Below, piece by piece: positions 1-64,000 of a DNA stretch of 64,000 nt (positions are counted from its first letter, which is position 1; each line of letters starts with the position of its first letter). The notes beneath the pieces are model-generated. The model was not told the DNA's origin, did no database searches, and saw only the letters and a program-made list of their open reading frames with translations. Source of the DNA: Muribaculaceae bacterium (lineage in GTDB: Bacteria > Bacteroidota > Bacteroidia > Bacteroidales > Muribaculaceae). Made by a program: the position numbers and the translations under genes. The stretch is from positions 1 through 64,000 of the forward strand of contig JAEETL010000004.1 of the NCBI GenBank assembly GCA_016290325.1. The letters are read 5' to 3'.

Positions 1-160
1 CCTGCAGGGTCTCGGTGATAACTTTCTTGATTTGGTCGCCAAACTGGTAGGCTACCGTGCTGTCAAGATCAATGTGCAGTCCAGCGTTGTCGTTGGGCGC
101 AATCTGGATGAAAATGTCGCCGGATTCGAGTGTTCCGGCCATTGCCGTTTTGATCTCCAT
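1..160 (-). CDS. citD: Citrate lyase acyl carrier protein (gamma subunit), N-terminal part
   Basis: Only the first 53 codons are in the window; the gene runs off the left edge. The reverse-strand product begins MEIKTAMAGTLESGD and continues with a VAYQFGDQIKKVI segment. This is the CitD pattern: the serine in GTLESGD (here Ser13) carries the phosphoribosyl-dephospho-CoA group in known citrate lyases, and a hydrophobic QFGD helix follows. CitD carries the acetyl/citryl thioester in the CitDEF complex that cleaves citrate to acetate and oxaloacetate. A Bacteroidetes-type promoter lies 80 bases upstream, so citD is probably the first gene of its operon; citE, citF and helpers would lie outside the window. 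Identification rests on sequence pattern alone. Confidence 0.8.
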   Translation of the reverse strand, partial: MEIKTAMAGTLESGDIFIQIAPNDNAGLHIDLDSTVAYQFGDQIKKVITETLQ

Positions 161-240
161 GTTTAAAGTGAAAAAACGTTTTTAAAATATTAATAAAAGT
201 TCGTTAATGTAGTCAATTAGATAGCTCTATAAAAAGCGCC

Positions 241-271
241 CAAAATTAGGCATTATTTTATTATTGGCAAA
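241..271 (-). promoter_or_regulatory. Promoter of citD
   Basis: On the reverse strand TTTG (268-271), a 19-base spacer, then TAATTTTG (241-248) match the Bacteroidetes -33/-7 consensus. Transcription would start near 234, giving a leader of about 75 bases. Confidence 0.65.
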
Positions 272-364
272 ATATTTTCACTACCTTTTTTTAACACCCT
301 CAGCGGGCGTGAAAACGGCTAATTTTTAGGCAATTTGAAAACCTTAGTTTTCATGTCGCAAAAA

Positions 365-392
365 CTAAAAAAGCGGAATTTTGCACCGCTTT
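365..392 (-). terminator. Intrinsic terminator separating vsr from citD
   Basis: On the reverse strand a 7-bp stem (AAAGCGG/CCGCTTT, arms 370-376 and 386-392, 9-base loop) runs directly into a T tract. It lies downstream of vsr and upstream of the citD promoter. Confidence 0.55.
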
Positions 393-636
393 AGCTTTCA
401 TTTTGTCATTTTTATGCATTTCAATGGCGGTTTTTGAAACTAGGGCGCCAGCTCTCAGAAAAATCAGTTATTGTTTTTTTAATGCGAATTTCGCTAATTA
501 AACTAATTATCGCTGATTCTTATCTATAAATTATTGATAATCATGTCTTTATTAATGATTTATGAAATTTGCATTAGCCCTGGTAGGGTTTGGTTACGCC
601 AAGCTAAAGTTTTGGCTAACATTTATATCATTGCCA

Positions 637-1137
637 TCACGGGTCGGCTTCGGCGGCAATCGACAGTTCGGCCCCGCTGTCCAATTCGGCATAGCGCTTG
701 GGGCGCGCGGTGTGGCCCAGCACGATGTGGCTCAGCTCCACGTCCAGCTCGCGCAACGTCTCTTGGCGGCGCTTGGCGCTCAGCTGGCATTCCCACACCA
801 CCAGCACGTGCCATCCTGCCGCCTGCAGGGCTGCCACGTTGCGCGCGTCACGCTCGCGATTGCGCTCGATTTTCTCCTGCCAGAACTGGGCATTGGTCGT
901 TGGGCGGCGGTCGCTTTGGCAGTCGTGCCCGTGCCAAAAACAGCCGTTCACAAAAATCACCGTCCGCCACTTGCGCATCACGATGTCAGGCCGGCCAGGC
1001 AACGATTTGACATACAGGCGGTAACGGAAACCCTGATGCCACAGCCAACGGCGCACCACTAGCTCGGGCTTGGTGTTGCGGCCACGTATGCGGCTCATGC
1101 AGCGATGACGCTGCTCCGGTGTCATCCTATCCGCCAT
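637..1137 (-). CDS. vsr: Very short patch repair (Vsr) DNA mismatch endonuclease
   Basis: The 166-residue product has the Vsr signature: an N-terminal MSRIRGRNTKPE helix, then LPGRPDIV with the catalytic aspartate of the PD-(D/E)XK-like fold, and VNGCFWHGHDC with the conserved metal- and zinc-associated Cys/His residues. Vsr nicks 5' of T in T:G mismatches produced by deamination of 5-methylcytosine. Such genes usually sit beside a cytosine-5 methyltransferase; none is in this window on either side. The C-terminus after about residue 135 is family-variable. The start at 1137 lies only a few bases from the -7 element; the second ATG (1125, MTPEQ) is an alternative that would leave a short leader. 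Confidence 0.9.
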   Translation of the reverse strand: MADRMTPEQRHRCMSRIRGRNTKPELVVRRWLWHQGFRYRLYVKSLPGRPDIVMRKWRTVIFVNGCFWHGHDCQSDRRPTTNAQFWQEKIERNRERDARNVAALQAAGWHVLVVWECQLSAKRRQETLRELDVELSHIVLGHTARPKRYAELDSGAELSIAAEADP

Positions 1138-1144
1138 ATATCCG

Positions 1145-1152
1145 CAAAATTA
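1145..1152 (-). promoter_or_regulatory. -7 element of vsr promoter
   Basis: TAATTTTG on the reverse strand, 7 bases before the vsr ATG at 1137. The message would be leaderless or nearly so if that start is used. No clear TTTG at -33. Confidence 0.5.
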
Positions 1153-1210
1153 CCCAATTCTCTTCATCCGGCAATATGGGTTATTCTTTTTTTGAAAAAA
1201 TAGTGACGAT

Positions 1211-1242
1211 TTTGGTCGTGTGGGGAAAATGTTGTATCTTTA
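1211..1242 (+). promoter_or_regulatory. Promoter of holB
   Basis: TTTG (1211-1214), 20-base spacer, TATCTTTA (1235-1242). Transcription would start near 1248, which places the true holB start at 1266 rather than at any upstream in-frame ATG. Confidence 0.65.
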
Positions 1243-1265
1243 CACTTCCAAATAGTAAGGAAAAG

Positions 1266-2396
1266 ATGAAATTCAGCGAAGTATTAGGCAATGAGCAGGC
1301 TATCGGGCAGATCAGGCGGATGATTGACGCCGACCGGCTGCCTCACGCACTGCTGCTCTATGGTGAGCCTGGTGTGCCCAAGCTGGCCTTGGCGATGGCT
1401 GCGGCGCAGTACCTACATTGCCAGAACCATGTCGATGGGGACTCCTGCGGCGTGTGCCCGATGTGCCGCCAGCACCAGTCGTTCAACCAGGTGGATACCC
1501 ACTTCAGTTATCCGTTCACCAACCGCAAGGGCGACAGCAATAGCCCTTGTGACGCGAGTGATTACATCGACGAGTGGCGTGAGTTTATCACCAAGCATCC
1601 GGTCGAGGATTATCAGGCGTGGTTGTCGTTGCTAAAGAATGATAACGCACAGCCGCAAATCTTTGTGCGTGAGGCTGATAGTATCATGCGCAAGATGACG
1701 CTCAGTGCCTATACCGCCAAATACAAGGTGCTCATCCTGTGGCTCCCCGAGAAGCTCAAGGAGGAGGCCGCCAATAAGCTGTTGAAACTCATCGAGGAAC
1801 CCTACGACGACTGCAAATTCATCCTCGTGAGCGACAACGAGAAGGGCATCTTGGGAACCATCCTGTCGCGATGTCAACGCATCGAGCTGCGCAAACCCTC
1901 GACGCCGATGGTGGCGCAGTATCTTGTAGACCGATACGGCATGGACATGCAGGAGGCGTTGGCGCTGGCTGCTCCGGCTGCCGGTAACGTCAATATGGCC
2001 GAACGCATGGTGGAAACGGGCAGCGAGTTCCACGAGTTCCGTGATCGTTTCATCGAGCTCATGCGCCTGTCCTATCAGCGCGACTTGGCTAGCCTTAAGG
2101 CCTGGAGCGAGCGCATCGCCGACATGAAACGCGAGAAAACGCGGCGCTTCCTGGACTATGCAGTCAGGCAGGTGCGCGAGAACTTCGTCTATAACCTGCA
2201 CAACCCGGCGTTGAACTACCTCACACGCGAGGAGGAGGCCTTCTCGACCCGTTTTTCGCCGTTCATCAACGAGCGCAACGTGGAACGCATCATGAGCGAG
2301 CTGGATCGCGCCAACACCGACATCGCCGGTAACAGCAACGCCAAGCTCGTGCTGTTTGACCTCACCATCCGCATCGCCTTGCTCATCAGGCTCTAA
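1266..2396 (+). CDS. holB: DNA polymerase III delta' subunit (clamp loader)
   Basis: The 376-residue protein belongs to the clamp-loader AAA+ family. It opens MKFSEVLGNEQAIGQI and has a degenerate P-loop (GEPGVPKL, about residues 33-40) without the usual GK(S/T), as expected for delta', which does not hydrolyse ATP. Cysteines near 52, 61, 64 and 67 form the zinc module, and an SRC sensor motif lies at about 201-203. Delta' helps load the beta clamp on DNA. The start was chosen because the promoter's predicted transcription start (about 1248) excludes an upstream extension. The next gene follows after 30 bases of TAACCTT repeats and is probably cotranscribed. Confidence 0.85.
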   Translation: MKFSEVLGNEQAIGQIRRMIDADRLPHALLLYGEPGVPKLALAMAAAQYLHCQNHVDGDSCGVCPMCRQHQSFNQVDTHFSYPFTNRKGDSNSPCDASDYIDEWREFITKHPVEDYQAWLSLLKNDNAQPQIFVREADSIMRKMTLSAYTAKYKVLILWLPEKLKEEAANKLLKLIEEPYDDCKFILVSDNEKGILGTILSRCQRIELRKPSTPMVAQYLVDRYGMDMQEALALAAPAAGNVNMAERMVETGSEFHEFRDRFIELMRLSYQRDLASLKAWSERIADMKREKTRRFLDYAVRQVRENFVYNLHNPALNYLTREEEAFSTRFSPFINERNVERIMSELDRANTDIAGNSNAKLVLFDLTIRIALLIRL

Positions 2397-2412
2397 CCTT
2401 TAACCTTTAACC
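2394..2412. repeat. TAACCTT tandem repeat in holB-nuclease junction
   Basis: Two and a half copies of a TAACCTT unit fill most of the 30-base gap. The same low-complexity style recurs at 6002-6052 and, as TTAGGC-type units, in the lysine cluster. Confidence 0.5.
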
Positions 2413-2426
2413 AGAAACCTAGACCA

Positions 2427-5400
2427 ATGACTCCTTTCCTGCAGCAAGTGGCGCGGCATTACCTTGAGGCACAGTGCCTTGAGGACTATTGTTTTGTGTT
2501 TCCTAACCGTCGAAGCGGCCAGTTTTTTACCCATTATCTGCAATTGGAACTTGTTGCAGCCGATGTGCGCAATAGGGTAGAGGTTTCCCATCTCATGCCC
2601 AGGGTGACATCGATCAATGACCTAGTTGCCGAGTTAACCGGCACTGTAGCCGCCACCGACATCGAGATGATGTTTGCCCTCTATGATGCCTATTGCCAGG
2701 CAATGGGTGATGCCGCTCAGGAGTTTGATAAGTTCATTTATTGGGCACAGCTCATCATCAGCGATTTTAACGACATCGACAAGTCGCTGGCCGATGCCCA
2801 CGAGGTGTATCAGAACTTGGATGACCTGCACGGGTTGAGCAGCAATTACCTCTCAGAGGAAGTGCAGAAAAAGGTGCGGGAAATCTTTGGCGATAACCTG
2901 TTCATGGCATTTTTCGATACTCGGGCCGATGCCGAGTTGTGGCAACGGCGCTCTGCTGAGAACAATTACGGCGAGGAGGGTGACCAACAGGTGAAACGGG
3001 AGTTTATGAGCCTGTGGAACGCGCTGGAGGCCATTTATCACGGTTATCACCAGGCGCTGGACGACAAGGGCGTGATTTCCAGCGGCCGTCAACTGCGACG
3101 GGCCGCCGAGGATGGCATGCCGCCGTTACCCTACACGCGATTGGCGTTTGTGGGCTTTGGCGTGTTGTCGGCTGCCGAAGTCAAGCTTTTTGACAAATTT
3201 AAGCAGGCTGGAAATGTCGATTTTTGGTGGGATAATGCCGGCATTGGCGCTATGCTCGATAAAGCGCCGCATGACCCTGGCGCATTGCTGATTGACGGTT
3301 ATTGCAAGCGATTCGGAGCTAAGGAGTTAGAGCCTTTATCCGCTGAGCGTCAACAGACGATACGCGCCGTTGCGGTACCGTCCACGATAGGTCAGGCCAA
3401 AGTGGCTTTTGATGAGGTAAGACTCATGGGAGGTAACGCGTCCTCGGCTGGAATCGAAACTGCCATTGTCCTCCCCGATGAGAGTCTGCTGGTGCCGTTG
3501 CTGCACACTGTTCCGCCCCACACGCAGCTAAACGTGACGCTAGGCTATCCGTTGCGCAGTTCAAGCATCGTCTCGCTTATGCACATTGTCGCCCGGTTGC
3601 ATCATCAGGCGACCAAGGATCATGGAGCTTGGACCTTCTACCGCGAGGATGTGAACGACATTCTCTCTCACCCGCTCATCAAGTCGTTTTTTACTGACGA
3701 AGCGATGTCGCTGGCCGATCAGTTGGCACGTACCAACCGCTTCAGGGTGCCTGCGGCTGAGTTTATGGATTATGGCTTCAAGGACTTATTCATTCCCGCG
3801 ATGGACTCCGATGCCGCTGGCGATGAGCGGGCACAGCAATCCGATTATCTGAACCATTTGCTGGATTTCTGTAATCTATTGATTGACAGGATGTCAAGAC
3901 TCATTGATGATGACGAAGACAACCAGGAGACCGAACTGCCCTTGCAGCAGGCGTTCCTGGTGATGTATATCGATGTACTCAACCAACTCAAGGGGGCGCT
4001 TGCCCAGTGCGGGCAGTCAATACAGCGCAGCTCGCTGTTCTATCTGGTGGATCGCTTGTCGGCATCGGCCATCGTGCCCTTCACGGGAGAGCCGTTGCGC
4101 GGAATGCAGGTAATGGGCCTGTTGGAAACGCGCAGTTTGGACTTTGAGCGCGTGGTGATTTTGTCGATGAATGAACGCATCTTCCCGCGCCATCGCAGCA
4201 TCAACTCGTTCATCCCCAACTACATCCGCCGCGCCCATGGCATGTCAACCATGGAACAGCAGGAGGCCATCGTGGCATTTAATTTTTACCGTTTGCTCAA
4301 TCGTGCGAGCCATGTGTCGCTGGTCTATGATTCGAGCACCCAAGGACTTGGTACCAGCGAGCCATCGCGCTACATCGCTCAGCTGGAGAAGATTTACGGC
4401 ATTGATTTGGAGCATGTTGTCATGGCTACCGATATCAGTACGTCTGACCCTATCCAAATTAATGTGCCCAATCGCGACAAGGCGATGCTTAGCCGATATG
4501 CTGGCGACCCCGAGAATGCGGGTGGTAAGTATCTGTCAGCCAGTGCTATCAATAAGTATATCAACTGCCCGCTGATGTTCTATCTGCATTACATCCAGGG
4601 CTTGAATGATGATAATGAGGTGAGTGATTTCATGGATTATGGCACCTTTGGCACCATCATCCACGATACGCTAGGCGATTTATACTACAGCCAGGCATCT
4701 AGGGAGCGAGGCGGCCTGTTCACGGCCAATGATATCGTCTTTTTCAAGAAAAACAAGCTGGAGGCCGCTGTGGTGCGTAATATCAAGAAGACGTTCCTGC
4801 ACGTGCCTGAAGAACAGTTGGATAGCGACACTGAACCACTAACAGGCGAAGCCTTTATGCTCATTGATACCATCAAGAGCTATGTGGATTTTGTGCTTGA
4901 CTATGACATTGAGTTGATTGGGCTCAAGGGGCCGTTCACCATCTTGGAATGTGAGGAGCCACACAATGTGCCGGGCATGGAGATTGGCGGGGTGAAGTTC
5001 AATTTCACCTATCGGCCTGACCGTATCGATCGCTTGAGCGATGGCACGGTGCGCATCGTGGACTACAAGACCGGTAAGGACAAAACCTCATTTGACTCGT
5101 CACACGGATTGCCGTCGTTGTTTAACCCCAATGACAAGGACCGTCGCAAGGCCATTTTGCAGCTGTTCCTATACTGCTATGCCTATCTTGCCGAGCATGA
5201 GAATTGCCAGCGTGTGCAGCCCGTGATTTACAAAATCGCGTCGATGAAGGAGAGTGGCGTGATTTGTAAGCGCAAGAAAACCGAAAGGGGTGATTTTGAA
5301 TATGTATTTTCAATGGATGACCCTGTTGCACAGGATTTTGTCACCCAAATGGGTGCGACCATCCGCAGCTTGTATGAAACAGATTTCGCGCAAGCCGACG

Positions 5401-5468
5401 AGGGCGCTAAGGCGTGCGACTATTGCCGATTTATCGACTTCTGTCGGCGCACTCCCGTTAAGCGTTAA
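2427..5468 (+). CDS. AddB/RecB-like PD-(D/E)XK nuclease with Fe-S cysteines
   Basis: A 1013-residue protein. The C-terminal third has the RecB-family nuclease pattern: an INCPLMFYLHYIQGL segment near residue 712, a PD-(D/E)XK core with IVDYKTGK near residue 880, and CDYCRFIDFC near 997-1006. The first cysteine plus the final three fit the iron-sulfur staple of AddB-type nucleases. The N-terminal two thirds resemble the inactivated helicase-like region of AddB, with no clear Walker A motif. It probably works in double-strand break resection and recombination with an AddA-like helicase encoded elsewhere. It ends convergently with hslR, the two stop codons overlapping. Confidence 0.82.
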   Translation: MTPFLQQVARHYLEAQCLEDYCFVFPNRRSGQFFTHYLQLELVAADVRNRVEVSHLMPRVTSINDLVAELTGTVAATDIEMMFALYDAYCQAMGDAAQEFDKFIYWAQLIISDFNDIDKSLADAHEVYQNLDDLHGLSSNYLSEEVQKKVREIFGDNLFMAFFDTRADAELWQRRSAENNYGEEGDQQVKREFMSLWNALEAIYHGYHQALDDKGVISSGRQLRRAAEDGMPPLPYTRLAFVGFGVLSAAEVKLFDKFKQAGNVDFWWDNAGIGAMLDKAPHDPGALLIDGYCKRFGAKELEPLSAERQQTIRAVAVPSTIGQAKVAFDEVRLMGGNASSAGIETAIVLPDESLLVPLLHTVPPHTQLNVTLGYPLRSSSIVSLMHIVARLHHQATKDHGAWTFYREDVNDILSHPLIKSFFTDEAMSLADQLARTNRFRVPAAEFMDYGFKDLFIPAMDSDAAGDERAQQSDYLNHLLDFCNLLIDRMSRLIDDDEDNQETELPLQQAFLVMYIDVLNQLKGALAQCGQSIQRSSLFYLVDRLSASAIVPFTGEPLRGMQVMGLLETRSLDFERVVILSMNERIFPRHRSINSFIPNYIRRAHGMSTMEQQEAIVAFNFYRLLNRASHVSLVYDSSTQGLGTSEPSRYIAQLEKIYGIDLEHVVMATDISTSDPIQINVPNRDKAMLSRYAGDPENAGGKYLSASAINKYINCPLMFYLHYIQGLNDDNEVSDFMDYGTFGTIIHDTLGDLYYSQASRERGGLFTANDIVFFKKNKLEAAVVRNIKKTFLHVPEEQLDSDTEPLTGEAFMLIDTIKSYVDFVLDYDIELIGLKGPFTILECEEPHNVPGMEIGGVKFNFTYRPDRIDRLSDGTVRIVDYKTGKDKTSFDSSHGLPSLFNPNDKDRRKAILQLFLYCYAYLAEHENCQRVQPVIYKIASMKESGVICKRKKTERGDFEYVFSMDDPVAQDFVTQMGATIRSLYETDFAQADEGAKACDYCRFIDFCRRTPVKR

Positions 5469-6001
5469 GCCTTGTTTTTGTTTTGATTTTTCTGGCGGGC
5501 GATATCCTCGTTCAGGCGTTCCTCATCCTCCTGGGTCCACAGGGGATTATCATCCTCGTCCCAGTCAAAGGAATCGTCGAGCTGAGGCATATCCACGGTT
5601 GTGGGCTCGTCAAAGCCAAAGAAAGCATCGTCGGTGAATTCTTGCAATTCTCGGCCCTCCTTTTTGGTGGGGCGGCCCATGCCGCGCTGACGGTTGACAA
5701 AACCGTCGATTTTCACCATCTCGAGCAGGCGCAATTGGTCGGCGCTGGTGACATTTTTCAGGTATTGGGGCACCAGTTTGGCGCCTACACGGTTATTAAG
5801 CAATGCAATGACCTCAAAGGAGTAGGTAACGGGTGGCTTGCGCACGTCAATGCGGTCTCCTACCTTGATGGCGTGAGACGGCTTGACGGGCATCCCGCCG
5901 ATGGTGACACGGCCCAACTTGCAAGCTGTGGTGGCGATTGTACGGGTCTTGAAAACGCGTGTGGCCCATAACCACTTATCGATTCTCACTTCCTTCATCA
6001 T
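5465..6001 (-). CDS. hslR: S4-domain RNA-binding protein, Hsp15 family
   Basis: A 178-residue protein beginning MMKEVRIDKWLWATRVFKTR, the classic start of the Hsp15 S4 domain (residues about 4-65). Hsp15 binds free 50S subunits carrying a peptidyl-tRNA after ribosome stalling and helps recycle them. The remainder is a variable acidic tail rich in Asp/Glu (about 135-165), ending in a basic Gln/Asn/Lys stretch. It lies just downstream of pth on the same strand, which fits a role in rescuing peptidyl-tRNA, and overlaps the nuclease stop by four bases. Either of the first two methionines could be the start. Confidence 0.85.
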   Translation of the reverse strand: MMKEVRIDKWLWATRVFKTRTIATTACKLGRVTIGGMPVKPSHAIKVGDRIDVRKPPVTYSFEVIALLNNRVGAKLVPQYLKNVTSADQLRLLEMVKIDGFVNRQRGMGRPTKKEGRELQEFTDDAFFGFDEPTTVDMPQLDDSFDWDEDDNPLWTQEDEERLNEDIARQKNQNKNKA

Positions 6002-6052
6002 CTTTTTAACTTCTAGGCTTTAGCTTTTAACCTCTAACCTCTAACCTTTAAC
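6002..6052. repeat. AACCTCT/AACCTTT low-complexity repeat between pth and hslR
   Basis: The 51-base gap is a degenerate tandem array: a TAGGCTTTAGC unit followed by TTTAACC, TCTAACC, TCTAACC and TTTAACC units. It resembles the junction at 2394-2412 and the arrays in the lysine cluster. Function unknown. Confidence 0.5.
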
Positions 6053-6700
6053 CTATTTATTATTGTAATTATTCATGGCAAAAGACACCCCTGACAGGCA
6101 AAAGGCCTTGATGGCATCAATGGCGACCTTGGCACGGGCAGGCAGGATGGCTAGTTCCTCGGGACTGGGATAACCCAACACATAGTCCACTTGGCCTCCA
6201 GGCGGGAAATCGTTCCCGACACCGAAACGCATGCGCGCCCACTGTTGGCTGCCCAGCAGGTTGTTGATGCTCTTCAAGCCGTTGTGGCCACCGTCGGCAC
6301 CCTTGGGGCGGATGCGTATCTGTCCAAAGGGCAGCGCGATATCGTCCACGATGACCAACAAGTGATCGAGATCAATTTTCTCCTTGTTCATCCAGTAACG
6401 CACGGCTTCTCCGCTCAGGTTCATATAAGTGGATGGTTTAAGGAGCACGAGCTGCTGATTTTTGAGACGCATCTCGGCCACGGCACCATAACGTTGGGTC
6501 GTGAAAACAATATTGGATGCCTCAGCGAGAGCATCCAATATTGTGAATCCTATGTTGTGGCGGGTTCCCTGGTACTCGGCACCAATGTTCCCCAAGCCGA
6601 CAATGAGATATTTCATAGGTTGTTGGTCTTGTCCCGCGGGTGTGTTGTCAGTCGACTTCTTCTTGAAAATCCTAAAAAATGATTCTAGTAAATTATTCAT
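6053..6700 (-). CDS. pth: Peptidyl-tRNA hydrolase with N-terminal extension
   Basis: The core (187 residues from the methionine at 6616, MKYLIVGLGNIGAEYQGTRH) is a complete bacterial Pth, with the catalytic His in TRHNIGF, Asp in VDDIALPFG, and Asn/His in GGHNGLKSI. It releases tRNA from prematurely dropped peptidyl-tRNA. An in-frame ATG at 6700 adds 28 residues (MNNLLESFFRIFKKK then a polar linker) that look like real protein: an amphipathic basic helix followed by Thr/Gln/Pro-rich sequence. Neither start has a Shine-Dalgarno, so the choice is uncertain. Open sequence further upstream overlaps the rplY end and is unlikely to be coding. Confidence 0.85.
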   Translation of the reverse strand: MNNLLESFFRIFKKKSTDNTPAGQDQQPMKYLIVGLGNIGAEYQGTRHNIGFTILDALAEASNIVFTTQRYGAVAEMRLKNQQLVLLKPSTYMNLSGEAVRYWMNKEKIDLDHLLVIVDDIALPFGQIRIRPKGADGGHNGLKSINNLLGSQQWARMRFGVGNDFPPGGQVDYVLGYPSPEELAILPARAKVAIDAIKAFCLSGVSFAMNNYNNK

Positions 6701-6779
6701 AGGGATTCTGCTTAATTCCCCGCCCATCAGGACGGTTGTTGTAGCGTCAATTCCTTCACACTCGCAATGACTGCAGTCG

Positions 6780-7484
6780 TTACTCGGCAGCGGCCTCGCC
6801 CTCAGCAGCAGCCTCGCCCTCGCCCTCTTCAGTGGCAACAGCGTTAGCGGCAGCACGGGTAGTGCGAACACCAGCGATAACGAGTTCCTTGGCGTTTGCC
6901 AACTCGATGTTGTCGAACTTGCAGTCGCCCACCTTGATGGTCTTGCCAATCTCCAGGTTGTCAACGTTCAGGATGATGGTCTCGGGAATGTCCTTGTACA
7001 GACCTTTAACCTTCACCTTCTTCATGCTCAGGTAGAGCTTACCACCGGCCTTTACACCGACAGCGTGACCCTCGAGATGCACGGGAATCTCAACAACAAC
7101 AGGCTTGTCCTCATACACCTCAAGGAGGTCGATGTGCAGCACGTTGTCGTTAACGGGATGGAATTGGAGGTCCTTCAGGACGGCCTTGCGGGTCTGTCCA
7201 TCATAAGTCAGGTCGATTACAAACACGTCGGTGTTGTAGATCAACTTGCGAACGTCAGCAAAGTTCACTACCAGGTCGGTGGTGATGATGCCCTTACCGT
7301 CACGGCCAACGGGCACGACCTTCTCGCCTGCGAGCAATTTGCCATTGTACTTGCCGTCCTTGTCGAGGTCAACGAGCTTGCCACCATTCAGGACAACGGG
7401 GATCTTGTTCTCCTTGCGGAGGGCCTTAGCGGCCTTCTTACCGAGGTCAGTACGAGCCTCAGCGTTCAATTGATAAGTCTTCAT
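6780..7484 (-). CDS. rplY: 50S ribosomal protein L25/general stress protein Ctc
   Basis: A 234-residue long-form L25 (Ctc/TL5 type). The N-terminal 5S-rRNA-binding domain starts MKTYQLNAEARTDLGKKAAK; the C-terminal beta domain follows from about residue 95 (VEIPVHLEGHAVGVKAGG). The last 20 residues are an Ala/Glu/Gly tail. It binds 5S rRNA in the large subunit. It precedes pth and hslR on the same strand, forming a translation-quality group, as is common in bacteria. A hairpin (7569-7608) separates it from the upstream tsf gene. Confidence 0.95.
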   Translation of the reverse strand: MKTYQLNAEARTDLGKKAAKALRKENKIPVVLNGGKLVDLDKDGKYNGKLLAGEKVVPVGRDGKGIITTDLVVNFADVRKLIYNTDVFVIDLTYDGQTRKAVLKDLQFHPVNDNVLHIDLLEVYEDKPVVVEIPVHLEGHAVGVKAGGKLYLSMKKVKVKGLYKDIPETIILNVDNLEIGKTIKVGDCKFDNIELANAKELVIAGVRTTRAAANAVATEEGEGEAAAEGEAAAE

Positions 7485-7568
7485 AATTGTTTTGTGTTAC
7501 TCAAAATTAAAGTATTGGTGATTAAAACGCCATCTTTAATTTCCCATCACACGGAAATTAAATGTTTA

Positions 7569-7608
7569 ATTCAAGTCTCGCGAGCATAGTTGCCCACGAG
7601 ACTTGAAT
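7569..7608 (-). terminator. 12-bp perfect inverted repeat downstream of tsf
   Basis: Arms ATTCAAGTCTCG (7569-7580) and CGAGACTTGAAT (7597-7608) with a 16-base loop, 15 bases after the tsf stop. On the reverse strand it is followed by AT-rich sequence without a clean T tract, so it may terminate or attenuate transcription into rplY. Confidence 0.5.
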
Positions 7609-7622
7609 AGTTGTTTTTTGGA

Positions 7623-8618
7623 TTAGTCAACGTTCAGGTTGACACGCTTCAGGTCGGTAGCCTTCAGATCCTTGTCGGCGGCAGCCAGGAACTGTGCAAC
7701 AGTCTCCTTGTTCTCACCAGCCTCATAGACCTGCTCCATCAGGACGTTCTCCTGATAGAACTTGTTCAGGCGACCCTGGGCGATGTTCTGGATCATCTGC
7801 TCGGGCATGTTGGCCTCCTTCTGCTTGGCGGTCTCGTCCATGAGCTTCAGAGCCTGAGCAACCTGCTCCTCGGTCATGTAACCCTTGCGGATGGCCTCGT
7901 CGCGGTGCTCCTCGGTAGCGCAGTAGTAGGGGTTGAAACCAGCCTTCTTCAAGGCGTTCTCAACGGCCTTGCTTACCTGCTCGGCGCGGGTCTTGTCAAC
8001 AGCCATGCGCAGCTCCTCGTCGATAACCGACTGGGGAATCTGTTCGCGGGTGGCCTTGATGGGGTTCATCGAGGCAACCTGCATTGCGATAGCCTTGGCA
8101 ACGTCTTCGGCCACGTTCTCCTGGTTGAAGGCAACAGCTGCCGACAACATGCCGTTGAAGTGGTTGTAAACAACGGTCGAGGGAGCGTTCAGGCACTCAT
8201 AAGCGCCCAATTCCATCTTCTCACCGGTGATACCGCTCAGGGCGGTGATCTGCTCGCTCACGGGCTTGCCGTCCATGTCGAGGGCGTTGAGCTCGTCGAG
8301 GTTAGCAGGCTTCTGAACCATAGCGAGGTCCAGGATAGCCTTGGCGAGGTTGACAAACTTCTCGTTCTTGGCAACGAAGTCGGTCTCACACTTGAGGGCG
8401 ATGATAGCAGCGAACTTGCCGTCGGTCTTACCGATGGCGATGCCCTGAGCTGCCTGACGGTCTTCACGCTTGGCGGCGATGGCCTGGCCGCGCTTGCGGA
8501 TCAGCTCCATAGCCTTGGTGATGTCGTTGTCGCTCTCGATGAGCGCCTTCTTGCAGTCGCTCAAGCCTGCGCCGGTCATGTCGCGCAGTTTCTTGATGTC
8601 ATTGATGGTTACAGCCAT
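7623..8618 (-). CDS. tsf: Translation elongation factor Ts
   Basis: A 331-residue EF-Ts, full length for Bacteroidetes. It begins MAVTINDIKKLRDMTGAGLSD with the UBA-like N-terminal domain, then the core motif CETDFVAKNEKF (TDFVA contacts EF-Tu). It acts as nucleotide exchange factor for EF-Tu. It follows rpsB by 41 bases on the same strand, the standard rpsB-tsf pair. Nothing unusual. Confidence 0.97.
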   Translation of the reverse strand: MAVTINDIKKLRDMTGAGLSDCKKALIESDNDITKAMELIRKRGQAIAAKREDRQAAQGIAIGKTDGKFAAIIALKCETDFVAKNEKFVNLAKAILDLAMVQKPANLDELNALDMDGKPVSEQITALSGITGEKMELGAYECLNAPSTVVYNHFNGMLSAAVAFNQENVAEDVAKAIAMQVASMNPIKATREQIPQSVIDEELRMAVDKTRAEQVSKAVENALKKAGFNPYYCATEEHRDEAIRKGYMTEEQVAQALKLMDETAKQKEANMPEQMIQNIAQGRLNKFYQENVLMEQVYEAGENKETVAQFLAAADKDLKATDLKRVNLNVD

Positions 8619-8659
8619 AATTCTGTTTTGGTAAACTTGTTAGTTGTTATAGTTTGGAA

Positions 8660-9508
8660 TTATTCCTCTGACTTGGGAGCTTCCTCGGCTGCGGGAGCCT
8701 CTTCGGCCTTGGGGGCTTCATCGGCGGGGGCAGCACGGCGAACGCGCTGGCGGCGGGGCTTGGGAGCTTCTTTTACCTCCTCGGCGTCACCCTCGGCGTC
8801 CTTGTTGTCGATCTGCTCAACCTTGCGCTCCTCCAGACCTTCCTTGATGGCCTCGCATACGGTAGCCAGGATGATGTCGATCGACTTGCTGGCGTCGTCG
8901 TTAGCGGGGATCACAAAGTCCACGTTGTTGGGGTCGCTGTTGGTGTCCACGATACCGAACACGGGGATACCCAGGCGGTTAGCCTCGGCAACAGCGATGT
9001 GCTCCTTGAGCACGTCAACCACGAACAGTGCGCTGGGCAGACGGTTCAAGTTCTTGATAGAACCCAGGTTCTTCTCCAACTTGGCGCGCTGACGGCTCAG
9101 CTGCAGCTTCTCGCGCTTGGACATGTTGGCCATGGTGCCGTCGGTCTCCATCTTGTCGATGGTGTCCATCTTCTTCACAGCCTTGCGGATGGTGGTGAAG
9201 TTGGTCAGCATACCGCCGGGCCAACGCTCGATCACGTAGGGCATATCAACGCTCATGGCACGCTCGCGGGTCACGTCCTTGGCCTGCTTCTTGGTGGCAA
9301 CAAACAGCACGCGCTTGCCGCTCTTGGCAATGTTCTTCAGGGCGTTTGCTGCCTCTTCCAGCTTAGCGCTGGTCTTGTATAAGTCGATGATGTGGATACC
9401 GTTACGCTCCATGAAGATGTAGGGCGCCATAGCGGGGTTCCATTTGCGTTTCAGGTGACCAAAGTGGCAAGTAGCCTCCAGCAGTTGGTCAAAATTAGGT
9501 GTCTGCAT
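8660..9508 (-). CDS. rpsB: 30S ribosomal protein S2
   Basis: A 282-residue S2. It begins MQTPNFDQLLEATCHFGHLK and carries the family motifs for rRNA and coiled-coil segments, with VVDVLKEHIAVAEA and GIVDTNSDPNNVDFVIPAND in the C-terminal half. After about residue 225 a tail rich in Lys/Arg, then Ala/Glu/Pro, extends beyond the usual bacterial S2 end; such tails are common in Bacteroidetes. Upstream, a 196-base spacer to rpsI contains three hairpins that may form an autoregulatory leader. Confidence 0.97.
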   Translation of the reverse strand: MQTPNFDQLLEATCHFGHLKRKWNPAMAPYIFMERNGIHIIDLYKTSAKLEEAANALKNIAKSGKRVLFVATKKQAKDVTRERAMSVDMPYVIERWPGGMLTNFTTIRKAVKKMDTIDKMETDGTMANMSKREKLQLSRQRAKLEKNLGSIKNLNRLPSALFVVDVLKEHIAVAEANRLGIPVFGIVDTNSDPNNVDFVIPANDDASKSIDIILATVCEAIKEGLEERKVEQIDNKDAEGDAEEVKEAPKPRRQRVRRAAPADEAPKAEEAPAAEEAPKSEE

Positions 9509-9551
9509 TGTTTTTTTGTTTTTTAATAAATTGTTTACTTTCGACTAAATC

Positions 9552-9686
9552 AATCGCATAGTAGCCACCGCAGTTCCCAGTGTGAGTCTATGCGATTTGG
9601 ATACTAAACTCTTCAATAAGGACACCCCAGCTCGTGAGGTCTGCCTTATTATATAATGTAGAGCAAGCATCGGTCCCAACGGGACC
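9552..9686 (-). promoter_or_regulatory. Structured leader of rpsB-tsf (three hairpins)
   Basis: The rpsI-rpsB spacer contains AATCGCATAG/CTATGCGATT (9552-9561 with 9588-9597), AATAAGG/CCTTATT (9615-9621 with 9644-9650), and GGTCCC/GGGACC (9672-9677 with 9681-9686). S2 is an autoregulator of its own message in other bacteria, so an S2-binding leader is a reasonable inference; no clear promoter is visible inside the spacer. Confidence 0.4.
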
Positions 9687-9704
9687 AATATCGTCATGCG
9701 GCGA

Positions 9705-10091
9705 TTAACGCTTGCTGAACTGGAATCTCTTGCGAGCCTTGGGCTGACCGGGTTTCTTGCGCTCCACGGCACGAGGGTCGCGGGTCATGAAACCTTCCTT
9801 GCGCAACGCGCTCTTGTCCTCGGGGTTGATCTTCACCAGGGCGCGGGCGATAGCGAGACGCAGGGCCTCGGCCTGACCTTTATAGCCACCTCCAACGAGG
9901 TTCACCTTGATGTCATACTTCTCGGCTGCATCCAGCGTGCTAAGCGGCTGCTTAACGATGTATTGCAGGATGGGGTTGGGGAAGTAGTCTGCCAACGGGC
10001 GTTTGTTGATTGTGATTTCGCCATTGCCTTCCTTCACATATACGCGAGCGATAGCGGCTTTGCGGCGACCTACTGCATTAATCTGTTCCAT
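9705..10091 (-). CDS. rpsI: 30S ribosomal protein S9
   Basis: A 128-residue S9: NAVGRRKAAIARVYVKEGNG at the N-terminus and the basic C-terminal tail ending in KRFQFSKR, which reaches the P-site tRNA. It starts 6 bases after the rplM stop, so the two form the conserved rplM-rpsI operon. Length and motifs are typical. Confidence 0.98.
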   Translation of the reverse strand: MEQINAVGRRKAAIARVYVKEGNGEITINKRPLADYFPNPILQYIVKQPLSTLDAAEKYDIKVNLVGGGYKGQAEALRLAIARALVKINPEDKSALRKEGFMTRDPRAVERKKPGQPKARKRFQFSKR

Positions 10092-10097
10092 GCTTCC

Positions 10098-10580
10098 TTA
10101 TTTAAGTTTGTTGATGTCAATAACTTTGGGATTCTGTGCCTCGTGGGGATGCTCGGGGCCGTTGTAAACGTGAACGTTCTTCAACAGCTTAGCGCCCAGA
10201 CGGTTCTTGGGCAGCATACCCTTGATCACTTGCATGTACAGCGGGTGCATACCCTTGCGCAAGTCTTTCTTCTTCTCGCTCTTGGCCTGCAGAATGGCAG
10301 GAGTTGAGAAGCGCTGGCCACCGGGATAGCCCGTGTAGCGCACATACTGGTGCTCAGTCCACTTCTTGCCGGTCATTTTGCACTTGTCGGCATTGATGAT
10401 GATCACGTTGTCACCGCAATCCACGTGCGGAGTAAAGTTGGGTTTGTACTTGCCACGAAGGATCTTGGCAACCTTCGAGCACAAGCGGCCCAGGATTTGG
10501 TCGGTAGCATCTACTACCACCCATTCCTTCTGTACGGTTTCGGCATTAGCCGAAATGGTTTTGTAACTTAAAGTATCCAC
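10098..10580 (-). CDS. rplM: 50S ribosomal protein L13
   Basis: A 160-residue L13 with the expected VVDATDQILGRLCSKVAKIL segment, the YRHTGYPGG-like motif here as YTGYPGGQ, and the KGMLPKNRLGAKLLKNVHVY region. It is the first gene of a reverse-strand ribosomal block and has a strong consensus promoter at 10695-10726, with a leader of about 105 bases that can fold. Confidence 0.98.
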   Translation of the reverse strand: MDTLSYKTISANAETVQKEWVVVDATDQILGRLCSKVAKILRGKYKPNFTPHVDCGDNVIIINADKCKMTGKKWTEHQYVRYTGYPGGQRFSTPAILQAKSEKKKDLRKGMHPLYMQVIKGMLPKNRLGAKLLKNVHVYNGPEHPHEAQNPKVIDINKLK

Positions 10581-10628
10581 TTTTTTAAAATCCTAATTAA
10601 TAGTTAGTTAATTGCCCAAACAACACCC

Positions 10629-10650
10629 TGCGGAACGGCCAAATTCCGCA
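10629..10650 (-). promoter_or_regulatory. Hairpin in rplM leader (candidate L13 autoregulatory element)
   Basis: TGCGGAA/TTCCGCA stem (7 bp) with an 8-base loop lies in the transcribed leader between the rplM promoter and start codon. Ribosomal leader RNAs upstream of L13 have been described in Bacteroidia; equivalence is inferred from position only. Confidence 0.45.
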
Positions 10651-10694
10651 CAGCATTGCCCTTGTGAGCTCTTACGTTGGATATAATCGGCGCG

Positions 10695-10726
10695 CAAAGG
10701 TACTGCTTTTCATTTTCATGACCAAA
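10695..10726 (-). promoter_or_regulatory. Promoter of rplM-rpsI(-rpsB-tsf)
   Basis: Reverse strand TTTG (10723-10726), exactly 20 bases, TACCTTTG (10695-10702): a full match to the Bacteroidetes consensus. Start of transcription near 10688. Confidence 0.8.
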
Positions 10727-10915
10727 ATTATTTCTCCTTTTCAAACCCGCGACCCCTCAAAATGCCCTCGATTTCACTTATTTTAAGATTAATTAACAAT
10801 TCATTTTCTTCTTTTCCTGTGATTTTTATCCTCAATCTCCTATTTCAGCTCCTTTTTTAAGTGCGAAAAAACAAGAATAATATTGATAAAAACACGTTTT
10901 CTAAATAATTAGTTA

Positions 10916-10923
10916 TATCTTTG
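10916..10923 (+). promoter_or_regulatory. -7 element of DUF4419 gene promoter
   Basis: TATCTTTG matches TAnnTTTG. It places transcription start near 10930, so translation should begin at the ATG at 10954. No convincing TTTG at -33. Confidence 0.55.
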
Positions 10924-10953
10924 CTTTCCACTAACAATTTAAATCTAAACATT

Positions 10954-12249
10954 ATGGCTAAGACTTGTTTATCTTTATTGCTGGCTCTCGTCACGCTGAC
11001 AGCATTGGCGAACGACAGCAGAATCATTGCCCAGTCACCGGGCGGTATATCGTTTGTGGTTGATGAGAATCTTAAACCGGTTGATTATGAGTTCGCTCTC
11101 ACTAATGGTGGAGAAATAGCAAGGTTATGTATGAGGCCCCCGATGGATAAGATCCTAGATGAAGCCGAAAAGAATAATAGCCTTGTTGCCTCAAGTTTTG
11201 CCAATGAGAACAACCTGGAGTATCAAGGTGAGGGTCCTTTCTTCTCGACACTGGTCACGGCTTATGCCAATCACATGTCGGTCACGCTGTCGCCCGATAT
11301 GGTGTGGTTGCTCATCAGTCAGGGCTTCGCTTGCTATGTCGACCACCATGCCGAGGAACTCCGCTCCCTGTTCGTCGACCATGACGGTAAAATGGCACTT
11401 ACTGTGTATGGAAATGACATTCTTTTTGAGGATACAGATTGGCCTAAATTGATTGGTACTTTTGCGTCACTAATAGACGAGAATACCCGGGGCGGCATCG
11501 CCCAAGTCATTACTGCCGACTTCTCTACGACGGGTCCCGTTGAACGTGTGGCATCGCAGATAACACTGATGAAGAGCATGGAGCACTATTTTGAATGTGA
11601 ATTTGTGACAACATGCGGTATTCCCTCGATTACCTTAAAGGGCACTCCTGAGGACTGGCAGCGCGTGCTTGAAAAGACACAGAAACTCAGCCAGTATGGC
11701 CTGGATGGATGGGTCAAGGAATTGGAGCCCATTTTGACTGAGTTCATCCGGGCGGCAGAGGGTCATCCCAATCAGCGGTTTTGGCAATGCATTGTCAAGA
11801 AAATACGGGAAGATGAACTGAGGGCTGCTGGTGATGGTTGCGGCGATGAAACGGAACCAACTATACTTGATGGATGGTTCTTGAAACTCTACCCTGATTG
11901 GGATGGAATAACGTCCGATTTTGTAGAATATGGAACGTCATCGCTGGGATCTGAATTTGTGCGTGTTGAGTTCAACTATGATTTATTGGGTCTAATGTCT
12001 TTCCCCATGGAACTTTGGGCAGGATTCATTGGAACCGAAGTGGATACTACAGCCCGCATGCTGACTCCAAAAATCGGATGGATGGCAATTTTGTGTAAAA
12101 ATAAAATGAAGACCAAAGATGCTGCGGTATATACAATACAAAAGCACTGGCCATTGTTCCTGTGCCTCACGGTTTTGGCTCTTTCAATCTTGGGCTTGAT
12201 AGTGTGGATAGTAAGGAAACTAATCAAATCCCGCAGGAAATCCAAGTAA
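10954..12249 (+). CDS. DUF4419 protein with signal peptide and C-terminal membrane anchor
   Basis: The 431-residue product starts with a signal peptide (MAKTCLSLLLALVTLTALAND). The middle matches the DUF4419 family, with the ordered motifs VTLSPDMVWLLISQGFA and HAEELRSLFVDHDGK, and a GIPSITLKGTPEDWQ segment. DUF4419 has no established activity. The last 35 residues contain one hydrophobic helix (LFLCLTVLALSILGLIVWIV) followed by a basic end, so the domain would sit outside the inner membrane, held by a C-terminal anchor. That topology is uncommon for this family, where most members seem soluble. It stands alone between divergent rplM and a separate promoter downstream. Confidence 0.75.
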   Translation: MAKTCLSLLLALVTLTALANDSRIIAQSPGGISFVVDENLKPVDYEFALTNGGEIARLCMRPPMDKILDEAEKNNSLVASSFANENNLEYQGEGPFFSTLVTAYANHMSVTLSPDMVWLLISQGFACYVDHHAEELRSLFVDHDGKMALTVYGNDILFEDTDWPKLIGTFASLIDENTRGGIAQVITADFSTTGPVERVASQITLMKSMEHYFECEFVTTCGIPSITLKGTPEDWQRVLEKTQKLSQYGLDGWVKELEPILTEFIRAAEGHPNQRFWQCIVKKIREDELRAAGDGCGDETEPTILDGWFLKLYPDWDGITSDFVEYGTSSLGSEFVRVEFNYDLLGLMSFPMELWAGFIGTEVDTTARMLTPKIGWMAILCKNKMKTKDAAVYTIQKHWPLFLCLTVLALSILGLIVWIVRKLIKSRRKSK

Positions 12250-12288
12250 AGCATTTTCTCAGTGAAGCATGTGCGTTTTTGCAGGGGT

Positions 12289-12320
12289 TTTGATAAGTGG
12301 TGATTTTTTATATACTTTTG
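12289..12320 (+). promoter_or_regulatory. Promoter of DUF3267 gene
   Basis: TTTG (12289-12292), 20-base spacer, TACTTTTG (12313-12320): full consensus. Start near 12327, leader about 20 bases. Confidence 0.75.
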
Positions 12321-12346
12321 CGAGATGTTCTTAATAATATTAAGGT

Positions 12347-12898
12347 ATGGAGAAACGCAAAGTGATTATCGATATGAACAAGGCCAATGTGTTTGCCATA
12401 GTCATGTTTGTCGTCGTGGGTGTTGTCTTGGCTGGGCTGTTTCGGCTCATTTGGGGCCGATGGACCGATGGCGAGAGTCTAACGGGCAGTAGCATCATCT
12501 TCTTTTTGGGATTGATTGTGGCCATTATCGTGCATGAACTCATTCACGGCCTCACATGGGCGATATTCGCCCCCCGTGGACTGCGCAGCATCAAGTTTGG
12601 CATCATGAAGAAATATTTGAACCCATACTGCCATTGCGGCGACCCACTGCCTCGCAATGGCTATGTGCTGGGCGGCTTGATGCCAGGCATTGTCACTGGC
12701 TTGATTCCAGCCATTGTGGCTTTGGCCATCGGTTCTTTTCCATTACTCGTCTTTTCGATCTTCATGATTTCAGCGGCAGCAGGCGACATCATGATCGTCC
12801 TATTGGCTCTCAAGGAAGATCCCCGCTGCACCATCTGCGACCATCCCACCGAAGGAGGATTCTATGTAGATGACCAGGAGGAATTGACAGATAAATGA
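12347..12898 (+). CDS. DUF3267 membrane protein with HExxH motif
   Basis: A 183-residue integral membrane protein with four predicted hydrophobic segments (about 15-35, 50-68, 105-128, 130-150). The second carries HELIHGLTWA, an HExxH motif typical of the DUF3267 family, which resembles intramembrane metalloproteases. A cysteine-rich loop (YCHCGDPL) follows, and the C-terminus is cytoplasmic-looking with CTICDHPTEGG. Substrate and role are unknown. It has its own promoter; a long imperfect hairpin directly follows the stop codon. Confidence 0.7.
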   Translation: MEKRKVIIDMNKANVFAIVMFVVVGVVLAGLFRLIWGRWTDGESLTGSSIIFFLGLIVAIIVHELIHGLTWAIFAPRGLRSIKFGIMKKYLNPYCHCGDPLPRNGYVLGGLMPGIVTGLIPAIVALAIGSFPLLVFSIFMISAAAGDIMIVLLALKEDPRCTICDHPTEGGFYVDDQEELTDK

Positions 12899-12907
12899 TT
12901 TTAACGA

Positions 12908-12993
12908 GGCAGAGCCTTGACCCACGGGACGAGTCGTGCGGTGCCTTGAGAGGCAGGGTGCGCTCATCGTGTCTTGTGGGCCAGGGCTCTGCC
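12908..12993. terminator. Long imperfect hairpin between convergent genes
   Basis: Arms 12908-12930 and 12971-12993 pair over about 20 positions, with most mismatches being G-U compatible in RNA; the centre (12931-12970) can pair partly. On the forward strand it is followed by a T-rich tract (13003-13012). Probably a terminator for the DUF3267 gene and possibly for the reverse-strand synthetase. Confidence 0.55.
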
Positions 12994-13011
12994 TGGTGTA
13001 GGTTTGTTTTT

Positions 13012-15072
13012 TTACTTCTCGACGCGGATGCGGGCGTCAACGGCGGTGACGTGGTCGGGACCGGCCAGCAGCGGGTTGATGTCCATCTCCTTGATCTCGG
13101 GAGCGTAGTGCAGCATGGTCGAGAGGCGGCAGATGATCTTCACATAGGTGGCCTCGTCAAGCCCTTGCTTGCCGCGGGTGCCTTGGATAATCTTGTAACC
13201 CTTGAGGGAGCGCACCATGTGTTCGGCCTCGGGCTGTGACAGGGGAGCCAAGCCAAATTGCACGTCCTTGAGCACCTCGACAAAGATGCCTCCCAGACCG
13301 CACAGCACATTGTGACCGAAGGTCTTCTCGTACTTGGCGCCGATGAACAGCTCTGTACCGCTGATCATCTTCTGGATCATCACGGCGGTAGCGTCGGGAA
13401 TCTGCATCATGCGGTCAAATTCAGCAATCAGTTGCTCGTCGCTCTTGACGTTGAGCGTCACACCGCCCACGTCGCTCTTGTGAACGGGACCAACGACCTT
13501 AACCACGATCGGATAGCCCATCTCGCGGGCTGCGGCAACGAGTTCGTCACGGTTGGCCGAAACCTTCTCAGGAACCACGGGGATGGCGGCAGCCTGCAGC
13601 AGGGCGCGCACTTGGTCGGGTGCGATATAACCGTCCTCCTTGATGCCGTCGATGATGGCGCGTACGGCCTTAACATCCACTTCGGGGCACAGGTTGTCTG
13701 TGGTGGCGGGCTTGGGTGTGTCGGCGACGCGGATGAGCGCTTCGGCCAGAGCCACCTCGTCGGCGAAGTTCACATGGCCCTTGTCGATGAATTCCTTCAC
13801 CTCGCGGCCAGCAATGTTCAAGCACGGCAACACGGGGAAGATGGGCTTCTTGCAGGTGAGCATCTTCTCGTGCAGCACGGCATAAGCGTCGTCACAGGGC
13901 ACCAGACCCGGAGTACCGAAGATCACCACGATGGCGTCCACGTTATCGTAACGTTTCTCGCAGAAGTCGATGCAGATGCCCAGGTGTTCGGGAGTACCTG
14001 TGGCCAGGAAGTCGATGGGGTTGGCCACCGATGAGCCGGGATAAAGCTGTGCCTTCAGTTCCTCGCCAATCTTGGCGTCGAGCATGGGCACGTTCATGCC
14101 GCCCTTGCTCAGTGCGTCGGTCAGCATCACACCAGGACCGCCAGCGTGGGTAACGATGGCGACATTGCGTCCAGCCATCTCGGGCAACGTGAGCACGCAA
14201 CCGATGGTGGTCAACTGATCGCGAGAGTAGCAACGCACGATGCCAGCCTTGCGGAACAGGGCGTCAACGGCGGTGTCACTCGATGCGATGGCGCCGGTGT
14301 GGCTCGATGCGGCACGGCTACCGCTCTCGCTGGAACCAGACTTGACGGCTGCGATGCGGCAACCCTTGCTGATGAGCGAGCGGGCATGCTTCAGCAGGCG
14401 CTCGGGGTGAGAAATATTCTCGATATACAGCAACTTGACCTTAGAGTCGCGCTCGGGATCAAAGTGTTCGTCCATGTATTGGAGCACGTCCTCGATGCCG
14501 ATTTGTTTACCGTTACCAATCGACCAAACGCTGTTGAACTGCAGGCCCTTGCTCACGCCCGAGTCGATGATGAACACGGCTGTGGCGCCCGAGCCGCTGA
14601 TGAAGTCAGCACCCTTGGGGCTCAAGGCAGGGATGGGCAGCGTGAACACGCTGTGGTGATTGGTGGTCAACAGACCGATGCAGTTGGGGCCAATGAGCGC
14701 GGCGCCATATTTCTCGCAGGTGTCCAGGATGTGCTGCTCAAGCAAGGCACCCTCGTGGGTCTCCTCGCCAAAGCCGGCGCTGATGATGATAAACGCCCTG
14801 ACGCCCTTGTGCTCGGTCAGGTAGTCAACATATTCGGGGCAGTATTTTGCTGCCACGACCAGGATGGCCAGGTCGGCGTTGGGCAGGTCCTTCATGTCGT
14901 GATGGGCCTGGATGCCTTGTACCACGTCCTCCTTGGGGTTGAGGACATAGAGGTCACCTTTGAAACCGCCCTGCTTGAGGTTGCGCACGATGGCGCCACC
15001 GGGCTTCTGCTCGTTGTTGCTGCCGCCAATGACGACAATACTCTTGGGATTCAGTAATTGCTGGTTAATCAT
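13012..15072 (-). CDS. Acetate/acyl-CoA ligase (ADP-forming), fused alpha-beta
   Basis: A 686-residue single-chain NDP-forming acyl-CoA synthetase. In order: CoA-binding Rossmann domain (about 5-130, VVIGGSNNEQKPGGAI), succinyl-CoA-ligase-like domain (about 145-460) with the phosphohistidine in SSHTGAIASSDTA, and an ATP-grasp domain at the C-terminus (about 470-686, PIVVKVVGPVHKSDVGG). It converts acyl-CoA plus ADP and phosphate to acid plus ATP. Substrate cannot be read from sequence: acetyl-CoA is the default, but nearness to iorAB suggests arylacetyl-CoA or branched acyl-CoA too. Transcribed from a consensus promoter at 15297-15328, with a long leader that includes a MITE-like palindrome. 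Confidence 0.88.
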   Translation of the reverse strand: MINQQLLNPKSIVVIGGSNNEQKPGGAIVRNLKQGGFKGDLYVLNPKEDVVQGIQAHHDMKDLPNADLAILVVAAKYCPEYVDYLTEHKGVRAFIIISAGFGEETHEGALLEQHILDTCEKYGAALIGPNCIGLLTTNHHSVFTLPIPALSPKGADFISGSGATAVFIIDSGVSKGLQFNSVWSIGNGKQIGIEDVLQYMDEHFDPERDSKVKLLYIENISHPERLLKHARSLISKGCRIAAVKSGSSESGSRAASSHTGAIASSDTAVDALFRKAGIVRCYSRDQLTTIGCVLTLPEMAGRNVAIVTHAGGPGVMLTDALSKGGMNVPMLDAKIGEELKAQLYPGSSVANPIDFLATGTPEHLGICIDFCEKRYDNVDAIVVIFGTPGLVPCDDAYAVLHEKMLTCKKPIFPVLPCLNIAGREVKEFIDKGHVNFADEVALAEALIRVADTPKPATTDNLCPEVDVKAVRAIIDGIKEDGYIAPDQVRALLQAAAIPVVPEKVSANRDELVAAAREMGYPIVVKVVGPVHKSDVGGVTLNVKSDEQLIAEFDRMMQIPDATAVMIQKMISGTELFIGAKYEKTFGHNVLCGLGGIFVEVLKDVQFGLAPLSQPEAEHMVRSLKGYKIIQGTRGKQGLDEATYVKIICRLSTMLHYAPEIKEMDINPLLAGPDHVTAVDARIRVEK

Positions 15073-15093
15073 TTCTTATTCTTTGTTTTTGTA

Positions 15094-15264
15094 GAGACTG
15101 TGTCACAACTATGACTTGGTTTATTGACCGTGCTTACGCACGGGAAATTCATACAAATTATGTAAAAAATCAATATATAAATTTGAATTTTAATTCAAAA
15201 TTTGTTTTAATTTCCCGCCCGCAGGGCGGTTAATATTCCAGCAGATGAATTATGACACACCCTC
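15094..15264. mobile_element. Candidate MITE (171-bp palindromic element) in synthetase leader
   Basis: Ends GAGACTGTGTCACAA (from 15094) and, reverse-complemented, GAGGGTGTGTCATAA (ending 15264) form imperfect terminal inverted repeats of IS5/IS1182-like appearance. The interior is AT-rich and itself palindromic: GGGAAATT/AATTTCCC, AATTTTGAATT/AATTCAAAATT-type pairs, and two GC hairpins (CCGTGC-GTAA-GCACGG and CCGCCC-TGCG-GGCGGG on the reverse strand). No coding capacity; no clear target duplication. Confidence 0.45.
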
Positions 15265-15296
15265 AAATCTTTGGTTTATGTTCGTTATTTCGGGTG

Positions 15297-15328
15297 CAAA
15301 GGTAGTGCAAGTCGAGGGGAAAACCAAA
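15297..15328 (-). promoter_or_regulatory. Promoter of ADP-forming acyl-CoA synthetase
   Basis: Reverse strand TTTG (15325-15328), 20 bases, TACCTTTG (15297-15304): full consensus. It predicts a leader of about 215 bases, nearly all of it the MITE-like element. The rest of this 385-base gap (15329-15457) shows nothing else. Confidence 0.75.
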
Positions 15329-15457
15329 TTTATTTGACTATTCCCGAGGCGCAGCCTACCTTCGCTGCAACGCGGCAAAGGTAATCAAAATTCCCATAAT
15401 CCACAACCCCGCTGTTCATCGATAACTGAAAACGGGCTTGAGGGCCTGAAAGTCAAT

Positions 15458-16282
15458 CTACAGGGTGGGCAATTCGGCTGTGCCTTCAAAGGCAATGGTT
15501 GCGGGACCGCTCAGGTAAACGTGGCCATCGGCCTCGCGCCAGTCGATGTCGAGGGTGCCACCATCCATGATGATGCGTGATTGACGACCGCAGCGGCCTG
15601 TGATGGCTGCTGCCACAGCGGTTGCACAGGCGCCGGTGCCGCAAGCCATTGTGATACCGCTTCCGCGTTCCCATACGCGCACTCGGATGCCATCCTCCCT
15701 GACTTGTGCAAAATCGATGTTGCAACGCTCGGGAAAACGGGAATGATGCTCCAGGCGGGAACCTTCACACTCCACGTTTACAGCGTCGATATCGTCCACA
15801 AATATGACGTAATGGGGGTTGCCCATCGAGACAAACACGCCGTCGGGCAGCGTCTCGCCGTCGGTTAAGAACAGATGCTCATCTTCCAGTATGGGAGCCA
15901 GCATATCCACTGTCACGCTCTCGACAATGCCATCGTCGTTAACGGTCAAATCGAGGATCTTGATGCCTGAGGCTGTTTTCAGGCGGATTTGCCGCTTGTC
16001 GGTCATGCCGCGTTCATAGACATACTTGCCGATGCAGCGGCTGGCGTTGCCGCACATGAGCCCCTCGGAACCGTCGGCGTTGAAAATGCGCATCGTGAAG
16101 TCAGCATCGGGGGTCGGGGACTTGCCGATAAGCACCAAGCCGTCGCTGCCGATGCCAAAGTGGTAACGGCTCCAGGCGATGGACACAGCCTCAGGGTTCT
16201 CGATAGGGTAGAGAGACGTGTCCACAAAGATGTAGTCATTTCCCACACCGTGCATCTTGATAAAATGGATAGTCTGATTCAT
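15458..16282 (-). CDS. dapF: Diaminopimelate epimerase
   Basis: A 274-residue DapF. Both catalytic cysteines are present: [12 protein letters not shown] near the middle of the N-terminal half and [14 protein letters not shown] in the C-terminal half. It converts LL- to meso-diaminopimelate for lysine and peptidoglycan synthesis. The start was placed at [16 protein letters not shown] because the -7 element at 16304-16311 lies inside any longer version; the ATG three bases upstream (16285) is equally possible. Its neighbour upstream is the divergent MalY/PatB gene. Confidence 0.95.
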
Positions 16283-16303
16283 CATATTTTGAATTAAGGT
16301 TTG

Positions 16304-16311
16304 CAAAAGTA
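16304..16311 (-). promoter_or_regulatory. -7 element of dapF promoter
   Basis: TACTTTTG on the reverse strand, about 20 bases before the ATG. No good -33 box. Confidence 0.5.
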
Positions 16312-16333
16312 ATCATAATTCAGAAAAATGTCC

Positions 16334-16341
16334 TAATTTTG
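16334..16341 (+). promoter_or_regulatory. -7 element of malY/patB promoter
   Basis: TAATTTTG on the forward strand, 47 bases before the ATG at 16389; back-to-back with the dapF element. Confidence 0.5.
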
Positions 16342-16388
16342 CCGTCAGATTTATCAACACTTATTCTCCTTAAATCAAAAAAACTCTA

Positions 16389-17576
16389 ATGCCAAAATAT
16401 AATTTTGACAAATACATCGACCGACGTGGAACCCATTGTAAAAAAGTTGACATGTTGGATGACGTCTTTGGAAGTCACGATTTGCTCCCCTTGTGGATAG
16501 CTGACATGGACTTCCCTGTGTGTCCCGAAATCAGTGATGCTCTTGTATCGCGGTTCGGTGATCATCCGATTTACGGATACACACTTCCGTATGACGAGTA
16601 TTGGCAATCGATTATCGACTGGCAACGTCGCCGCAACGGCTTTGAAATCAGCCGAGAAGAGATGACATTCATGCCTGGTGGAATGCCTGCCTTGGGCATG
16701 ATCCTCAACTTCTACACCAATCCCGGTGATCGCGTGGTGCTACAGGAGCCTGTGTACTACGACTTCAAGGATGTGATTGAAGGAAACCGTCGATTAGCGG
16801 TGCGTAACAACCTTGTACCCACTGGTGATCATTTCTATCGAATGGACCTTGACGACCTGGAGCGTGTTTTCATTGAGCAGAAACCGCGACTCATGATAGT
16901 ATGCAACCCCCAGAATCCTATAGGCATCGTGTGGAAAAAAGAAGAGCTGCAACAAGTCGCTGTACTGGCTCGCAAGCATAATGTGATTATCTTCAGTGAC
17001 GAGGTGTTCGGTGACATGACACTCTTTGGGCACAAGCACATCCCACTGGCGACAGTGAGCGAAGATGCGGCAGCTGTGACCATTACCTGTGGGTCACCTG
17101 GAAAGACATTCAATATTCCAGGAGTAAAAAGCACTTGGCTGGTAATTAAGAACCCGGAATTGCGTCAGGAATTCTATCGTTGGGTAGAGGTGAACGAGTT
17201 GTGCAATGCCAATATCACGGCACTGCTCGCCACCGAGGTAGGATATCGTTATTGTGAGCCTTGGCTCGAGGCTTGCAAGCAATATATTGAGCAGAATGTT
17301 CTCTATGTTGCTCAATACTGCAAAGAACACATCCCCAGCATATATGCCATCAAGCCGCAAGCGTCGTTCTTGATGTGGCTCGACTGCAGGCGATTAGGAC
17401 TTGATCATGCCGAACTGGTACGTTTCTTTGCCGAAGAAGCACATCTTGCACTCAATAATGGCGAAATATATGGTGTTCCTGGCTATTGCCACATGCGACT
17501 AAATGTGGGAACTCCGCGCGGGCGCCTTGAACAGGCCATGCACCAGCTCGAGGCTGCCGTCAATGCGCTGAAATAA
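16389..17576 (+). CDS. patB: MalY/PatB-type PLP-dependent cysteine-S-conjugate beta-lyase
   Basis: A 395-residue fold-type I aminotransferase-like enzyme. Family marks are PLWIADMDFPVCPEI near the N-terminus, NPQNPIGIVWKKEEL, SDEVFGDMTLFG, and the PLP lysine in GSPGKTFNIPGVKS (about residue 240). PatB/MalY enzymes cleave cystathionine or cysteine conjugates to thiol, pyruvate and ammonia; transamination of other amino acids is an alternative. It sits alone with its own -7 element and a strong terminator, so it is not part of the iorAB operon behind it, although both belong to amino-acid breakdown. Confidence 0.82.
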   Translation: MPKYNFDKYIDRRGTHCKKVDMLDDVFGSHDLLPLWIADMDFPVCPEISDALVSRFGDHPIYGYTLPYDEYWQSIIDWQRRRNGFEISREEMTFMPGGMPALGMILNFYTNPGDRVVLQEPVYYDFKDVIEGNRRLAVRNNLVPTGDHFYRMDLDDLERVFIEQKPRLMIVCNPQNPIGIVWKKEELQQVAVLARKHNVIIFSDEVFGDMTLFGHKHIPLATVSEDAAAVTITCGSPGKTFNIPGVKSTWLVIKNPELRQEFYRWVEVNELCNANITALLATEVGYRYCEPWLEACKQYIEQNVLYVAQYCKEHIPSIYAIKPQASFLMWLDCRRLGLDHAELVRFFAEEAHLALNNGEIYGVPGYCHMRLNVGTPRGRLEQAMHQLEAAVNALK

Positions 17577-17605
17577 TCCCATCATTTGAAATCGATCTTA
17601 AACGG

Positions 17606-17636
17606 AAAGGAGGCCGCCATATCAGCCTCCTTTTCT
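17606..17636 (+). terminator. Intrinsic terminator of patB
   Basis: AAAGGAGGC (17606-17614) pairs with GCCTCCTTT (17625-17633), 10-base loop, followed by TTTCTT. Confidence 0.8.
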
Positions 17637-17665
17637 TGTGATATTGGTCAAAAATCCTTAAAAAA

Positions 17666-17696
17666 TTTGTGGGGTGCAGAATAATGTGTAACTTTG
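17666..17696 (+). promoter_or_regulatory. Promoter of iorAB operon
   Basis: TTTG (17666-17669), 19-base spacer, TAACTTTG (17689-17696). Start near 17703, leader about 58 bases. Confidence 0.75.
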
Positions 17697-17760
17697 GGGT
17701 CGAAATTTACTTCTAATACTTACTTTAAAAAGAGATAAATACTAGTTAAACCTTATAATA

Positions 17761-19371
17761 ATGAGAAAGTTACTCTTAGGTGATGAGGCTATCGCCCAGG
17801 GCGCGCTTGACGCGGGTCTGAGCGGTGTGTATGCCTATCCAGGTACTCCTTCGACCGAGATCACGGAGTACATTCAGAATTCTAAGTTAGCGGTGGAACG
17901 CAACGTTCATCGCCGCTGGTGTACTAATGAGAAGACGGCTATGGAGGCTGCCCTGGGTATGTCCTTCATGGGCAAGCGTGCGCTGGTCTGCATGAAGCAT
18001 GTGGGCTTGAACGTGTGCGCCGACCCGTTCGTTAATTCGGGTATGACGGGTGTGAATGGCGGTCTGGTGGTCCTCGTGGCCGATGATCCCTCGATGCACT
18101 CTTCACAGGACGAGCAGGACAGCCGCTTCTATGGCAAGTTCGCGATGATTCCCACGCTGGAGCCCAGTACTCAGCAGGAGGCCTATGACATGATGGAGAA
18201 GGCCTATGAGCTGAGCGAGGAGGTATGCCTTCCCGTGCTCATGCGTGTGACCACCCGCATGGCCCACAGCCGTGCCGTGGTAGAGGTGAAAGAGACTCCC
18301 CGTGCCGAGAACGAGTTGAACTATGATGCCAAGGCTAGCCATTGGGTATTGCTTCCCGGTAACGCCATCAAGCGTAATATCACTGTAACTGGCCAGCAGG
18401 CCGATCTCGAGGAGCGTGCCGTCAAGAGCGAGTACAACAAGTATATCGATGGTGCCGACCACTCGATGGGTGTTATCTCCACAGGTATCGCTTACAACTA
18501 CCTGATGGAGTGCTACCCCAACGGTTGCCCCTATCCCGTGCTGAAGATCAGCCAGTATCCCATGCCTAAGGAACTCATCCGCCGCATGACCGCTGAGTGT
18601 GACGCCGTGCTTATCGCCGAGGAAGGCCAGCCCTTCGTCGAGGATCTGGTGCGTGGCGTGATGCCCGGCAATGCCGCTATCAAGGGCCGTCTCACAGGTG
18701 AACTGCCCCGTACTGGCGAGTTGAGCCCCGATGCCCTGAAGAAAGCCCTGGGCCTCCCCGTTAGCGAGGGTTATCCCAGCTGTGAGAATGTCGCTCCACG
18801 TCCCCCCGCATTGTGCCAGGGTTGCGGCCACCGCGACGTTTACACCGCCCTTAACGAGGTGTTGAAGGAGTATCCCAATGCCCGCGTGTTTGGTGACATC
18901 GGTTGCTATACACTCGGCTTCATGCCTCCCTTCAAGGCTATCCATTCCTGTGTTGACATGGGAGCCAGCATTACCATGGCCAAGGGTGCTGCCGATGCCG
19001 GTCAGTGGCCCGCCGTTGCTATCATCGGTGACTCGACCTTCACCCACTCGGGTATGACGGGTCTGCTCGATGCCATCAACGAGAATGCCAACATCACCGT
19101 CATCATCAGCGATAACCTCACAACGGGTATGACCGGTGGTCAGGACTCAGCCGGCACTAACAAGTTTGAGGCTATCTGCCGTGGCTTGGGTATGACCGAC
19201 GAGCACCTGAAGGTGGTCGTTCCCCTGCCCAAGAACATGCCCGAGATCACGCAAGTGATGCGTGACGAGATCAACTACCGCGGTACCAGCGTGATTATCC
19301 CGCGCCGCGAGTGCATGCAAACATTACAACGTCATCTCAAACAAAAGAAAGCACAGGAGGCTAAGCAATGA
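17761..19371 (+). CDS. iorA: Indolepyruvate:ferredoxin oxidoreductase, alpha subunit
   Basis: A 536-residue TPP-dependent 2-oxoacid oxidoreductase. The N-terminal pyrimidine-binding part starts MRKLLLGDEAIAQGALDAG with YAYPGTPSTEI; the C-terminal TPP-binding part has CQGCGHRDVYTAL (about 350) and GDSTFTHSGMTG (about 421). With IorB it oxidatively decarboxylates aryl pyruvates to arylacetyl-CoA and reduces ferredoxin. The protein ends soon after VIIPRRECM: the C-terminal ferredoxin-like domain with two 4Fe-4S motifs seen in archaeal and many bacterial IorA is absent. First gene of a three-gene operon; it overlaps iorB by four bases. Confidence 0.9.
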   Translation: MRKLLLGDEAIAQGALDAGLSGVYAYPGTPSTEITEYIQNSKLAVERNVHRRWCTNEKTAMEAALGMSFMGKRALVCMKHVGLNVCADPFVNSGMTGVNGGLVVLVADDPSMHSSQDEQDSRFYGKFAMIPTLEPSTQQEAYDMMEKAYELSEEVCLPVLMRVTTRMAHSRAVVEVKETPRAENELNYDAKASHWVLLPGNAIKRNITVTGQQADLEERAVKSEYNKYIDGADHSMGVISTGIAYNYLMECYPNGCPYPVLKISQYPMPKELIRRMTAECDAVLIAEEGQPFVEDLVRGVMPGNAAIKGRLTGELPRTGELSPDALKKALGLPVSEGYPSCENVAPRPPALCQGCGHRDVYTALNEVLKEYPNARVFGDIGCYTLGFMPPFKAIHSCVDMGASITMAKGAADAGQWPAVAIIGDSTFTHSGMTGLLDAINENANITVIISDNLTTGMTGGQDSAGTNKFEAICRGLGMTDEHLKVVVPLPKNMPEITQVMRDEINYRGTSVIIPRRECMQTLQRHLKQKKAQEAKQ

Positions 19372-19940
19372 AAACTGATATCATCCTTTGCGGCGTGGGA
19401 GGACAAGGTATCCTCTCCATCGCCACCGTGATTGGCGAAGCAGCCATGCACGAGAACCTTTATATCAAGCAGGCCGAGGTACACGGTATGTCGCAACGTG
19501 GCGGTGACGTGCAGAGCAACCTGCGCATCAGCAGCAATCCTATCCACAGCGACTTGATCGCTAAGGGATCGGCCGATGTGATCATCTCGATGGAACCGAT
19601 GGAGGCCCTGCGCTATCTGCCTTTCCTGAGCAAGGAGGGCTGGATCATCACATCGAGCAAACCCTTTGTGAACATCACCAACTATCCCGAGATTGATACC
19701 GTGATGGCCGACTTGGCTAAGGTGAAAAACGTCATCACCCTCGATATCGAGCAGCTGGCTAAAGATAACGAGATTCCCCGCTCGGCCAACGTTATCCTTT
19801 TGGGTGCTGCCCAAAAGGCCCTTGGCATCGAGTATGACAAGCTGGAGAATGCCATCCGCCGCGTCTTTGGCCGCAAGGGCGACGCTGTAGTGGATGCTAA
19901 CCTCAAGGCTCTTGCCATCGGAAAGGAGGCTCAGCGATGA
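19368..19940 (+). CDS. iorB: Indolepyruvate:ferredoxin oxidoreductase, beta subunit
   Basis: A 190-residue gamma-type domain of the 2-oxoacid:acceptor family. It starts MKTDIILCGVGGQGILSIAT, with the GVGGQG motif typical of the CoA/subunit-binding region, and contains VHGMSQRGGDVQSNLRI. It pairs with IorA. It overlaps iorA and the following aminotransferase by four bases each, so the three are translationally coupled. Confidence 0.93.
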   Translation: MKTDIILCGVGGQGILSIATVIGEAAMHENLYIKQAEVHGMSQRGGDVQSNLRISSNPIHSDLIAKGSADVIISMEPMEALRYLPFLSKEGWIITSSKPFVNITNYPEIDTVMADLAKVKNVITLDIEQLAKDNEIPRSANVILLGAAQKALGIEYDKLENAIRRVFGRKGDAVVDANLKALAIGKEAQR

Positions 19941-21253
19941 GACCCACCCCCATTAGCCGCGAGATCATCGACCGCGCGATTGACGAGTATGGCATCATCG
20001 ATTATGCTAACGCCACCATCCGTGAGGTGAAAGCCATCGCCGAGCGCGCTGAGCGCGAGTCGGGACAGGAGTTCATCAAGATGGAAATGGGTATTCCCGG
20101 TCTGCCCGCCGCCAAAATCGGTGTCGAGGCACAGATCAAGGCCCTGCAGAACGGTTGCGCCCGCCTGTATCCCGCTTTGCCCGGTGAGCAGATGATCAAG
20201 GATGCCACGTCTCGTTTCATCAAGGCGTTTATCGACGTTGACGTGCCTGCTGAGTGCTGCATCCCCACTGTGGGCTCGATGCAGGGTACCTTTGCCTCGT
20301 TGCTCACGATCACCCAGAGCAACAAGAAGAAAAACAAGGCCCTCTTCATCGACCCGGGTTTCCCCGTACAGAAGCTGCAGCTCGAGATTCAGGATGTCCC
20401 CTATGAGACATTTGATATCTACGAGTTCCGTGGCAAGAAGCTGCGTGCTAAGCTCGAGGAATACATGTCCAAGGGCGACGTGTGCTGCTTGATTTACAGC
20501 AACCCCAACAATCCCGCGTGGATTTGCTTGACCGATGAAGAGTTGAAGGACATCGGCGAGTTGGCTACCAAGTATGATGTTATCGTGCTTGAGGATTTGG
20601 CTTATTTCGCCATGGACTTCCGTTTGGACATCAGCAAGCCCTTTGAGCCGCCCTTCCAGCCCAGTGTAGCTAAGTATACCGACAACTACATCATGCACAT
20701 CAGCGGCAGCAAGGCTTTCTCCTATGCTGGCGAGCGCATCGCGATGACCTGCATCAGCCCGACGATTTTCCATCGCCACTATCCCGACCTGTCAGCCCGC
20801 TACGACGGACTGCCCTTCGGCAAGGTGTTCATCACCCGCACACTTTACGCTCTGTCCTCGGGAACGAGTCACAGTGCCCAGTATGCATTGGCTGCCATCA
20901 TGGATGCCGCTAGCAATGGTGAGTACCACTTCCGTGACGATGTCATCGTCTATGGCGAGCGCGCCCACAAGTTGAAGGAGATCTTCACGCGCCACGGCTT
21001 CCGTATCGTTTACGGTATGGACGGTGACCAGCCCATTGCCGACGGCTTCTACTTTACCATCGGCTACGGCAACATGACCAGCGGCCAGTTGGCTCGCGAG
21101 TTGATGTACTATGGCGTGAGCGCCATCTGCCTTGCTACCACCGGCTCATGGCAGGAAGGTCTGCGCGTGTGCACCTCGTTCATCCAGGATCACCAGTACG
21201 ACATCCTTGATGAGCGCATGGCCATCTTTGCCGAGAACAATCCCATCGAATAA
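19937..21253 (+). CDS. Class I/II PLP-dependent aminotransferase, probably aromatic
   Basis: A 438-residue fold-type I aminotransferase: SNPNNPAWICLTDEEL, VLEDLAYFAMDFR and the PLP lysine in HISGSKAFSYAGERIA (about residue 260). Being translationally coupled to iorAB, it most likely generates the 2-oxoacid (indolepyruvate, phenylpyruvate or 4-hydroxyphenylpyruvate) that IorAB oxidises. Substrate is inferred from operon context, not sequence. A strong terminator follows, ending the operon. Confidence 0.85.
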   Translation: MRPTPISREIIDRAIDEYGIIDYANATIREVKAIAERAERESGQEFIKMEMGIPGLPAAKIGVEAQIKALQNGCARLYPALPGEQMIKDATSRFIKAFIDVDVPAECCIPTVGSMQGTFASLLTITQSNKKKNKALFIDPGFPVQKLQLEIQDVPYETFDIYEFRGKKLRAKLEEYMSKGDVCCLIYSNPNNPAWICLTDEELKDIGELATKYDVIVLEDLAYFAMDFRLDISKPFEPPFQPSVAKYTDNYIMHISGSKAFSYAGERIAMTCISPTIFHRHYPDLSARYDGLPFGKVFITRTLYALSSGTSHSAQYALAAIMDAASNGEYHFRDDVIVYGERAHKLKEIFTRHGFRIVYGMDGDQPIADGFYFTIGYGNMTSGQLARELMYYGVSAICLATTGSWQEGLRVCTSFIQDHQYDILDERMAIFAENNPIE

Positions 21254-21296
21254 CGATTTACAGCGATAATACTGTAAAAACAACATTCTCATTCCT

Positions 21297-21336
21297 GCGG
21301 GAACTGTCATCATTTCAAGACGGTTCCCGCATGTTT
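21297..21336 (+). terminator. Intrinsic terminator of the iorAB-aminotransferase operon
   Basis: GCGGGAACTGTC (21297-21308) pairs with GACGGTTCCCGC (21319-21330), one U-G pair, then ATGTTTT. Confidence 0.8.
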
Positions 21337-21468
21337 TATGCACTGTATTGAAGTTTTGACATAAAAGATGCTTTATATTTTGGGGAAATAACTACATTTT
21401 GCAGCGAATTTGGAAGAATATAATGGTTTTATGATATTTTTTGGCTTAAGGGTCAAATATACACCTAG

Positions 21469-21507
21469 AAAGAGCCTTAATTGATTTCTATCAATTAAGG
21501 CTCTTTT
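21469..21507. terminator. 17-bp perfect hairpin inside the IS left end
   Basis: Arms AAAGAGCCTTAATTGAT-type (21469-21485) and its complement (21490-21506) with a 4-base loop TTCT and T run on the forward strand. It probably stops transcription entering the element from the left and also follows the transposase stop on the other strand. Confidence 0.7.
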
Positions 21508-21519
21508 ATACACCTGAAA

Positions 21520-22469
21520 TCAATGCTGCGGCCTTTGTTTATCGGGGCTATACAGGCGCAATAAGTTCGCCAAAAGCAGTTTCCTTCTCTTGATGGAAAG
21601 CCCTCTGTGATTTCTGAGTTTCGTTTTGATGACAGAATTGAGTGACTCCAATGCGTTATTGGTGTTTGGTACGGTACCGACGGGGAAATCCAGATAGGTG
21701 AATAGCATGTTGAGGTGTGTTTTGAGGCTATAATATGCACTCCTGGTTCTCCTGTGTGTGAAGAAAGACTTGCCGTTTTCTGCGATAGTCTTTTCTTGCA
21801 GAAAGCTCTTCCAGCGGCCATGCCAATCATCCAGTAAGGCTTGGAACTGTTGCTTGTCACACGTGGTCAGCATTGACGCTATTCTCTTCAGCTCAACCGA
21901 TGCTGGCAACTTGGGGTTGTTCGTCAGCAGTTGGCGTATACGTTGAAGCTGGTGAAATTGACACAATTGATATGGTGTGCCGGACAGCATCTCTTTCAAG
22001 CCCGTAAAGCCGTCACTCACAACGGCTTTGATTTCCAGTCCAGACGCCCTCAGACACCGCAGCCCCTCCCGGTAATCCTCTAACCGTTCCTTACGTTCGA
22101 TGAACTTGAACCACAGCACATGGCTATTGGAAGCGTCCATGAGGATAACCACGCCGAAGTTCCGTCCCCAGTACGTCGTGTCCATGAGAACAACGACATC
22201 ATGCGCTGTCAGCGCAATCTCCCCTTTGTCCATCTTCTCCAGCCTGCGCTTGATGGTAGAGACCGAGACATTGAACAGCTCCGCTAGATCAGACACGGTG
22301 GAGCGCCCTGACGAATAGGCGCTCACCACATCGTCAGCAGAGGGCCAACGGCGTCCGCTGAAATACTTATTGCAGCACTTACATTGCCAGAACTGGCTGT
22401 CGTTTTTGATGCCCTTACGGATGACAGAACTGCTACCGCATTTTGGGCACTTTTTTTGCCATTTTTCAT
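21520..22469 (-). CDS. IS256-like transposase; N-terminal zinc finger out of frame by one base
   Basis: The main frame (21520-22329 and open upstream to about 22470) encodes a DDE transposase: catalytic Asp in VVVLMDTTYWG, Asp in AVVSDGFTGL, the CQFHQLQRIRQLL C/H signature and Glu in NNALESLNSVIKTKL. Open sequence upstream of the first in-frame ATG encodes a zinc finger (KCPKCGSSSVIRKG then WQCKCCNKYF) but has no start codon. The ATG at 22469, 16 bases from the expected transcription start, is in another frame. Gaining one A in either A-run (5 or 7 As, 22452-22466), or a -1 slip on the 7-A run, joins ATG and zinc finger. Either the copy is broken or it uses slippage. Confidence 0.75.
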
Positions 22470-22491
22470 GCTAATAATATTATAACCGGTG

Positions 22492-22499
22492 CAAAGTTA
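22492..22499 (-). promoter_or_regulatory. -7 element of the transposase promoter
   Basis: TAACTTTG on the reverse strand inside the right end of the element; start near 22485, just upstream of the ATG at 22469. Confidence 0.5.
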
Positions 22500-22540
22500 A
22501 GTATTTCAATTTATTACGAAGATTTCAGGAGTATATTTGA

Positions 22541-22861
22541 GCTTTAACCCGGTATTTGATTGGGCGAGTGGAGTCGGTGACAAAGTGTAACGGCCACATC
22601 TATGCGGCAGGCTTTGAACATGACTACAACAAGACGATGATCGCCACGATGTGGACTGATGGCGTCCCCGCACATTATGTGTCAGGGTGGGAATGCTCCA
22701 ATTCACAAGCCATCGAAATCCTTTCCTATGGTGATGACGTGTATATGCTCACATCTGAATATAATAACGACATTGACGAGTTGCGGGTTCACTTGTGGAT
22801 GAATGGCCAACTCGTCAAGACCTATGATAGCATCCAAGTATCTGGATTTACAGTACTATAA
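22541..22861 (+). pseudogene. 3' fragment of a secreted beta-repeat protein cut by the IS
   Basis: Open frame starts inside the IS terminal repeat (a stop lies at 22538) and has no proper start codon; the first candidate is a TTG at 22556. The remaining about 105 residues hold two related repeats (GHIYAAGFEHDYN...ATMWTDG and DDVYMLTSEYN...VHLWMNG), as in beta-propeller-like lipoproteins of Bacteroidales. The 5' part is missing. To the left of the IS a short ATG frame (MIFFGL, from 21431) could be the lost N-terminus, but it is too short to say. Whether the fragment is translated is unknown. Confidence 0.6.
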
Positions 22862-22888
22862 TCAACCAGAAACAAAAAACTAAAAAAT

Positions 22889-23737
22889 ATGAACTACACG
22901 AGAGCATTATATCTGGCGTTGATGGCACTGGTTGGCTTGCCGCTGATGGGCCAGATTGTTACATCAAGACAAGGCGTGGAGCACAAAATCGATGTGGATA
23001 GCATTATTAATGACTTTGACAGCCGGCCGGCCTTTGGCATCTACAAGGACACTTACTTCGTGGGTGGTACGGCACTGAATACCAAGCCAACCGAGTTCAA
23101 CAGTGACGTGAAGTTCCAAATCAGTTTCCGCCACAGGCTCACCAAGTCCATCCTGCCTTTGCATAGCCACCTGTTCTTGCAATACTCACAAAAGGCGATT
23201 TGGAACGTGTTTGAGGAGTCGTTGCCATTCCACGACCTGAACTTCAATCCTGGCATCGGTATTCAGAATCTGGTTGTGTATAACGGTAAACTCGTGGGAA
23301 ATGGCACAATCATGCTTGAACATGAGTCCAACGGTCGTGACGGCGAGGCATCGCGCAGCTGGAACAAGGTTTCGGTCGCTTATGCTGCGGTTATCGATCC
23401 TCGGTTGGAGGTGTATTTCAAGACATGGATTCCCATCATCGACGGGCAGCAGAACAAGGATATCCTCAAGTACTGTGGTATCTTCCAAACGGGTACACAG
23501 TTTATCTCGGCCGACAGGCGTTGGGTGGCCGATGTCACCTTTGTGAAACGCCAGGGATGGAACCTCAATTTCAACACAATCCTGAATGTGGGATTCCGCT
23601 TCAGCAAGAGGGACAATCAGTACCTGATGCTGCACTTCTATGACTGCTACGGCGAGAACCTGCTCGACTACAACAAGTACCACTGCCGCCTGCGCATCGG
23701 CTTGTTGATCCGACCCAATTTCTTCAGCGACTTCTAG
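22889..23737 (+). CDS. pldA: Outer membrane phospholipase A (OMPLA family)
   Basis: A 282-residue outer-membrane beta-barrel with signal peptide (MNYTRALYLALMALVGLPLMGQ). Family marks are YSQKAIWN in an early strand and the active-site segment LEHESNGRDGEASRSWNKV, giving the catalytic His and Ser (HxS) and the Asn in SRSWN. It ends in phenylalanine, as barrel proteins do. OMPLA hydrolyses phospholipids at the outer leaflet of the outer membrane when lipid asymmetry is lost. It starts 27 bases after the truncated gene and shares its upstream region, so the IS may have changed its expression. A good terminator follows. Confidence 0.88.
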   Translation: MNYTRALYLALMALVGLPLMGQIVTSRQGVEHKIDVDSIINDFDSRPAFGIYKDTYFVGGTALNTKPTEFNSDVKFQISFRHRLTKSILPLHSHLFLQYSQKAIWNVFEESLPFHDLNFNPGIGIQNLVVYNGKLVGNGTIMLEHESNGRDGEASRSWNKVSVAYAAVIDPRLEVYFKTWIPIIDGQQNKDILKYCGIFQTGTQFISADRRWVADVTFVKRQGWNLNFNTILNVGFRFSKRDNQYLMLHFYDCYGENLLDYNKYHCRLRIGLLIRPNFFSDF

Positions 23738-23763
23738 AAGCAATTCAGACCGACACTTTATTC

Positions 23764-23800
23764 ATGCAGGGAACCTTAGAGGGCTCCCTGCATTTATTTT
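23764..23800 (+). terminator. Intrinsic terminator of pldA
   Basis: ATGCAGGGA (23764-23772) pairs with TCCCTGCAT (23785-23793), with inner CC/GG pairing, followed by a T-rich tail. Confidence 0.8.
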
Positions 23801-23878
23801 TTATATCTGGTTCAAGATGTGCCGAGGTATTGCGAGCCTATGGCTCGTGAAAACGGCTAGGCGCTCCCCGGTCAAGTC

Positions 23879-25900
23879 CTAGAATTCAAAGCCGAGGTTG
23901 ATGTAAATGGAGACTTGCTTGGTGAAGTTGCTCCAACTCAATGAACCACCCAAGGGGCCGAAAAGGCTATTGTAATAGTAGGCCAACTGGGTGCCCCAGA
24001 TGGGTTTGCCGTCAAAGATGTCCTCAAGTTTGTCGTTCTGCTCTGCTACATGTCCCTTGACCATGAGGTAGTGCTCCTTGTATAGGCGCTGTTGCACTTT
24101 GAAGCCCGCAACCAGCAGTTTAGTGTCCATGACGTGGCAGTGGCCAAAGCCTGAGAAGGGCAGCTGTTGGGCATAATAGATGCCACTGCGGTTGCCACCC
24201 ATCATGTTCATGATGGTAGCGGTCATGTCCTTGCCGAACAACAGCCGGCCATAGGCCATGGGCTGAAGATGAGTCGTGCTGGTGAGCGGCATGGTCATGC
24301 GCCAACTGGCAGCCACCTCGCTGAGCCCGACGTGACCTTTCCATTGAGCGAAATTGTCGGTGTAATAGGCATAGCGCGCCTCGGCTCGCATACCCTTGCG
24401 GGTGAAGTACCAGTGGTCCTCGGTGTTGTACTGTGCGCTGGCGTGGTAATTGAAGTAGTACTCGTTTTTCTGGAAATCGCTGACGCTGTAGGCGCTGTTC
24501 AGGACATCATAGTGGTGGTAATGCTCCCATGCAATGCCCAGGTCAACGTTCAGGTTGAGCGCATCAAATGAGCATAGTGTCGCATTAGCCTTCTGATAGA
24601 TGAACTTCAGGTTATCTGAGCGGTGTTTGCCCTGATACAAGTCGATATTCTCGTGCCAGATTTCGTAGGAAAGCCCGATTGTGCGGTGTGGTTTGGGAAT
24701 CATGTTCCAAGCCAGGCGGCCCATGGTGCGCTTACCCAAACGGAGCGTGAGGTCTAGAGTCTTGTCCAGCTTGTTACCGAAGTAATAGGTCGCACCGATT
24801 TGTGCGGCAACCAGTTCCTCGTTGTCATATCGCAAGCCGACGCTCGCCTTGATGGAGTTTTTGGCATTCTCCTCGTTGACAAGTTTGCCCGCCTGGGTGT
24901 TGTCGATGTCGCTCAGCTGGATGATGCTGTAGTTGGGCCTGTAGTCAGCAGGAACGCCCACCTTTTCCTTCAGTATCATGATGGAGTCCATTTGGGCTCT
25001 TGTCGCCTCTTCTCCACGCTTGATGAGTTCCTTGATAGCCGAGTTGTAGAAGTGGGCAGCCGAATAGCCCCTCACGGGCACACGGATGATGAGGTCGCAA
25101 TACTTGTCATTCTCATCGCTGCGGTTGTGGATGTCGGCTCCCATCGAACGTTCCAGAATATCTGACGTGGAGTAGTATTTATCATTCAGGCCCAGGTCGA
25201 TCTTGACGCCAATGACGATGTCGGCGCCCATCTTGCGCGCCAGGTCAGCGGGGAAGTTGTTCTTGGTGCCGCCGTCAACGAGGATATAAGGATCCATTCT
25301 CACGGGAGCGAATACGCCAGGCACTGCCATACTCGCGCGGATGGATCTGGCCAGTGAGCCGTGGTCGAGCACCACCTCGCTGTCGCTGACCAAGTCGGTG
25401 GCGATGCAGCCGAAGGGGCGGGGCAGTGACTTGAAGTCGATGTCCTCGGGCTGGCGCAAGAAGTGTCGCAAGGTCTTTTCGACGTTGATGCCACGGATGA
25501 AACCTCCTGCCAATGTGTCCTGGCTTTTGTCCAAAAACAGGCGGTAGTCAAAGAGGTAGATATTCTGTTTTTCACGTTCGTCGAGCGTCTGGTTTCTCAT
25601 CGACAAGCGGTCACGCAGGATGTCGCCCCAGTCCATGCTGTTGATGATGGATTCGATGTCTGTGGCATCATAGCCCACGGCATACATGCCGCCAATGATG
25701 CTACCCATCGACGTGCCGGTGACCATGTCGATGGGGATGCCGGCCTCTTCCAGCACCTTGAGGGCGCCAATGTGAATGGTACCCATGGCACCGCCACCAC
25801 ACAGCACGACTGCGACCTTTTTACGCTCGGTAGCCATTGGCTGGGCAACAAGACTGACAATGGCCAGCAAGAGTATAAGAGACGTGATAAGTCGTTTCAT
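23879..25900 (-). CDS. Patatin-like phospholipase with outer-membrane barrel (PlpD/BamA-like)
   Basis: A 673-residue secreted protein. After the signal peptide (MKRLITSLILLLAIVSLVAQ) comes a patatin domain: oxyanion GGGAMGTIHIGAL, nucleophile GTSMGS, and catalytic Asp in VDGGTKNNFP (about residues 30-250). After a linker (about 330-370) the C-terminal half has alternating beta-strand sequence ending in FEF, as in type Vd patatin autotransporters. It probably deacylates phospholipids at the outer membrane or after secretion. The start at 25900 was chosen because the -7 element lies at 25922-25929. It is convergent with pldA: two phospholipases side by side. Confidence 0.85.
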   Translation of the reverse strand: MKRLITSLILLLAIVSLVAQPMATERKKVAVVLCGGGAMGTIHIGALKVLEEAGIPIDMVTGTSMGSIIGGMYAVGYDATDIESIINSMDWGDILRDRLSMRNQTLDEREKQNIYLFDYRLFLDKSQDTLAGGFIRGINVEKTLRHFLRQPEDIDFKSLPRPFGCIATDLVSDSEVVLDHGSLARSIRASMAVPGVFAPVRMDPYILVDGGTKNNFPADLARKMGADIVIGVKIDLGLNDKYYSTSDILERSMGADIHNRSDENDKYCDLIIRVPVRGYSAAHFYNSAIKELIKRGEEATRAQMDSIMILKEKVGVPADYRPNYSIIQLSDIDNTQAGKLVNEENAKNSIKASVGLRYDNEELVAAQIGATYYFGNKLDKTLDLTLRLGKRTMGRLAWNMIPKPHRTIGLSYEIWHENIDLYQGKHRSDNLKFIYQKANATLCSFDALNLNVDLGIAWEHYHHYDVLNSAYSVSDFQKNEYYFNYHASAQYNTEDHWYFTRKGMRAEARYAYYTDNFAQWKGHVGLSEVAASWRMTMPLTSTTHLQPMAYGRLLFGKDMTATIMNMMGGNRSGIYYAQQLPFSGFGHCHVMDTKLLVAGFKVQQRLYKEHYLMVKGHVAEQNDKLEDIFDGKPIWGTQLAYYYNSLFGPLGGSLSWSNFTKQVSIYINLGFEF

Positions 25901-25921
25901 AAAAAGTTCTGATTTTTTTTG

Positions 25922-25929
25922 CAAAATTA
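25922..25929 (-). promoter_or_regulatory. -7 element of patatin gene
   Basis: TAATTTTG on the reverse strand, 21 bases before the ATG at 25900. Confidence 0.5.
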
Positions 25930-25952
25930 AGTGTTTTTCCGCTATTAATAGT

Positions 25953-25960
25953 TACCTTTG
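25953..25960 (+). promoter_or_regulatory. -7 element of rfbB
   Basis: TACCTTTG on the forward strand, 28 bases before the ATG at 25989; divergent from the patatin promoter. Confidence 0.55.
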
Positions 25961-25988
25961 TAAACTAAATCAAACCTCTATTGCAATT

Positions 25989-27188
25989 ATGAAGACTTAT
26001 CTCGTGACTGGAGCTGCCGGGTTTATCGGCTCAAATTTTGTGAAATATATCCTTGACAAGTATGGCGATAACATCGAGGTTATCATCCTCGACGCGCTGA
26101 CCTATGCAGGCAACCTCGCCTCCATCAAGAATGAGCTGGAGTTACCCAATGTGACCTTCATCCGTGGTGATGTGGGTGACCGCGAACTGGTGCAGGGCAT
26201 CATGCGTGACAACGACGTGGATTATATCGTCAACTTTGCGGCCGAGAGCCATGTGGACCGCAGCATCACCAATCCGCGCCTGTTCCTGGAGACCAATATC
26301 CTGGGCACACAAAACATGCTCGACTGCGCCCGCGACGCTTGGTTTACCGGTAAGGACGCACAGGGACACAACACCTACGCCCCAGGCAAGAAATACCTCC
26401 AGATCTCGACCGATGAAGTCTATGGCTCGCTCGCTAAGGACTTTGACGAGCCCCAGCCGCTGGAACTGGGCGACGACGTGCGCGAGGTGATCGAGGGTCG
26501 CACCGACCTCAAGACCTACGGCCGCCATTTCTTCACCGAGGAGACTCCGCTGGCGCCCCGCTCGCCCTATTCGGCCAGCAAGACTAGCGCCGACCTCATT
26601 ACCATGGCCTATCACGAGACCTACGGCTTGCCCGTCAACATCACCCGCTGCAGTAACAACTACGGCCCCTATCACTTCCCCGAGAAACTCATCCCGCTCA
26701 TCATCAAGAACATCCTCGAGGGCAAGAAACTGCCCGTCTATGGCAAGGGCGAGAATGTGCGCGACTGGCTCTATGTCGAGGACCACTGCAAGGGCATCGA
26801 CCTGGTGTTGCGTCATGGCACCGTGGGTGAGGTGTATAACATCGGCGGCTTTAACGAGGAGAGCAACATCAACATCGTCAAGCAGGTCATCGCCATCATC
26901 GCCCGCATCATGCGCGAGGAGCCAGAGTATCAGCAGCTGCTCAAGTGCAACGTTGAGGATATCAACAATGACCTCATTGAGTTTGTCACCGACCGTCCTG
27001 GCCACGACATGCGCTATGCCATCGACCCCAGCAAAATCGCTCGCGAACTCGGTTGGTACCCTGAGACACCCTTCACCGAAGGAATTGAAAAAACCATTCG
27101 CTGGAACCTCGACCATCAGCCCTGGGTGAACAGCGTCACTAGCGGCGACTACCAGCGCTACTACGAGGAAATGTACGGCAACCGATAG
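25989..27188 (+). CDS. rfbB: dTDP-glucose 4,6-dehydratase
   Basis: A 399-residue short-chain dehydrogenase-type enzyme. It has the NAD-binding GAAGFIGSN motif, AAESHVDRSI, the STDEVYG catalytic Asp-Glu pair, and the YSASK catalytic Tyr/Lys. It converts dTDP-glucose to dTDP-4-keto-6-deoxyglucose for rhamnose and related surface sugars. An insertion (about residues 145-180, acidic, between STDEVYG and YSASK) makes it longer than the roughly 355-residue proteobacterial enzyme, as in other Bacteroidetes copies. rfbA, rfbC and rfbD are not adjacent. Confidence 0.93.
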   Translation: MKTYLVTGAAGFIGSNFVKYILDKYGDNIEVIILDALTYAGNLASIKNELELPNVTFIRGDVGDRELVQGIMRDNDVDYIVNFAAESHVDRSITNPRLFLETNILGTQNMLDCARDAWFTGKDAQGHNTYAPGKKYLQISTDEVYGSLAKDFDEPQPLELGDDVREVIEGRTDLKTYGRHFFTEETPLAPRSPYSASKTSADLITMAYHETYGLPVNITRCSNNYGPYHFPEKLIPLIIKNILEGKKLPVYGKGENVRDWLYVEDHCKGIDLVLRHGTVGEVYNIGGFNEESNINIVKQVIAIIARIMREEPEYQQLLKCNVEDINNDLIEFVTDRPGHDMRYAIDPSKIARELGWYPETPFTEGIEKTIRWNLDHQPWVNSVTSGDYQRYYEEMYGNR

Positions 27189-27206
27189 ATGTGGTAACAG
27201 GACGAT

Positions 27207-27434
27207 ATGAGGTACCGGGTGGTTTTTGAATATCAGACCGAGGACGGTGCGATGAGCGATGTCTATAACTGCAAGGACGAGCAGTCGGCAATGGACAAGT
27301 TTGCCGAACTGAAAGATAGCCTTGAGCATGCCATCGACCCCGGCAGTTGTGAGGTGGTTGACGAGCCTGAGCATTACAGCCTGATTAACCGCGAGGCAGG
27401 CTTTTATGGCTACGTGCGCCTGCTGATTGACTAA
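27207..27434 (+). CDS. Small hypothetical protein (75 residues)
   Basis: Starts 18 bases after rfbB and ends overlapping the response-regulator stop codon by four bases. The product is acidic, without signal peptide, membrane segment or a motif I recognise; it has a beta-type start (MRYRVVFEYQTEDG) and an alpha-helical middle, like a small ferredoxin-fold domain. Codon use and lack of frame breaks favour a real gene, possibly cotranscribed with rfbB. Function unknown. Confidence 0.6.
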   Translation: MRYRVVFEYQTEDGAMSDVYNCKDEQSAMDKFAELKDSLEHAIDPGSCEVVDEPEHYSLINREAGFYGYVRLLID

Positions 27435-28144
27435 TCGCTGGTGATGAGTTTGTAGCCGATGCCGCGCACGTTGACGATGCGTAGCGACGGGTCTTGGGCC
27501 AGGCGGTGGCGCAGTTTGGTGATAAACACATGCAGACTCTTGTTATTGAAGAAACTGTCATCCCCCCACAGTTCCAACAGCAGCGATTTGGACGTGACCA
27601 CTTCGCTGGGGTGTTGGCACAGGCGGTGTAGGATTTCGCTCTCGCGGTAGGACAGTTCAATTCGTGTGCCCGTCGGTACATGGGTCAGCCGCTGGATGAC
27701 AGCATCAAAGAGGTATTGCCCGATGTTGAAGCGGGTGTCTGCGGTGGTCGCTTCGGCCTGCGGAGCAACGGTGCATGCCCGTCCCAGTAGAGCCTTGATG
27801 CGCACGATGAGTTCCTGCATCCCGAAAGGCTTCTTCAGGTAATCGTTGGCCCCCATTTCAAATCCGTGTACGACATCATTGACTGCCGAGCGAGCCGTCA
27901 GGAAGATGACGGGTGTCTGCTGGTCTGTCTTGCGGATGCGGCGCACGAGTTCATAACCGTCGAGGCGCGGCATCATCACGTCGGCAACGAGCACATCGGG
28001 TTTGTAGGCTTCCAACATGCTCAATGCCTCCTCTCCGTCGCTTGCCACGTTGACGCTGAATCCTTGACCTTCCAGGGTGTCCTTGATGATCATCGCCAGG
28101 GTGCGCTCGTCCTCGGCCAGCAATATCTTGATAGTCTCGTTCAT
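27431..28144 (-). CDS. rprY: OmpR-family response regulator (RprY-like)
   Basis: A 237-residue regulator. The receiver domain (about 6-120) has the acidic pair DE, phospho-acceptor Asp in VLVADVMMPRLDGYEL, Thr in FLTARS and Lys in KKPF. The C-terminal winged helix (about 140-235) has SYRESEILHRLC and LRHRLAQDPSLRIVNVRG. It overlaps the kinase gene by four bases and is its partner. RprX/RprY of Bacteroides fragilis is the closest named system I recall; the assignment is tentative. Confidence 0.85.
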   Translation of the reverse strand: MNETIKILLAEDERTLAMIIKDTLEGQGFSVNVASDGEEALSMLEAYKPDVLVADVMMPRLDGYELVRRIRKTDQQTPVIFLTARSAVNDVVHGFEMGANDYLKKPFGMQELIVRIKALLGRACTVAPQAEATTADTRFNIGQYLFDAVIQRLTHVPTGTRIELSYRESEILHRLCQHPSEVVTSKSLLLELWGDDSFFNNKSLHVFITKLRHRLAQDPSLRIVNVRGIGYKLITSD

Positions 28145-29589
28145 GCCATATCAATCGTGAATGTCGTTCCTTTACCCTTAGTGCTGGTAACGTTGATGCT
28201 CCAACCATGCTTCTCGACCATCGTCTTGACGTAGAACAGTCCCAAGCCGTAACCTTTGACATTGTGCACATCTCCAGTGGGCACCCGATAGAACTTGTCG
28301 TAGATGTGCGGCAGTTTGTCGGGGGCAATGCCTGTGCCGTGGTCACTGATACTGATGCTGCCAGGCGATGCGGTGATATCGACACGGGCCTCATCGGGAG
28401 AGTATTTGATAGCGTTGTCGATGAGGTTGTTCAGGATGTTGCTCAAGTGTGAACGGTCTGCTTGAAAGGTCAAGCCCTCCGGCTCGATGTGCGTCGTGAT
28501 GATGACGGGCTTATCGGCCTTGAGTTGCTGTTGTTCGATGATGGGCTGCAGGAGGCTGGAGATATCTACGGCCTCAATGTTGAGTTTGAACTGGCGCCGC
28601 CTCTCCATACTCATCGACAGGATTTGCTCGACCATGCCGCTCAAGCGTTCCAACTGCTGCCGGCACAGGTTCAGGTAATGGTGGCGCTTCTGCTCATCGG
28701 CCTGCTCACCGAAGTTGAGCAGGGCATCGTTGGCTGCATAGGCCACAGCGATGGGCGTTTTCAGTTCGTGGGTGATGTTGTTGGTGAAGTCGCTCTTCAT
28801 CTCGTCGAGGGTGCGTTGCTTCAGGATGGTCTTTATCAGAAAATAGAATGCCAGTCCCAGCAGTAGCACAATGAGCGCTGATGCCGTCAAGATGCCCGCC
28901 ATCTCGCGCAGGACCAGCCCAGTGGTAGGCTCGATGGTGAGTTCATAACGGCCATAATCGGTCCAGTTATAGACATAATGCCGCGCGTTTTTACTGGGGA
29001 CATATCCTGCTGTCGCATAGTTAAAGACCGTGTCGGTCTTGATGCACAACAACTGGTGGTCTCCGCTCAGTCCCAGTTGCTGCAGTCCTGCCGTTAGCAG
29101 GGTGTCATATTTCTCATATCGTGTCCCCTCAAAACGGTCAACGCCCAGATGTAGGCCCTGCTGAATCATCGTTGCCAGTTCCTCGACCGAAATCTGGTCT
29201 TCAAGCATGTGCATGAAGGCATCTTCATCATTTGCTGTGCGATCACCTTCGGCCTGAGGGCTGGAACGCAGGATGACACCTGTGGATTGCTGATACTTGG
29301 TGCCATCCATGGTGACATGGGTCGTGGTTGTGGCTTTAGCCGTCAGGCTGCCGTCTTCTCCCACTCCGGCGCTCACGTCCATCACACCGTGAGGCCCGTT
29401 GTCCTCGATGCTCTTGAGACGCAGAAAAACCTCCTTGAGGTCGGCAACACGCATAGCCTCCTTGATGTCGTTGTCCATCTGCTCGCCTATGGTAAAGTGC
29501 AATTGCTCCAGCCAATAGGCCTGATAAGCAGCGACTCCCAAGAGCGCCACGATCACCAGTACCGCGATATATTTCAGTTTCACGTTCAT
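28141..29589 (-). CDS. rprX: Sensor histidine kinase (RprX-like)
   Basis: A 482-residue kinase: N-terminal membrane helix (about 7-25), periplasmic sensor region (about 26-235), second helix (about 240-262), HisKA with the phospho-accepting His in NNITHELKTPIAVAYA, and HATPase with NLIDNAIKYS, DHGTGI and GYGLGL. No HAMP domain is evident. The start at 29589 fits the TATTTTTG element at 29596-29603, which would make the message almost leaderless. Divergent from an outer-membrane barrel gene that could be a target. Confidence 0.88.
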   Translation of the reverse strand: MNVKLKYIAVLVIVALLGVAAYQAYWLEQLHFTIGEQMDNDIKEAMRVADLKEVFLRLKSIEDNGPHGVMDVSAGVGEDGSLTAKATTTTHVTMDGTKYQQSTGVILRSSPQAEGDRTANDEDAFMHMLEDQISVEELATMIQQGLHLGVDRFEGTRYEKYDTLLTAGLQQLGLSGDHQLLCIKTDTVFNYATAGYVPSKNARHYVYNWTDYGRYELTIEPTTGLVLREMAGILTASALIVLLLGLAFYFLIKTILKQRTLDEMKSDFTNNITHELKTPIAVAYAANDALLNFGEQADEQKRHHYLNLCRQQLERLSGMVEQILSMSMERRRQFKLNIEAVDISSLLQPIIEQQQLKADKPVIITTHIEPEGLTFQADRSHLSNILNNLIDNAIKYSPDEARVDITASPGSISISDHGTGIAPDKLPHIYDKFYRVPTGDVHNVKGYGLGLFYVKTMVEKHGWSINVTSTKGKGTTFTIDMA

Positions 29590-29595
29590 CACCCG

Positions 29596-29603
29596 CAAAA
29601 ATA
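29596..29603 (-). promoter_or_regulatory. -7 element of rprX-rprY operon
   Basis: TATTTTTG on the reverse strand, only 6 bases before the ATG at 29589: a nearly leaderless start. Confidence 0.5.
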
Positions 29604-29702
29604 CACAAATTACCCATTAGTCATCAACTCCGTTAAGACTAAATAAGTTTTCGGTTAAGTCTTGGTAAGTCGGCGTGTGGCAAGTGTGATGTTGATAACT
29701 GA

Positions 29703-29710
29703 TAATTTTG
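29703..29710 (+). promoter_or_regulatory. -7 element of the OMP barrel gene
   Basis: TAATTTTG on the forward strand, 27 bases before the ATG at 29738. Confidence 0.5.
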
Positions 29711-29737
29711 CGGCCGAAATGTAACAACTAATGATTT

Positions 29738-31951
29738 ATGGATACAATGGTGAAAATCGTAATGGTGATGGTAGCCGTGATGGCTACAGCAAGTGGCATG
29801 GCCCAAGATACCGTTGCACAAGACAGCGTGGCCACGGAGTGTGGCGACACATTGCAGTTGCAGGACGTGGAGGTGGTGACCATGCGCCAACTGGTCAAGA
29901 CGCAGGACGACCGCGTGAGTTACAACGTCCAGGCCGACCCCGAGGCGCGCACGAGCACCGTGCTCGACATGCTGCGCCGTGTGCCGCTGGTGAGCGTTGA
30001 CGGCCAGGACAACGTGCGGGTCAATGGCAGCGGAAGTTTTAAAATATACAAGAACGGCCACCCTGACCCTGCTTTATCATCCAACCCTAAGGAAGTGCTG
30101 CGGGCCATGCCGGCGAGTGTGATCAAGCGCATCGAGGTCATTACCGAGCCTGGAGCCCGCTACGATGCCGAAGGCGCGACGGCAATTTTAAATATCGTCA
30201 CTGTCGAGGGCGTCCACATCGAGGGCGTGAACGGCACCGCGTCAGCGTCAATCAACACCTTCGGATCGCCCAACGCCAGTGCCTATGTCGCCGCCCGGGC
30301 GGGTAAATTCACCCTCGGAACAACAGCATTTTACCAGAAACAGATGCATCGCCAGTTTTCCGGTGTGGACGAGACTTGGACGACCTATAAGGACACGGGC
30401 ACCACGATGTATAATCGCTACCGTAACGAGCAACCCGCTTGGGTTTATAACATTAGTCTGAATGCCAGCCTTGAAATTGATTCGCTGAACCTGATTACGG
30501 CGTCCTTCGGCGGTTACCGCTACGGTCTGAATATCTACGGCGACAGCCACATTGAGTGTCATGATGCGGCAGGGCAGTTGATCACGTCCTATGACAACCC
30601 TTTCAACGTGCCGCAGTATGGCTTCATGTCGTGGAACGGCCGTGCTGATTGGGAGCACCGCACCAGCCGCAAAGACGAAGTCCTGACCGCCTCCTACATG
30701 TTCTCGACAACGGGCCAGCACGAGGAGCAATACGACTCGCTCATCAACCTGGTCAATCCGCCGTTTGACTACACGGCCTACAGCAAGTGGGGCAAGGAAC
30801 GCTTCATCGAGCACACATGGCAACTCGACTACCAGTTGCCGCTATGGACGCATCACCTGCTGGAGGTGGGTGGCAAGTACATCCTGCGCCTGAACAAGAG
30901 CCACAACCGCATGCAGTATAACAGCGATGCTGAACTGGACACCGACACCCGCTTCAGGCACGACATGCACGTGGGTGCCGCCTATGCCTCATGGCGCTAC
31001 CAGGTGGGCGAATTTACCCTGCGTGCCGGGCTGCGCTACGAGTACAGCCACTACCGCGCCAGTTACCCCAATGGCGACGACGAGCCCTTCGGGCGCGACC
31101 TGCACGACGTGGTGCCCTCGGCGAGCGTGCACTGGCAACTGTCGCCGTTCAACAGCCTGCGCCTGTCGTGGGCGACGAGCCTTAGCCGCCCGGGCATACA
31201 ATACCTCAATCCTGCCGTGAGGCGCTATACGACGACGATAGAATATGGCAACCCGCACCTGTCGAGTGCCCGCAACAACATGGTGAGCATCAACTTCCAG
31301 CACACGGGCAACCGCTTGACCTTCAATGTCAAGCCGACGGTGACCATCACTAACAACCTCATTGGCACCTATCGCACAGTCCAGGACGGCATTGTCCACT
31401 TGACCAACAGCAATGACTGCCATTACCTGATGGCGGGCGTGGGGGGCTTTGTGCAGTGGATGATGACCACCAAGACCACTTTCTACATGAATGGGGAATT
31501 TTGTTACAAGCGCTACCGCAACCCCTCACAGGATTTGACCAACAGCGGGTGGGGCGGCAACCTGTATGCCCAACTCACGCAGCAGTTGCCGTGGCGGTTG
31601 CGCGCGACAGCGACCTGCATGTGGTATGGCATTGGCCATGACCAGCGCCACGTGTACGGCTATAGCACCATACCCCATCCGACCATCATGCTGGGGTTGT
31701 CACGCTCCTTCCTCAAGGACAACCGATTGACGGTGCGCCTGAGCGCTTATTCCATCATGCACAAGTACGAGGTGTCTAAGGGCTACATCACCCAGGGCGA
31801 CTATGTGAACCACGCCGTGGGCCACTTCAGCCAGCGCAATGTGCAGTTGTCGTTGAGTTATGCCTTCGGCTCCAGCAACACGAGCGTCAAGAAGACTGAC
31901 AAGACCGTTGAGAACGACGACCTGGTGGGCGGCTTGCGGAATGGAAATTGA
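29738..31951 (+). CDS. Outer membrane beta-barrel protein (OMP_b-brl_3, TonB-receptor-like)
   Basis: A 737-residue protein. After the signal peptide (MDTMVKIVMVMVAVMATASGMAQ) comes a plug-like domain (about 45-150) with RVSYNVQADPEARTSTVLDM and SVIKRIEVITEPGARYDAEG, typical of the OMP_b-brl_3 group. A large C-terminal barrel of aromatic alternating strands follows. It lacks the N-terminal carboxypeptidase-regulatory domain of SusC proteins and has no SusD partner nearby. Likely an outer-membrane transporter or sensor; substrate unknown. Divergent from the two-component genes, which may regulate it. Confidence 0.8.
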   Translation: MDTMVKIVMVMVAVMATASGMAQDTVAQDSVATECGDTLQLQDVEVVTMRQLVKTQDDRVSYNVQADPEARTSTVLDMLRRVPLVSVDGQDNVRVNGSGSFKIYKNGHPDPALSSNPKEVLRAMPASVIKRIEVITEPGARYDAEGATAILNIVTVEGVHIEGVNGTASASINTFGSPNASAYVAARAGKFTLGTTAFYQKQMHRQFSGVDETWTTYKDTGTTMYNRYRNEQPAWVYNISLNASLEIDSLNLITASFGGYRYGLNIYGDSHIECHDAAGQLITSYDNPFNVPQYGFMSWNGRADWEHRTSRKDEVLTASYMFSTTGQHEEQYDSLINLVNPPFDYTAYSKWGKERFIEHTWQLDYQLPLWTHHLLEVGGKYILRLNKSHNRMQYNSDAELDTDTRFRHDMHVGAAYASWRYQVGEFTLRAGLRYEYSHYRASYPNGDDEPFGRDLHDVVPSASVHWQLSPFNSLRLSWATSLSRPGIQYLNPAVRRYTTTIEYGNPHLSSARNNMVSINFQHTGNRLTFNVKPTVTITNNLIGTYRTVQDGIVHLTNSNDCHYLMAGVGGFVQWMMTTKTTFYMNGEFCYKRYRNPSQDLTNSGWGGNLYAQLTQQLPWRLRATATCMWYGIGHDQRHVYGYSTIPHPTIMLGLSRSFLKDNRLTVRLSAYSIMHKYEVSKGYITQGDYVNHAVGHFSQRNVQLSLSYAFGSSNTSVKKTDKTVENDDLVGGLRNGN

Positions 31952-32123
31952 GGCGTGACGGCTCTGTGCAAGTTGGACGCTTGCAATCCCTCGACTGGGT
32001 AATGGGGTGTTGCTGCGAGGGTACCACAACATACTTGCCGAGTGACGGAGGTGAAGGGTTGGCAGGTGGGGTGACGATTTGTCACTTTAACGTTGATTGA
32101 ATAACAATGGCATATTATTTGAG

Positions 32124-32151
32124 GTGGAGTGGGACAGAGACCTCGCTCCAC
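32124..32151 (+). promoter_or_regulatory. Hairpin in htpG leader
   Basis: GTGGAGTG (32124-32131) pairs with CGCTCCAC (32144-32151), one U-G pair, 12-base loop, 42 bases before the htpG ATG. A regulatory role (for example temperature response) is only a possibility; no consensus promoter is clear here. Confidence 0.3.
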
Positions 32152-32193
32152 ACCACATTATACTGACAATATAAAACTAAACTAAAAAATATT

Positions 32194-34242
32194 ATGCCAA
32201 AAGGAACTATTGGGGTAACGACTAACAACATTTTCCCCGTTATCAAGAAATTTCTGTACAGTGACCACGAGATTTTCCTGCGTGAGCTGGTGAGCAATGC
32301 TGTTGACGCGACACAAAAGCTGAAAACTCTTGCGGGCGCCGGCGAATTCAAAGGCTCGACTGAGGACCTGAAGGTCAACATTAGCGTTGACAAGGAAGCC
32401 GGAACGCTCACCGTGAGCGACAGCGGCATCGGCATGACTGCCGAGGAAATCGACAAGTATATCAATCAAATCGCTTTCTCGGGCGCCGAGGAATTCCTCG
32501 AGAAATACAAGGATACGGCTAATGCCATCATCGGCCACTTCGGTTTAGGCTTCTACTCGGCCTTTATGGTCGCCAAGAAGGTGGAAATCCGCACCCTGAG
32601 CTGGCAGGAAGGCGCCAAGGCCGTGAGCTGGACCTGTGACGGCTCGCCCGAGTTTGAGATGGGAGACTGTTGCAAGGCCGAGCGCGGTACCGACATTATC
32701 CTCACGCTCGACGAGGAGGAGAAGGAATTCCTGGAGCCTGCCCGCATCGAGGGCCTGCTGAGGAAATATTGCCGCTTCCTGCCCGTGCCCATCATCTTCG
32801 GCAAGGAGCAGGAGTGGAAAGACGGCAAGTATGTCGATACCGACAAGGACAAGGTCATCAACGACATCGAGCCGCTGTGGGCCCGCATGCCCGCAGACCT
32901 CAAGGACGAGGACTACCTGAAGTTCTACCACGCCATCGAGCCTGGACAGGACGATCCCCTGTTCTGGATTCACCTCAACGTGGACTATCCTTTCACCTTG
33001 ACGGGTATCCTCTACTTCCCCAAAATCAAGAACAACCTCGACATACGCAAGGACCGCATCCAGCTCTATTGCAACCAGGTGTATGTGACCGACAGTGTCG
33101 AGGGCGTCGTCCCTGACTGGCTGATGCTCCTGCAGGGCGTCATCGACAGTCCTGACATCCCGCTGAACGTGTCGCGCAGCTACCTGCAGAGCGACCGCGC
33201 CGTGAAGAAGATTTCGACCTATATCACCAAGAAAGTCGCCGCCCGTCTCGAGGAGATCGCCAAGAACCAGCCCGAGGAGTTTGAGAAGAAGTGGAACGAC
33301 ATCAAGATCTTCATCGAGTATGGCATGCTCAGTGATGAGAAATTCTGCGAGTCGGGCCTCAAATTCGCTTTGCTCGAGAGCACCGACGGCAAGTACTTCA
33401 AGATTGAAGATTACCGCAAGCTCATTGAGGGCGAGCAGACCGACAAGGATGGTAACTTGATTTGCTTGTATGCCACCGACAAGGAGGCACAGTATGCCTA
33501 TGTCAAGGCAGCTACTGATAAGGGTTATGACGTGTTGTTGATGAACGGCGAATTGGATGTGCCCTTCGTGGGGATGCTTGAGCAGAAGAACGAGAAGATG
33601 CGCTTCGTGCGCGTGGACAGCGATGTGCTCGACAACCTCATCCGCAAGCAGGAGGACAACAAGCCCCAGTTCACCCCCGAACAGGCTGAGCTCGTTCAGT
33701 CATTGTTCAAGTCCCAGATACCGCCTGTCGAGAAGGCCGAATTCATGGTCAGCTTGGCTGCCATGTCACCCGATGACAAGCCCCTGGTTATCACCCAGGC
33801 CGAATACATGCGCCGCATGAAGGATATGGCCCGCTTCCAGCCCGGTATGAGCTTCTATGGCGAGATGCCCGACATGTATGGCATGGTACTCAACACTAAG
33901 CATCCGCTCATCCAAAAGATTGTCGACCTGGCCGAGAAATCACTTGAGGCCGAACTCAAGCCTGTGAACGAGGAAATCAGTGCTACCCATAACGTGATCA
34001 ACGCCCTGCGAGACCTCGATAAGGACGGCAAGGAAATGCCCGAGGACAAGAAAAAAGAGCTCGAGGATAAGAGGAAAGAACTCGAGGACCTGCGCCAAAA
34101 GAAGGAAGGTATCATCACCGCCTATGGCGCTGGCGAGAGCCGTGTCCACCAGCTCATTGACATCGCCCTGCTGAGCAATAATATGCTTAAGGGTGAGGGC
34201 CTCGATCGCTTCCTCAAGCGCTCCATCGGTCTGCTCAAGTAG
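32194..34242 (+). CDS. htpG: Molecular chaperone HtpG (Hsp90)
   Basis: A 682-residue Hsp90. The GHKL ATP-binding domain has ELVSNAVDATQKL, DSGIGMTAEEI and GHFGLGFYSAFMV; the middle domain has GVVDSPDIPLNVSRSYLQ-type sequence with the catalytic-loop Arg, and the C-terminal dimerisation region includes a Lys/Glu-rich coiled coil (about residues 610-650). ATP-driven chaperone of the cytosol. Monocistronic, ended by a strong terminator. Confidence 0.95.
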   Translation: MPKGTIGVTTNNIFPVIKKFLYSDHEIFLRELVSNAVDATQKLKTLAGAGEFKGSTEDLKVNISVDKEAGTLTVSDSGIGMTAEEIDKYINQIAFSGAEEFLEKYKDTANAIIGHFGLGFYSAFMVAKKVEIRTLSWQEGAKAVSWTCDGSPEFEMGDCCKAERGTDIILTLDEEEKEFLEPARIEGLLRKYCRFLPVPIIFGKEQEWKDGKYVDTDKDKVINDIEPLWARMPADLKDEDYLKFYHAIEPGQDDPLFWIHLNVDYPFTLTGILYFPKIKNNLDIRKDRIQLYCNQVYVTDSVEGVVPDWLMLLQGVIDSPDIPLNVSRSYLQSDRAVKKISTYITKKVAARLEEIAKNQPEEFEKKWNDIKIFIEYGMLSDEKFCESGLKFALLESTDGKYFKIEDYRKLIEGEQTDKDGNLICLYATDKEAQYAYVKAATDKGYDVLLMNGELDVPFVGMLEQKNEKMRFVRVDSDVLDNLIRKQEDNKPQFTPEQAELVQSLFKSQIPPVEKAEFMVSLAAMSPDDKPLVITQAEYMRRMKDMARFQPGMSFYGEMPDMYGMVLNTKHPLIQKIVDLAEKSLEAELKPVNEEISATHNVINALRDLDKDGKEMPEDKKKELEDKRKELEDLRQKKEGIITAYGAGESRVHQLIDIALLSNNMLKGEGLDRFLKRSIGLLK

Positions 34243-34271
34243 CTTGATGGCTGATTATTGTGATATTAGAG

Positions 34272-34310
34272 GCATGGAACCGACATCAATCGTCGGTTCC
34301 ATGCTTTTTT
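34272..34310 (+). terminator. Intrinsic terminator of htpG
   Basis: Perfect 13-bp stem GCATGGAACCGAC (34272-34284)/GTCGGTTCCATGC (34292-34304), 7-base loop, then six Ts. Confidence 0.9.
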
Positions 34311-34319
34311 GTGCTTTTT

Positions 34320-34351
34320 CTTGTGGGAATGGGCTTTTCATATTACTTTTG
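34320..34351 (+). promoter_or_regulatory. Promoter of dockerin-like protein gene
   Basis: CTTG (34320-34323), 20 bases, TACTTTTG (34344-34351). Start near 34358, leader about 25 bases. Confidence 0.6.
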
Positions 34352-34383
34352 CCCTTGTTGTTTAACCTTTTTGGACCGTAATT

Positions 34384-35058
34384 ATGAAACGTTTATTACC
34401 ATTGTTTGCCGCTTTGTCCGTTGCAATGACTGCCGTTGGCGCCCAGTTGCCTCAATTCTCATCCCAGAGTTTTGCGGGCTGGAATTATACTAACACCGTC
34501 ATTGCGCTCAACGAGGATAATATTCTGAGTAACCGCATCGTGCTTTATACCACCAGTACAGGGTTGCAACTAACCCTTACCTCACCGCTTTTCTCATGTT
34601 TCGGCGGTGAGGTCATCAACATGAATGTCACATGGATTACCGACCAGTGGCAGGACAGCGGGTTTGACGTGAACAAGGTGGCTTTGACGGCGGCCTTACT
34701 CGATCCTAGCGGCGTGGCGGTGGATTCGGTCACTGTGGTTCCCACCAAACCGAGTCGCACAAACTACTTGAACCTTTCCATTACCGTGCCGCGGGGCATG
34801 ACCACTGCGGCTTTGCGTTTCGCCTCATGGAAAGCCAATGTGAATAACTGTGGTGCGGTCAGGGAGATTGTTATCACGTCATTCCTCAAGGGTGACGTGA
34901 ATCTGGATGGAGAAATCAGTGTCGCCGACATCAATGCCATTATCCAAGTGATCCTGGGAGACCATGTGACCGAGGCATTGCGTGGGCGAGCCGATGTCAA
35001 TGGTGACGGCGAGGTGACAGTTGGCGATATCAATAGTGTGATTGACCTGATTGTCTAG
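34384..35058 (+). CDS. Secreted protein with C-terminal dockerin type I-like repeat pair
   Basis: A 224-residue product with signal peptide (MKRLLPLFAALSVAMTAVGA). Residues about 20-160 form a beta-rich domain I do not recognise. The last 60 residues contain two calcium-loop repeats, GDVNLDGEISVADINAIIQ and DVNGDGEVTVGDINSVIDL, the dockerin/EF-hand pattern. In Bacteroidales such pairs occur on secreted and surface proteins without a cellulosome; no cohesin is in the window. Possibly an adhesin or a calcium-stabilised surface protein. Confidence 0.75.
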   Translation: MKRLLPLFAALSVAMTAVGAQLPQFSSQSFAGWNYTNTVIALNEDNILSNRIVLYTTSTGLQLTLTSPLFSCFGGEVINMNVTWITDQWQDSGFDVNKVALTAALLDPSGVAVDSVTVVPTKPSRTNYLNLSITVPRGMTTAALRFASWKANVNNCGAVREIVITSFLKGDVNLDGEISVADINAIIQVILGDHVTEALRGRADVNGDGEVTVGDINSVIDLIV

Positions 35059-35449
35059 GGTTGTCTGGACTGGTTATAGTTGCCCCAAAGAGGCATTCAA
35101 TAGGCCTTTTGGCTGCAACATACTTTGAAATTGTTACTTTTGTATGTCCCGAATGGCACAAATAATGGCGTTTTCGGGCTAAAACAGTGCAAAAAACCAA
35201 TATTTATCCTTGAAAGTTTGCATGATTCGTTTTTTTGTTTTAATTTTGCTTGATTAAATGTCTATATATGCCAAAATGGACGCTGTTTTAGGCTGCATTT
35301 TTAAGGAAAAGTGCCCAAAATAGGCAGTTTTTGCCATCTGCAATTCCTTAATAAGTGTTAAATTTTGGCTGTATTAGAAATTTGTATTACTTTTGCCAAA
35401 AATTTGAACATTCATATATTATAATAGTGTTTAATAAAAATTTATTAAA
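35059..35449 (+). other. Long AT-rich region upstream of the OmpA gene with two promoters
   Basis: No gene in 391 bases. The proximal promoter is TTTG (35364-35367), 20 bases, TACTTTTG (35388-35395), a full consensus match. A second TACTTTTG lies at 35135-35142 with TTTG at 35108-35111 (spacer 23). Two promoters and a long AT-rich stretch fit the strong expression expected for a major OmpA protein; its codons are also highly biased. Confidence 0.65.
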
Positions 35450-36700
35450 ATGAAAAAGATTATCTTGACTTTAGCCCTTCTTATGGGCGTATTTGCTGCA
35501 CAGGCTCAGTCTCTGGAGCAGAACAAGTTCTTTGACAACATGTCAGTAACCTTGAAGGGTGGTGCTATCATGCCCTTCCAGGGTTATGCATTCTGGCCCA
35601 GCGCTCGTGGTATCTTCGGTATGGAGATCAAGAAGCAGCTGACTCCCGTCTTCGGTTTGGGCGTTGAGGGTGAGGCTACCATCAACACCACCAGCTGGGA
35701 GAAGGAACCCAACTACTGGGGACCCAAGAGCCCGAACATCATCGACCACACCATGGCTGGTCTGTTTGGTACCGTTAACCTGAGCAACCTCTTCGCTGGT
35801 TACGCTGGCAAGCCCCGCGTATTCGAGCTCGAGGGTGTTATTGGTGCTGGCTGGCTGCACGCTTTCCACCGCACCGAGAGTGCTAACATGTATGGTAACG
35901 ACTACAACAGCTGGTACACCAAGGCAGGTGCTAACCTGAACTTCAACTTTGGTGAGAGCCGCGCTTGGACCTTCAGCCTGAAGCCCGCTGTGCTTTGGGA
36001 CATGAACGGTGACATCATGATTCCTTATCGTTACAACCTGCCCGCTCGCGCTACTTGGGAGGGTGAGCCCCGTAACGGCAAGAGCCAGATGAACGCTAAC
36101 CACGCTGCTGTTGAGCTCGAGGCTGGTCTGACTTATCACTTCAAGGGTAGCAACGGCGAGCGCTACATCACCTTCTGCCCCTACAAGTACAGCCAGGATG
36201 ACATCGACGCTCTTAACGGTCAGATCAATGGCCTCCGCAACCAGCTCAATGGTCTGCAGGGTGACCTCGACGCCGCTAACGCTCGCAACGCTCAGCTCCA
36301 GCGCGACCTGGATGCTGCTCGCAAGGCTGCCGCTAACATGAAGCCCACCACCGAGGTTATCGACAAGAGCGCTCAGTACATGAATGTTCTCGTTCACTTC
36401 AAGGTTAACAAGACCAACATCACTGCTGATCAGCAGCCCAATGTTGAGCGCGTTGCCATGTACCTCAAGAACAACCCCACTGCAACTGTAGAGATCAAGG
36501 GTTATGCTTCTCCCGAGGGTCCCAAGGACAACAACATTCGTTTGGCCAATGGCCGTGCCGAGGCTGTTAAGAACATGCTGATCAACAAGTACAAGATTGA
36601 TGCTAACCGCATCAAGGCTGAGGGCTGTGGTATCAGCGACATGTTCCAGGAGCTCAGCTGGAACCGCGTTTCGATCTGCGAACTCATCGTTAAGAAGTAA
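35450..36700 (+). CDS. Major OmpA-family outer membrane protein
   Basis: A 416-residue OmpA-type protein. After the signal peptide (MKKIILTLALLMGVFAAQAQ) comes an eight-strand-like barrel region (to about 240), a coiled-coil linker of Asn/Leu/Gln heptads (LNGQINGLRNQLNGLQGDL, about 255-300), and the C-terminal peptidoglycan-binding OmpA domain with VEIKGYASPEGPKDNN and LANGRAEAVKNML. It anchors the outer membrane to the cell wall. Codon use is restricted and G/C-ending, as in highly expressed genes. Two upstream promoters. Confidence 0.9.
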   Translation: MKKIILTLALLMGVFAAQAQSLEQNKFFDNMSVTLKGGAIMPFQGYAFWPSARGIFGMEIKKQLTPVFGLGVEGEATINTTSWEKEPNYWGPKSPNIIDHTMAGLFGTVNLSNLFAGYAGKPRVFELEGVIGAGWLHAFHRTESANMYGNDYNSWYTKAGANLNFNFGESRAWTFSLKPAVLWDMNGDIMIPYRYNLPARATWEGEPRNGKSQMNANHAAVELEAGLTYHFKGSNGERYITFCPYKYSQDDIDALNGQINGLRNQLNGLQGDLDAANARNAQLQRDLDAARKAAANMKPTTEVIDKSAQYMNVLVHFKVNKTNITADQQPNVERVAMYLKNNPTATVEIKGYASPEGPKDNNIRLANGRAEAVKNMLINKYKIDANRIKAEGCGISDMFQELSWNRVSICELIVKK

Positions 36701-36732
36701 TTCAAGCGATTGATCGAACAAACGGTTAATTA

Positions 36733-36778
36733 AAAAAATCGCCCCGTTGACATTGCGTCAGCGGGGTTGATTTTTTTG
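36733..36778. terminator. Bidirectional terminator between ompA and DUF4369 gene
   Basis: CCCCGTTGAC (36742-36751)/GTCAGCGGGG (36757-36766) flanked by AAAAAAATC and GATTTTTTT, so it can act on both converging genes. Confidence 0.85.
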
Positions 36779-36791
36779 TATGGTAGATAAG

Positions 36792-37418
36792 TTATTTGAG
36801 CATCCTCTTGTGCTCCTGGTCGAGCTGCTGGCCGTAGCGCTCGCGGACGATGCGACCCACGACGTCGCCGCGGTTGATTCGCTCAACCGTGATTCGCTGC
36901 AGTGAGTCGTTGAGTAGACTGTCCTGGCGCACCATGCGCAACTCGTCATCGTGCTTGAGCGACGAGTCGGCGGCCATATTCAGGTATTCCTGCCATGTGG
37001 CCACACGCAAGTTCATGATGGCATTGCGCTGGTTGACATAACGCAGGTATTCAGCGCTCTGCTCGCTGCCAGTGACCGACCATGAGTCTGGAGTGACAGA
37101 AATGTGAGTTACCCCGCTCTCGAGCACGAAATAGAACGGCTTGGTCGAGTCGTTATCCCAATGGACGACCGCGACTCGCGGTGCGTCGGTTTGGCCCGTG
37201 AAAACAAAGCTGTCGCCTGTTTTACCCACGGTACCGCATGACCTGAGTTTGTTGTAACCCTCTTCCAGCACCAGCAGGGTGGCGCTGTCGTGCTTCATCT
37301 GGTTGTCAAGCGTGATAGTCACGCTGTAATCCATCTCACTGTTACCGTTGCTGCAACCGGGCAGCATGGCTGTCAAGAAAGCTCCGAGGAGCAGAATGAT
37401 GATTGTAGACTTTTTCAT
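36792..37418 (-). CDS. DUF4369-type lipoprotein
   Basis: A 208-residue lipoprotein: signal with lipobox (LTAMLPGCSN), then a beta-rich domain of the DUF4369 type often found in Bacteroidetes envelope proteins before thioredoxin-like domains (here no thioredoxin domain follows), and a helical C-terminus rich in Arg/Gln/Asp. The ATG at 37418 is fixed by the signal peptide; the -7 element TATTTTTG ends 5 bases upstream, so the mRNA appears leaderless. Function unknown. Confidence 0.7.
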   Translation of the reverse strand: MKKSTIIILLLGAFLTAMLPGCSNGNSEMDYSVTITLDNQMKHDSATLLVLEEGYNKLRSCGTVGKTGDSFVFTGQTDAPRVAVVHWDNDSTKPFYFVLESGVTHISVTPDSWSVTGSEQSAEYLRYVNQRNAIMNLRVATWQEYLNMAADSSLKHDDELRMVRQDSLLNDSLQRITVERINRGDVVGRIVRERYGQQLDQEHKRMLK

Positions 37419-37423
37419 GGTTG

Positions 37424-37431
37424 CAAAAATA
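37424..37431 (-). promoter_or_regulatory. -7 element of DUF4369 lipoprotein gene
   Basis: TATTTTTG on the reverse strand, 5 bases before the start codon. Confidence 0.5.
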
Positions 37432-37518
37432 CTAAATCTTTGCTAGACGAGAGTGGCCATTGGTGGTGATTATCCGATGTTTTTAGGCCAGTCTGTGGTT
37501 TTTGTCGGTGAAAAAGTA

Positions 37519-37526
37519 TATCTTTG
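37519..37526 (+). promoter_or_regulatory. -7 element of DPP-IV gene
   Basis: TATCTTTG on the forward strand, 32 bases before the ATG at 37559. Confidence 0.55.
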
Positions 37527-37558
37527 CGACAAAATAACCATCACATAGACCAACAATT

Positions 37559-39733
37559 ATGAAAATGACTAAACGACTTGGCATGATGCTGCTCATCACG
37601 TTGATGATGTTGCCCGCAATGGCACAGCAGCAGTTTACGCTCGAGGACTTGAACTTTGGCGGAACAAATTACCGAAACATGATTCCCAAGAACCGCTCGC
37701 TCGTCTGGTGGGGCGATCAGTTGATCCATTTCTCAAACAGGGCCGATACTTGCTGGACCGTTAACCCCGCAACGGGCAAGGAGAAACTGTTGTTTACCCT
37801 TGAACGGCTTAACAAACGGGCCGGCTTGACCGATTTGGAGCGCATAACGACAGTGACCTCGTTCCCATATCCCGATCAGCCGCTGGCGATGGCCTACAAT
37901 TCCCAGAATGAGCGTTTGCTCATCAACTTCAAGACGGGCAAGGTGGTGTGGCGCCAACCCTTGAACGGCTATCAGGGCAGCGAGTGGAACAAGCAGAGCC
38001 GTGCCAACGCTTATGTTGATAACGATAACCTGTACGTCATCGATGGCGCTGGAAACAAGCGTCAGGTGACAAGTGACGGCTCGCGCGATTTGGTCTACGG
38101 TCAGAGCGTGCACCGCAACGAGTTCGGCATTGACGGCGGCCTGTTCTGGAATCCTCAGGGCACCCGCCTGGCGTTCTACCGCATGGATCAGAGCATGGTG
38201 ACCGACTATCCCTTGATTACCGTTCCCGAGCTAGACGACAGCGCCCATGTGATTGCTACTCCCGCTCCCGAGAAATACCCCATGGCGGGTCAGACCTCCC
38301 ATCTGGTGTGGGTCGGTGTGCTGGATATGGCTACGGGCGACACGGTTTATCTCAAGGCCGGAGATCCCACCGATCGCTATTTCTCCAATATCTCGTGGAA
38401 CCCCGATGGAAACATCGTTTACATGATGGAGGGCAACCGCGACCAGAACGTGGTGGACCTGGTGGCCTATGATGCTGTAACAGGTAAACGCATCAAGACG
38501 CTTTACCACGAGGCGCATCCCAAGTATGTCGAGCCGCAGCACCCCATCACATTCCTGCCCTGGGACAAGGAGAAATTCCTCCTGTGGAGCGAGAAGGACG
38601 GTTACAACCACCTCTACCTCTATGACACCGCTGGCAAGCAGGTGAAGCAACTCACCAGCGGCCAGTGGGTGGTGATGGACTTGCTGGGATTTGATGTTGA
38701 CAAACAGTCTGTTATTATTTCGGCCAATGCCGATAATCCCATTCAGCAGAACCTCTACCGCGTTGACGTTGCCACGGGCAAGATGACCCGCATCGACGAG
38801 GGTGGCAAGGGTTGGCATAGCGGCCGCCTGAGCGATAGCGGCCGTTGGCTCGTTGACTACTACCAGGAGCCCGATGTGCCCCGTAATATCGCTATCGTGG
38901 ACACCCGCGCTAACAAGCAAATGCGCTATTTCACTGCTCCCGATCCTTGGGAAGGCTATACCGTGCCCGAGTATCGTTGCGGCACCATTAAGGCGGCCGA
39001 CAACAGCACCGACCTGTATTACCGCATGGTGATGCCCGTGGGCTTTGACCCCGCTAAGAAGTATCCCACAGTGGTCTATGTCTATGGTGGTCCTCATGCC
39101 CACAACGTGGACGCGCGCTGGCACTGGGGCAGCCGCAGTTGGGAGACCTACATGGCTCAGCGCGGCTATCTGCTTTTCATCCTTGACAATCGTGGCAGTG
39201 AGAACCGCGGCCGCGACTTCGAGCAAGCCACTTTCCGCCACTTGGGTCAGGTCGAGATGCAGGACCAGATGCGCGGTGTGGACTTCTTGCGCACGCTCAA
39301 CTATGTCGATACAGCGCGCTTGGGCGTGCACGGCTGGAGCTTTGGCGGTTTCATGACCATCAGCCTGATGACCAACTATCCCGACGTCTTCAAGGTGGGT
39401 GTCGCCGGTGGTCCTGTCATCGACTGGAAGTGGTATGAGGTGATGTATGGCGAGCGTTACATGGACACCCCGCAGACCAACCCCGAGGGATATGCCGAGT
39501 CCAGCCTCATCAATAAGGCTAAGGACCTCAAGGGCCGCCTCCAAATCATCATCGGCCTTAACGATCCGACCGTCCTTCCCCAGCATGCTTACAGCTTCTT
39601 CAAGGCCTGCATCGCCGCTGGCACCCAGCCTGACTTTTACGTCTATCCTGGCCAGGGTCACAACATGATGGGCCATCAGAGCGTCCACCTCCACGAGCGC
39701 ATCACCCGCTACTTCGACGACTACCTGAAATAA
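37559..39733 (+). CDS. dpp4: Dipeptidyl-peptidase IV (S9B), secreted
   Basis: A 724-residue protein with signal peptide (MKMTKRLGMMLLITLMMLPAMAQ), an eight-bladed-type propeller domain (about 40-480), and a prolyl-oligopeptidase catalytic domain with nucleophile Ser in HGWSFGGFM, Asp in GLNDPTVLP and His in GQGHNMMG. It removes dipeptides (Xaa-Pro/Ala) from peptide N-termini in the periplasm, feeding peptide use. This suits the amino-acid fermentation genes downstream. Monocistronic with a good terminator. Confidence 0.92.
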   Translation: MKMTKRLGMMLLITLMMLPAMAQQQFTLEDLNFGGTNYRNMIPKNRSLVWWGDQLIHFSNRADTCWTVNPATGKEKLLFTLERLNKRAGLTDLERITTVTSFPYPDQPLAMAYNSQNERLLINFKTGKVVWRQPLNGYQGSEWNKQSRANAYVDNDNLYVIDGAGNKRQVTSDGSRDLVYGQSVHRNEFGIDGGLFWNPQGTRLAFYRMDQSMVTDYPLITVPELDDSAHVIATPAPEKYPMAGQTSHLVWVGVLDMATGDTVYLKAGDPTDRYFSNISWNPDGNIVYMMEGNRDQNVVDLVAYDAVTGKRIKTLYHEAHPKYVEPQHPITFLPWDKEKFLLWSEKDGYNHLYLYDTAGKQVKQLTSGQWVVMDLLGFDVDKQSVIISANADNPIQQNLYRVDVATGKMTRIDEGGKGWHSGRLSDSGRWLVDYYQEPDVPRNIAIVDTRANKQMRYFTAPDPWEGYTVPEYRCGTIKAADNSTDLYYRMVMPVGFDPAKKYPTVVYVYGGPHAHNVDARWHWGSRSWETYMAQRGYLLFILDNRGSENRGRDFEQATFRHLGQVEMQDQMRGVDFLRTLNYVDTARLGVHGWSFGGFMTISLMTNYPDVFKVGVAGGPVIDWKWYEVMYGERYMDTPQTNPEGYAESSLINKAKDLKGRLQIIIGLNDPTVLPQHAYSFFKACIAAGTQPDFYVYPGQGHNMMGHQSVHLHERITRYFDDYLK

Positions 39734-39756
39734 TATATTCTTATTAAAAAGCTTTT

Positions 39757-39802
39757 AAAGCGGGGAAAAAAGTGCCGTTGGGTACTTTTTCTCCGCTTTT
39801 TT
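39757..39802 (+). terminator. Intrinsic terminator of dpp4
   Basis: AAAGCGGGGAAAAAAGTGCC (39757-39776) pairs, with a few mismatches, with GGTACTTTTTCTCCGCTTT (39781-39799), 4-base loop, followed by TTT. Confidence 0.8.
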
Positions 39803-39833
39803 GCTGGCAAATCAAGGAAAAGCATTATCTTTG
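39800..39833 (+). promoter_or_regulatory. Promoter upstream of the rod-shaped RNA
   Basis: TTTG (39800-39803), 22-base spacer, TATCTTTG (39826-39833). Start near 39840. It lies just behind the dpp4 terminator, and no coding frame follows for 340 bases. Confidence 0.6.
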
Positions 39834-39839
39834 CCCTGT

Positions 39840-40128
39840 TCCTGTGAATGTCATCTTTTGTGGTGATGGAAGCATGGAGCAGACATTTTTTTACGGCGTT
39901 ACTTGACGCTTTGTTTTGACGGTTCGGAATCTGGCAGTTCCACAACTAATTGTCAAAGACAAGGTAGCGGTTGACGCCCATTGGATGTGTATTGTCCGCC
40001 AAGTTTGGCGAACAGATACATATCGGCGTGGGCTTCGGCGTTGCTCGTTCTGACAATTAGGGCTATGCCAGAGCCTCGAACCGTGAGACGAGTAACAAGA
40101 GAACTCCCCACGTCGTTTCGTTTTTTTG
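39840..40128 (+). ncRNA. ssrS: Candidate 6S-like RNA (long rod with central bubble)
   Basis: Nested pairings build one long rod: ACGGTTCG/CGAACCGT (39919-39926 with 40077-40084), CTGGC/GCCAG (39931-39935 with 40067-40071), CTAATTGTC/GACAATTAG (39946-39954 with 40052-40060), an open bubble (39955-39973 opposite 40030-40051), ACGCC/GGCGT (39974-39978 with 40025-40029), GATGTGTAT/ATACATATC (39984-39992 with 40016-40024) and a CGCCA/TGGCG tip. The 3' bubble strand can form a small GC-UUCG-GC hairpin. A terminator follows (GAGACGA/TCGTTTC, 40085-40091 with 40113-40119, then seven Ts). Closing stem, large central bubble and terminal stem are the 6S architecture. The rod is about 166 nt; the 5' end may be near 39840 or nearer the rod (a small GCGT/ACGC hairpin with T tract, 39894-39915, lies between). 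6S identity is inferred from shape. Confidence 0.55.
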
Positions 40129-40178
40129 TGTTAACATGCTTGAATTTTGGGAGTTATAGGGCAAAAAGGATTAGTATT

Positions 40179-40706
40179 ATGAAAAAGTTTCATTTTTTAG
40201 TATTGTTAGTGATGTTGGCTACCCCATTATGGGCGGCTGCTGATGATTTTGAACGTGGCGATGTGGACCAAAGTGGTACAGTAGGCATTGATGATGTGAC
40301 TTGTCTTGTTGATTACCTGCTGTCAAATGAATGGCCAAAAGGCCCATATGACGAAGGTTACTGGGTCGTGATAAATACAATCGATGGCCCCGAATACATT
40401 CCATTAAATCCGAGTTACGATGGCAGATATTGTGCGGCTATTGATGTCATTTATCCTATCTTTTTATACGCTTGTCAGTTCCATTACAGGATTAACGGAG
40501 TGGATTATGGCCCTGATCGTTATATAACCGAACCTGTAGTTGGTAAGACATACAGGAACCCTGTAAAGCCATGTAGAAATAACTTCATATTAAAGGTTGA
40601 TGATAATGAACTCATCTCTTACTGTTCTTACTGTTTTGGTCTTGGAATTGATGAAGATAATAATTATTATGCCTATTTAGAAAAAGGGGGCTGGGCTCAT
40701 CCTTAA
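40179..40706 (+). CDS. Small secreted protein with single dockerin-like calcium loop
   Basis: A 175-residue product with signal peptide (MKKFHFLVLLVMLATPLWAAA) directly followed by one dockerin-type half-repeat, GDVDQSGTVGIDDVTCLVDY. The rest is Tyr/Cys-rich beta-type sequence I do not recognise. The start at 40179 is set by the signal peptide; open sequence upstream is the RNA gene. It is clearly lower in GC than its neighbours, suggesting recent acquisition. It is the second dockerin-like secreted protein in the window. No obvious promoter besides read-through from the RNA. Confidence 0.6.
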   Translation: MKKFHFLVLLVMLATPLWAAADDFERGDVDQSGTVGIDDVTCLVDYLLSNEWPKGPYDEGYWVVINTIDGPEYIPLNPSYDGRYCAAIDVIYPIFLYACQFHYRINGVDYGPDRYITEPVVGKTYRNPVKPCRNNFILKVDDNELISYCSYCFGLGIDEDNNYYAYLEKGGWAHP

Positions 40707-40746
40707 TTGGACTTCGATTTAAGGAGGATGTCAAAAGGTCTAAATA

Positions 40747-40764
40747 GCATTCTCTTAAGAATGC
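40747..40764. terminator. Small hairpin after the dockerin-like gene
   Basis: GCATTCT (40747-40753)/AGAATGC (40758-40764), 4-base loop. A-run on the forward side, so it would act mainly as a stop signal together with the next hairpin. Confidence 0.4.
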
Positions 40765-40814
40765 AAAAAACAAGTTATCGCCGACTATTTTCTGATTTTA
40801 GTCGGCGATAACTT
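40765..40814 (-). terminator. Strong intrinsic terminator of the 40864-41754 gene
   Basis: Perfect 16-bp stem (40772-40787 with 40799-40814, 11-base loop). On the reverse strand it is followed by GTTTTTT. Confidence 0.85.
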
Positions 40815-40863
40815 TGTCTTGTTGCGGTTCCCTATGATCATGAGAGCCGCCTAATTGAAAAGG

Positions 40864-41754
40864 TTACTTCATCACCTTTACAGCGCTGGTGGTGCCGTCG
40901 GTGTAAGTGGTCACGATGATAGTCAGTCCGTTAGCCTCGGTCATTTCTTGGCCAGCCATGTTGAAGTAACGAACGCCAGCCACCTGCTTGTCTGCAGCTG
41001 CCTCATCGATGCTGGTAGTGCCAGGAGTCGTGAACTCGACAGAAGCTAAGGGACCCCATTCGCCGTTGGCATTCATGCCAATCGAGAAAGCGATGTAACT
41101 TGTGCCTGGCTCGGCATTCCATTGTGCCTCGTCAATGCCGTACTGATCCCAGTAGGGGTCGTAGGGGTTGTCTTGCTTGAGGTAGTTGAGCACATTCTCC
41201 AGTCCCCACTCGGCTGACTCAAAGGCCGACTTCAGGATGATCATGTCGCGGTGCTTTGCCACTTCCTCGTTGGGGATATAGGTCACCCACTGGTAGTAGC
41301 CATACTCCGGATCACCGCCAAATGCGCCGATTTCGATGGTCATCACGGCCTCGCCATCGCCACCCATGCTGGCGGTTGTCACGGGGATGATAATCATGTC
41401 GGCGTCCACTCCGTCGGCATCCCAGCATTGCACGTAGATCTCATAGTCCGTGCCTGGAGACTGATTGGTCCAAGTGTACTGGTAGGTCTCGGTCTGAGTG
41501 ATGCCCCAGGCCTTGATCATGTCGCCCATGGTCTGGAAGCCCATCCACGGGCCGAACATGGCAAACTGCTGCTCGGCGGTGCCCGCCTCAAACAGGCAGA
41601 AGGCGTAGCCGGCCGCATCAGCATTGGGCATGAACGTCATGGTGATAAAATCGGTGCCCACCTCGTCGATGTTATAGTCGACCGAGGGCGTCTGGGCATT
41701 CACGCACAAGCTTGTCATCAAGATTGCAAGTGTAAAGATAAGCTGTTTCATCAT
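40864..41754 (-). CDS. Secreted protein with C-terminal sorting-like domain
   Basis: A 296-residue product with signal peptide (MKQLIFTLAILMTSLCVNAQ). The body looks like fibronectin type III-like beta sandwich (FITMTFMPNADAAGYAF; PGTDYEIYVQCWDADG). The last 45 residues (SIDEAAADKQVAGVRYFNMAG... ending SAVKVMK) have the pattern of the type IX secretion (Por) C-terminal tail seen in Bacteroidales: a variable YxxxGxE-type core and basic end. This suggests export to the surface; T9SS components are not in the window. Function unknown. Confidence 0.65.
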   Translation of the reverse strand: MMKQLIFTLAILMTSLCVNAQTPSVDYNIDEVGTDFITMTFMPNADAAGYAFCLFEAGTAEQQFAMFGPWMGFQTMGDMIKAWGITQTETYQYTWTNQSPGTDYEIYVQCWDADGVDADMIIIPVTTASMGGDGEAVMTIEIGAFGGDPEYGYYQWVTYIPNEEVAKHRDMIILKSAFESAEWGLENVLNYLKQDNPYDPYWDQYGIDEAQWNAEPGTSYIAFSIGMNANGEWGPLASVEFTTPGTTSIDEAAADKQVAGVRYFNMAGQEMTEANGLTIIVTTYTDGTTSAVKVMK

Positions 41755-41783
41755 TGAAATGTGATAATTAGTAGTTAAACAAA

Positions 41784-41791
41784 CAAAAATA
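41784..41791 (-). promoter_or_regulatory. -7 element of the secreted protein gene
   Basis: TATTTTTG on the reverse strand, 29 bases before the ATG. A second candidate, TAACTTTG, lies at 41863-41870 with TTTG at 41894-41897. Confidence 0.45.
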
Positions 41792-42089
41792 TATACTTTA
41801 CTGATTTTTACTGATTTATGCATTAATTAAAAAGAATCCTGCAAATATTTATATCCCTACTGCAAAGTTACTATGATTTATTCATGTAAAAAACAAACAA
41901 TGGCGACTTTTTTAATGCCGATGCGTTAATACTATTGTTTTCGGCATAGAAACCTATGCCGTGAGCTGTAACTTATGGCGGGAACTGGATTATAGCTCCA
42001 AAGTGCTGTCATAACTACAGTTATCTATATAATAGATAAAAAGTTAATAAATTATTGTAAAGAATGGCCTGAAAATGGGGATTTTTTCA

Positions 42090-42097
42090 TATATTTG
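42090..42097 (+). promoter_or_regulatory. -7 element of the lysine fermentation cluster
   Basis: TATATTTG on the forward strand, 45 bases before the atoD ATG. It is the only consensus -7 element I see upstream of the 15-kb same-strand gene run. Confidence 0.55.
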
Positions 42098-42142
42098 CAG
42101 CCATTATAGACATAAACCAATAAATTCCAAAACATAAACATT

Positions 42143-42793
42143 ATGAACAAACAAATCACATTGGAACAAGCCGTCGAGAAAGTGCAGGACGGTATGACAA
42201 TTATGTTTGGCGGTTTCTTGGGTAACGGCAGTGCCACCCAGATTATTGACGCCATTGTAGCTAAGGGTGTTAAAGACTTGACAATTATTGCTAACGACAC
42301 GGCCTATGACGAGGTCGCTCACGGCAAGCTGGTCAGCAACCACCAGGTAAAAAAAGCCATCGTGTCTCACACGGGCACTAACAAGCAGACCGCATTGCAG
42401 AAGAATGAGGGCACCCTCATCGTGGAATACGTTCCCCAGGGCACCCTGGCCGAGCGCATCCGTGCGGCAGGTGCAGGTTTGGGCGGCGTGCTGACCCCGA
42501 CAGGCCTTGGCACCATCATGGCCGATGGCAAGCAGATCGTGAACGTTGACGGCAAGGACTTCCTGCTGGAGAAACCTCTCAAGGCTGACATCGCTTTCCT
42601 GCGCGCCAACATCGTTGACGAGTTTGGTAACATGGTCTTCCTGGGTACTACCAACAACTTCAACCCGCTGATGGCAACTGCTGCCGACTATGTGGTTGTT
42701 GAGGCTGAGAAGCTGGTTCCCGTTGGTGAGATTGCTCCCGAGCACGTTCACGCTTCTGGTATCTATGTTGATGGCATCTATGTTGAGAAGTGA
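42143..42793 (+). CDS. atoD: Acyl-CoA:acetoacetate CoA-transferase, alpha subunit
   Basis: A 216-residue class I CoA-transferase A subunit: MTIMFGGFLGNGSATQIIDAI near the N-terminus (the GG(F)xGxG CoA-binding loop) and VEYVPQGTLAERIRAAGAG. With AtoA (51542-52201) it moves CoA from butyryl-CoA to acetoacetate, releasing butyrate in lysine fermentation. Unusually, its partner gene lies about 9 kb downstream at the other side of the kam genes. First gene of the cluster, followed by a TTAGGC-type repeat. Confidence 0.92.
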   Translation: MNKQITLEQAVEKVQDGMTIMFGGFLGNGSATQIIDAIVAKGVKDLTIIANDTAYDEVAHGKLVSNHQVKKAIVSHTGTNKQTALQKNEGTLIVEYVPQGTLAERIRAAGAGLGGVLTPTGLGTIMADGKQIVNVDGKDFLLEKPLKADIAFLRANIVDEFGNMVFLGTTNNFNPLMATAADYVVVEAEKLVPVGEIAPEHVHASGIYVDGIYVEK

Positions 42794-42840
42794 GGTTTTA
42801 GGCCTTAGGCTTTAGCTATTAGGCTCTAGGCAAAGAAACC
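42794..42840. repeat. TTAGGC-type repeat, atoD-kal junction
   Basis: Degenerate tandem units (TTTTAGGC, CTTAGGC, TTTAGC, TATTAGGC, TCTAGGC) directly after the atoD stop codon. Same motif family as at 44193, 53866, 55100 and 55976. Confidence 0.6.
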
Positions 42841-42891
42841 TTAATCACAACTTAATAACAAAGACTTAAAACTAAATACTTAATACTAAGA

Positions 42892-43284
42892 ATGGAATAC
42901 AAGACAATGATCAGACTGCGCATGAGCGCAAAGGATGCCCACTACGGTGGTAATCTGGTTGATGGTGCCCATATGGTTCACCTGTTTGGCGACGTGGCTA
43001 CCGAGCTGTTGATTATGCGTGACGGTGATGAAGGCCTGTTCTGTGCCTATGACAACATCGAGTTCCTGGCTCCCGTTTATGCCGGTGACTTTATTGAGGC
43101 TGAGGGTTGGATTGACCGTGAGGGCAACACCTCTCGTCACATGGTGTTTGAGGCCCGCAAGGTCGCTAAGGCCCGCCCCGACATCTCGGACTCGGCTGCC
43201 GATATCCTCGATGAGCCCATCGTGGTTTGCCGCGCTTCGGGCACATGTGTAACTCCTAAAGATTGCCAACGCAAGAATAAATAA
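42892..43284 (+). CDS. kal: 3-aminobutyryl-CoA ammonia-lyase
   Basis: A 130-residue hotdog-fold protein ([55 protein letters not shown]), matching Kal of lysine-fermenting bacteria. It removes ammonia from L-3-aminobutyryl-CoA to give crotonyl-CoA, linking the amine part of the pathway to Bcd. It stands directly before kce, its substrate supplier. Confidence 0.9.
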
Positions 43285-43340
43285 TTATAGGCATCAAGGC
43301 CCTTAAAGGCCCTAGAGACCTTAAGGCCCTTACCAGCCAG
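43285..43340. repeat. AAGGCCCT-type repeat, kal-kce junction
   Basis: Units AAGGCCCTT, AAAGGCCCTAG, AAGGCCCTTA alternate in this 74-base gap and can pair with each other (AAGGCCCTT against AAAGGCCCT is partly self-complementary). Confidence 0.5.
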
Positions 43341-43358
43341 ATAACCAGAAACTAAAAA

Positions 43359-44192
43359 ATGGACAAACTGATTATTACCGCCGCTATTTGCGGTGCCGAG
43401 GTTACCAAGGAGCAGAATCCTAACGTGCCCTATACCGTTGAGGAAATCGTGCGCGAGGCCAAGTCGGCTGTCGATGCTGGTGCTGCCATCGTTCACCTGC
43501 ACGTGCGCTGGGACGACGGTACGCCCACCCAGGACCGTGGCCGTTTCCAGGAGTGTGAGGAAGCCATCCTCAAAGTGTGCCCCAATGTCATCCTCATCCC
43601 GTCGACTGGCGGTGCTGTGGGCATGACTCCCGACGAGCGTCTGCAATCGACCGACACCACGCCGCTGCCCGAGATGGCAACCCTCGACTGCGGTACTTGC
43701 AACTTCGGTGACGAGATTTTCGACAACACCATGCCCACCATGCGCGCCTTTGGCAAGCGCATGATTGAGCGCGGCATCAAGCCCGAGTATGAGTGCTTTG
43801 AGATGGGTCACCTCGACACCATCCTGACCATGGCCCGCAAGGGAGAAGTCCCCGGCAACCCCATGCAGTTCAACTTCGTGCTGGGCGTTCCCGGCTGCAC
43901 CCCCGCTACCGTGGCCAACCTGTGCTGGCTCGTTAACGGCATCCCCGCTGGCTCCACTTGGACAGTGACCGGCGTTGGCCGTCATGCTTTCCCGATGGCT
44001 GCTGCCGCTATCGCCATGGGCGGTAACGTGCGCGTGGGCTTCGAGGACAACCTGTACCTCTCTAAGGGCGTGCTCGCCAAGAGCAACGGTGAACTGGTCG
44101 AGAAGGTGGTGCGCATCGCCAACGAGTTGGGCCGTCCCATCGCCACTAGCGATGAGGCCCGCGAGATCCTGGGCTTGCCCAAGCGTAACTAG
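43359..44192 (+). CDS. kce: 3-keto-5-aminohexanoate cleavage enzyme
   Basis: A 277-residue BKACE-family enzyme with zinc ligands in VHLHVRWDDG and a Glu in VRVGFEDNLY. It condenses 3-keto-5-aminohexanoate with acetyl-CoA, giving L-3-aminobutyryl-CoA and acetoacetate. Full length and with all family landmarks (MDKLIITAAICGAEVT; PSTGGAVGMTPDERL). Confidence 0.95.
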   Translation: MDKLIITAAICGAEVTKEQNPNVPYTVEEIVREAKSAVDAGAAIVHLHVRWDDGTPTQDRGRFQECEEAILKVCPNVILIPSTGGAVGMTPDERLQSTDTTPLPEMATLDCGTCNFGDEIFDNTMPTMRAFGKRMIERGIKPEYECFEMGHLDTILTMARKGEVPGNPMQFNFVLGVPGCTPATVANLCWLVNGIPAGSTWTVTGVGRHAFPMAAAAIAMGGNVRVGFEDNLYLSKGVLAKSNGELVEKVVRIANELGRPIATSDEAREILGLPKRN

Positions 44193-44250
44193 GCTTTAGC
44201 TATTAGGTTTTAGGCTTTAGCTATTAGGCTTTAGGAATACTTTTTAGAAA
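44193..44250. repeat. TTAGGC-type repeat, kce-kdd junction
   Basis: Two near-identical TAGGCTTTAGCTATTAGG units followed by further TTTTAGGC/TTTAGC copies, beginning within the kce stop codon region. All in one orientation. Confidence 0.6.
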
Positions 44251-44296
44251 ACAATAAAATAACAATAATCGTTTAACAATTAAACCAATTACAACA

Positions 44297-45370
44297 ATGC
44301 AGAAACACGGAAATAGATTCGGTACCCACCGCGTGATCGAACCCAAGGGCGTTCTTCCCCAGCCCGCCAACAAGCTGGACAATAACATGGACGAGATCTA
44401 CGACAATGAGATCCTCATCGATGTACAGACCCTGAATATTGACTCGGCATCGTTCACCGACATCCACAACTATGCCAAGCAGCAGGCCAAGGACCCCAAC
44501 AATGAGGCCGAGGTCTTGGAGGAAATCAAGAAGGAGATGCTCCTCAATGTTGAGTTGCAGGGCAAGCACCGCAACCGCCGCACTGGCTCGGGCGGTATGC
44601 TCCTGGGTAAGGTAGAGAAGATCGGTGATGCCCTCAAGGGCAAGATCGATTTGCAGGAGGGCGACCGCATCGCTACCCTCGTGTCGTTGTCACTGACCCC
44701 GCTGCGCATCGACGAGATCCTCGAGATCCGCGCCGACGTTGACCAGGTGGACATCAAGGGTAAGGCTATCCTGTTCGAGAGCGGTATCTATGCCAAGATT
44801 CCTAACGACATGCCCGAGAAGCTCGCTTTGAGCGCACTCGATGTCGCTGGTGCTCCCGCCCAGACCGCCAAGTTGTGCCAGTATGGCCAGAACGTTGTTG
44901 TCCTGGGTGCAGGTGGCAAGAGCGGTATGCTTTGCTGCTACGAGGCTAAGAAGCGCGTAGGCGTCACCGGTAAGGTAATCGGCCTTGCCAACAGCCCCAA
45001 GTCAACCCAGCGCATCAAGGACCTCGGCTTCTGTGACGTTGTCGAGAGCGTTGCCGGCATGACTCCCGTTGAGGTTTACGAGTTGGTTTACAAACTGACC
45101 GACGGCAAGATGGCCGACACCACTATCAACTGTGTGAACGTGCCCGATTGCGAGATGACCGCTGTGCTGTGCACCAAGGATGATGGCATCGTTTACTTCT
45201 TCTCGATGGCCACCAGCTTCACCAAGGCAGCCCTGGGTGCTGAGGGTATCGGTGCTGACGTGAACATGATCATCGGTAACGGCTACACTAAGGGCCATGC
45301 CGACTTCACCTTGCAGGAGCTGCGCGAGTGCCCCGAGCTGCGCAAGATCTTTGAGGAACTCTACGCTTAA
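44297..45370 (+). CDS. kdd: L-erythro-3,5-diaminohexanoate dehydrogenase
   Basis: A 357-residue NAD(P)-dependent dehydrogenase. N-terminal part MQKHGNRFGTHRVIEPKGVL matches Kdd; Rossmann segment QNVVVLGAGGKSGMLCCYEA (about 198-217). It oxidatively deaminates 3,5-diaminohexanoate to 3-keto-5-aminohexanoate, the substrate of Kce, yielding NAD(P)H. kamA follows after 20 bases. Confidence 0.93.
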   Translation: MQKHGNRFGTHRVIEPKGVLPQPANKLDNNMDEIYDNEILIDVQTLNIDSASFTDIHNYAKQQAKDPNNEAEVLEEIKKEMLLNVELQGKHRNRRTGSGGMLLGKVEKIGDALKGKIDLQEGDRIATLVSLSLTPLRIDEILEIRADVDQVDIKGKAILFESGIYAKIPNDMPEKLALSALDVAGAPAQTAKLCQYGQNVVVLGAGGKSGMLCCYEAKKRVGVTGKVIGLANSPKSTQRIKDLGFCDVVESVAGMTPVEVYELVYKLTDGKMADTTINCVNVPDCEMTAVLCTKDDGIVYFFSMATSFTKAALGAEGIGADVNMIIGNGYTKGHADFTLQELRECPELRKIFEELYA

Positions 45371-45390
45371 TCTCCATTTATCATCCTATT

Positions 45391-46671
45391 ATGGCTGAAT
45401 CAAGAAGAAAACAAATGTTTCCCGATGTCACCGATGAACAGTGGAATGACTGGAAATGGCAGGTGAAAAACCGCATCGAGACACTCGAGGACCTCAAGAA
45501 GTATGTGAGCCTTACCGCCGAGGAGGAAGAGGGCGTGAAACAAACCCTCAAGACCCTGCGCATGGCCATCACGCCTTACTACCTGAGCCTCATCAATCCC
45601 GATGACCCGCACGATCCCGTGCGCCGCCAGTGCATCCCCACCGGTCTGGAAACCCATCAGGCAGCTGCCGACCTGCTCGACCCGCTGCATGAGGATGAGG
45701 ACTCGCCCACGCCGGGCTTGACCCATCGTTATCCCGATCGCGTGCTGTTCCTCATCACCGACATGTGCTCGATGTATTGCCGCCACTGCACCCGTCGCCG
45801 CTTTGCCGGTCAGACGGACAACGAGTGCGGCATCGATCGCATCGAGAAGGCGCTGGAGTACATCCGCAACACGCCTACCGTGCGCGACGTCCTGCTCTCG
45901 GGCGGTGATGCCCTCATGGTGAGCGACAAGCGCTTGGAATACATCATCTCGGAATTGCGTAAGATTCCTCATGTGGAAATCGTGCGCCTGGGTACCCGCA
46001 CCCCCGTGGTTTGCCCGCAGCGCGTGACCCCCGAGTTGTGCGACATGTTGAAGAAGTATCATCCCATCTGGATCAATACCCACTTCAACCATCCCAACGA
46101 GATCACGCCCGAGAGCACCCGTGCCTGTGAGATGCTGGCCAACGCCGGTATCCCCTTGGGCAACCAGAGTGTGCTCCTGCGCGGTGTGAACGACTGCGTG
46201 CATGTGATGAAGCACCTCGTGAATGACCTCGTGAAGATCCGCGTGCGTCCTTACTATATCTACCAGTGCGACTTGTCGATGGGTCTGGAGCATTTCCGCA
46301 CTCCCGTCAGCAAGGGTATCGAGATCATCGAGGGCCTGCGCGGCCACACCAGCGGCTATTGCGTGCCCACCTTCGTGGTGGATGCTCCCGGTGGTGGCGG
46401 CAAGACGCCTGTTATGCCCCAGTACGTGATCTCGCAGTCGCCGGGTAGGGTAGTGCTGCGCAACTTCGAGGGCGTGATTACCACCTACACCGAGCCCACC
46501 GAGTACCACACCGAGTGCAACTGCCCCGAGTGCCAGGCTGCACGCAAGCAGGAGCAGGTGGCTGCCGACAAGGCCGTGGATGGTGTGATCTCGCTGCTTG
46601 AAGGCGAGCGCATGAACATCGAGCCCGCGCGCTTGAAACGCCACGAGCGCAACGAGAAACGCAACCAGTAA
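45391..46671 (+). CDS. kamA: Lysine 2,3-aminomutase
   Basis: A 426-residue radical-SAM/PLP enzyme. Radical-SAM cysteines occur in MCSMYCRHCTRRRF (about 126-139), the PLP lysine in DAPGGGGKTPVMPQ (about 333), and a C-terminal zinc site in ECNCPECQAARK. It converts L-lysine to L-beta-lysine, first step of the pathway. The C-terminus beyond about 400 is a basic helix (LKRHERNEKRNQ). Confidence 0.96.
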   Translation: MAESRRKQMFPDVTDEQWNDWKWQVKNRIETLEDLKKYVSLTAEEEEGVKQTLKTLRMAITPYYLSLINPDDPHDPVRRQCIPTGLETHQAAADLLDPLHEDEDSPTPGLTHRYPDRVLFLITDMCSMYCRHCTRRRFAGQTDNECGIDRIEKALEYIRNTPTVRDVLLSGGDALMVSDKRLEYIISELRKIPHVEIVRLGTRTPVVCPQRVTPELCDMLKKYHPIWINTHFNHPNEITPESTRACEMLANAGIPLGNQSVLLRGVNDCVHVMKHLVNDLVKIRVRPYYIYQCDLSMGLEHFRTPVSKGIEIIEGLRGHTSGYCVPTFVVDAPGGGGKTPVMPQYVISQSPGRVVLRNFEGVITTYTEPTEYHTECNCPECQAARKQEQVAADKAVDGVISLLEGERMNIEPARLKRHERNEKRNQ

Positions 46672-46690
46672 AAAATCAGTGTTGGAGACA

Positions 46691-46718
46691 GTGGAGACGC
46701 GCCTCGGCGTGTCTCCAC
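46691..46718. repeat. GTGGAGACGCGC palindrome between kamA and kamB
   Basis: 12-bp stem GTGGAGACGCGC (46691-46702)/GCGTGTCTCCAC (46707-46718) with one G-U pair and CTCG tetraloop; no T tract, so more likely an mRNA processing or stability hairpin or a REP-like repeat than a terminator. Confidence 0.6.
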
Positions 46719-46740
46719 ATCGCCAACAAGATGAGCCGAG

Positions 46741-47757
46741 GTGCCTTTCATTAATGACATATTGAAGTATAGCAGCCTGTCCATCGTTGGACTGGAGAAA
46801 AACACGGGCAAGACCGAGTGTCTCAAGTATGTGCTCGACCGGTTGCCTGTCAAGACCAAACGGATAGCTGTCACTTCAATCGGCATTGATGGGGAAACGG
46901 TGGACCAGGTGACACGCACCCAGAAACCCGAGATTGTCCTTCGCGAGGGCATGTACTTCGGCACTAGTGAGATGCATTACCGCCAGCGCAGACTGGTCTC
47001 GGAACTCATCGACGTCAGCGACGAGAGTACATCGCTGGGAAGGGTGGTCACCGCCAAGGCGCTCACGGGAGGTAAAATCCTGCTATCGGGACCTTCCTCG
47101 GGCAGCAGCCTCAAGCGCTGGATGGGCAGTATGGGCCAATATGGCATCGACCTGGTGATTATCGATGGCGCGCTCTCGCGCATGAGTTCGGCATCGCCCG
47201 CTGTGAGCCAGTCGATGATTTTGGCGACAGGTGCGGCCTACTCGGCCAACATCAGCACCCTCGTGAGTAATACTGCCCATGTGGTGGATCTGGTGAATCT
47301 GGATCTCACGGCTGAGGCTAACATGAGGATGCTGGCACCGCTGGAGCATGGTGTTTGGTTTATCGACACCGATGGTGTCCTGCATGACCTGAACATGCTG
47401 TCGTCGCTCTCCCAGGACATCCGTTTCGAGGGCATGGAGAATTGCGCCACCCTTTATGTCGCAGGGGCATTGGTTGACAGTTTTCTTGAGAAGGTGCGCC
47501 AAAACAAGCACTTGAGGCAGACCGAGATTGTCGTGCGTGACTTCACCAAGATTTTTGTCTCGCCGCAGCAATTCAAGCTGTTCCTCAAAGCAGGTGGACG
47601 CGTCAGTGTCCTGCAAAAGAGCAAACTCATCGCTGTCACCGTCAACCCGACCTCGCCAAGTGGTTACGTCCTTGATTCCGACACCTTGTGCGGTAAACTC
47701 ACCGAAGCCATCGGGCTTCCTGTGTATGATTTGTTAAAGAGTAAAAAATGCAATTGA
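46741..47757 (+). CDS. kamB: Lysine 5,6-aminomutase reactivase subunit KamB
   Basis: A 338-residue P-loop protein: SIVGLEKNTGKTECLKYVL (Walker A near residue 20). The rest matches the KamB protein conserved beside kamC and kamDE in lysine fermenters; current annotation treats KamB/KamC as a reactivase of the B12-dependent 5,6-aminomutase, though I know of no direct proof for this homologue. GTG start; the nearby ATG at 46731 is out of frame. It overlaps kamC by ten bases, implying translational coupling. Confidence 0.8.
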   Translation: MPFINDILKYSSLSIVGLEKNTGKTECLKYVLDRLPVKTKRIAVTSIGIDGETVDQVTRTQKPEIVLREGMYFGTSEMHYRQRRLVSELIDVSDESTSLGRVVTAKALTGGKILLSGPSSGSSLKRWMGSMGQYGIDLVIIDGALSRMSSASPAVSQSMILATGAAYSANISTLVSNTAHVVDLVNLDLTAEANMRMLAPLEHGVWFIDTDGVLHDLNMLSSLSQDIRFEGMENCATLYVAGALVDSFLEKVRQNKHLRQTEIVVRDFTKIFVSPQQFKLFLKAGGRVSVLQKSKLIAVTVNPTSPSGYVLDSDTLCGKLTEAIGLPVYDLLKSKKCN

Positions 47758-49118
47758 AGAATATTATAGATTCACCTTGCGGTATCCGCTATATGCTCGA
47801 TCAGCTGGATTTGCAGTCGGGCTTTGCACGCCGCTGGCTGCTCGACTCGCCCATGATGACCACGGGCGACGAGATTGCGGTGAACTATGAGGTTCTTCGT
47901 CGTTTTTACGACTTCGTTCAACGGGTTGACACGACCTATATCGATACCTTGTGCCACAAGTTGTGCGGACTGAAGGATATCCGCACGACAATCAGTAACT
48001 TATCCCGCAAGGCGACTCTCGACGACATCGAGTTGTTTGAGGTCAAGCACCTGGCTATGCTGGGAACCTATGTGGCTAAGTTGATGAGGCAGCATGGTAT
48101 GGACGGCGTGATTGGCATTCCCGACATGGATGAGGTCATCAATATCCTTGATCCTGACGGACTCAGGATTGCCACATTTTATATCTATGACTCCTATAGC
48201 GAGCCATTGAAGGACCTGCGCAACCAGATGCGTCAGCATCCCGAGCAGCAGGACGAGTTGCTCTTAAAGGCCAATGAGATTGAAATGGCCGTTAGGGAGG
48301 AATTGAGCACAAAACTGCATCATTTTGCCGGCACCATCGAGCAAGCCCAACTGGCTTTGGCTCAAATTGATGTGAACTTGGCTAAGGCGATGCAGATGCA
48401 ACACATGGGATTGAATTTTCCCACAGTTTCCAGCGATGGGGCGAGCCGCTATCTAGCCATGTTCCATCCCCAAGTCAAAGCCGCGCTCGAGAACCGCGGC
48501 AAGGCGTTCCAGCCGGTGGATATCACCTTTGGGCTGGAGCCCACCCTCATCACGGGTGCCAACATGGGTGGCAAGACCGTGGTGTTGAAGACATTGACCC
48601 TGTGTCAATACCTGTTCCAATTTGGATTTGGCATTCCGGCCTCAAGTGCCGCGATTGCACTGAAAGACGATATACATTTCTGCATCGGCGATGACCAGTC
48701 AGTGGAAAAAGGTCTGTCGTCGTTTGCTGCTGAGATGAAACACATCGATGCCGTCATCAAGGCATCACGCGAGAACAGAAAACTATTGGCGTTGATTGAC
48801 GAGCCTGCACGCACCACCAATCCCACCGAGGGAGCCGCACTGGTGACCGCCTTGCTGCGTGTGCTGGCAGGCAGGGACATGAGCCTGGTCATGACGACGC
48901 ACTATGATATAGAGCCGGGCGATGCCCGTTGCCTGAGGGTTAAGGGCTTCGTTGACGGCGAGATGGACTATGCGCTGGTCGAGGTACAGGACGGCGAGGT
49001 GCCCCACGAGGCACTCAATATCGCCCAGGCCCTGGGTATCGACAGCGAGTGGATCAACAAGGCACGAGACCTGCTCCAGCATGGCGGCGCGCCTATACAA
49101 CAGAGTGACAATCATTGA
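47748..49118 (+). CDS. kamC: MutS-like ATPase, KamC
   Basis: A 456-residue protein with the MutS ATPase domain (TGANMGGKTVVLKTLTL, about 262-278, Walker A; LLALIDEPARTTNPTEG Walker B-type; TTHYDIEPG) but no mismatch-binding domain. The N-terminal half is helical and family-specific. KamC is always linked to kamDE and is annotated as the ATPase of a lysine 5,6-aminomutase reactivase. Its MutS likeness should not be read as DNA mismatch repair. Confidence 0.82.
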   Translation: MQLKNIIDSPCGIRYMLDQLDLQSGFARRWLLDSPMMTTGDEIAVNYEVLRRFYDFVQRVDTTYIDTLCHKLCGLKDIRTTISNLSRKATLDDIELFEVKHLAMLGTYVAKLMRQHGMDGVIGIPDMDEVINILDPDGLRIATFYIYDSYSEPLKDLRNQMRQHPEQQDELLLKANEIEMAVREELSTKLHHFAGTIEQAQLALAQIDVNLAKAMQMQHMGLNFPTVSSDGASRYLAMFHPQVKAALENRGKAFQPVDITFGLEPTLITGANMGGKTVVLKTLTLCQYLFQFGFGIPASSAAIALKDDIHFCIGDDQSVEKGLSSFAAEMKHIDAVIKASRENRKLLALIDEPARTTNPTEGAALVTALLRVLAGRDMSLVMTTHYDIEPGDARCLRVKGFVDGEMDYALVEVQDGEVPHEALNIAQALGIDSEWINKARDLLQHGGAPIQQSDNH

Positions 49119-49137
49119 TACTATATACTATAACACT

Positions 49138-50694
49138 ATGCAAAAGAGCAAGTTAGGATTAAATTTCGAAAAAGTGGAATATGCCCGCGGATTGGCTAAA
49201 GGCATCGCCGAAGATGTCCAGTCATTTGTGGAGCAATATACCACGGTAGCTGTCGAGCGCACCTTGTGCCGCTTGATGGGTATCGACGGCGTGGACGATA
49301 ACGACGTGCCGTTGCCCAACGTGATTGTGGAGGCCCTGAAAGACAAGGGCGTGCTCAATGAGGGTGCCCTGTTCTTCATCGCTAATGCCATGATCCAGAC
49401 GGGCTTAAAGCCGCAGGAGATTGCCGAGAAAGTCGCTGCCGGCGAGTTGGACATCACTAAGGTCGTAACTACCGACCCCAAGCAAATTGCTGCTGCATTG
49501 CAGCCTGTCATCGACGAGAGCATGACGCGCATACGCACACGTCGCGCGCGTCGTGAACACTATTTAGAGACCATCGGCGAGGGACCTAAGCCTTATCTCT
49601 ACATCATCGTGGCAACCGGTAACATCTATGAGGATGTTGTGCAGGCTCAGGCAGGAGCCCGCCAGGGTGCCGATGTGATCGCCGTGATCCGCACGACGGG
49701 TCAGAGTCTGTTGGACTACGTGCCCTTTGGCGCGACGACCGAGGGCTTTGGCGGCACTTTCGCTACTCAGGAGAACTTCCGCATCATGCGCAAGGCGCTC
49801 GATGAGGTAGGCGAGGAGCAGGGCCGTTACATCCGCCTGTGTAACTACTGTTCTGGTTTGTGTATGCCCGAAATCGCCATCATGGGCGCTTTTGAGGGAC
49901 TGGATGTGATGCTTAACGATGCCCTCTACGGCATCTTGTTCCGCGACATCAACATGCAGCGCACGCTTATCGACCAGTACATGAGCCGCATTATCAACGG
50001 CTTTGCCGGCGTCATCATCAACACGGGTGAGGACAACTACCTCACCACCGCCGATGCCGTAGAGGCTGCCCACACGGTGCTTGCCTCGGACCTCATCAAC
50101 GAGCAACTCGCGCTCATGGCCGGCTTGCCCGAGGAGCAGATGGGTCTAGGACACGCCTTTGAGATGGATCCCATGTTGGAGAACGGTTTCTTGTTGGAGC
50201 TCGCTCAGGCGCAGATGACCCGCGAAATCTTCCCCAAGGCTACACTGAAGTACATGCCCCCCACGAAATTCATGACGGGCAACATCTTCCGTGGACATAT
50301 TCAAGACGCGCTGTTTAACATGATCGGTATCTGGACCCATCAGGGTATCCAGTTGTTGGGTATGCCCACCGAGGCTATCCACACGCCCTTCATGAGCGAT
50401 CGTTACCTCTCCATCGAGAATGCCAAGTACATCTTCAACAACATGAAGAGCATTGGCGAGGAGATGGAGTTTGTTGAGGGCGGCATCTGCCGCAACCGTG
50501 CCAAGGAGGTGCTCGAGAACACCATCAAGCTGCTCGAAGACATCACCAAGGAGGGTCTGTTTACTGCCCTGGAGAAGGGTATCTTTGGCGACGTGAAGCG
50601 TCCCAAGAATGGCGGTAAGGGTCTGGCAGGTGTCACCATGAAGGGTGAGAACTACCTGAACCCGTTTGTGGAACTGATGAAAGGTAAACGTTAA
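49138..50694 (+). CDS. kamD: Lysine 5,6-aminomutase, alpha subunit
   Basis: A 518-residue protein of the D-lysine 5,6-aminomutase alpha family (MQKSKLGLNFEKVEYARGLA; TIGEGPKPYLYIIVATGNIYEDV). It holds the TIM barrel that binds adenosylcobalamin and PLP with the beta subunit, and turns beta-lysine into 3,5-diaminohexanoate. The ATG at 49138 was chosen: any longer start would lie inside kamC. Confidence 0.95.
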   Translation: MQKSKLGLNFEKVEYARGLAKGIAEDVQSFVEQYTTVAVERTLCRLMGIDGVDDNDVPLPNVIVEALKDKGVLNEGALFFIANAMIQTGLKPQEIAEKVAAGELDITKVVTTDPKQIAAALQPVIDESMTRIRTRRARREHYLETIGEGPKPYLYIIVATGNIYEDVVQAQAGARQGADVIAVIRTTGQSLLDYVPFGATTEGFGGTFATQENFRIMRKALDEVGEEQGRYIRLCNYCSGLCMPEIAIMGAFEGLDVMLNDALYGILFRDINMQRTLIDQYMSRIINGFAGVIINTGEDNYLTTADAVEAAHTVLASDLINEQLALMAGLPEEQMGLGHAFEMDPMLENGFLLELAQAQMTREIFPKATLKYMPPTKFMTGNIFRGHIQDALFNMIGIWTHQGIQLLGMPTEAIHTPFMSDRYLSIENAKYIFNNMKSIGEEMEFVEGGICRNRAKEVLENTIKLLEDITKEGLFTALEKGIFGDVKRPKNGGKGLAGVTMKGENYLNPFVELMKGKR

Positions 50695-50713
50695 AGCATA
50701 GGAGACCAGACAC

Positions 50714-51502
50714 ATGAGCGAAGGTTTATATAGCATGGAAGCTAAGGATTTTGACAAAACCTTAGACTTCACCAAGATTAAGCCCTATGGCGACACGATG
50801 AATGACGGTAAGGTGCAGATGAGTTTCACCCTGCCTGTCCCCTGTGGTGCCGAGGCGGTAGAGGCCGCTAAACAGTTAATCCGCAAGATGGGTTTTGAGA
50901 ACCCCAGCGTGGTGTTCTACAAGGAACTTACACCGGGTTTCACCTTCTTCAACTGCTATGGCAGCTGCACCCACACGGTCGATTATTCTACCATCTATGT
51001 CCCCAAGGTCGAGAGCGACACCATGGACATGTATGAGACCGATGAGTACATCAAGGAGAACATCGGACGCAAAATCGTCATCGTTGGTGCTTCGACAGGT
51101 ACCGATGCCCACACCGTGGGCATTGATGCCATCATGAACATGAAGGGCTATGCCGGTCACTATGGACTGGAGCGTTACGAGATGATTGAAGCCTATAACC
51201 TGGGCTCCCAGGTGCCTAACGAGGAGTTTATCGCCAAGGGCATTGAACTCCATGCCGACGCACTCATCATCTCACAGACTGTAACCCAAAAGGATGTTCA
51301 CATCCACAACCTCACCAATTTCATCGAGCTGATGGAGGCCGAGGGCCTGCGTGACAAGATGATTTGCTGCTGTGGTGGCGCGCGCATCACCCATGAACTG
51401 GCCAAGGAGCTTGGTTTTGACGCCGGCTTTGGCATGAACACCTATGCCGACGACGTGGCCTCGTTTGTCGTGCAAGAGATGGTGAAAAGAGGAATGAAAT
51501 AA
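50714..51502 (+). CDS. kamE: Lysine 5,6-aminomutase, beta subunit
   Basis: A 262-residue B12-binding subunit: GTDAHTVGIDAIMNMKG with the DxHxxG cobalamin motif (about 133-138), followed by AGHYGLER; the GSCTHTVDYSTIYVPKVE region before it carries PLP-lysine candidates. Forms the active enzyme with KamD. An AGGAG sequence nine bases before the ATG is a rare clear Shine-Dalgarno for this genome. Confidence 0.95.
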   Translation: MSEGLYSMEAKDFDKTLDFTKIKPYGDTMNDGKVQMSFTLPVPCGAEAVEAAKQLIRKMGFENPSVVFYKELTPGFTFFNCYGSCTHTVDYSTIYVPKVESDTMDMYETDEYIKENIGRKIVIVGASTGTDAHTVGIDAIMNMKGYAGHYGLERYEMIEAYNLGSQVPNEEFIAKGIELHADALIISQTVTQKDVHIHNLTNFIELMEAEGLRDKMICCCGGARITHELAKELGFDAGFGMNTYADDVASFVVQEMVKRGMK

Positions 51503-51541
51503 CTTTTTAAAAACATAATTAATCTCAAATAAAGTACTATT

Positions 51542-52201
51542 ATGGAGAAAAACGAAATGAGAGAAGTCATCGCTAAACGTGCAGCCAAAGAACTGCATGA
51601 CGGCGATGTTGTGAACCTGGGTATCGGAATCCCCACAATGATTCCTAACTACCTTCCTGAAGGCGTTTCTGTAACCCTGCAGACCGAGAATGGTGCTATG
51701 GGTATGGGCCCGTCTCCCGCTCCCGGCGAGGAGGACAAGAACCTCATCAACGCTGGTGGTGGTGCCATCACCCTTAATCCCGGCGCATGCACCTTTGACT
51801 CGGCAACCTCGTTTGCCATCATCCGTGGCGGCCACGTGAACGTATCGTTCCTGGGCGCTTTGCAGGTTGATGAGAAAGGTAACCTCGCTAACTGGATTAT
51901 CCCCGGCAAGATGGCTCCCGGTATGGGCGGTGCCATGGACCTCGTGGTAGGTGCCAAGCGTGTGATCCTCACCATGGAGCACACCCAGAAGGGCGCTCCC
52001 AAGATCTTGAAAGAGTGCACGCTGCCGCTGACCGCTGCCGGACAGGTAAATATGATTATCACCGAGATGGGTGTCATGGACATCACCCCCGAGGGTATCG
52101 TCCTGCGCGAGCTGCATCCCGAGTTCACCGTCGAGCAGGTACAGGCCGCTACCGAGGCTAAGCTCATCATCTCGCCCGACCTGAAACCCATGGACATCTA
52201 A
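51542..52201 (+). CDS. atoA: Acyl-CoA:acetoacetate CoA-transferase, beta subunit
   Basis: A 219-residue class I CoA-transferase B subunit with the catalytic glutamate in LQTENGAMGMGPSP and INAGGGAITL. Partner of AtoD at the cluster start; together they activate acetoacetate with butyryl-CoA. Confidence 0.95.
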   Translation: MEKNEMREVIAKRAAKELHDGDVVNLGIGIPTMIPNYLPEGVSVTLQTENGAMGMGPSPAPGEEDKNLINAGGGAITLNPGACTFDSATSFAIIRGGHVNVSFLGALQVDEKGNLANWIIPGKMAPGMGGAMDLVVGAKRVILTMEHTQKGAPKILKECTLPLTAAGQVNMIITEMGVMDITPEGIVLRELHPEFTVEQVQAATEAKLIISPDLKPMDI

Positions 52202-52217
52202 TTCACCACTTCAAGTC

Positions 52218-52994
52218 ATGGATTACGAGTTCTTGAAGATTGAGCGGCAGGACGGCATCACCGTGATGAAAATCTCGGCGCCTAAGTCCCTGAATGCACT
52301 CAATTCAACCATCTTGAAAGAGATTGATAGCTTCGTGAGCGGTTTGGACAACACCACGCGCGTACTCATTATTACGGGCGATGGTGAGAAGTCCTTTGTC
52401 GCTGGTGCCGATATCTCTGAGATGGCTCACCTCAACGAGCCCCAAGGCTTTGAGTTCGGCCGCCTGGGCGCACAGGTTTTCCGCAAGATCGAGACCCTGC
52501 CCATCCCCGTCATCGCCGCTGTTAACGGCTTTGCCCTGGGTGGCGGTTGCGAGCTGGCCATGGCCTGCGACATCCGCATCGCTTCGGTGAAGGCCAAGTT
52601 CGGCCAGCCCGAGGTAGGCTTGGGCATCATTCCCGGTTTCTCGGGAACCCACCGTTTGCCCAAACTCATCGGCCAGGGCTATGCCAAGGAGATGATCTAC
52701 ACGGGTAAAGTCATCCGTGCCGACGAAGCCTTGCGCATCGGTTTGGTCAATGCCATCTATGAGCCTGAGGAACTGATGGACAAGGCGCTCGAGATGGCCG
52801 CCATGATGCTCAAGAATGCTCCCGTGGCCATCCGCTTGGCCAAGCAGAGCATCAACGAGGGCTATGACCTCGATGCCGACGGTGCTATCGCGTTGGAGAA
52901 CAAGCTCTTTGGCCAGTGCTTTGCCACCAAGGACCAAAAAGAGGGCATGGACGCTTTCCTGAACAAGCGCAAAGCTGATTTTATCGGAGAATAA
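52218..52994 (+). CDS. crt: Enoyl-CoA hydratase (crotonase)
   Basis: A 258-residue crotonase: [12 protein letters not shown] (oxyanion hole), [17 protein letters not shown], and catalytic Glu in [13 protein letters not shown]. It hydrates crotonyl-CoA or, in reverse, dehydrates 3-hydroxybutyryl-CoA. Kal already makes crotonyl-CoA in lysine breakdown, so Crt with Hbd probably serves a second route from acetoacetyl-CoA to crotonyl-CoA. Confidence 0.92.
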
Positions 52995-53028
52995 ACATAA
53001 ATCATTAAATATAACAGAATCAAAACTT

Positions 53029-53865
53029 ATGAAAATTTGTGTAATTGGAACCGGAACAATGGCTAAAGGCATTGTCAAAGCCTTTGCTGCCAAGATGCCC
53101 GTTGTAATGAAGAGCCGCACCCAAGAGAGCCTCGACAAGGCTATGGCTTCAATCTCTAAGGGCTACAACAAGCTCGTCGAGAAGGGTAAAATCACCGAGG
53201 ACGCCATGAAGGCCATCCTGGCGAACATCACCACCACGACCGACTATGCTGACTTCGCCGATGCTGACCTCGTTATCGAGGCTGCTGTCGAGAACATGCA
53301 GTTAAAGAAGGAAGTCTTCATGGAGCTTGACAAGATTTGCAAGCCCGAGACCATCTTCGCCACCAACTCGTCGTCGCTCTCGATCACCGAGATCGCCGCT
53401 TGCACCAGCCGCCCCGCTCAGTTCATCGGCTGCCACTTCTTCAACCCCGCCGACCGCATGGCGCTCGTTGAGGTTATCAAGGGCCAGCTCACCAGCGAGG
53501 AGACCGCAAAGTGCATCGTGGACCTGACCACCGAAATCGGCAAGACCCCCGTGCCCGTTAACGAGGCTCCTGGTTTTGTCGTTAACCGCATTCTCATCCC
53601 CATGATCAACGAGGCTGTAGGTATCCTGGCCGACGGTATTGCCAGCGCCGAGGACATCGACAAGTGCATGATGCTGGGTGCTAACCACCCCATGGGCCCG
53701 CTCGCATTGGCCGACCTCATCGGTAACGACGTGAACCTCGCCATTATGGAGGTGCTCTACAACGAGTTTGGCGATCCCAAGTATCGTCCTCACCCGCTGC
53801 TGCGCAAGATGGTTCGTGCCGGCCTCCTGGGCCGCAAGACCGGCGAAGGCTTCTATAAATATTAA
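53029..53865 (+). CDS. hbd: 3-hydroxybutyryl-CoA dehydrogenase
   Basis: A 278-residue protein: NAD-binding [19 protein letters not shown], catalytic [13 protein letters not shown] and [14 protein letters not shown] (His-Glu pair), then the C-terminal dimer domain. Reduces acetoacetyl-CoA to 3-hydroxybutyryl-CoA. Follows crt by 34 bases; a palindromic TTAGGC repeat separates it from bcd. Confidence 0.93.
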
Positions 53866-53959
53866 TTTTAGCTCTTAGGTGTCAGGTGTTAGGCATTGGT
53901 GGCATCTGCGCCCCTAAAGCCTAAAACCTGAAGCCTAAAGCCTAATCATTTAAAAGAAT
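53866..53959. repeat. Palindromic TTAGGC/GCCTAA element, hbd-bcd junction
   Basis: First half: TTAGGTGTCAGGTGTTAGGC-type units. Second half: CCTAAAGCCTAAAACCTGAAG-type units, the reverse complement of the first. Centre GGTGGCATCTGCGCC. The element fills the 94-base gap and can fold into a long imperfect hairpin in mRNA. Confidence 0.65.
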
Positions 53960-55099
53960 ATGGATTTTAGCTATTCAAAGACTGAACAATTGTTCCTGCA
54001 GATGGTTCGCTCGTTTGCAGAGAACGAGGTAAAGCCTCTCGCCGCCGAGGTCGATGAGCAGGAGCGCTTCCCCCTCGAGACAGTCCAGAAAATGGGCAAG
54101 CTCGGCATGATGGGTATTCCTGTTCCCAAGCAGTATGGCGGTGCAGGCGGTACCGTACAGATGTATATTATGGCTGTTGAGGAACTCTCACGCGTGTGTG
54201 CAACCACTGGCGTTGTCCTCTCGGCCCACACCTCGCTGTGTATCGCTCCCATTATGGAGAACGGTACCGAGGAGCAAAAAATGAAATATTTGCCCAAGCT
54301 CGCTTCGGGTGAGTGGATTGGCGCCTTTGGTCTTACCGAGCCCAACGCCGGTACCGATGCTGCCATGCAGCAGACAACCGCTGTTGACGCTGGTGACCAC
54401 TGGGTGCTCAACGGCTCCAAGATTTTCATCACCAACGCTTCCTATGCCAACGTGTTCATCGTTATGGCAATGACCGACAAGTCGCTGGGAACCAAGGGTA
54501 TTTCGGCCTTCATCGTCGAGAGGGATATGCCTGGCTTCTCCATCGGTAAGAAGGAGTTGAAGATGGGTATCCGCGGCAGCGCTACCTGTGAGTTGATTTT
54601 CGAGAACTGCATCGTTCCCAAGGAGAACCTCCTCGGCCCGCTCGGCAAGGGCTTCTCTATTGCTATGAAGACCCTCGATGGCGGTCGCATCGGTATCGCT
54701 TCCCAGGCCCTCGGCATCGCTCAGGGCGCTATGGACGAGACCGTGAAGTATACCAAGGAGCGCAAGCAGTTTGGCCGCGCTATCGCCAAGTTCCAGAACA
54801 CCCAGTTCCAGATGGCCGACCTCAAGACTAAGGTCGAGGCTGCCCGTCTGCTCGTGCGCAGTGCTGCCTGGAAGAAGGACATGGGCCTGCCCTACAGTGC
54901 CGATGCCGCTATGGCTAAGCTCTTTGCTGCCGAGACCGCTATGGAAGTGACGACCAAGGCCGTACAGTTCCATGGTGGCTATGGTTACACCCGTGAGTAT
55001 CCTGTTGAGCGCATGATGCGTGACGCTAAGATTACCGAGATTTACGAAGGTACGTCAGAGGTACAGCGCATGGTCATCGCCGGTCATTTATTTAAATAA
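53960..55099 (+). CDS. bcd: Butyryl-CoA dehydrogenase
   Basis: A 379-residue acyl-CoA dehydrogenase: AFGLTEPNAGTDAAM, FITNASYANVF, and catalytic glutamate in ITEIYEGTSEVQRMV. Adjacent etfBA indicate the Bcd-EtfAB complex reducing crotonyl-CoA to butyryl-CoA. Start matches the family (MDFSYSKTEQLFLQMVRSFA). Confidence 0.94.
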   Translation: MDFSYSKTEQLFLQMVRSFAENEVKPLAAEVDEQERFPLETVQKMGKLGMMGIPVPKQYGGAGGTVQMYIMAVEELSRVCATTGVVLSAHTSLCIAPIMENGTEEQKMKYLPKLASGEWIGAFGLTEPNAGTDAAMQQTTAVDAGDHWVLNGSKIFITNASYANVFIVMAMTDKSLGTKGISAFIVERDMPGFSIGKKELKMGIRGSATCELIFENCIVPKENLLGPLGKGFSIAMKTLDGGRIGIASQALGIAQGAMDETVKYTKERKQFGRAIAKFQNTQFQMADLKTKVEAARLLVRSAAWKKDMGLPYSADAAMAKLFAAETAMEVTTKAVQFHGGYGYTREYPVERMMRDAKITEIYEGTSEVQRMVIAGHLFK

Positions 55100-55192
55100 A
55101 CTAGCTTTTAGGCATTAGGCGTTAGGCGATAGGTGGTATCCGCCTCACTAAAGCCTAAAACCTAAAGCCTCAAGCCTAATTAAGGACAGAAT
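55100..55192. repeat. Palindromic TTAGGC/GCCTAA element, bcd-etfB junction
   Basis: Same design as at 53866: GGCATTAGGCGTTAGGCGATAG then GGTGGTATCCGCCTCA centre, then CCTAAAACCTAAAGCCTCAAG. The centres of the two elements are clearly related, so they are copies of one dispersed repeat. Confidence 0.65.
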
Positions 55193-55975
55193 ATGAATAT
55201 TATAGTTTGTGTAAAACAAGTTCCCGATACCACGGTTGTCAAGATCGACCCCGTTAAGGGTACCTTGATTCGTGAAGGCGTGCCCAGCATCATGAACCCC
55301 GACGACAAGGGTGGTCTGGAGCTCGCATTGAGACTGAAGGACGAGTGTGGCGCTAACGTCACCGTTATCTCGATGGGTCCTCCCCAAGCCGATGTCATGC
55401 TGCGTGAGGCCCTCGCTATGGGTGCCGACCGTGCCATCCTGTTGAGTGACCGCAAGTTTGCAGGTGCCGATACACTGGCCACCTCTTATGCCCTCTCGGG
55501 CCTGTGCCGCGTGCTTGACTATGACCTCATCATCGCTGGCCGTCAGGCCATCGACGGTGACACCGCCCAGGTGGGTCCTGAGCTCGCCGAGCACCTTGAT
55601 CTGCCGCAGATTACCTACGTTGCCGGTGCTAAATTGCTCGACAACGGCAATCTGGAGGTCGAGAAAGAGAACGAGGACGGCGTGCAAGTCCTCGAGGTCG
55701 AGGGCAAGTGCCTGTTGACCGTGCTCGCTTCGGCTTTTGACGCCCGCTACATGAGCGTGAGCGGCATTATGGAGGCCTATGACAAGGAAGTTGAGGTATG
55801 GAGTGCCGACAAGATCGACGTTGATGAGGGCAAGCTTGGTCTTGCTGGTTCACCCACCAAGGTCTTCAAGTCCTTCCCCAAGGCCATGAAGGCTCCTGGC
55901 GAGGTTCACGAGGTAACTCCCGAGGAGGCCGTTGAACTCATCGTTAATCAACTCAAAGCTAAACACATTATCTAA
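55193..55975 (+). CDS. etfB: Electron transfer flavoprotein, beta subunit
   Basis: A 260-residue EtfB. Segments MNIIVCVKQVPDTTVVK, NPDDKGGLELALRLK and AGRQAIDGDTAQVGPELAE are present. DGDTAQVGP is characteristic of ETFs that bifurcate electrons with Bcd (group 2). The NADH-derived electrons would go to crotonyl-CoA and, by bifurcation, ferredoxin. Bifurcation is inferred from the motif. Confidence 0.93.
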   Translation: MNIIVCVKQVPDTTVVKIDPVKGTLIREGVPSIMNPDDKGGLELALRLKDECGANVTVISMGPPQADVMLREALAMGADRAILLSDRKFAGADTLATSYALSGLCRVLDYDLIIAGRQAIDGDTAQVGPELAEHLDLPQITYVAGAKLLDNGNLEVEKENEDGVQVLEVEGKCLLTVLASAFDARYMSVSGIMEAYDKEVEVWSADKIDVDEGKLGLAGSPTKVFKSFPKAMKAPGEVHEVTPEEAVELIVNQLKAKHII

Positions 55976-56067
55976 AAGTTGTAAGCTATTAGGCATTAGC
56001 TATTAGGCGTTAGTAAATCTCCTAAAGCCTATAAACTAAAGCCTAAAGCCTAAAAAAGAATAGCATT
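55976..56067. repeat. Palindromic TTAGGC/GCCTAA element, etfB-etfA junction
   Basis: GCTATTAGGCATTAGCTATTAG units followed by CCTAAAGCCTATAAACTAAAG units; shorter centre (TAAATCTCC). Fills the 92-base gap. Confidence 0.6.
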
Positions 56068-57084
56068 ATGGATAAGAAAGATTATAAGAACGTATTCGTT
56101 TTTGCTGAGCAGCGCGAGGGTGTTATCCAGTCCGTTGCATTTGAGCTTTTAGGTAAAGCCCGCGACCTGGCCGACGCGCTCGGCGAGAAGGTTGTGGCTA
56201 TGTTACTGGGCTGTGGCATCAAGGACCAGGCTCAGACCCTCATCGAGCAGGGTGCCGACGAGGTCATCGTCGTTGACGCTCCCGAGCTGAAGGACTTCCT
56301 CAGTGAACAATACTCACAGGCTGTCGGCCAGATCATCCTGGACCGCAAGCCCGCCATCGTGCTCTATGGTGCCACCACCATCGGCCGTGACCTGGCTCCG
56401 CGCATCGCATCGCGCCTCAAGACCGGTCTTACCGCCGACTGCACCAAGCTTGACATCGAGCCCGACAAGGACGGCGAACCCGAATTCCGCATGACCCGTC
56501 CCGCCTTTGGCGGCAACCTCATGGCAACCATCATCTGCCCCAACAACCGTCCGCAGATGTCAACCGTTCGCCCCGGTGTGATGCAGAAGATGCAGCGCCA
56601 GCCCGGACGCCAGGGTGTCATCACCGAGTTTGCTCCTAAGTTCGACGCCAGCAAGTTCAAGGTAAAACTCGTCAAGACCATCAAGGCCGATAAGCAGATT
56701 GCTGACATCGCCGAGGCTAAGGTCCTCGTCAGCGGTGGCCGCGGTGTGCATGACAAGGAAGGCTTCGACAAGCTCCAGGCTCTCGCCGATGTCCTCGGCG
56801 GCCAGGTGGCTTCGTCACGTGCCATGGTCGATAACGGCGTGATGCCTCACGAGTGCCAGGTTGGTCAGACGGGTAAGACCGTCCGTCCCGCCCTCTACAT
56901 GGCTTGCGGTATCAGCGGTGCCATCCAGCACCTTGCCGGTATGGAGGAGAGCGATTTCATCATCGCCATCAACAAGGACAAGTTCGCCCCCATCTTCAGC
57001 GTTGCTGACCTGGGTATCGTGGGCGACCTCCACAAGATTGTCCCCATGTTGACCGAGCGTATCAAGAAAGAGCTCGAGGCATAA
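56068..57084 (+). CDS. etfA: Electron transfer flavoprotein, alpha subunit
   Basis: A 338-residue EtfA: N-terminal domain (MDKKDYKNVFVFAEQREG), then PNNRPQMSTVRPGVM in the middle, and the C-terminal FAD motif QVGQTGKTVRPALYMACGISGA. The TVRPGVM segment also fits the bifurcating group. It lacks an N-terminal ferredoxin domain found in some clostridial EtfA. Last gene of the cluster; followed by palindromes and a terminator. Confidence 0.94.
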   Translation: MDKKDYKNVFVFAEQREGVIQSVAFELLGKARDLADALGEKVVAMLLGCGIKDQAQTLIEQGADEVIVVDAPELKDFLSEQYSQAVGQIILDRKPAIVLYGATTIGRDLAPRIASRLKTGLTADCTKLDIEPDKDGEPEFRMTRPAFGGNLMATIICPNNRPQMSTVRPGVMQKMQRQPGRQGVITEFAPKFDASKFKVKLVKTIKADKQIADIAEAKVLVSGGRGVHDKEGFDKLQALADVLGGQVASSRAMVDNGVMPHECQVGQTGKTVRPALYMACGISGAIQHLAGMEESDFIIAINKDKFAPIFSVADLGIVGDLHKIVPMLTERIKKELEA

Positions 57085-57096
57085 CCAACTTAAACT

Positions 57097-57118
57097 CCCC
57101 CTCTAAGATTAGAGGGGG
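57097..57118. repeat. CCCCCTCTA palindrome after etfA
   Basis: CCCCCTCTA (57097-57105)/TAGAGGGGG (57110-57118), 4-base loop, followed by GCCCTTTAGGGC. REP-like; 13 bases after the etfA stop. Confidence 0.6.
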
Positions 57119-57171
57119 TGCCCTTTAGGGCAGGGGCGTTGAATACTCCCTGATAACAAATCAACAACTAA

Positions 57172-57198
57172 GGGCGGGCGCCACTACGGCACCCGCCC
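57172..57198 (+). terminator. GC-rich hairpin ending the lysine cluster
   Basis: GGGCGGGCGCC (57172-57182)/GGCACCCGCCC (57188-57198), one mismatch, followed by TCGTTATC: weak T tract. Probable terminator. Confidence 0.6.
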
Positions 57199-57451
57199 TC
57201 GTTATCTCATAAATTATGCATCGCTAACTACGTTCGCAAGTAATCTCTTTTTACATGTAATTACCATGAATTGTACATTAATTATATGATTAATTCACGG
57301 CAATTCACGTGAAAACACTTTTAGGAGCGAATGAAACTAATTAACGCTAATAATAAAACAGATTTCATTAACCTCTAATCTCAAATTAGCGTGAATGCAG
57401 CTTATTTGGCAATTTTTTGTTATCTTTGCGCCAATAAGTTTCAAAATCTAT
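57199..57451. other. AT-rich region before the DUF4062-FGE gene
   Basis: No gene. Strong AT bias and several short inverted repeats (for example ATTAATTATATGATTAAT) mark the left edge of an AT-rich island; the -7 element TATCTTTG is at 57421-57428. Confidence 0.55.
57421..57428 (+). promoter_or_regulatory. -7 element of DUF4062-FGE gene
   Basis: TATCTTTG, 23 bases before the ATG at 57452. It excludes an in-frame ATG at 57395. Confidence 0.55.
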
Positions 57452-58765
57452 ATGGACAAACGAAAGCGATATCAAATTTTTGTCAGTTCCACTTTCACGG
57501 ACCTTAAGGAGGAGAGAGGCAAGGTGATGGAAACAATCTTGAATTATAATTGTTTCCCTGTTGGGATGGAGATGTTTCCTGCTATGGATGAGAAACAATT
57601 TGAATATATTAAAAGAATTATCGATGAAAGCGATTACTATCTACTGATTATTGGTGGTCGCTATGGTAGCGTAGATGGCAGTGGTGTAAGCTGGACTGAA
57701 AGAGAGTTCGATTATGCCGTTACAAAAGGTATCCCTGTCCTTGTCTTTGATCATGAGGATTTTACTAGACTTCCTGCAAATAAAACAGACCAAGGCAGAA
57801 AACGCAATAAATTAAATGCATTTAAAACGAAAGCGTCGTCAAGCAGACTAATTAAACATTGGTCTAATAAAGATGATTTAGCTTTAGCTGTTTCAACCAG
57901 TCTTTCAAAAGTATTAGATTTACAACCAAGAATTGGTTGGGTGCGGGCAGACACTATAGTAAATGAAGATGAACAAAAGGAAATTGATAACCTAAAGGAG
58001 GAATTGAAAAGAAAAGATGAATATTATCAAAAAAAGATAAACACTCTTATATCAGAATTGGCTGAGTTGAAAGCTATTCAAATCAAGCAGCCTCAGGCCA
58101 AAATCATCTCTATTCCAGGTACTAATGTTTTCTTCAGAATGATTCAGGTACTTAGTGGCTCGTTCATGATGGGAGCAAGTGAAGTTGATGAGAGACCTAT
58201 TCATAAGGTGACATTAAGTGATTATTGGATAGGTGAAACCCAGGTAACTCGCGCGATGTGGAGGGCGGTTATGGGAGAGAATACGATTAATCATGAGGCT
58301 GATCCGGACCTTCCTGTAGATTTTGCTTCATGGGATGACTGCCAAGCGTTCATTGAAAAATTGAACAAGATGACTGGTATGCAATTCCATTTACCAACTG
58401 AAGCGCAATGGGAGTTTGCGGCTCGTGGTGGGAGAATTGGTAAGAACAATCATTTTCGATATGCAGGAAGTGATGATGTATACGAACTTTGCAGTGGTAC
58501 ATTACATCCTGTTAAAGATGGTGTCCAAAATGAGTTGGGACTCTATGACATGAGTGGTAATGTGTGGGAATGGTGCCAGGATTGGTATGGTATCTATAGT
58601 AGTGATGATCAAATTGACCCCACGGGCCCAACTTATGGAGAAAAACGCGTACTCCGAGGAGGTAGTTGTCGAGACTATCCTTTGGACAACTGGCGCGTTG
58701 CACATAGGGAAAACTTCATACCAGAGTGTTCGAACGGCTGCTCTGGGCTACGTCTAGCACTCTGA
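57452..58765 (+). CDS. DUF4062 - coiled coil - formylglycine-generating-enzyme-like fusion
   Basis: A 437-residue protein. Residues about 5-105 form a DUF4062 domain (YQIFVSSTFTDLKEER; ESDYYLLIIGGRYGSV; VSWTEREFDYAV), a Rossmann-like fold related to TIR/SEFIR signalling and NAD-processing domains. Residues about 168-210 are a Lys/Glu coiled coil. Residues about 220-437 are an FGE-sulfatase (SUMF1) domain: GSFMMGASEVDERPIHKVTL, PTEAQWEFAARGG, GLYDMSGNVWEWCQDWYG, RVLRGGSCRDYP. Genuine FGEs use specific C-terminal cysteines; the role here is unknown. Similar fusions occur in conflict systems and as variable proteins of diversity-generating retroelements. Codons are AT-rich compared with neighbours, indicating transfer. 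Stands alone. Confidence 0.8.
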   Translation: MDKRKRYQIFVSSTFTDLKEERGKVMETILNYNCFPVGMEMFPAMDEKQFEYIKRIIDESDYYLLIIGGRYGSVDGSGVSWTEREFDYAVTKGIPVLVFDHEDFTRLPANKTDQGRKRNKLNAFKTKASSSRLIKHWSNKDDLALAVSTSLSKVLDLQPRIGWVRADTIVNEDEQKEIDNLKEELKRKDEYYQKKINTLISELAELKAIQIKQPQAKIISIPGTNVFFRMIQVLSGSFMMGASEVDERPIHKVTLSDYWIGETQVTRAMWRAVMGENTINHEADPDLPVDFASWDDCQAFIEKLNKMTGMQFHLPTEAQWEFAARGGRIGKNNHFRYAGSDDVYELCSGTLHPVKDGVQNELGLYDMSGNVWEWCQDWYGIYSSDDQIDPTGPTYGEKRVLRGGSCRDYPLDNWRVAHRENFIPECSNGCSGLRLAL

Positions 58766-59098
58766 TTTTACTCAATCAGTTCGCTAGCTACAAAAAGAGT
58801 TTTTATAATAGTTTTATTTCTATGGTTATTTGACACAATCTGCTTTTTGGTATGGCGCACTATTCCGCTTAGATTCTCTCTTTGCACCAGAGGCTGCAAA
58901 AACAGATTATAATATTTATTAAGAGCCCCTCGCGCCACACATTGCATGCTGCGGAGAGTAGATCGTGTCTGTCAATCAGTGGTTTGCGGTTTTTGCCGTT
59001 GATGGGTGGGTTTGTCTGTTGACGCGTTCATGTCTCTATGATGGGTGGTAATTCAATAGTTTTATTTACCTTTGTAGGTGATTATTAACCTAAATGAT
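58766..59098. other. Intergenic region between DUF4062-FGE and VanX-like genes
   Basis: No gene found in 333 bases. AT-rich at the left, normal composition on the right. Only the TACCTTTG element of the next gene (59067-59074) is recognisable. No reverse-transcriptase or template repeat for the FGE gene's 3' end was seen. Confidence 0.6.
59067..59074 (+). promoter_or_regulatory. -7 element of the VanX-like gene
   Basis: TACCTTTG, 24 bases before the ATG at 59099. Confidence 0.5.
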
Positions 59099-59878
59099 AT
59101 GAGAAAAATGAAGGCAAGGAATAGACAGTGGATGTGGGCCGCGATATTGGTCATATGCGGCTGCATGGCCTCGTGCAAGAGCACTCAGGGGCTTCAGGCC
59201 ATCGACCCGACGATGGACTCGAGCCAATTTGTCAATATTACTGACGTGGTACCCGACGCGATTCTGGAGATACGCTACCACAGCACCTATAACTTTGTGG
59301 GAGCGCGCATCGACGGATATGAGGAACCGGTGGCGCTGATGACACGCGTGGCTGCCGACAGCTTGCGCGCCGTGAGCGACGACCTCAAGCGTCACGGCTA
59401 TCGCTTGAAGATCTTTGACGCTTATCGCCCGCAACGTGGAGTGGACCATTTCATGCGCTGGTCACAGGACCTGACCGACACTATCACCAAGGCCTATTTC
59501 TATCCCTACCTGACTAAGAAACAAGTGTTTGACGGCGAGTATGTCGCCACGAAGAGCGGCCACTCACGCGGCTCAACGGTGGACCTGACGCTCTTTGATA
59601 TGAAAACGGGCAAGGAACTGGACATGGGCGGCACGTTTGACTGGTTTGGCCACGAGAGCCATCCCGACTATGGTGGTAACCCCGAGACGCTGGAATATAC
59701 CGGCCCCGAGTCAGCCATCACTTCTGAGCAGTTCTATAATCGCATGGTGCTGCGCACGGCGATGCTGCGCCACGGCTTCAAACCGCTCGACAACGAGTGG
59801 TGGCACTTCACCTTGAAGAACGAGCCTTTCCCCGACACCTACTTCAACTTCCCAATCAAGACGCTCCCCTCAAAGTAA
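59099..59878 (+). CDS. D-Ala-D-Ala dipeptidase family lipoprotein (VanX/DdpX-like, M15D)
   Basis: A 259-residue lipoprotein (lipobox CGCMASC near residue 23). The M15D zinc site is complete: SGHSRGSTVDLTL with His and Asp, and NEWWHFTL with catalytic Glu and His; FDAYRPQRGVDHF supplies the conserved Arg. It should hydrolyse D-Ala-D-Ala in the periplasm, as in peptidoglycan recycling. vanH and vanA are absent, so vancomycin resistance is not implied. A start at 59108 (MKARN) is possible. Confidence 0.85.
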   Translation: MRKMKARNRQWMWAAILVICGCMASCKSTQGLQAIDPTMDSSQFVNITDVVPDAILEIRYHSTYNFVGARIDGYEEPVALMTRVAADSLRAVSDDLKRHGYRLKIFDAYRPQRGVDHFMRWSQDLTDTITKAYFYPYLTKKQVFDGEYVATKSGHSRGSTVDLTLFDMKTGKELDMGGTFDWFGHESHPDYGGNPETLEYTGPESAITSEQFYNRMVLRTAMLRHGFKPLDNEWWHFTLKNEPFPDTYFNFPIKTLPSK

Positions 59879-59938
59879 AGGGAGGTGTTGTCACGGATGT
59901 CACCAATCAGTTGAATGATGCTTTTTGTCGCTCAGCGG

Positions 59939-59969
59939 CTTGAATATTCGTGGTTTTGTCTTATCTTTG
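59939..59969 (+). promoter_or_regulatory. Promoter of first GH3 gene
   Basis: CTTG (59939-59942), 19 bases, TATCTTTG (59962-59969). Leader about 30 bases. Confidence 0.55.
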
Positions 59970-60007
59970 CAAGTAGATAACCAAAATAACAGAAAGATTC
60001 CAAAACG

Positions 60008-62341
60008 ATGAAGAAATTGACATTAATTGTGGCACTTGTGCTGTGTGCTATCGCGGGCAACGCGCAGGTGCGCCCGGCTATTCCGCGTGACGCCGCCATC
60101 GAGGCCAAGGTGGAAAAAACCTTGTCGCGTATGACGCTTGACGAGAAAATCGGTCAGATGTTGGAACTGAACCTCGACGTGATGGGTGCCTATGATCCGG
60201 CAAATCTGGATGCTGGTTGGCAACTTAACGAGACGATGCTCGACACCTGCATCTCCAAGTATAAGGTGGGTTCTATCCTGAACGCTCCTGGAACACGTGC
60301 CCAATCGGTGAAGATGTGGCAATACTGGATCAGGCTTATCCAGGAAAAATCGATGAAGCACATCGGCATCCCCGACATTTATGGCCTTGACCAGAACCAC
60401 GGTGTGACCTATGTACAGAACGGCACCCTGTTCCCGCAGCCCATTAACCTGGCCGCCTCGTTCAATACCGACCTGGCTTTCGAGATGGCTCGGGTGACTG
60501 CCTATGAGAGCCGCGCTGCCAACTGTCCGTGGGTCTATAATCCCGTAATTGACTTGGGGCGCGATCCGCGTTGGTCTCGCATCTGGGAAAGCTTCGGCGA
60601 GGACCCGCTAGTCAATTCCCGCATGGTCGAGGCCGAGATCCTGGGCTATCAGGGCAACGACCCCAATCACCTGGGAAAATACAATGTGGCAACGAGCGTG
60701 AAGCACTATTTTGCTTACGGAGCGCCCTTCACGGGCAAGGACCGCACGCCAGCTTACCTGTCGCCCGCCATGTTGCGCGAAAAATACTTCGAGCCCTTCA
60801 AGGCCGCCATCCGTTCCGGTGCGCTGACCGTGATGGCCAATTCGGCATCGGTTAACGGCGTGCCCGTTCATGCCAGTTACAAGTACTTGACGCAGTGGCT
60901 TAAGGAGGACCTGAATTGGGACGGCATGATTGTGACCGATTGGGCCGACATCAACAACCTGTACCAGCGTGAGCGCGTCGCCAAGGACAAGAAGGATGCC
61001 ATCCGCATCGCCATTAACGCCGGCATTGACATGAGCATGGACCCTTACAGCGTGGACTTTTGCATCCTGCTGAAAGAACTGGTCGAGGAAGGCAAGGTGA
61101 AGATGAGCCGCATCGATGACGCCGTGCGCCGCATCCTGCGCGTGAAGTACCGTCTGGGTCTGTTTGACCAGCCCAACACCGGTGGCAAGGGCTATGAGAA
61201 ATATGGTAGCAAGGAACATGCCGAGAAAGCGTTGCATGCTGCCGAGGAGGGCGAGGTGCTGCTCAAGAACGAGGGCAATCTGCTGCCCATCAAGCCTGGC
61301 ACCCGCATCCTCTTGACCGGACCTAACGCTAACCAGATGCGCTGCCTGGACGGTGGCTGGAGCTACACCTGGCAGGGTAGTAACGCCGAGGACTTGGCTG
61401 AGCAGTACAACACCATCTATGAGGCGTTGTGCAACAAGTACGGCCAGCAGAATGTTATTCTGGAGCAGGGCGTGAAATATGACGAGAAAGGAAGCTATGA
61501 CGCTGAGATAGTCACTGGCATTGACAAGGCTGTTGCCGCTGCTGCTGGCGTTGATGTCATCATTGCTTGCATTGGCGAGAACTCCTATTGCGAGACACCT
61601 GGTAACCTGAGCGACCTGTGGTTATCCAACAACCAGCGCGACCTGGTCAAGGAACTTGCCAAGACAGGCAAGCCCATCGTACTCATCCTGAACGAGGGCC
61701 GTCCTCGCCTGATAACCGACATCGAGCCGCTCGCGAGCGCTGTGGTGGATATCCTGTTGCCTGGTAACTATGGCGCTGACGCACTGGCCAACCTGCTGGC
61801 TGGTGACGCCAACTTCTCGGCCCGTATGCCCTATACCTATCCTCGAGAAATCAACTCCTTGGCCAATTATGACTACAAGGTGAGCGAGGAAGTAGGCACG
61901 ATGGAGGGAGCATATAACTATGATGCCAAGGTGTCGCTGATGTGGCCCTTTGGCTATGGATTGAGTTACACGACCTTTGAATACGACAACCTGAGGGTTG
62001 ATACCCGTGAATTTGGCCCTGAAGACCTGATTACGGTTACTGTCGATGTCAAGAACACGGGCAATGTAGCGGGCAAGAATTCTGTGTTACTCTACTCCAG
62101 CGACTTGATCGCCTCGATGGTGCCCGACAATAAGCGCCTGCGTGACTTCGCCAAGGTGGATTTGCACCCCGGCGAGGTAAAGACCGTGACTTTCAAGGTG
62201 CCGGCAACCAAACTGGCTTTTGTCAACGATGACGGCAAGTGGACCATCGAGGAAGGCGACTTCTTGTTCAAGGTGGGTAACTTGCAGCAGTTGGTTCGCT
62301 GCACGACGACCAAGGTGTGGGACGAGCCCAATATTGATTGA
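60008..62341 (+). CDS. Secreted GH3 beta-glycosidase (BglX-like)
   Basis: A 777-residue protein with signal peptide (MKKLTLIVALVLCAIAGNAQ). GH3 N-terminal barrel: GLDQNHGVTYVQNGTLFPQ, SVKHYFAYGAP, and catalytic nucleophile Asp in GMIVTDWADINN (about residue 316; TDW instead of the common SDW). GH3 C-terminal domain: GEVLLKNEGNLLPI, ACIGENSYCETPGNL. Fibronectin-III-like domain at the end (from about 655). Likely cleaves beta-glucosides or xylosides in the periplasm; linkage not predictable. Confidence 0.92.
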   Translation: MKKLTLIVALVLCAIAGNAQVRPAIPRDAAIEAKVEKTLSRMTLDEKIGQMLELNLDVMGAYDPANLDAGWQLNETMLDTCISKYKVGSILNAPGTRAQSVKMWQYWIRLIQEKSMKHIGIPDIYGLDQNHGVTYVQNGTLFPQPINLAASFNTDLAFEMARVTAYESRAANCPWVYNPVIDLGRDPRWSRIWESFGEDPLVNSRMVEAEILGYQGNDPNHLGKYNVATSVKHYFAYGAPFTGKDRTPAYLSPAMLREKYFEPFKAAIRSGALTVMANSASVNGVPVHASYKYLTQWLKEDLNWDGMIVTDWADINNLYQRERVAKDKKDAIRIAINAGIDMSMDPYSVDFCILLKELVEEGKVKMSRIDDAVRRILRVKYRLGLFDQPNTGGKGYEKYGSKEHAEKALHAAEEGEVLLKNEGNLLPIKPGTRILLTGPNANQMRCLDGGWSYTWQGSNAEDLAEQYNTIYEALCNKYGQQNVILEQGVKYDEKGSYDAEIVTGIDKAVAAAAGVDVIIACIGENSYCETPGNLSDLWLSNNQRDLVKELAKTGKPIVLILNEGRPRLITDIEPLASAVVDILLPGNYGADALANLLAGDANFSARMPYTYPREINSLANYDYKVSEEVGTMEGAYNYDAKVSLMWPFGYGLSYTTFEYDNLRVDTREFGPEDLITVTVDVKNTGNVAGKNSVLLYSSDLIASMVPDNKRLRDFAKVDLHPGEVKTVTFKVPATKLAFVNDDGKWTIEEGDFLFKVGNLQQLVRCTTTKVWDEPNID

Positions 62342-62362
62342 AACACACACTAATATAAAAAG

Positions 62363-62400
62363 AATCAAGCAGCGTGAATGATATCGCGCTGCTTGATTTT
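62363..62400. terminator. Bidirectional terminator between two GH3 genes
   Basis: AATCAAGCAGCG (62363-62374)/CGCTGCTTGATT (62387-62398), 12-base loop, T-rich on the forward side and TTCTTTTTA on the reverse side. Confidence 0.8.
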
Positions 62401-62418
62401 TATAAATACATGAATTGG

Positions 62419-64000
62419 TTAGAAGACGGTGAAATCCGTTTTAAGTGGGAGGTTGTCGCTGGCAGTGCCCACGAGCATCGTGCGCTTGCCCAGCGATGTG
62501 GCCCAGTTGCCTTTCTGCTCATCCCAGTACTGGAACGCGCGGCCACCGATGGTAATGGTGACATCGCGGCTCTCGCCAGGTTGCAAGGTGACCTTTTGGA
62601 ATCCGCGCAACTCCTTGACGGGCATATCGACAGTGACGTTGTGGTCGCTCACATAGAGCTGGATGACCTCGGCGCCGGCACGGTTGCCAGTGTTCTTGAC
62701 GGTCACGGTAGCCGTTACGGTGCCATCGGCAGCTACCTCACGCTTGTCAAGGCGCAGGTTGCTCACGGCAAACGTCGTGTAGCTCAGTCCATGGCCAAAG
62801 GCAAACATCGGTTTCTTCTTTTGCTTGTCGGCCCAGCGGTAGCCCACATAAATGCCTTCCTTGTACTCCTCGTCAATGATATTGTGATCCTCTCGCCAGG
62901 TACCGGGATAGGCGCCTAGGGCATGAGCGCCCACATCGTTGAGACGGTTGTACCATGTGAACGGCAGTTTGCCCGAGGGGTTGGCATCGCCCACGAGAAT
63001 GCTTGCGAACGCTTTTCCCGTCTCGCTGCCGATGAACCAGCCCTGCACGATGGCAGGCACCTTGTCACGCCACGGCATGGCCACAGCATCGCCCGAGATG
63101 TTGACGAACACGATATTCTTGTTCACGCGAGCGAGCGCCTCAACCAGCTCATCTTGACCATAGGGCATGTCCATGTGCTTGCGGTCGTGGCCCTCGGAAT
63201 CCTGATAGTCGCTCTTGTTCAAGCCGCCGAAGATGATGACATAATCGGCACCTTGAGCCTTGGCGACCGCCTCGGCGATGAGTTCGCTGGCAGAGCGGTT
63301 TTCGGCCAGCGATTGCTTGGCCACAACGCCATTGTATTCACCTGTGGTGTCACCCACATAGCCGCGGGCATAATCTACCTCGATGCCGGTACCAGCCAGG
63401 CGTGCCTTCAGTCCTTCAAGCGGCAAAATCTCATGCTGCACCTTGAGCGAACTGCTGCCGCCGCCGACGGTCATCATCTTGATGGCGTTCTCGCCGACAA
63501 CCAGCACACGCTTGGTGTTGTTCAGGTCCATGGGCAGGACATTGCGCTTGTTCTGCAGCAACACGATACCGTCCTGAGCCACCTTCATGGCCGCGTCATA
63601 GTGCGCCTCACTGCACAGGAAGCCCTGAGCGCGCTTATTGCTCATGGTCGTGCGGAAGAACAGACGCAGCACGCGACGAACCTTCTCATCGAGTTCACTT
63701 GTCGTGAACTTGCCTTCCTCGATCATTTTCTTGTAGGGCTTAGCCATGAAATAGGCATCATAGGCGTTGCTGGCGCCCCATGCCAAACCGTCGGTCCAGC
63801 TGCCAAACTCCATGTCAAGGCCATTTTTCACGGCCATCTCGGTGTCATGGGTTCCACCCCAGTCGCTCACCACCACGCCATCGTACTGCCAGTCACCCTT
63901 AAGTATCTGGTTGAGCGTGTACTCGTTTTGACAGCAATGCTGGCTCTTGTACAGGTTGTAAGATCCCATGATGCCCCAAGTGTGGCCTTCCTTAACGGCG
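62419..64000 (-). CDS. GH3 beta-glycosidase, C-terminal part (cut by window edge)
   Basis: About 527 residues are visible; the frame stays open to the right edge (AVKEGHTWGIMGSYN is still coding), so the N-terminus lies outside. Visible parts: end of the GH3 barrel with nucleophile Asp in VVVSDWGGTHDTEM, GH3 C-terminal domain (GIVLLQNKRNVLPMDL; IIFGGLNKSDYQDSEGHD), and a fibronectin-III-like end (TVTVKNTGNRAGAEVIQLYV). It is convergent with the other GH3 and belongs to a different subgroup (SDWGGTHD, as in BglB/XynB-like enzymes). Likely acts with the first on the same glycan. Confidence 0.9.
   Translation of the reverse strand, partial: AVKEGHTWGIMGSYNLYKSQHCCQNEYTLNQILKGDWQYDGVVVSDWGGTHDTEMAVKNGLDMEFGSWTDGLAWGASNAYDAYFMAKPYKKMIEEGKFTTSELDEKVRRVLRLFFRTTMSNKRAQGFLCSEAHYDAAMKVAQDGIVLLQNKRNVLPMDLNNTKRVLVVGENAIKMMTVGGGSSSLKVQHEILPLEGLKARLAGTGIEVDYARGYVGDTTGEYNGVVAKQSLAENRSASELIAEAVAKAQGADYVIIFGGLNKSDYQDSEGHDRKHMDMPYGQDELVEALARVNKNIVFVNISGDAVAMPWRDKVPAIVQGWFIGSETGKAFASILVGDANPSGKLPFTWYNRLNDVGAHALGAYPGTWREDHNIIDEEYKEGIYVGYRWADKQKKKPMFAFGHGLSYTTFAVSNLRLDKREVAADGTVTATVTVKNTGNRAGAEVIQLYVSDHNVTVDMPVKELRGFQKVTLQPGESRDVTITIGGRAFQYWDEQKGNWATSLGKRTMLVGTASDNLPLKTDFTVF

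Follow-up and report, generated by a model that had tools for sequence, protein, structure and literature searches.

The RNA encoded on the plus strand at 39840-40128 of the window (the whole stretch of 64,000 nucleotides analyzed here) is a member of a strongly conserved, pseudoknotted RNA family that appears not to have been described before. With somewhat more confidence than doubt, we read this family as a cis-acting transcription-attenuation leader RNA on accessory genes, which probably controls the passage of RNA polymerase into the gene. Most copies share a common layout of a promoter, a 5′ hairpin, a pseudoknotted core (median ~245 nt), a hairpin (P7) with a U-tract, a further hairpin (P8), and a same-strand gene, and our observations support the RNA structure, its covariation, the promoter, the U-tract, and the link in cis to a gene. 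Neither the window nor 12 homologous loci gave a match to any Rfam 15 family at gathering score, and no earlier description was found in full-text literature searches or Rfam 15; the motif may be among the thousands of RNAs predicted in human microbiomes by one study (PMC8040213). The initial annotation had considered the region a candidate 6S RNA and, failing that, an undescribed structured RNA, and it is this fallback that agrees with the lack of an Rfam 15 match and the covarying structure.

A BLAST search with 39800-40200 returned matches at E ≤0.001 in 20 of 61 genomes, including that of the window itself. From 26 copies (alignment A1, produced with MAFFT and with the registers of P4 and P6 set by hand) we built a covariance model, R1, of 236 positions. 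R1 identified two copies in the window's own genome. Within the genus, 29 of 40 genomes had copies, with a maximum of 12 per genome. Within the order, R1 matched 35 of 247 genomes, covering 29 of 174 genera; eight candidates were scored per genome there, and copy numbers are therefore minimum values. In a sample of the phylum, for which five candidates per genome were scored and copy numbers are again lower bounds, three of 395 genomes had a match: our own, another of the order, and one outside the order that was weak (7.6e-6). A pattern scan of genome contigs yielded at least 80 loci (of 120 stretches), 66 of which were confirmed by R1, two of them weakly (L167 and L116). Among the matches listed, 64 of these 66 loci bear Bacteroidales names (such as Prevotella, Bacteroides, Phocaeicola oris, Hallella mizrahii, Alistipes, Odoribacter, and Muribaculaceae, with two Candidatus names that were checked), and the other two are on metagenome-assembled contigs labeled Pseudoflavonifractor and Firmicutes, labels that may reflect mis-binning; the carriers are gut-type Bacteroidales. 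A pattern scan gave 13 loci in IMG/VR, one of which was confirmed by R1. This strong copy (L232, 393-627, 211 bits) is on contig 3300021319_000137, which is filed as viral, and by eye it heads a same-strand run that includes an Hsp70-like protein. Versions of 119-161 nt, which begin at model position 19, 20, or 31 and end at 206, were seen in genomes G115, G242, G245, and G048 from other families of the order and are possibly a reduced RNA that lacks P7. Two divergent copies were also observed in tandem (L099, 3476-3691 and 3915-4084), heading a single gene that encodes 1449 or more amino acids. For the family-wide tests described below we started from 135 matches (69 in set A2 and 66 in set A3) and dropped eight (L008, L116, L167, the short second match of L087, and four identical cores); three of the 127 remaining matches (L132, L136, and L168) had no flanks, leaving 124 copies with flanking sequence.

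The region had been described as a rod of nested helices with an internal bubble, and such a rod is indeed present at the stated positions, supported both by its folding energy and by covariation across copies. The minimum free energy of 39840-40128 is −113 kcal/mol, compared to −82.8 ± 4.7 kcal/mol for shuffled sequences (n = 200, z = −6.4, with no shuffle as good). The minus strand likewise folds better than shuffled sequence (z = −5.7). That the functional molecule is RNA from the plus strand is indicated by the types of mismatch in 66 related copies, in which G-U occupied 325 cells and A-C or C-A 128, with 249 other mismatches; on this count a DNA-level hairpin or a minus-strand RNA is less likely. 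The conserved core spans 39893-40112 (plus strand) and matches R1 with 198.5 bits and an E-value of 2.6e-58, the window copy itself being among the 26 copies from which R1 was built.

All core helices are on the plus strand. At the 5′ end of the core is the hairpin P1 (GCGT/ACGC, 39896-39909; 99.2% of cells paired, changes on both sides in three of four pairs), followed by P2, in which TTTGTTTTGAC at 39910-39920 pairs with GTCAAAGACAAGG at 39952-39964 (82.5% paired, both-side changes in nine of ten pairs). P2 is pseudoknotted with P4 and is absent from R1. P0 joins 39921-39926 to 40077-40082 (98.4% paired, both-side changes in all six pairs) and is followed by the hairpin P3 (GGAA/TTCC, 39926-39941), of which only 75.6% of cells are paired. 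The loop of P3 forms a second pseudoknot, PK3, between CTGGCA at 39931-39936 and TGCCAG at 40066-40071 (98.5% paired, both-side changes in five of six pairs). P4, formed by TAATTGTC at 39947-39954 and GACAATTA at 40052-40059, is 95.1% paired with both-side changes in eight of eight pairs, and it closes the bubble. Above it, the upper rod (P5/P6) at 39964-40044 has a variable apex: its P5a is paired in 100% of cells with no double change, and its P6 is 81.9% paired with double changes in five of six pairs. A pairing between the loops of P1 and P7 was also considered and was rejected, as it failed in several copies by eye. The 3′ strand of the bubble includes TCGTTC (40045-40050) in the window copy, and the small UUCG hairpin suggested for one bubble strand does not hold as a feature of the family, CTTCGG being present in 22 of 124 copies. 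The absence of a convincing coding frame agrees with the alignments, in which no common frame was apparent by eye, and with the covarying helices; on the same grounds a conserved protein frame appears unlikely. A TTG-started frame at 39981-40706 crosses part of the rod and enters the downstream ORF.

Covariation in homologs, which the initial annotation had proposed looking for, is pronounced. For 65 proposed pairs in the 66 copies of A3, 90.8% of cells were paired, compared to 76.5 ± 0.4% when the letters of the 3′ partners were shuffled, a control that is itself inflated by the relatedness of the sequences. Cells changed on both sides numbered 666 vs. 213 after shuffling, and the covariation score was 0.437 vs. 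0.176, falling below 0.1 when partners were slid by one to three columns. A3 was fitted to the structure of R1, which does not contain P2, P3, or the pseudoknot PK7, and two of its 66 rows (L177 and L128) are identical to copies used to train R1, so that A3 is not fully independent of the model.

The promoter predicted upstream of the RNA was located as TTTG-N22-TATCTTTG at 39800-39833 (plus strand), a pattern match that places TTTG at −33 and TATCTTTG at −7. Matches of this type occur ten times in the window vs. 0.84 expected, and the spacing between the two elements is ~2 nt longer in the window copy than the commonest spacing of the family. A sigma-70 scan gave sites solely on the minus strand (39730-39759). 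Of 124 copies, 102 carry a promoter of the TAnnTTTG type, which we take to be that of the Bacteroidales primary sigma factor, no more than 140 nt before the core (66 of the 102 at 60-80 nt), compared to 34 of 595 control windows. Conservation begins at the promoter: in 82 copies, the stretch 51-110 nt before it has a mean information of 0.07 bit. Transcription would start near 39840, at the edge of a 5′ domain (39840-39892, plus strand) whose minimum free energy fold contains a predicted hairpin at 39840-39878. The complementarity between the two halves of the promoter-to-core stretch was 14.0 across 83 copies, as against 12.65 ± 0.26 for permuted halves.

The core ends in the hairpin P7 (40083-40111), which is followed by a U-tract (40116-40127) and which we propose to be a terminator on the plus strand. 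An intrinsic terminator had been claimed for this end of the RNA: the terminator-like arrangement at 40083-40127 is present, while the hairpin itself is weak in the window copy (−4.0 kcal/mol), for which reason this copy may be leaky or decaying. The P7 loop is long for a terminator, and a simple scan limited to loops of 3-8 nt did not list P7; its sole site was P1 (39895-39910) followed by TTGTTTTGAC, one site being found vs. 0.7 expected. Across the family, at least six T in the eight bases directly after P7 were present in 112 of 124 copies, compared to 29 of 470 control places.

The bubble strand GTTGCTCGTTC (40040-40050) has its complement in the P7 5′ arm and loop (GACGAGTAAC, 40087-40096), and we propose this plus-strand pairing, PK7, as an antiterminator. 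In an alignment-free test its score was 23.4 vs. 22.07 ± 0.19 for permuted partners (n = 123), and an uninterrupted run of at least eight pairs from the bubble strand was found in 114 of 123 copies. In A3, PK7 is 98.1% paired with no double change, because the aligned columns are too conserved; double changes do occur in divergent copies, where GTTGCCGTCC pairs with GGACGGCAAC and TTGCTTATCC with GGATAGGCAA. The reach of PK7 into the P7 5′ arm was counted in 103 of the 123 copies, the other 20 having no recognizable motif. Its three bases were paired in 101, 102, and 101 of the 103, the third clearly above shuffles (one in 1000 reached it) and the first two too conserved to tell, and positions 4-5 of the extension were no better than shuffles in these copies. 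PK7 had a lower predicted energy than the P7 hairpin in all 98 copies scored (98 of the 123 copies with a core of at least 195 nt), with means of −17.4 and −9.9 kcal/mol, values that compare a free duplex to a hairpin and omit the costs of closing the pseudoknot and opening P5a. The GUUGC of the bubble strand can also pair with GCAAC in P5a, a sharing that is suggestive only since the strand hardly varies. PK7 and the full P7 overlap in bases and the U-tract follows P7, an arrangement that resembles a terminator and its antiterminator.

Downstream of P7 is the hairpin P8 (40138-40162, plus strand), whose loop GGGAGTT (40149-40155) is complementary to AACTCCC (40102-40108) in the 3′ arm of P7. 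Among the 124 copies, 85 have a start codon at a distance of 35-150 nt; in these, the complementarity of the P7 3′ arm to the downstream stretch scored 15.8 in the native pairs and 13.2 ± 0.26 when permuted, and three other segments of the core had no such excess in the same type of test. The P7-complementary stretch is typically ~40 nt after P7. Stems of at least five pairs flank it in 54% of the 63 copies (of the 85) that scored 14 or more, vs. 29% of control segments, suggesting that it is often, and not always, the loop of a hairpin. In 66 comparisons within 12 genomes, a copy's own P7-P8 pair outscored the foreign one 51 times, and this preference is the main argument that the RNA probably acts in cis. 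Since P8 is synthesized after the decision at P7, it would come too late to affect termination there; our guess is that it serves translation or the read-through messages.

In 115 of 124 copies a same-strand, ATG-started ORF of at least 50 codons begins within 400 nt downstream, at 50-95 nt in 72 of the 115, and no such ORF was found within that distance in the other nine copies. Same-strand ORFs of at least 100 codons starting 35-150 nt downstream were found for 87 of 117 copies compared to 560 of 2340 random places (24%), and by the corresponding measure divergent upstream ORFs were found for 15 of 113. Both a conserved 5′ leader structure and a tight linkage to the gene, by which a riboswitch or attenuator would be recognized, were found. 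The window copy precedes a gene for a 175-residue protein (40179-40706, plus strand) that by eye begins with a signal peptide and a dockerin-like region and that had no Pfam match. The first downstream genes of 112 copies, selected by a simple ORF rule, have matches to 85 Pfam families, none of which was found in more than 14; the most frequent are BspA-type LRR_5 (14), LRR_8 (10), Big_2 (6), Dockerin_1 (5), and N6_Mtase (4). The recurring cargo is BspA surface proteins, dockerin proteins, and DNA methylases, and the downstream genes gave no hint of one common metabolite or shared pathway. PADLOC matches, which like the Pfam tally comprise the first 25 families listed, include type I, II, IIG, and III methyltransferases and kinases; such a match is not proof of defense, since a good number of them fall in general enzyme families, and four of ten hand-picked downstream proteins had none. 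The second copy in the window's own genome (L101) heads a type IIG restriction-modification gene. By eye, several copies among the contexts listed (L095, L066, L071, L075, and L098) head runs with LPP20/CsgG-like lipoproteins, which are not visible in the Pfam tally.

The locus of the window copy was compared with that of a relative. At the corresponding locus of genome G006 (L240), sequence homologous to the window from 41993 onwards begins ~75 nt after the upstream peptidase gene, and the 2.3 kb carrying the RNA, the gene it heads, and a second gene are absent. Judging from this comparison, the window copy is in an accessory segment, which was either gained here or lost in G006. Among 20 loci of relatives (L237-L256), L240 alone has a downstream neighbor like that of the window, the others providing no test; R1 found no copy in these loci, of which up to 1.5 kb after the gene was covered (166 and 707 nt in two of them). 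Elsewhere in the window, the translations at 42143-57084 resemble, by eye, a gene run for fermentation of lysine to butyrate, with CoA-transferase subunits, an ammonia lyase-like protein, a 3-keto-5-aminohexanoate cleavage-like enzyme, a lysine 2,3-aminomutase-like radical SAM enzyme, a MutS-like protein, lysine 5,6-aminomutase-like subunits, an enoyl-CoA hydratase, an acyl-CoA dehydrogenase, and EtfAB. A transposase-like ORF was seen by eye on the minus strand at 21520-22329.

From this anatomy we infer termination, switching, the direction of the on/off response, and a trigger, as follows. RNA polymerase would start at the TAnnTTTG promoter and transcribe first the 5′ hairpin and then the pseudoknotted rod, whose end could adopt either of two competing foldings. 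Capture of the P7 5′ arm and loop by the bubble strand (PK7) would keep the terminator from closing, and transcription would proceed into the gene; if the strand is instead held in the rod, its GUUGC paired with the GCAAC of P5a, P7 would close before the U-tract and transcription would stop, leaving an RNA of ~290 nt. After read-through, the P8 loop could bind the freed 3′ arm of P7, which might keep the read-through form open or shape the region before the start codon. Candidates for the trigger are a metabolite, a protein, or a state of the polymerase. Several observations sit uneasily with an attenuation leader: simple attenuation does not need the coevolution of P8 with the P7 arm, the P7 loop is long and the window P7 weak, PK7 has no double change in the aligned count, and nine of 124 copies are without a near ORF. 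Most riboswitch regulons share a pathway, which these downstream genes do not.

An alternative is a processive antitermination RNA, whose core would bind RNA polymerase, in the manner of put and EAR RNAs, and let it pass P7 and later terminators in long acquired operons. Large invariant core motifs, unrelated cargo, the position at the transcript start, and the multi-gene same-strand runs headed by several copies (among the contexts listed) are all in its favor, but the window copy heads a single short gene and neither RF01735 nor any other Rfam family was matched at gathering score, and we regard this interpretation as rather unlikely. We consider it improbable that the terminated RNA is itself the product and pairs with other messages as a trans-acting small RNA; it would have its own promoter and terminator-like end and be present in several copies, as observed, but the preference for the copy's own P8 and the position before a same-strand gene argue against it. 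A little less probable still is that the RNA marks the end of a mobile gene cassette, its hairpin being recognized as DNA or its RNA guiding insertion. The multiple copies, patchy distribution, unrelated cargo, and the relative without the entire 2.3 kb segment are what such a cassette would produce. Against it are the G-U bias toward plus-strand RNA and the start of conservation at the promoter and not further upstream. By eye no recombinase is constantly adjacent in the contexts listed (the L079 copy does have a transposase-like ORF upstream), the window copy had no blastn match in plasmid or phage collections, and R1 confirmed only one of the 13 IMG/VR loci noted above.

The identification as 6S RNA, which we rejected and to which we give almost no weight, was founded on the rod with a central bubble and the promoter, and the rod with an internal bubble is a true likeness to the 6S RNAs of RF00013 and RF01685. 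The 6S RNA is a near-universal housekeeping gene present in one or two copies. Unlike it, the family is patchy and multi-copy (35 of 247 genomes of the order, with several copies, and up to 12 in the genus), is linked to genes, and has a bubble strand complementary to its terminal hairpin. In 6S RNA an open bubble templates pRNA on RNA polymerase, and here the 3′ strand of the bubble is complementary to the loop of P7. When the RF00013 covariance model was run, none of 21 genomes matched while five of 14 control genomes did. With RF01685 (6S-Flavo), none of 41 genomes exceeded the cut-off and two of the 41, elsewhere in the order, had matches below it, a test that is weak because none of its 14 control genomes matched. 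In Bacteroides thetaiotaomicron, a 6S RNA with pRNAs has been reported (PMC7366714).

We consider that this ~290-nt RNA class deserves its own name, because its covariation is strong, it occurs in 29 of the 40 genus genomes, and it has no Rfam 15 match. Returning to the attenuation leader, the switch proposed for it is concrete and testable. A broader and more doubtful possibility is that the RNA is a general gate for horizontally acquired genes. It would then be one class of large pseudoknotted leader, nearly restricted to Bacteroidales as observed here and heading many unrelated genes that include defense and surface genes; its target would be RNA polymerase, or it would respond to a shared condition of the cell such as stress or phage attack, with the P7-P8 pairing tying each copy to its gene. 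If it is true that the RNA gates defense and surface genes, the immediate control of newly gained genes would be accounted for.

Among known systems, other structured motifs of the Bacteroidales in Rfam, such as Bacteroidales-1 (RF01693), have the host order in common with the family; unlike a member of these, neither the window nor the 12 homologous loci matched at gathering score. EAR (RF01735) and the HK022 put RNA are, like the family, cis-acting structured RNAs governing transcription into a downstream operon, and both act on the polymerase. In one table, epsC is listed as RF01735 (PMC2864571). The family differs from both in its lack of an Rfam match and in its layout of P7, PK7, and P8. 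A likeness in layout is also seen to transcription-attenuating riboswitches, for example the cobalamin riboswitch with its kissing loop, which are likewise 5′ leaders with a pseudoknotted domain and a terminator-like hairpin, the 5′ side of which has a possible pairing partner upstream; the family departs from these in its pathway-less cargo, its lack of a known ligand, and the additional pairing of the P8 loop with the 3′ arm of the terminator.
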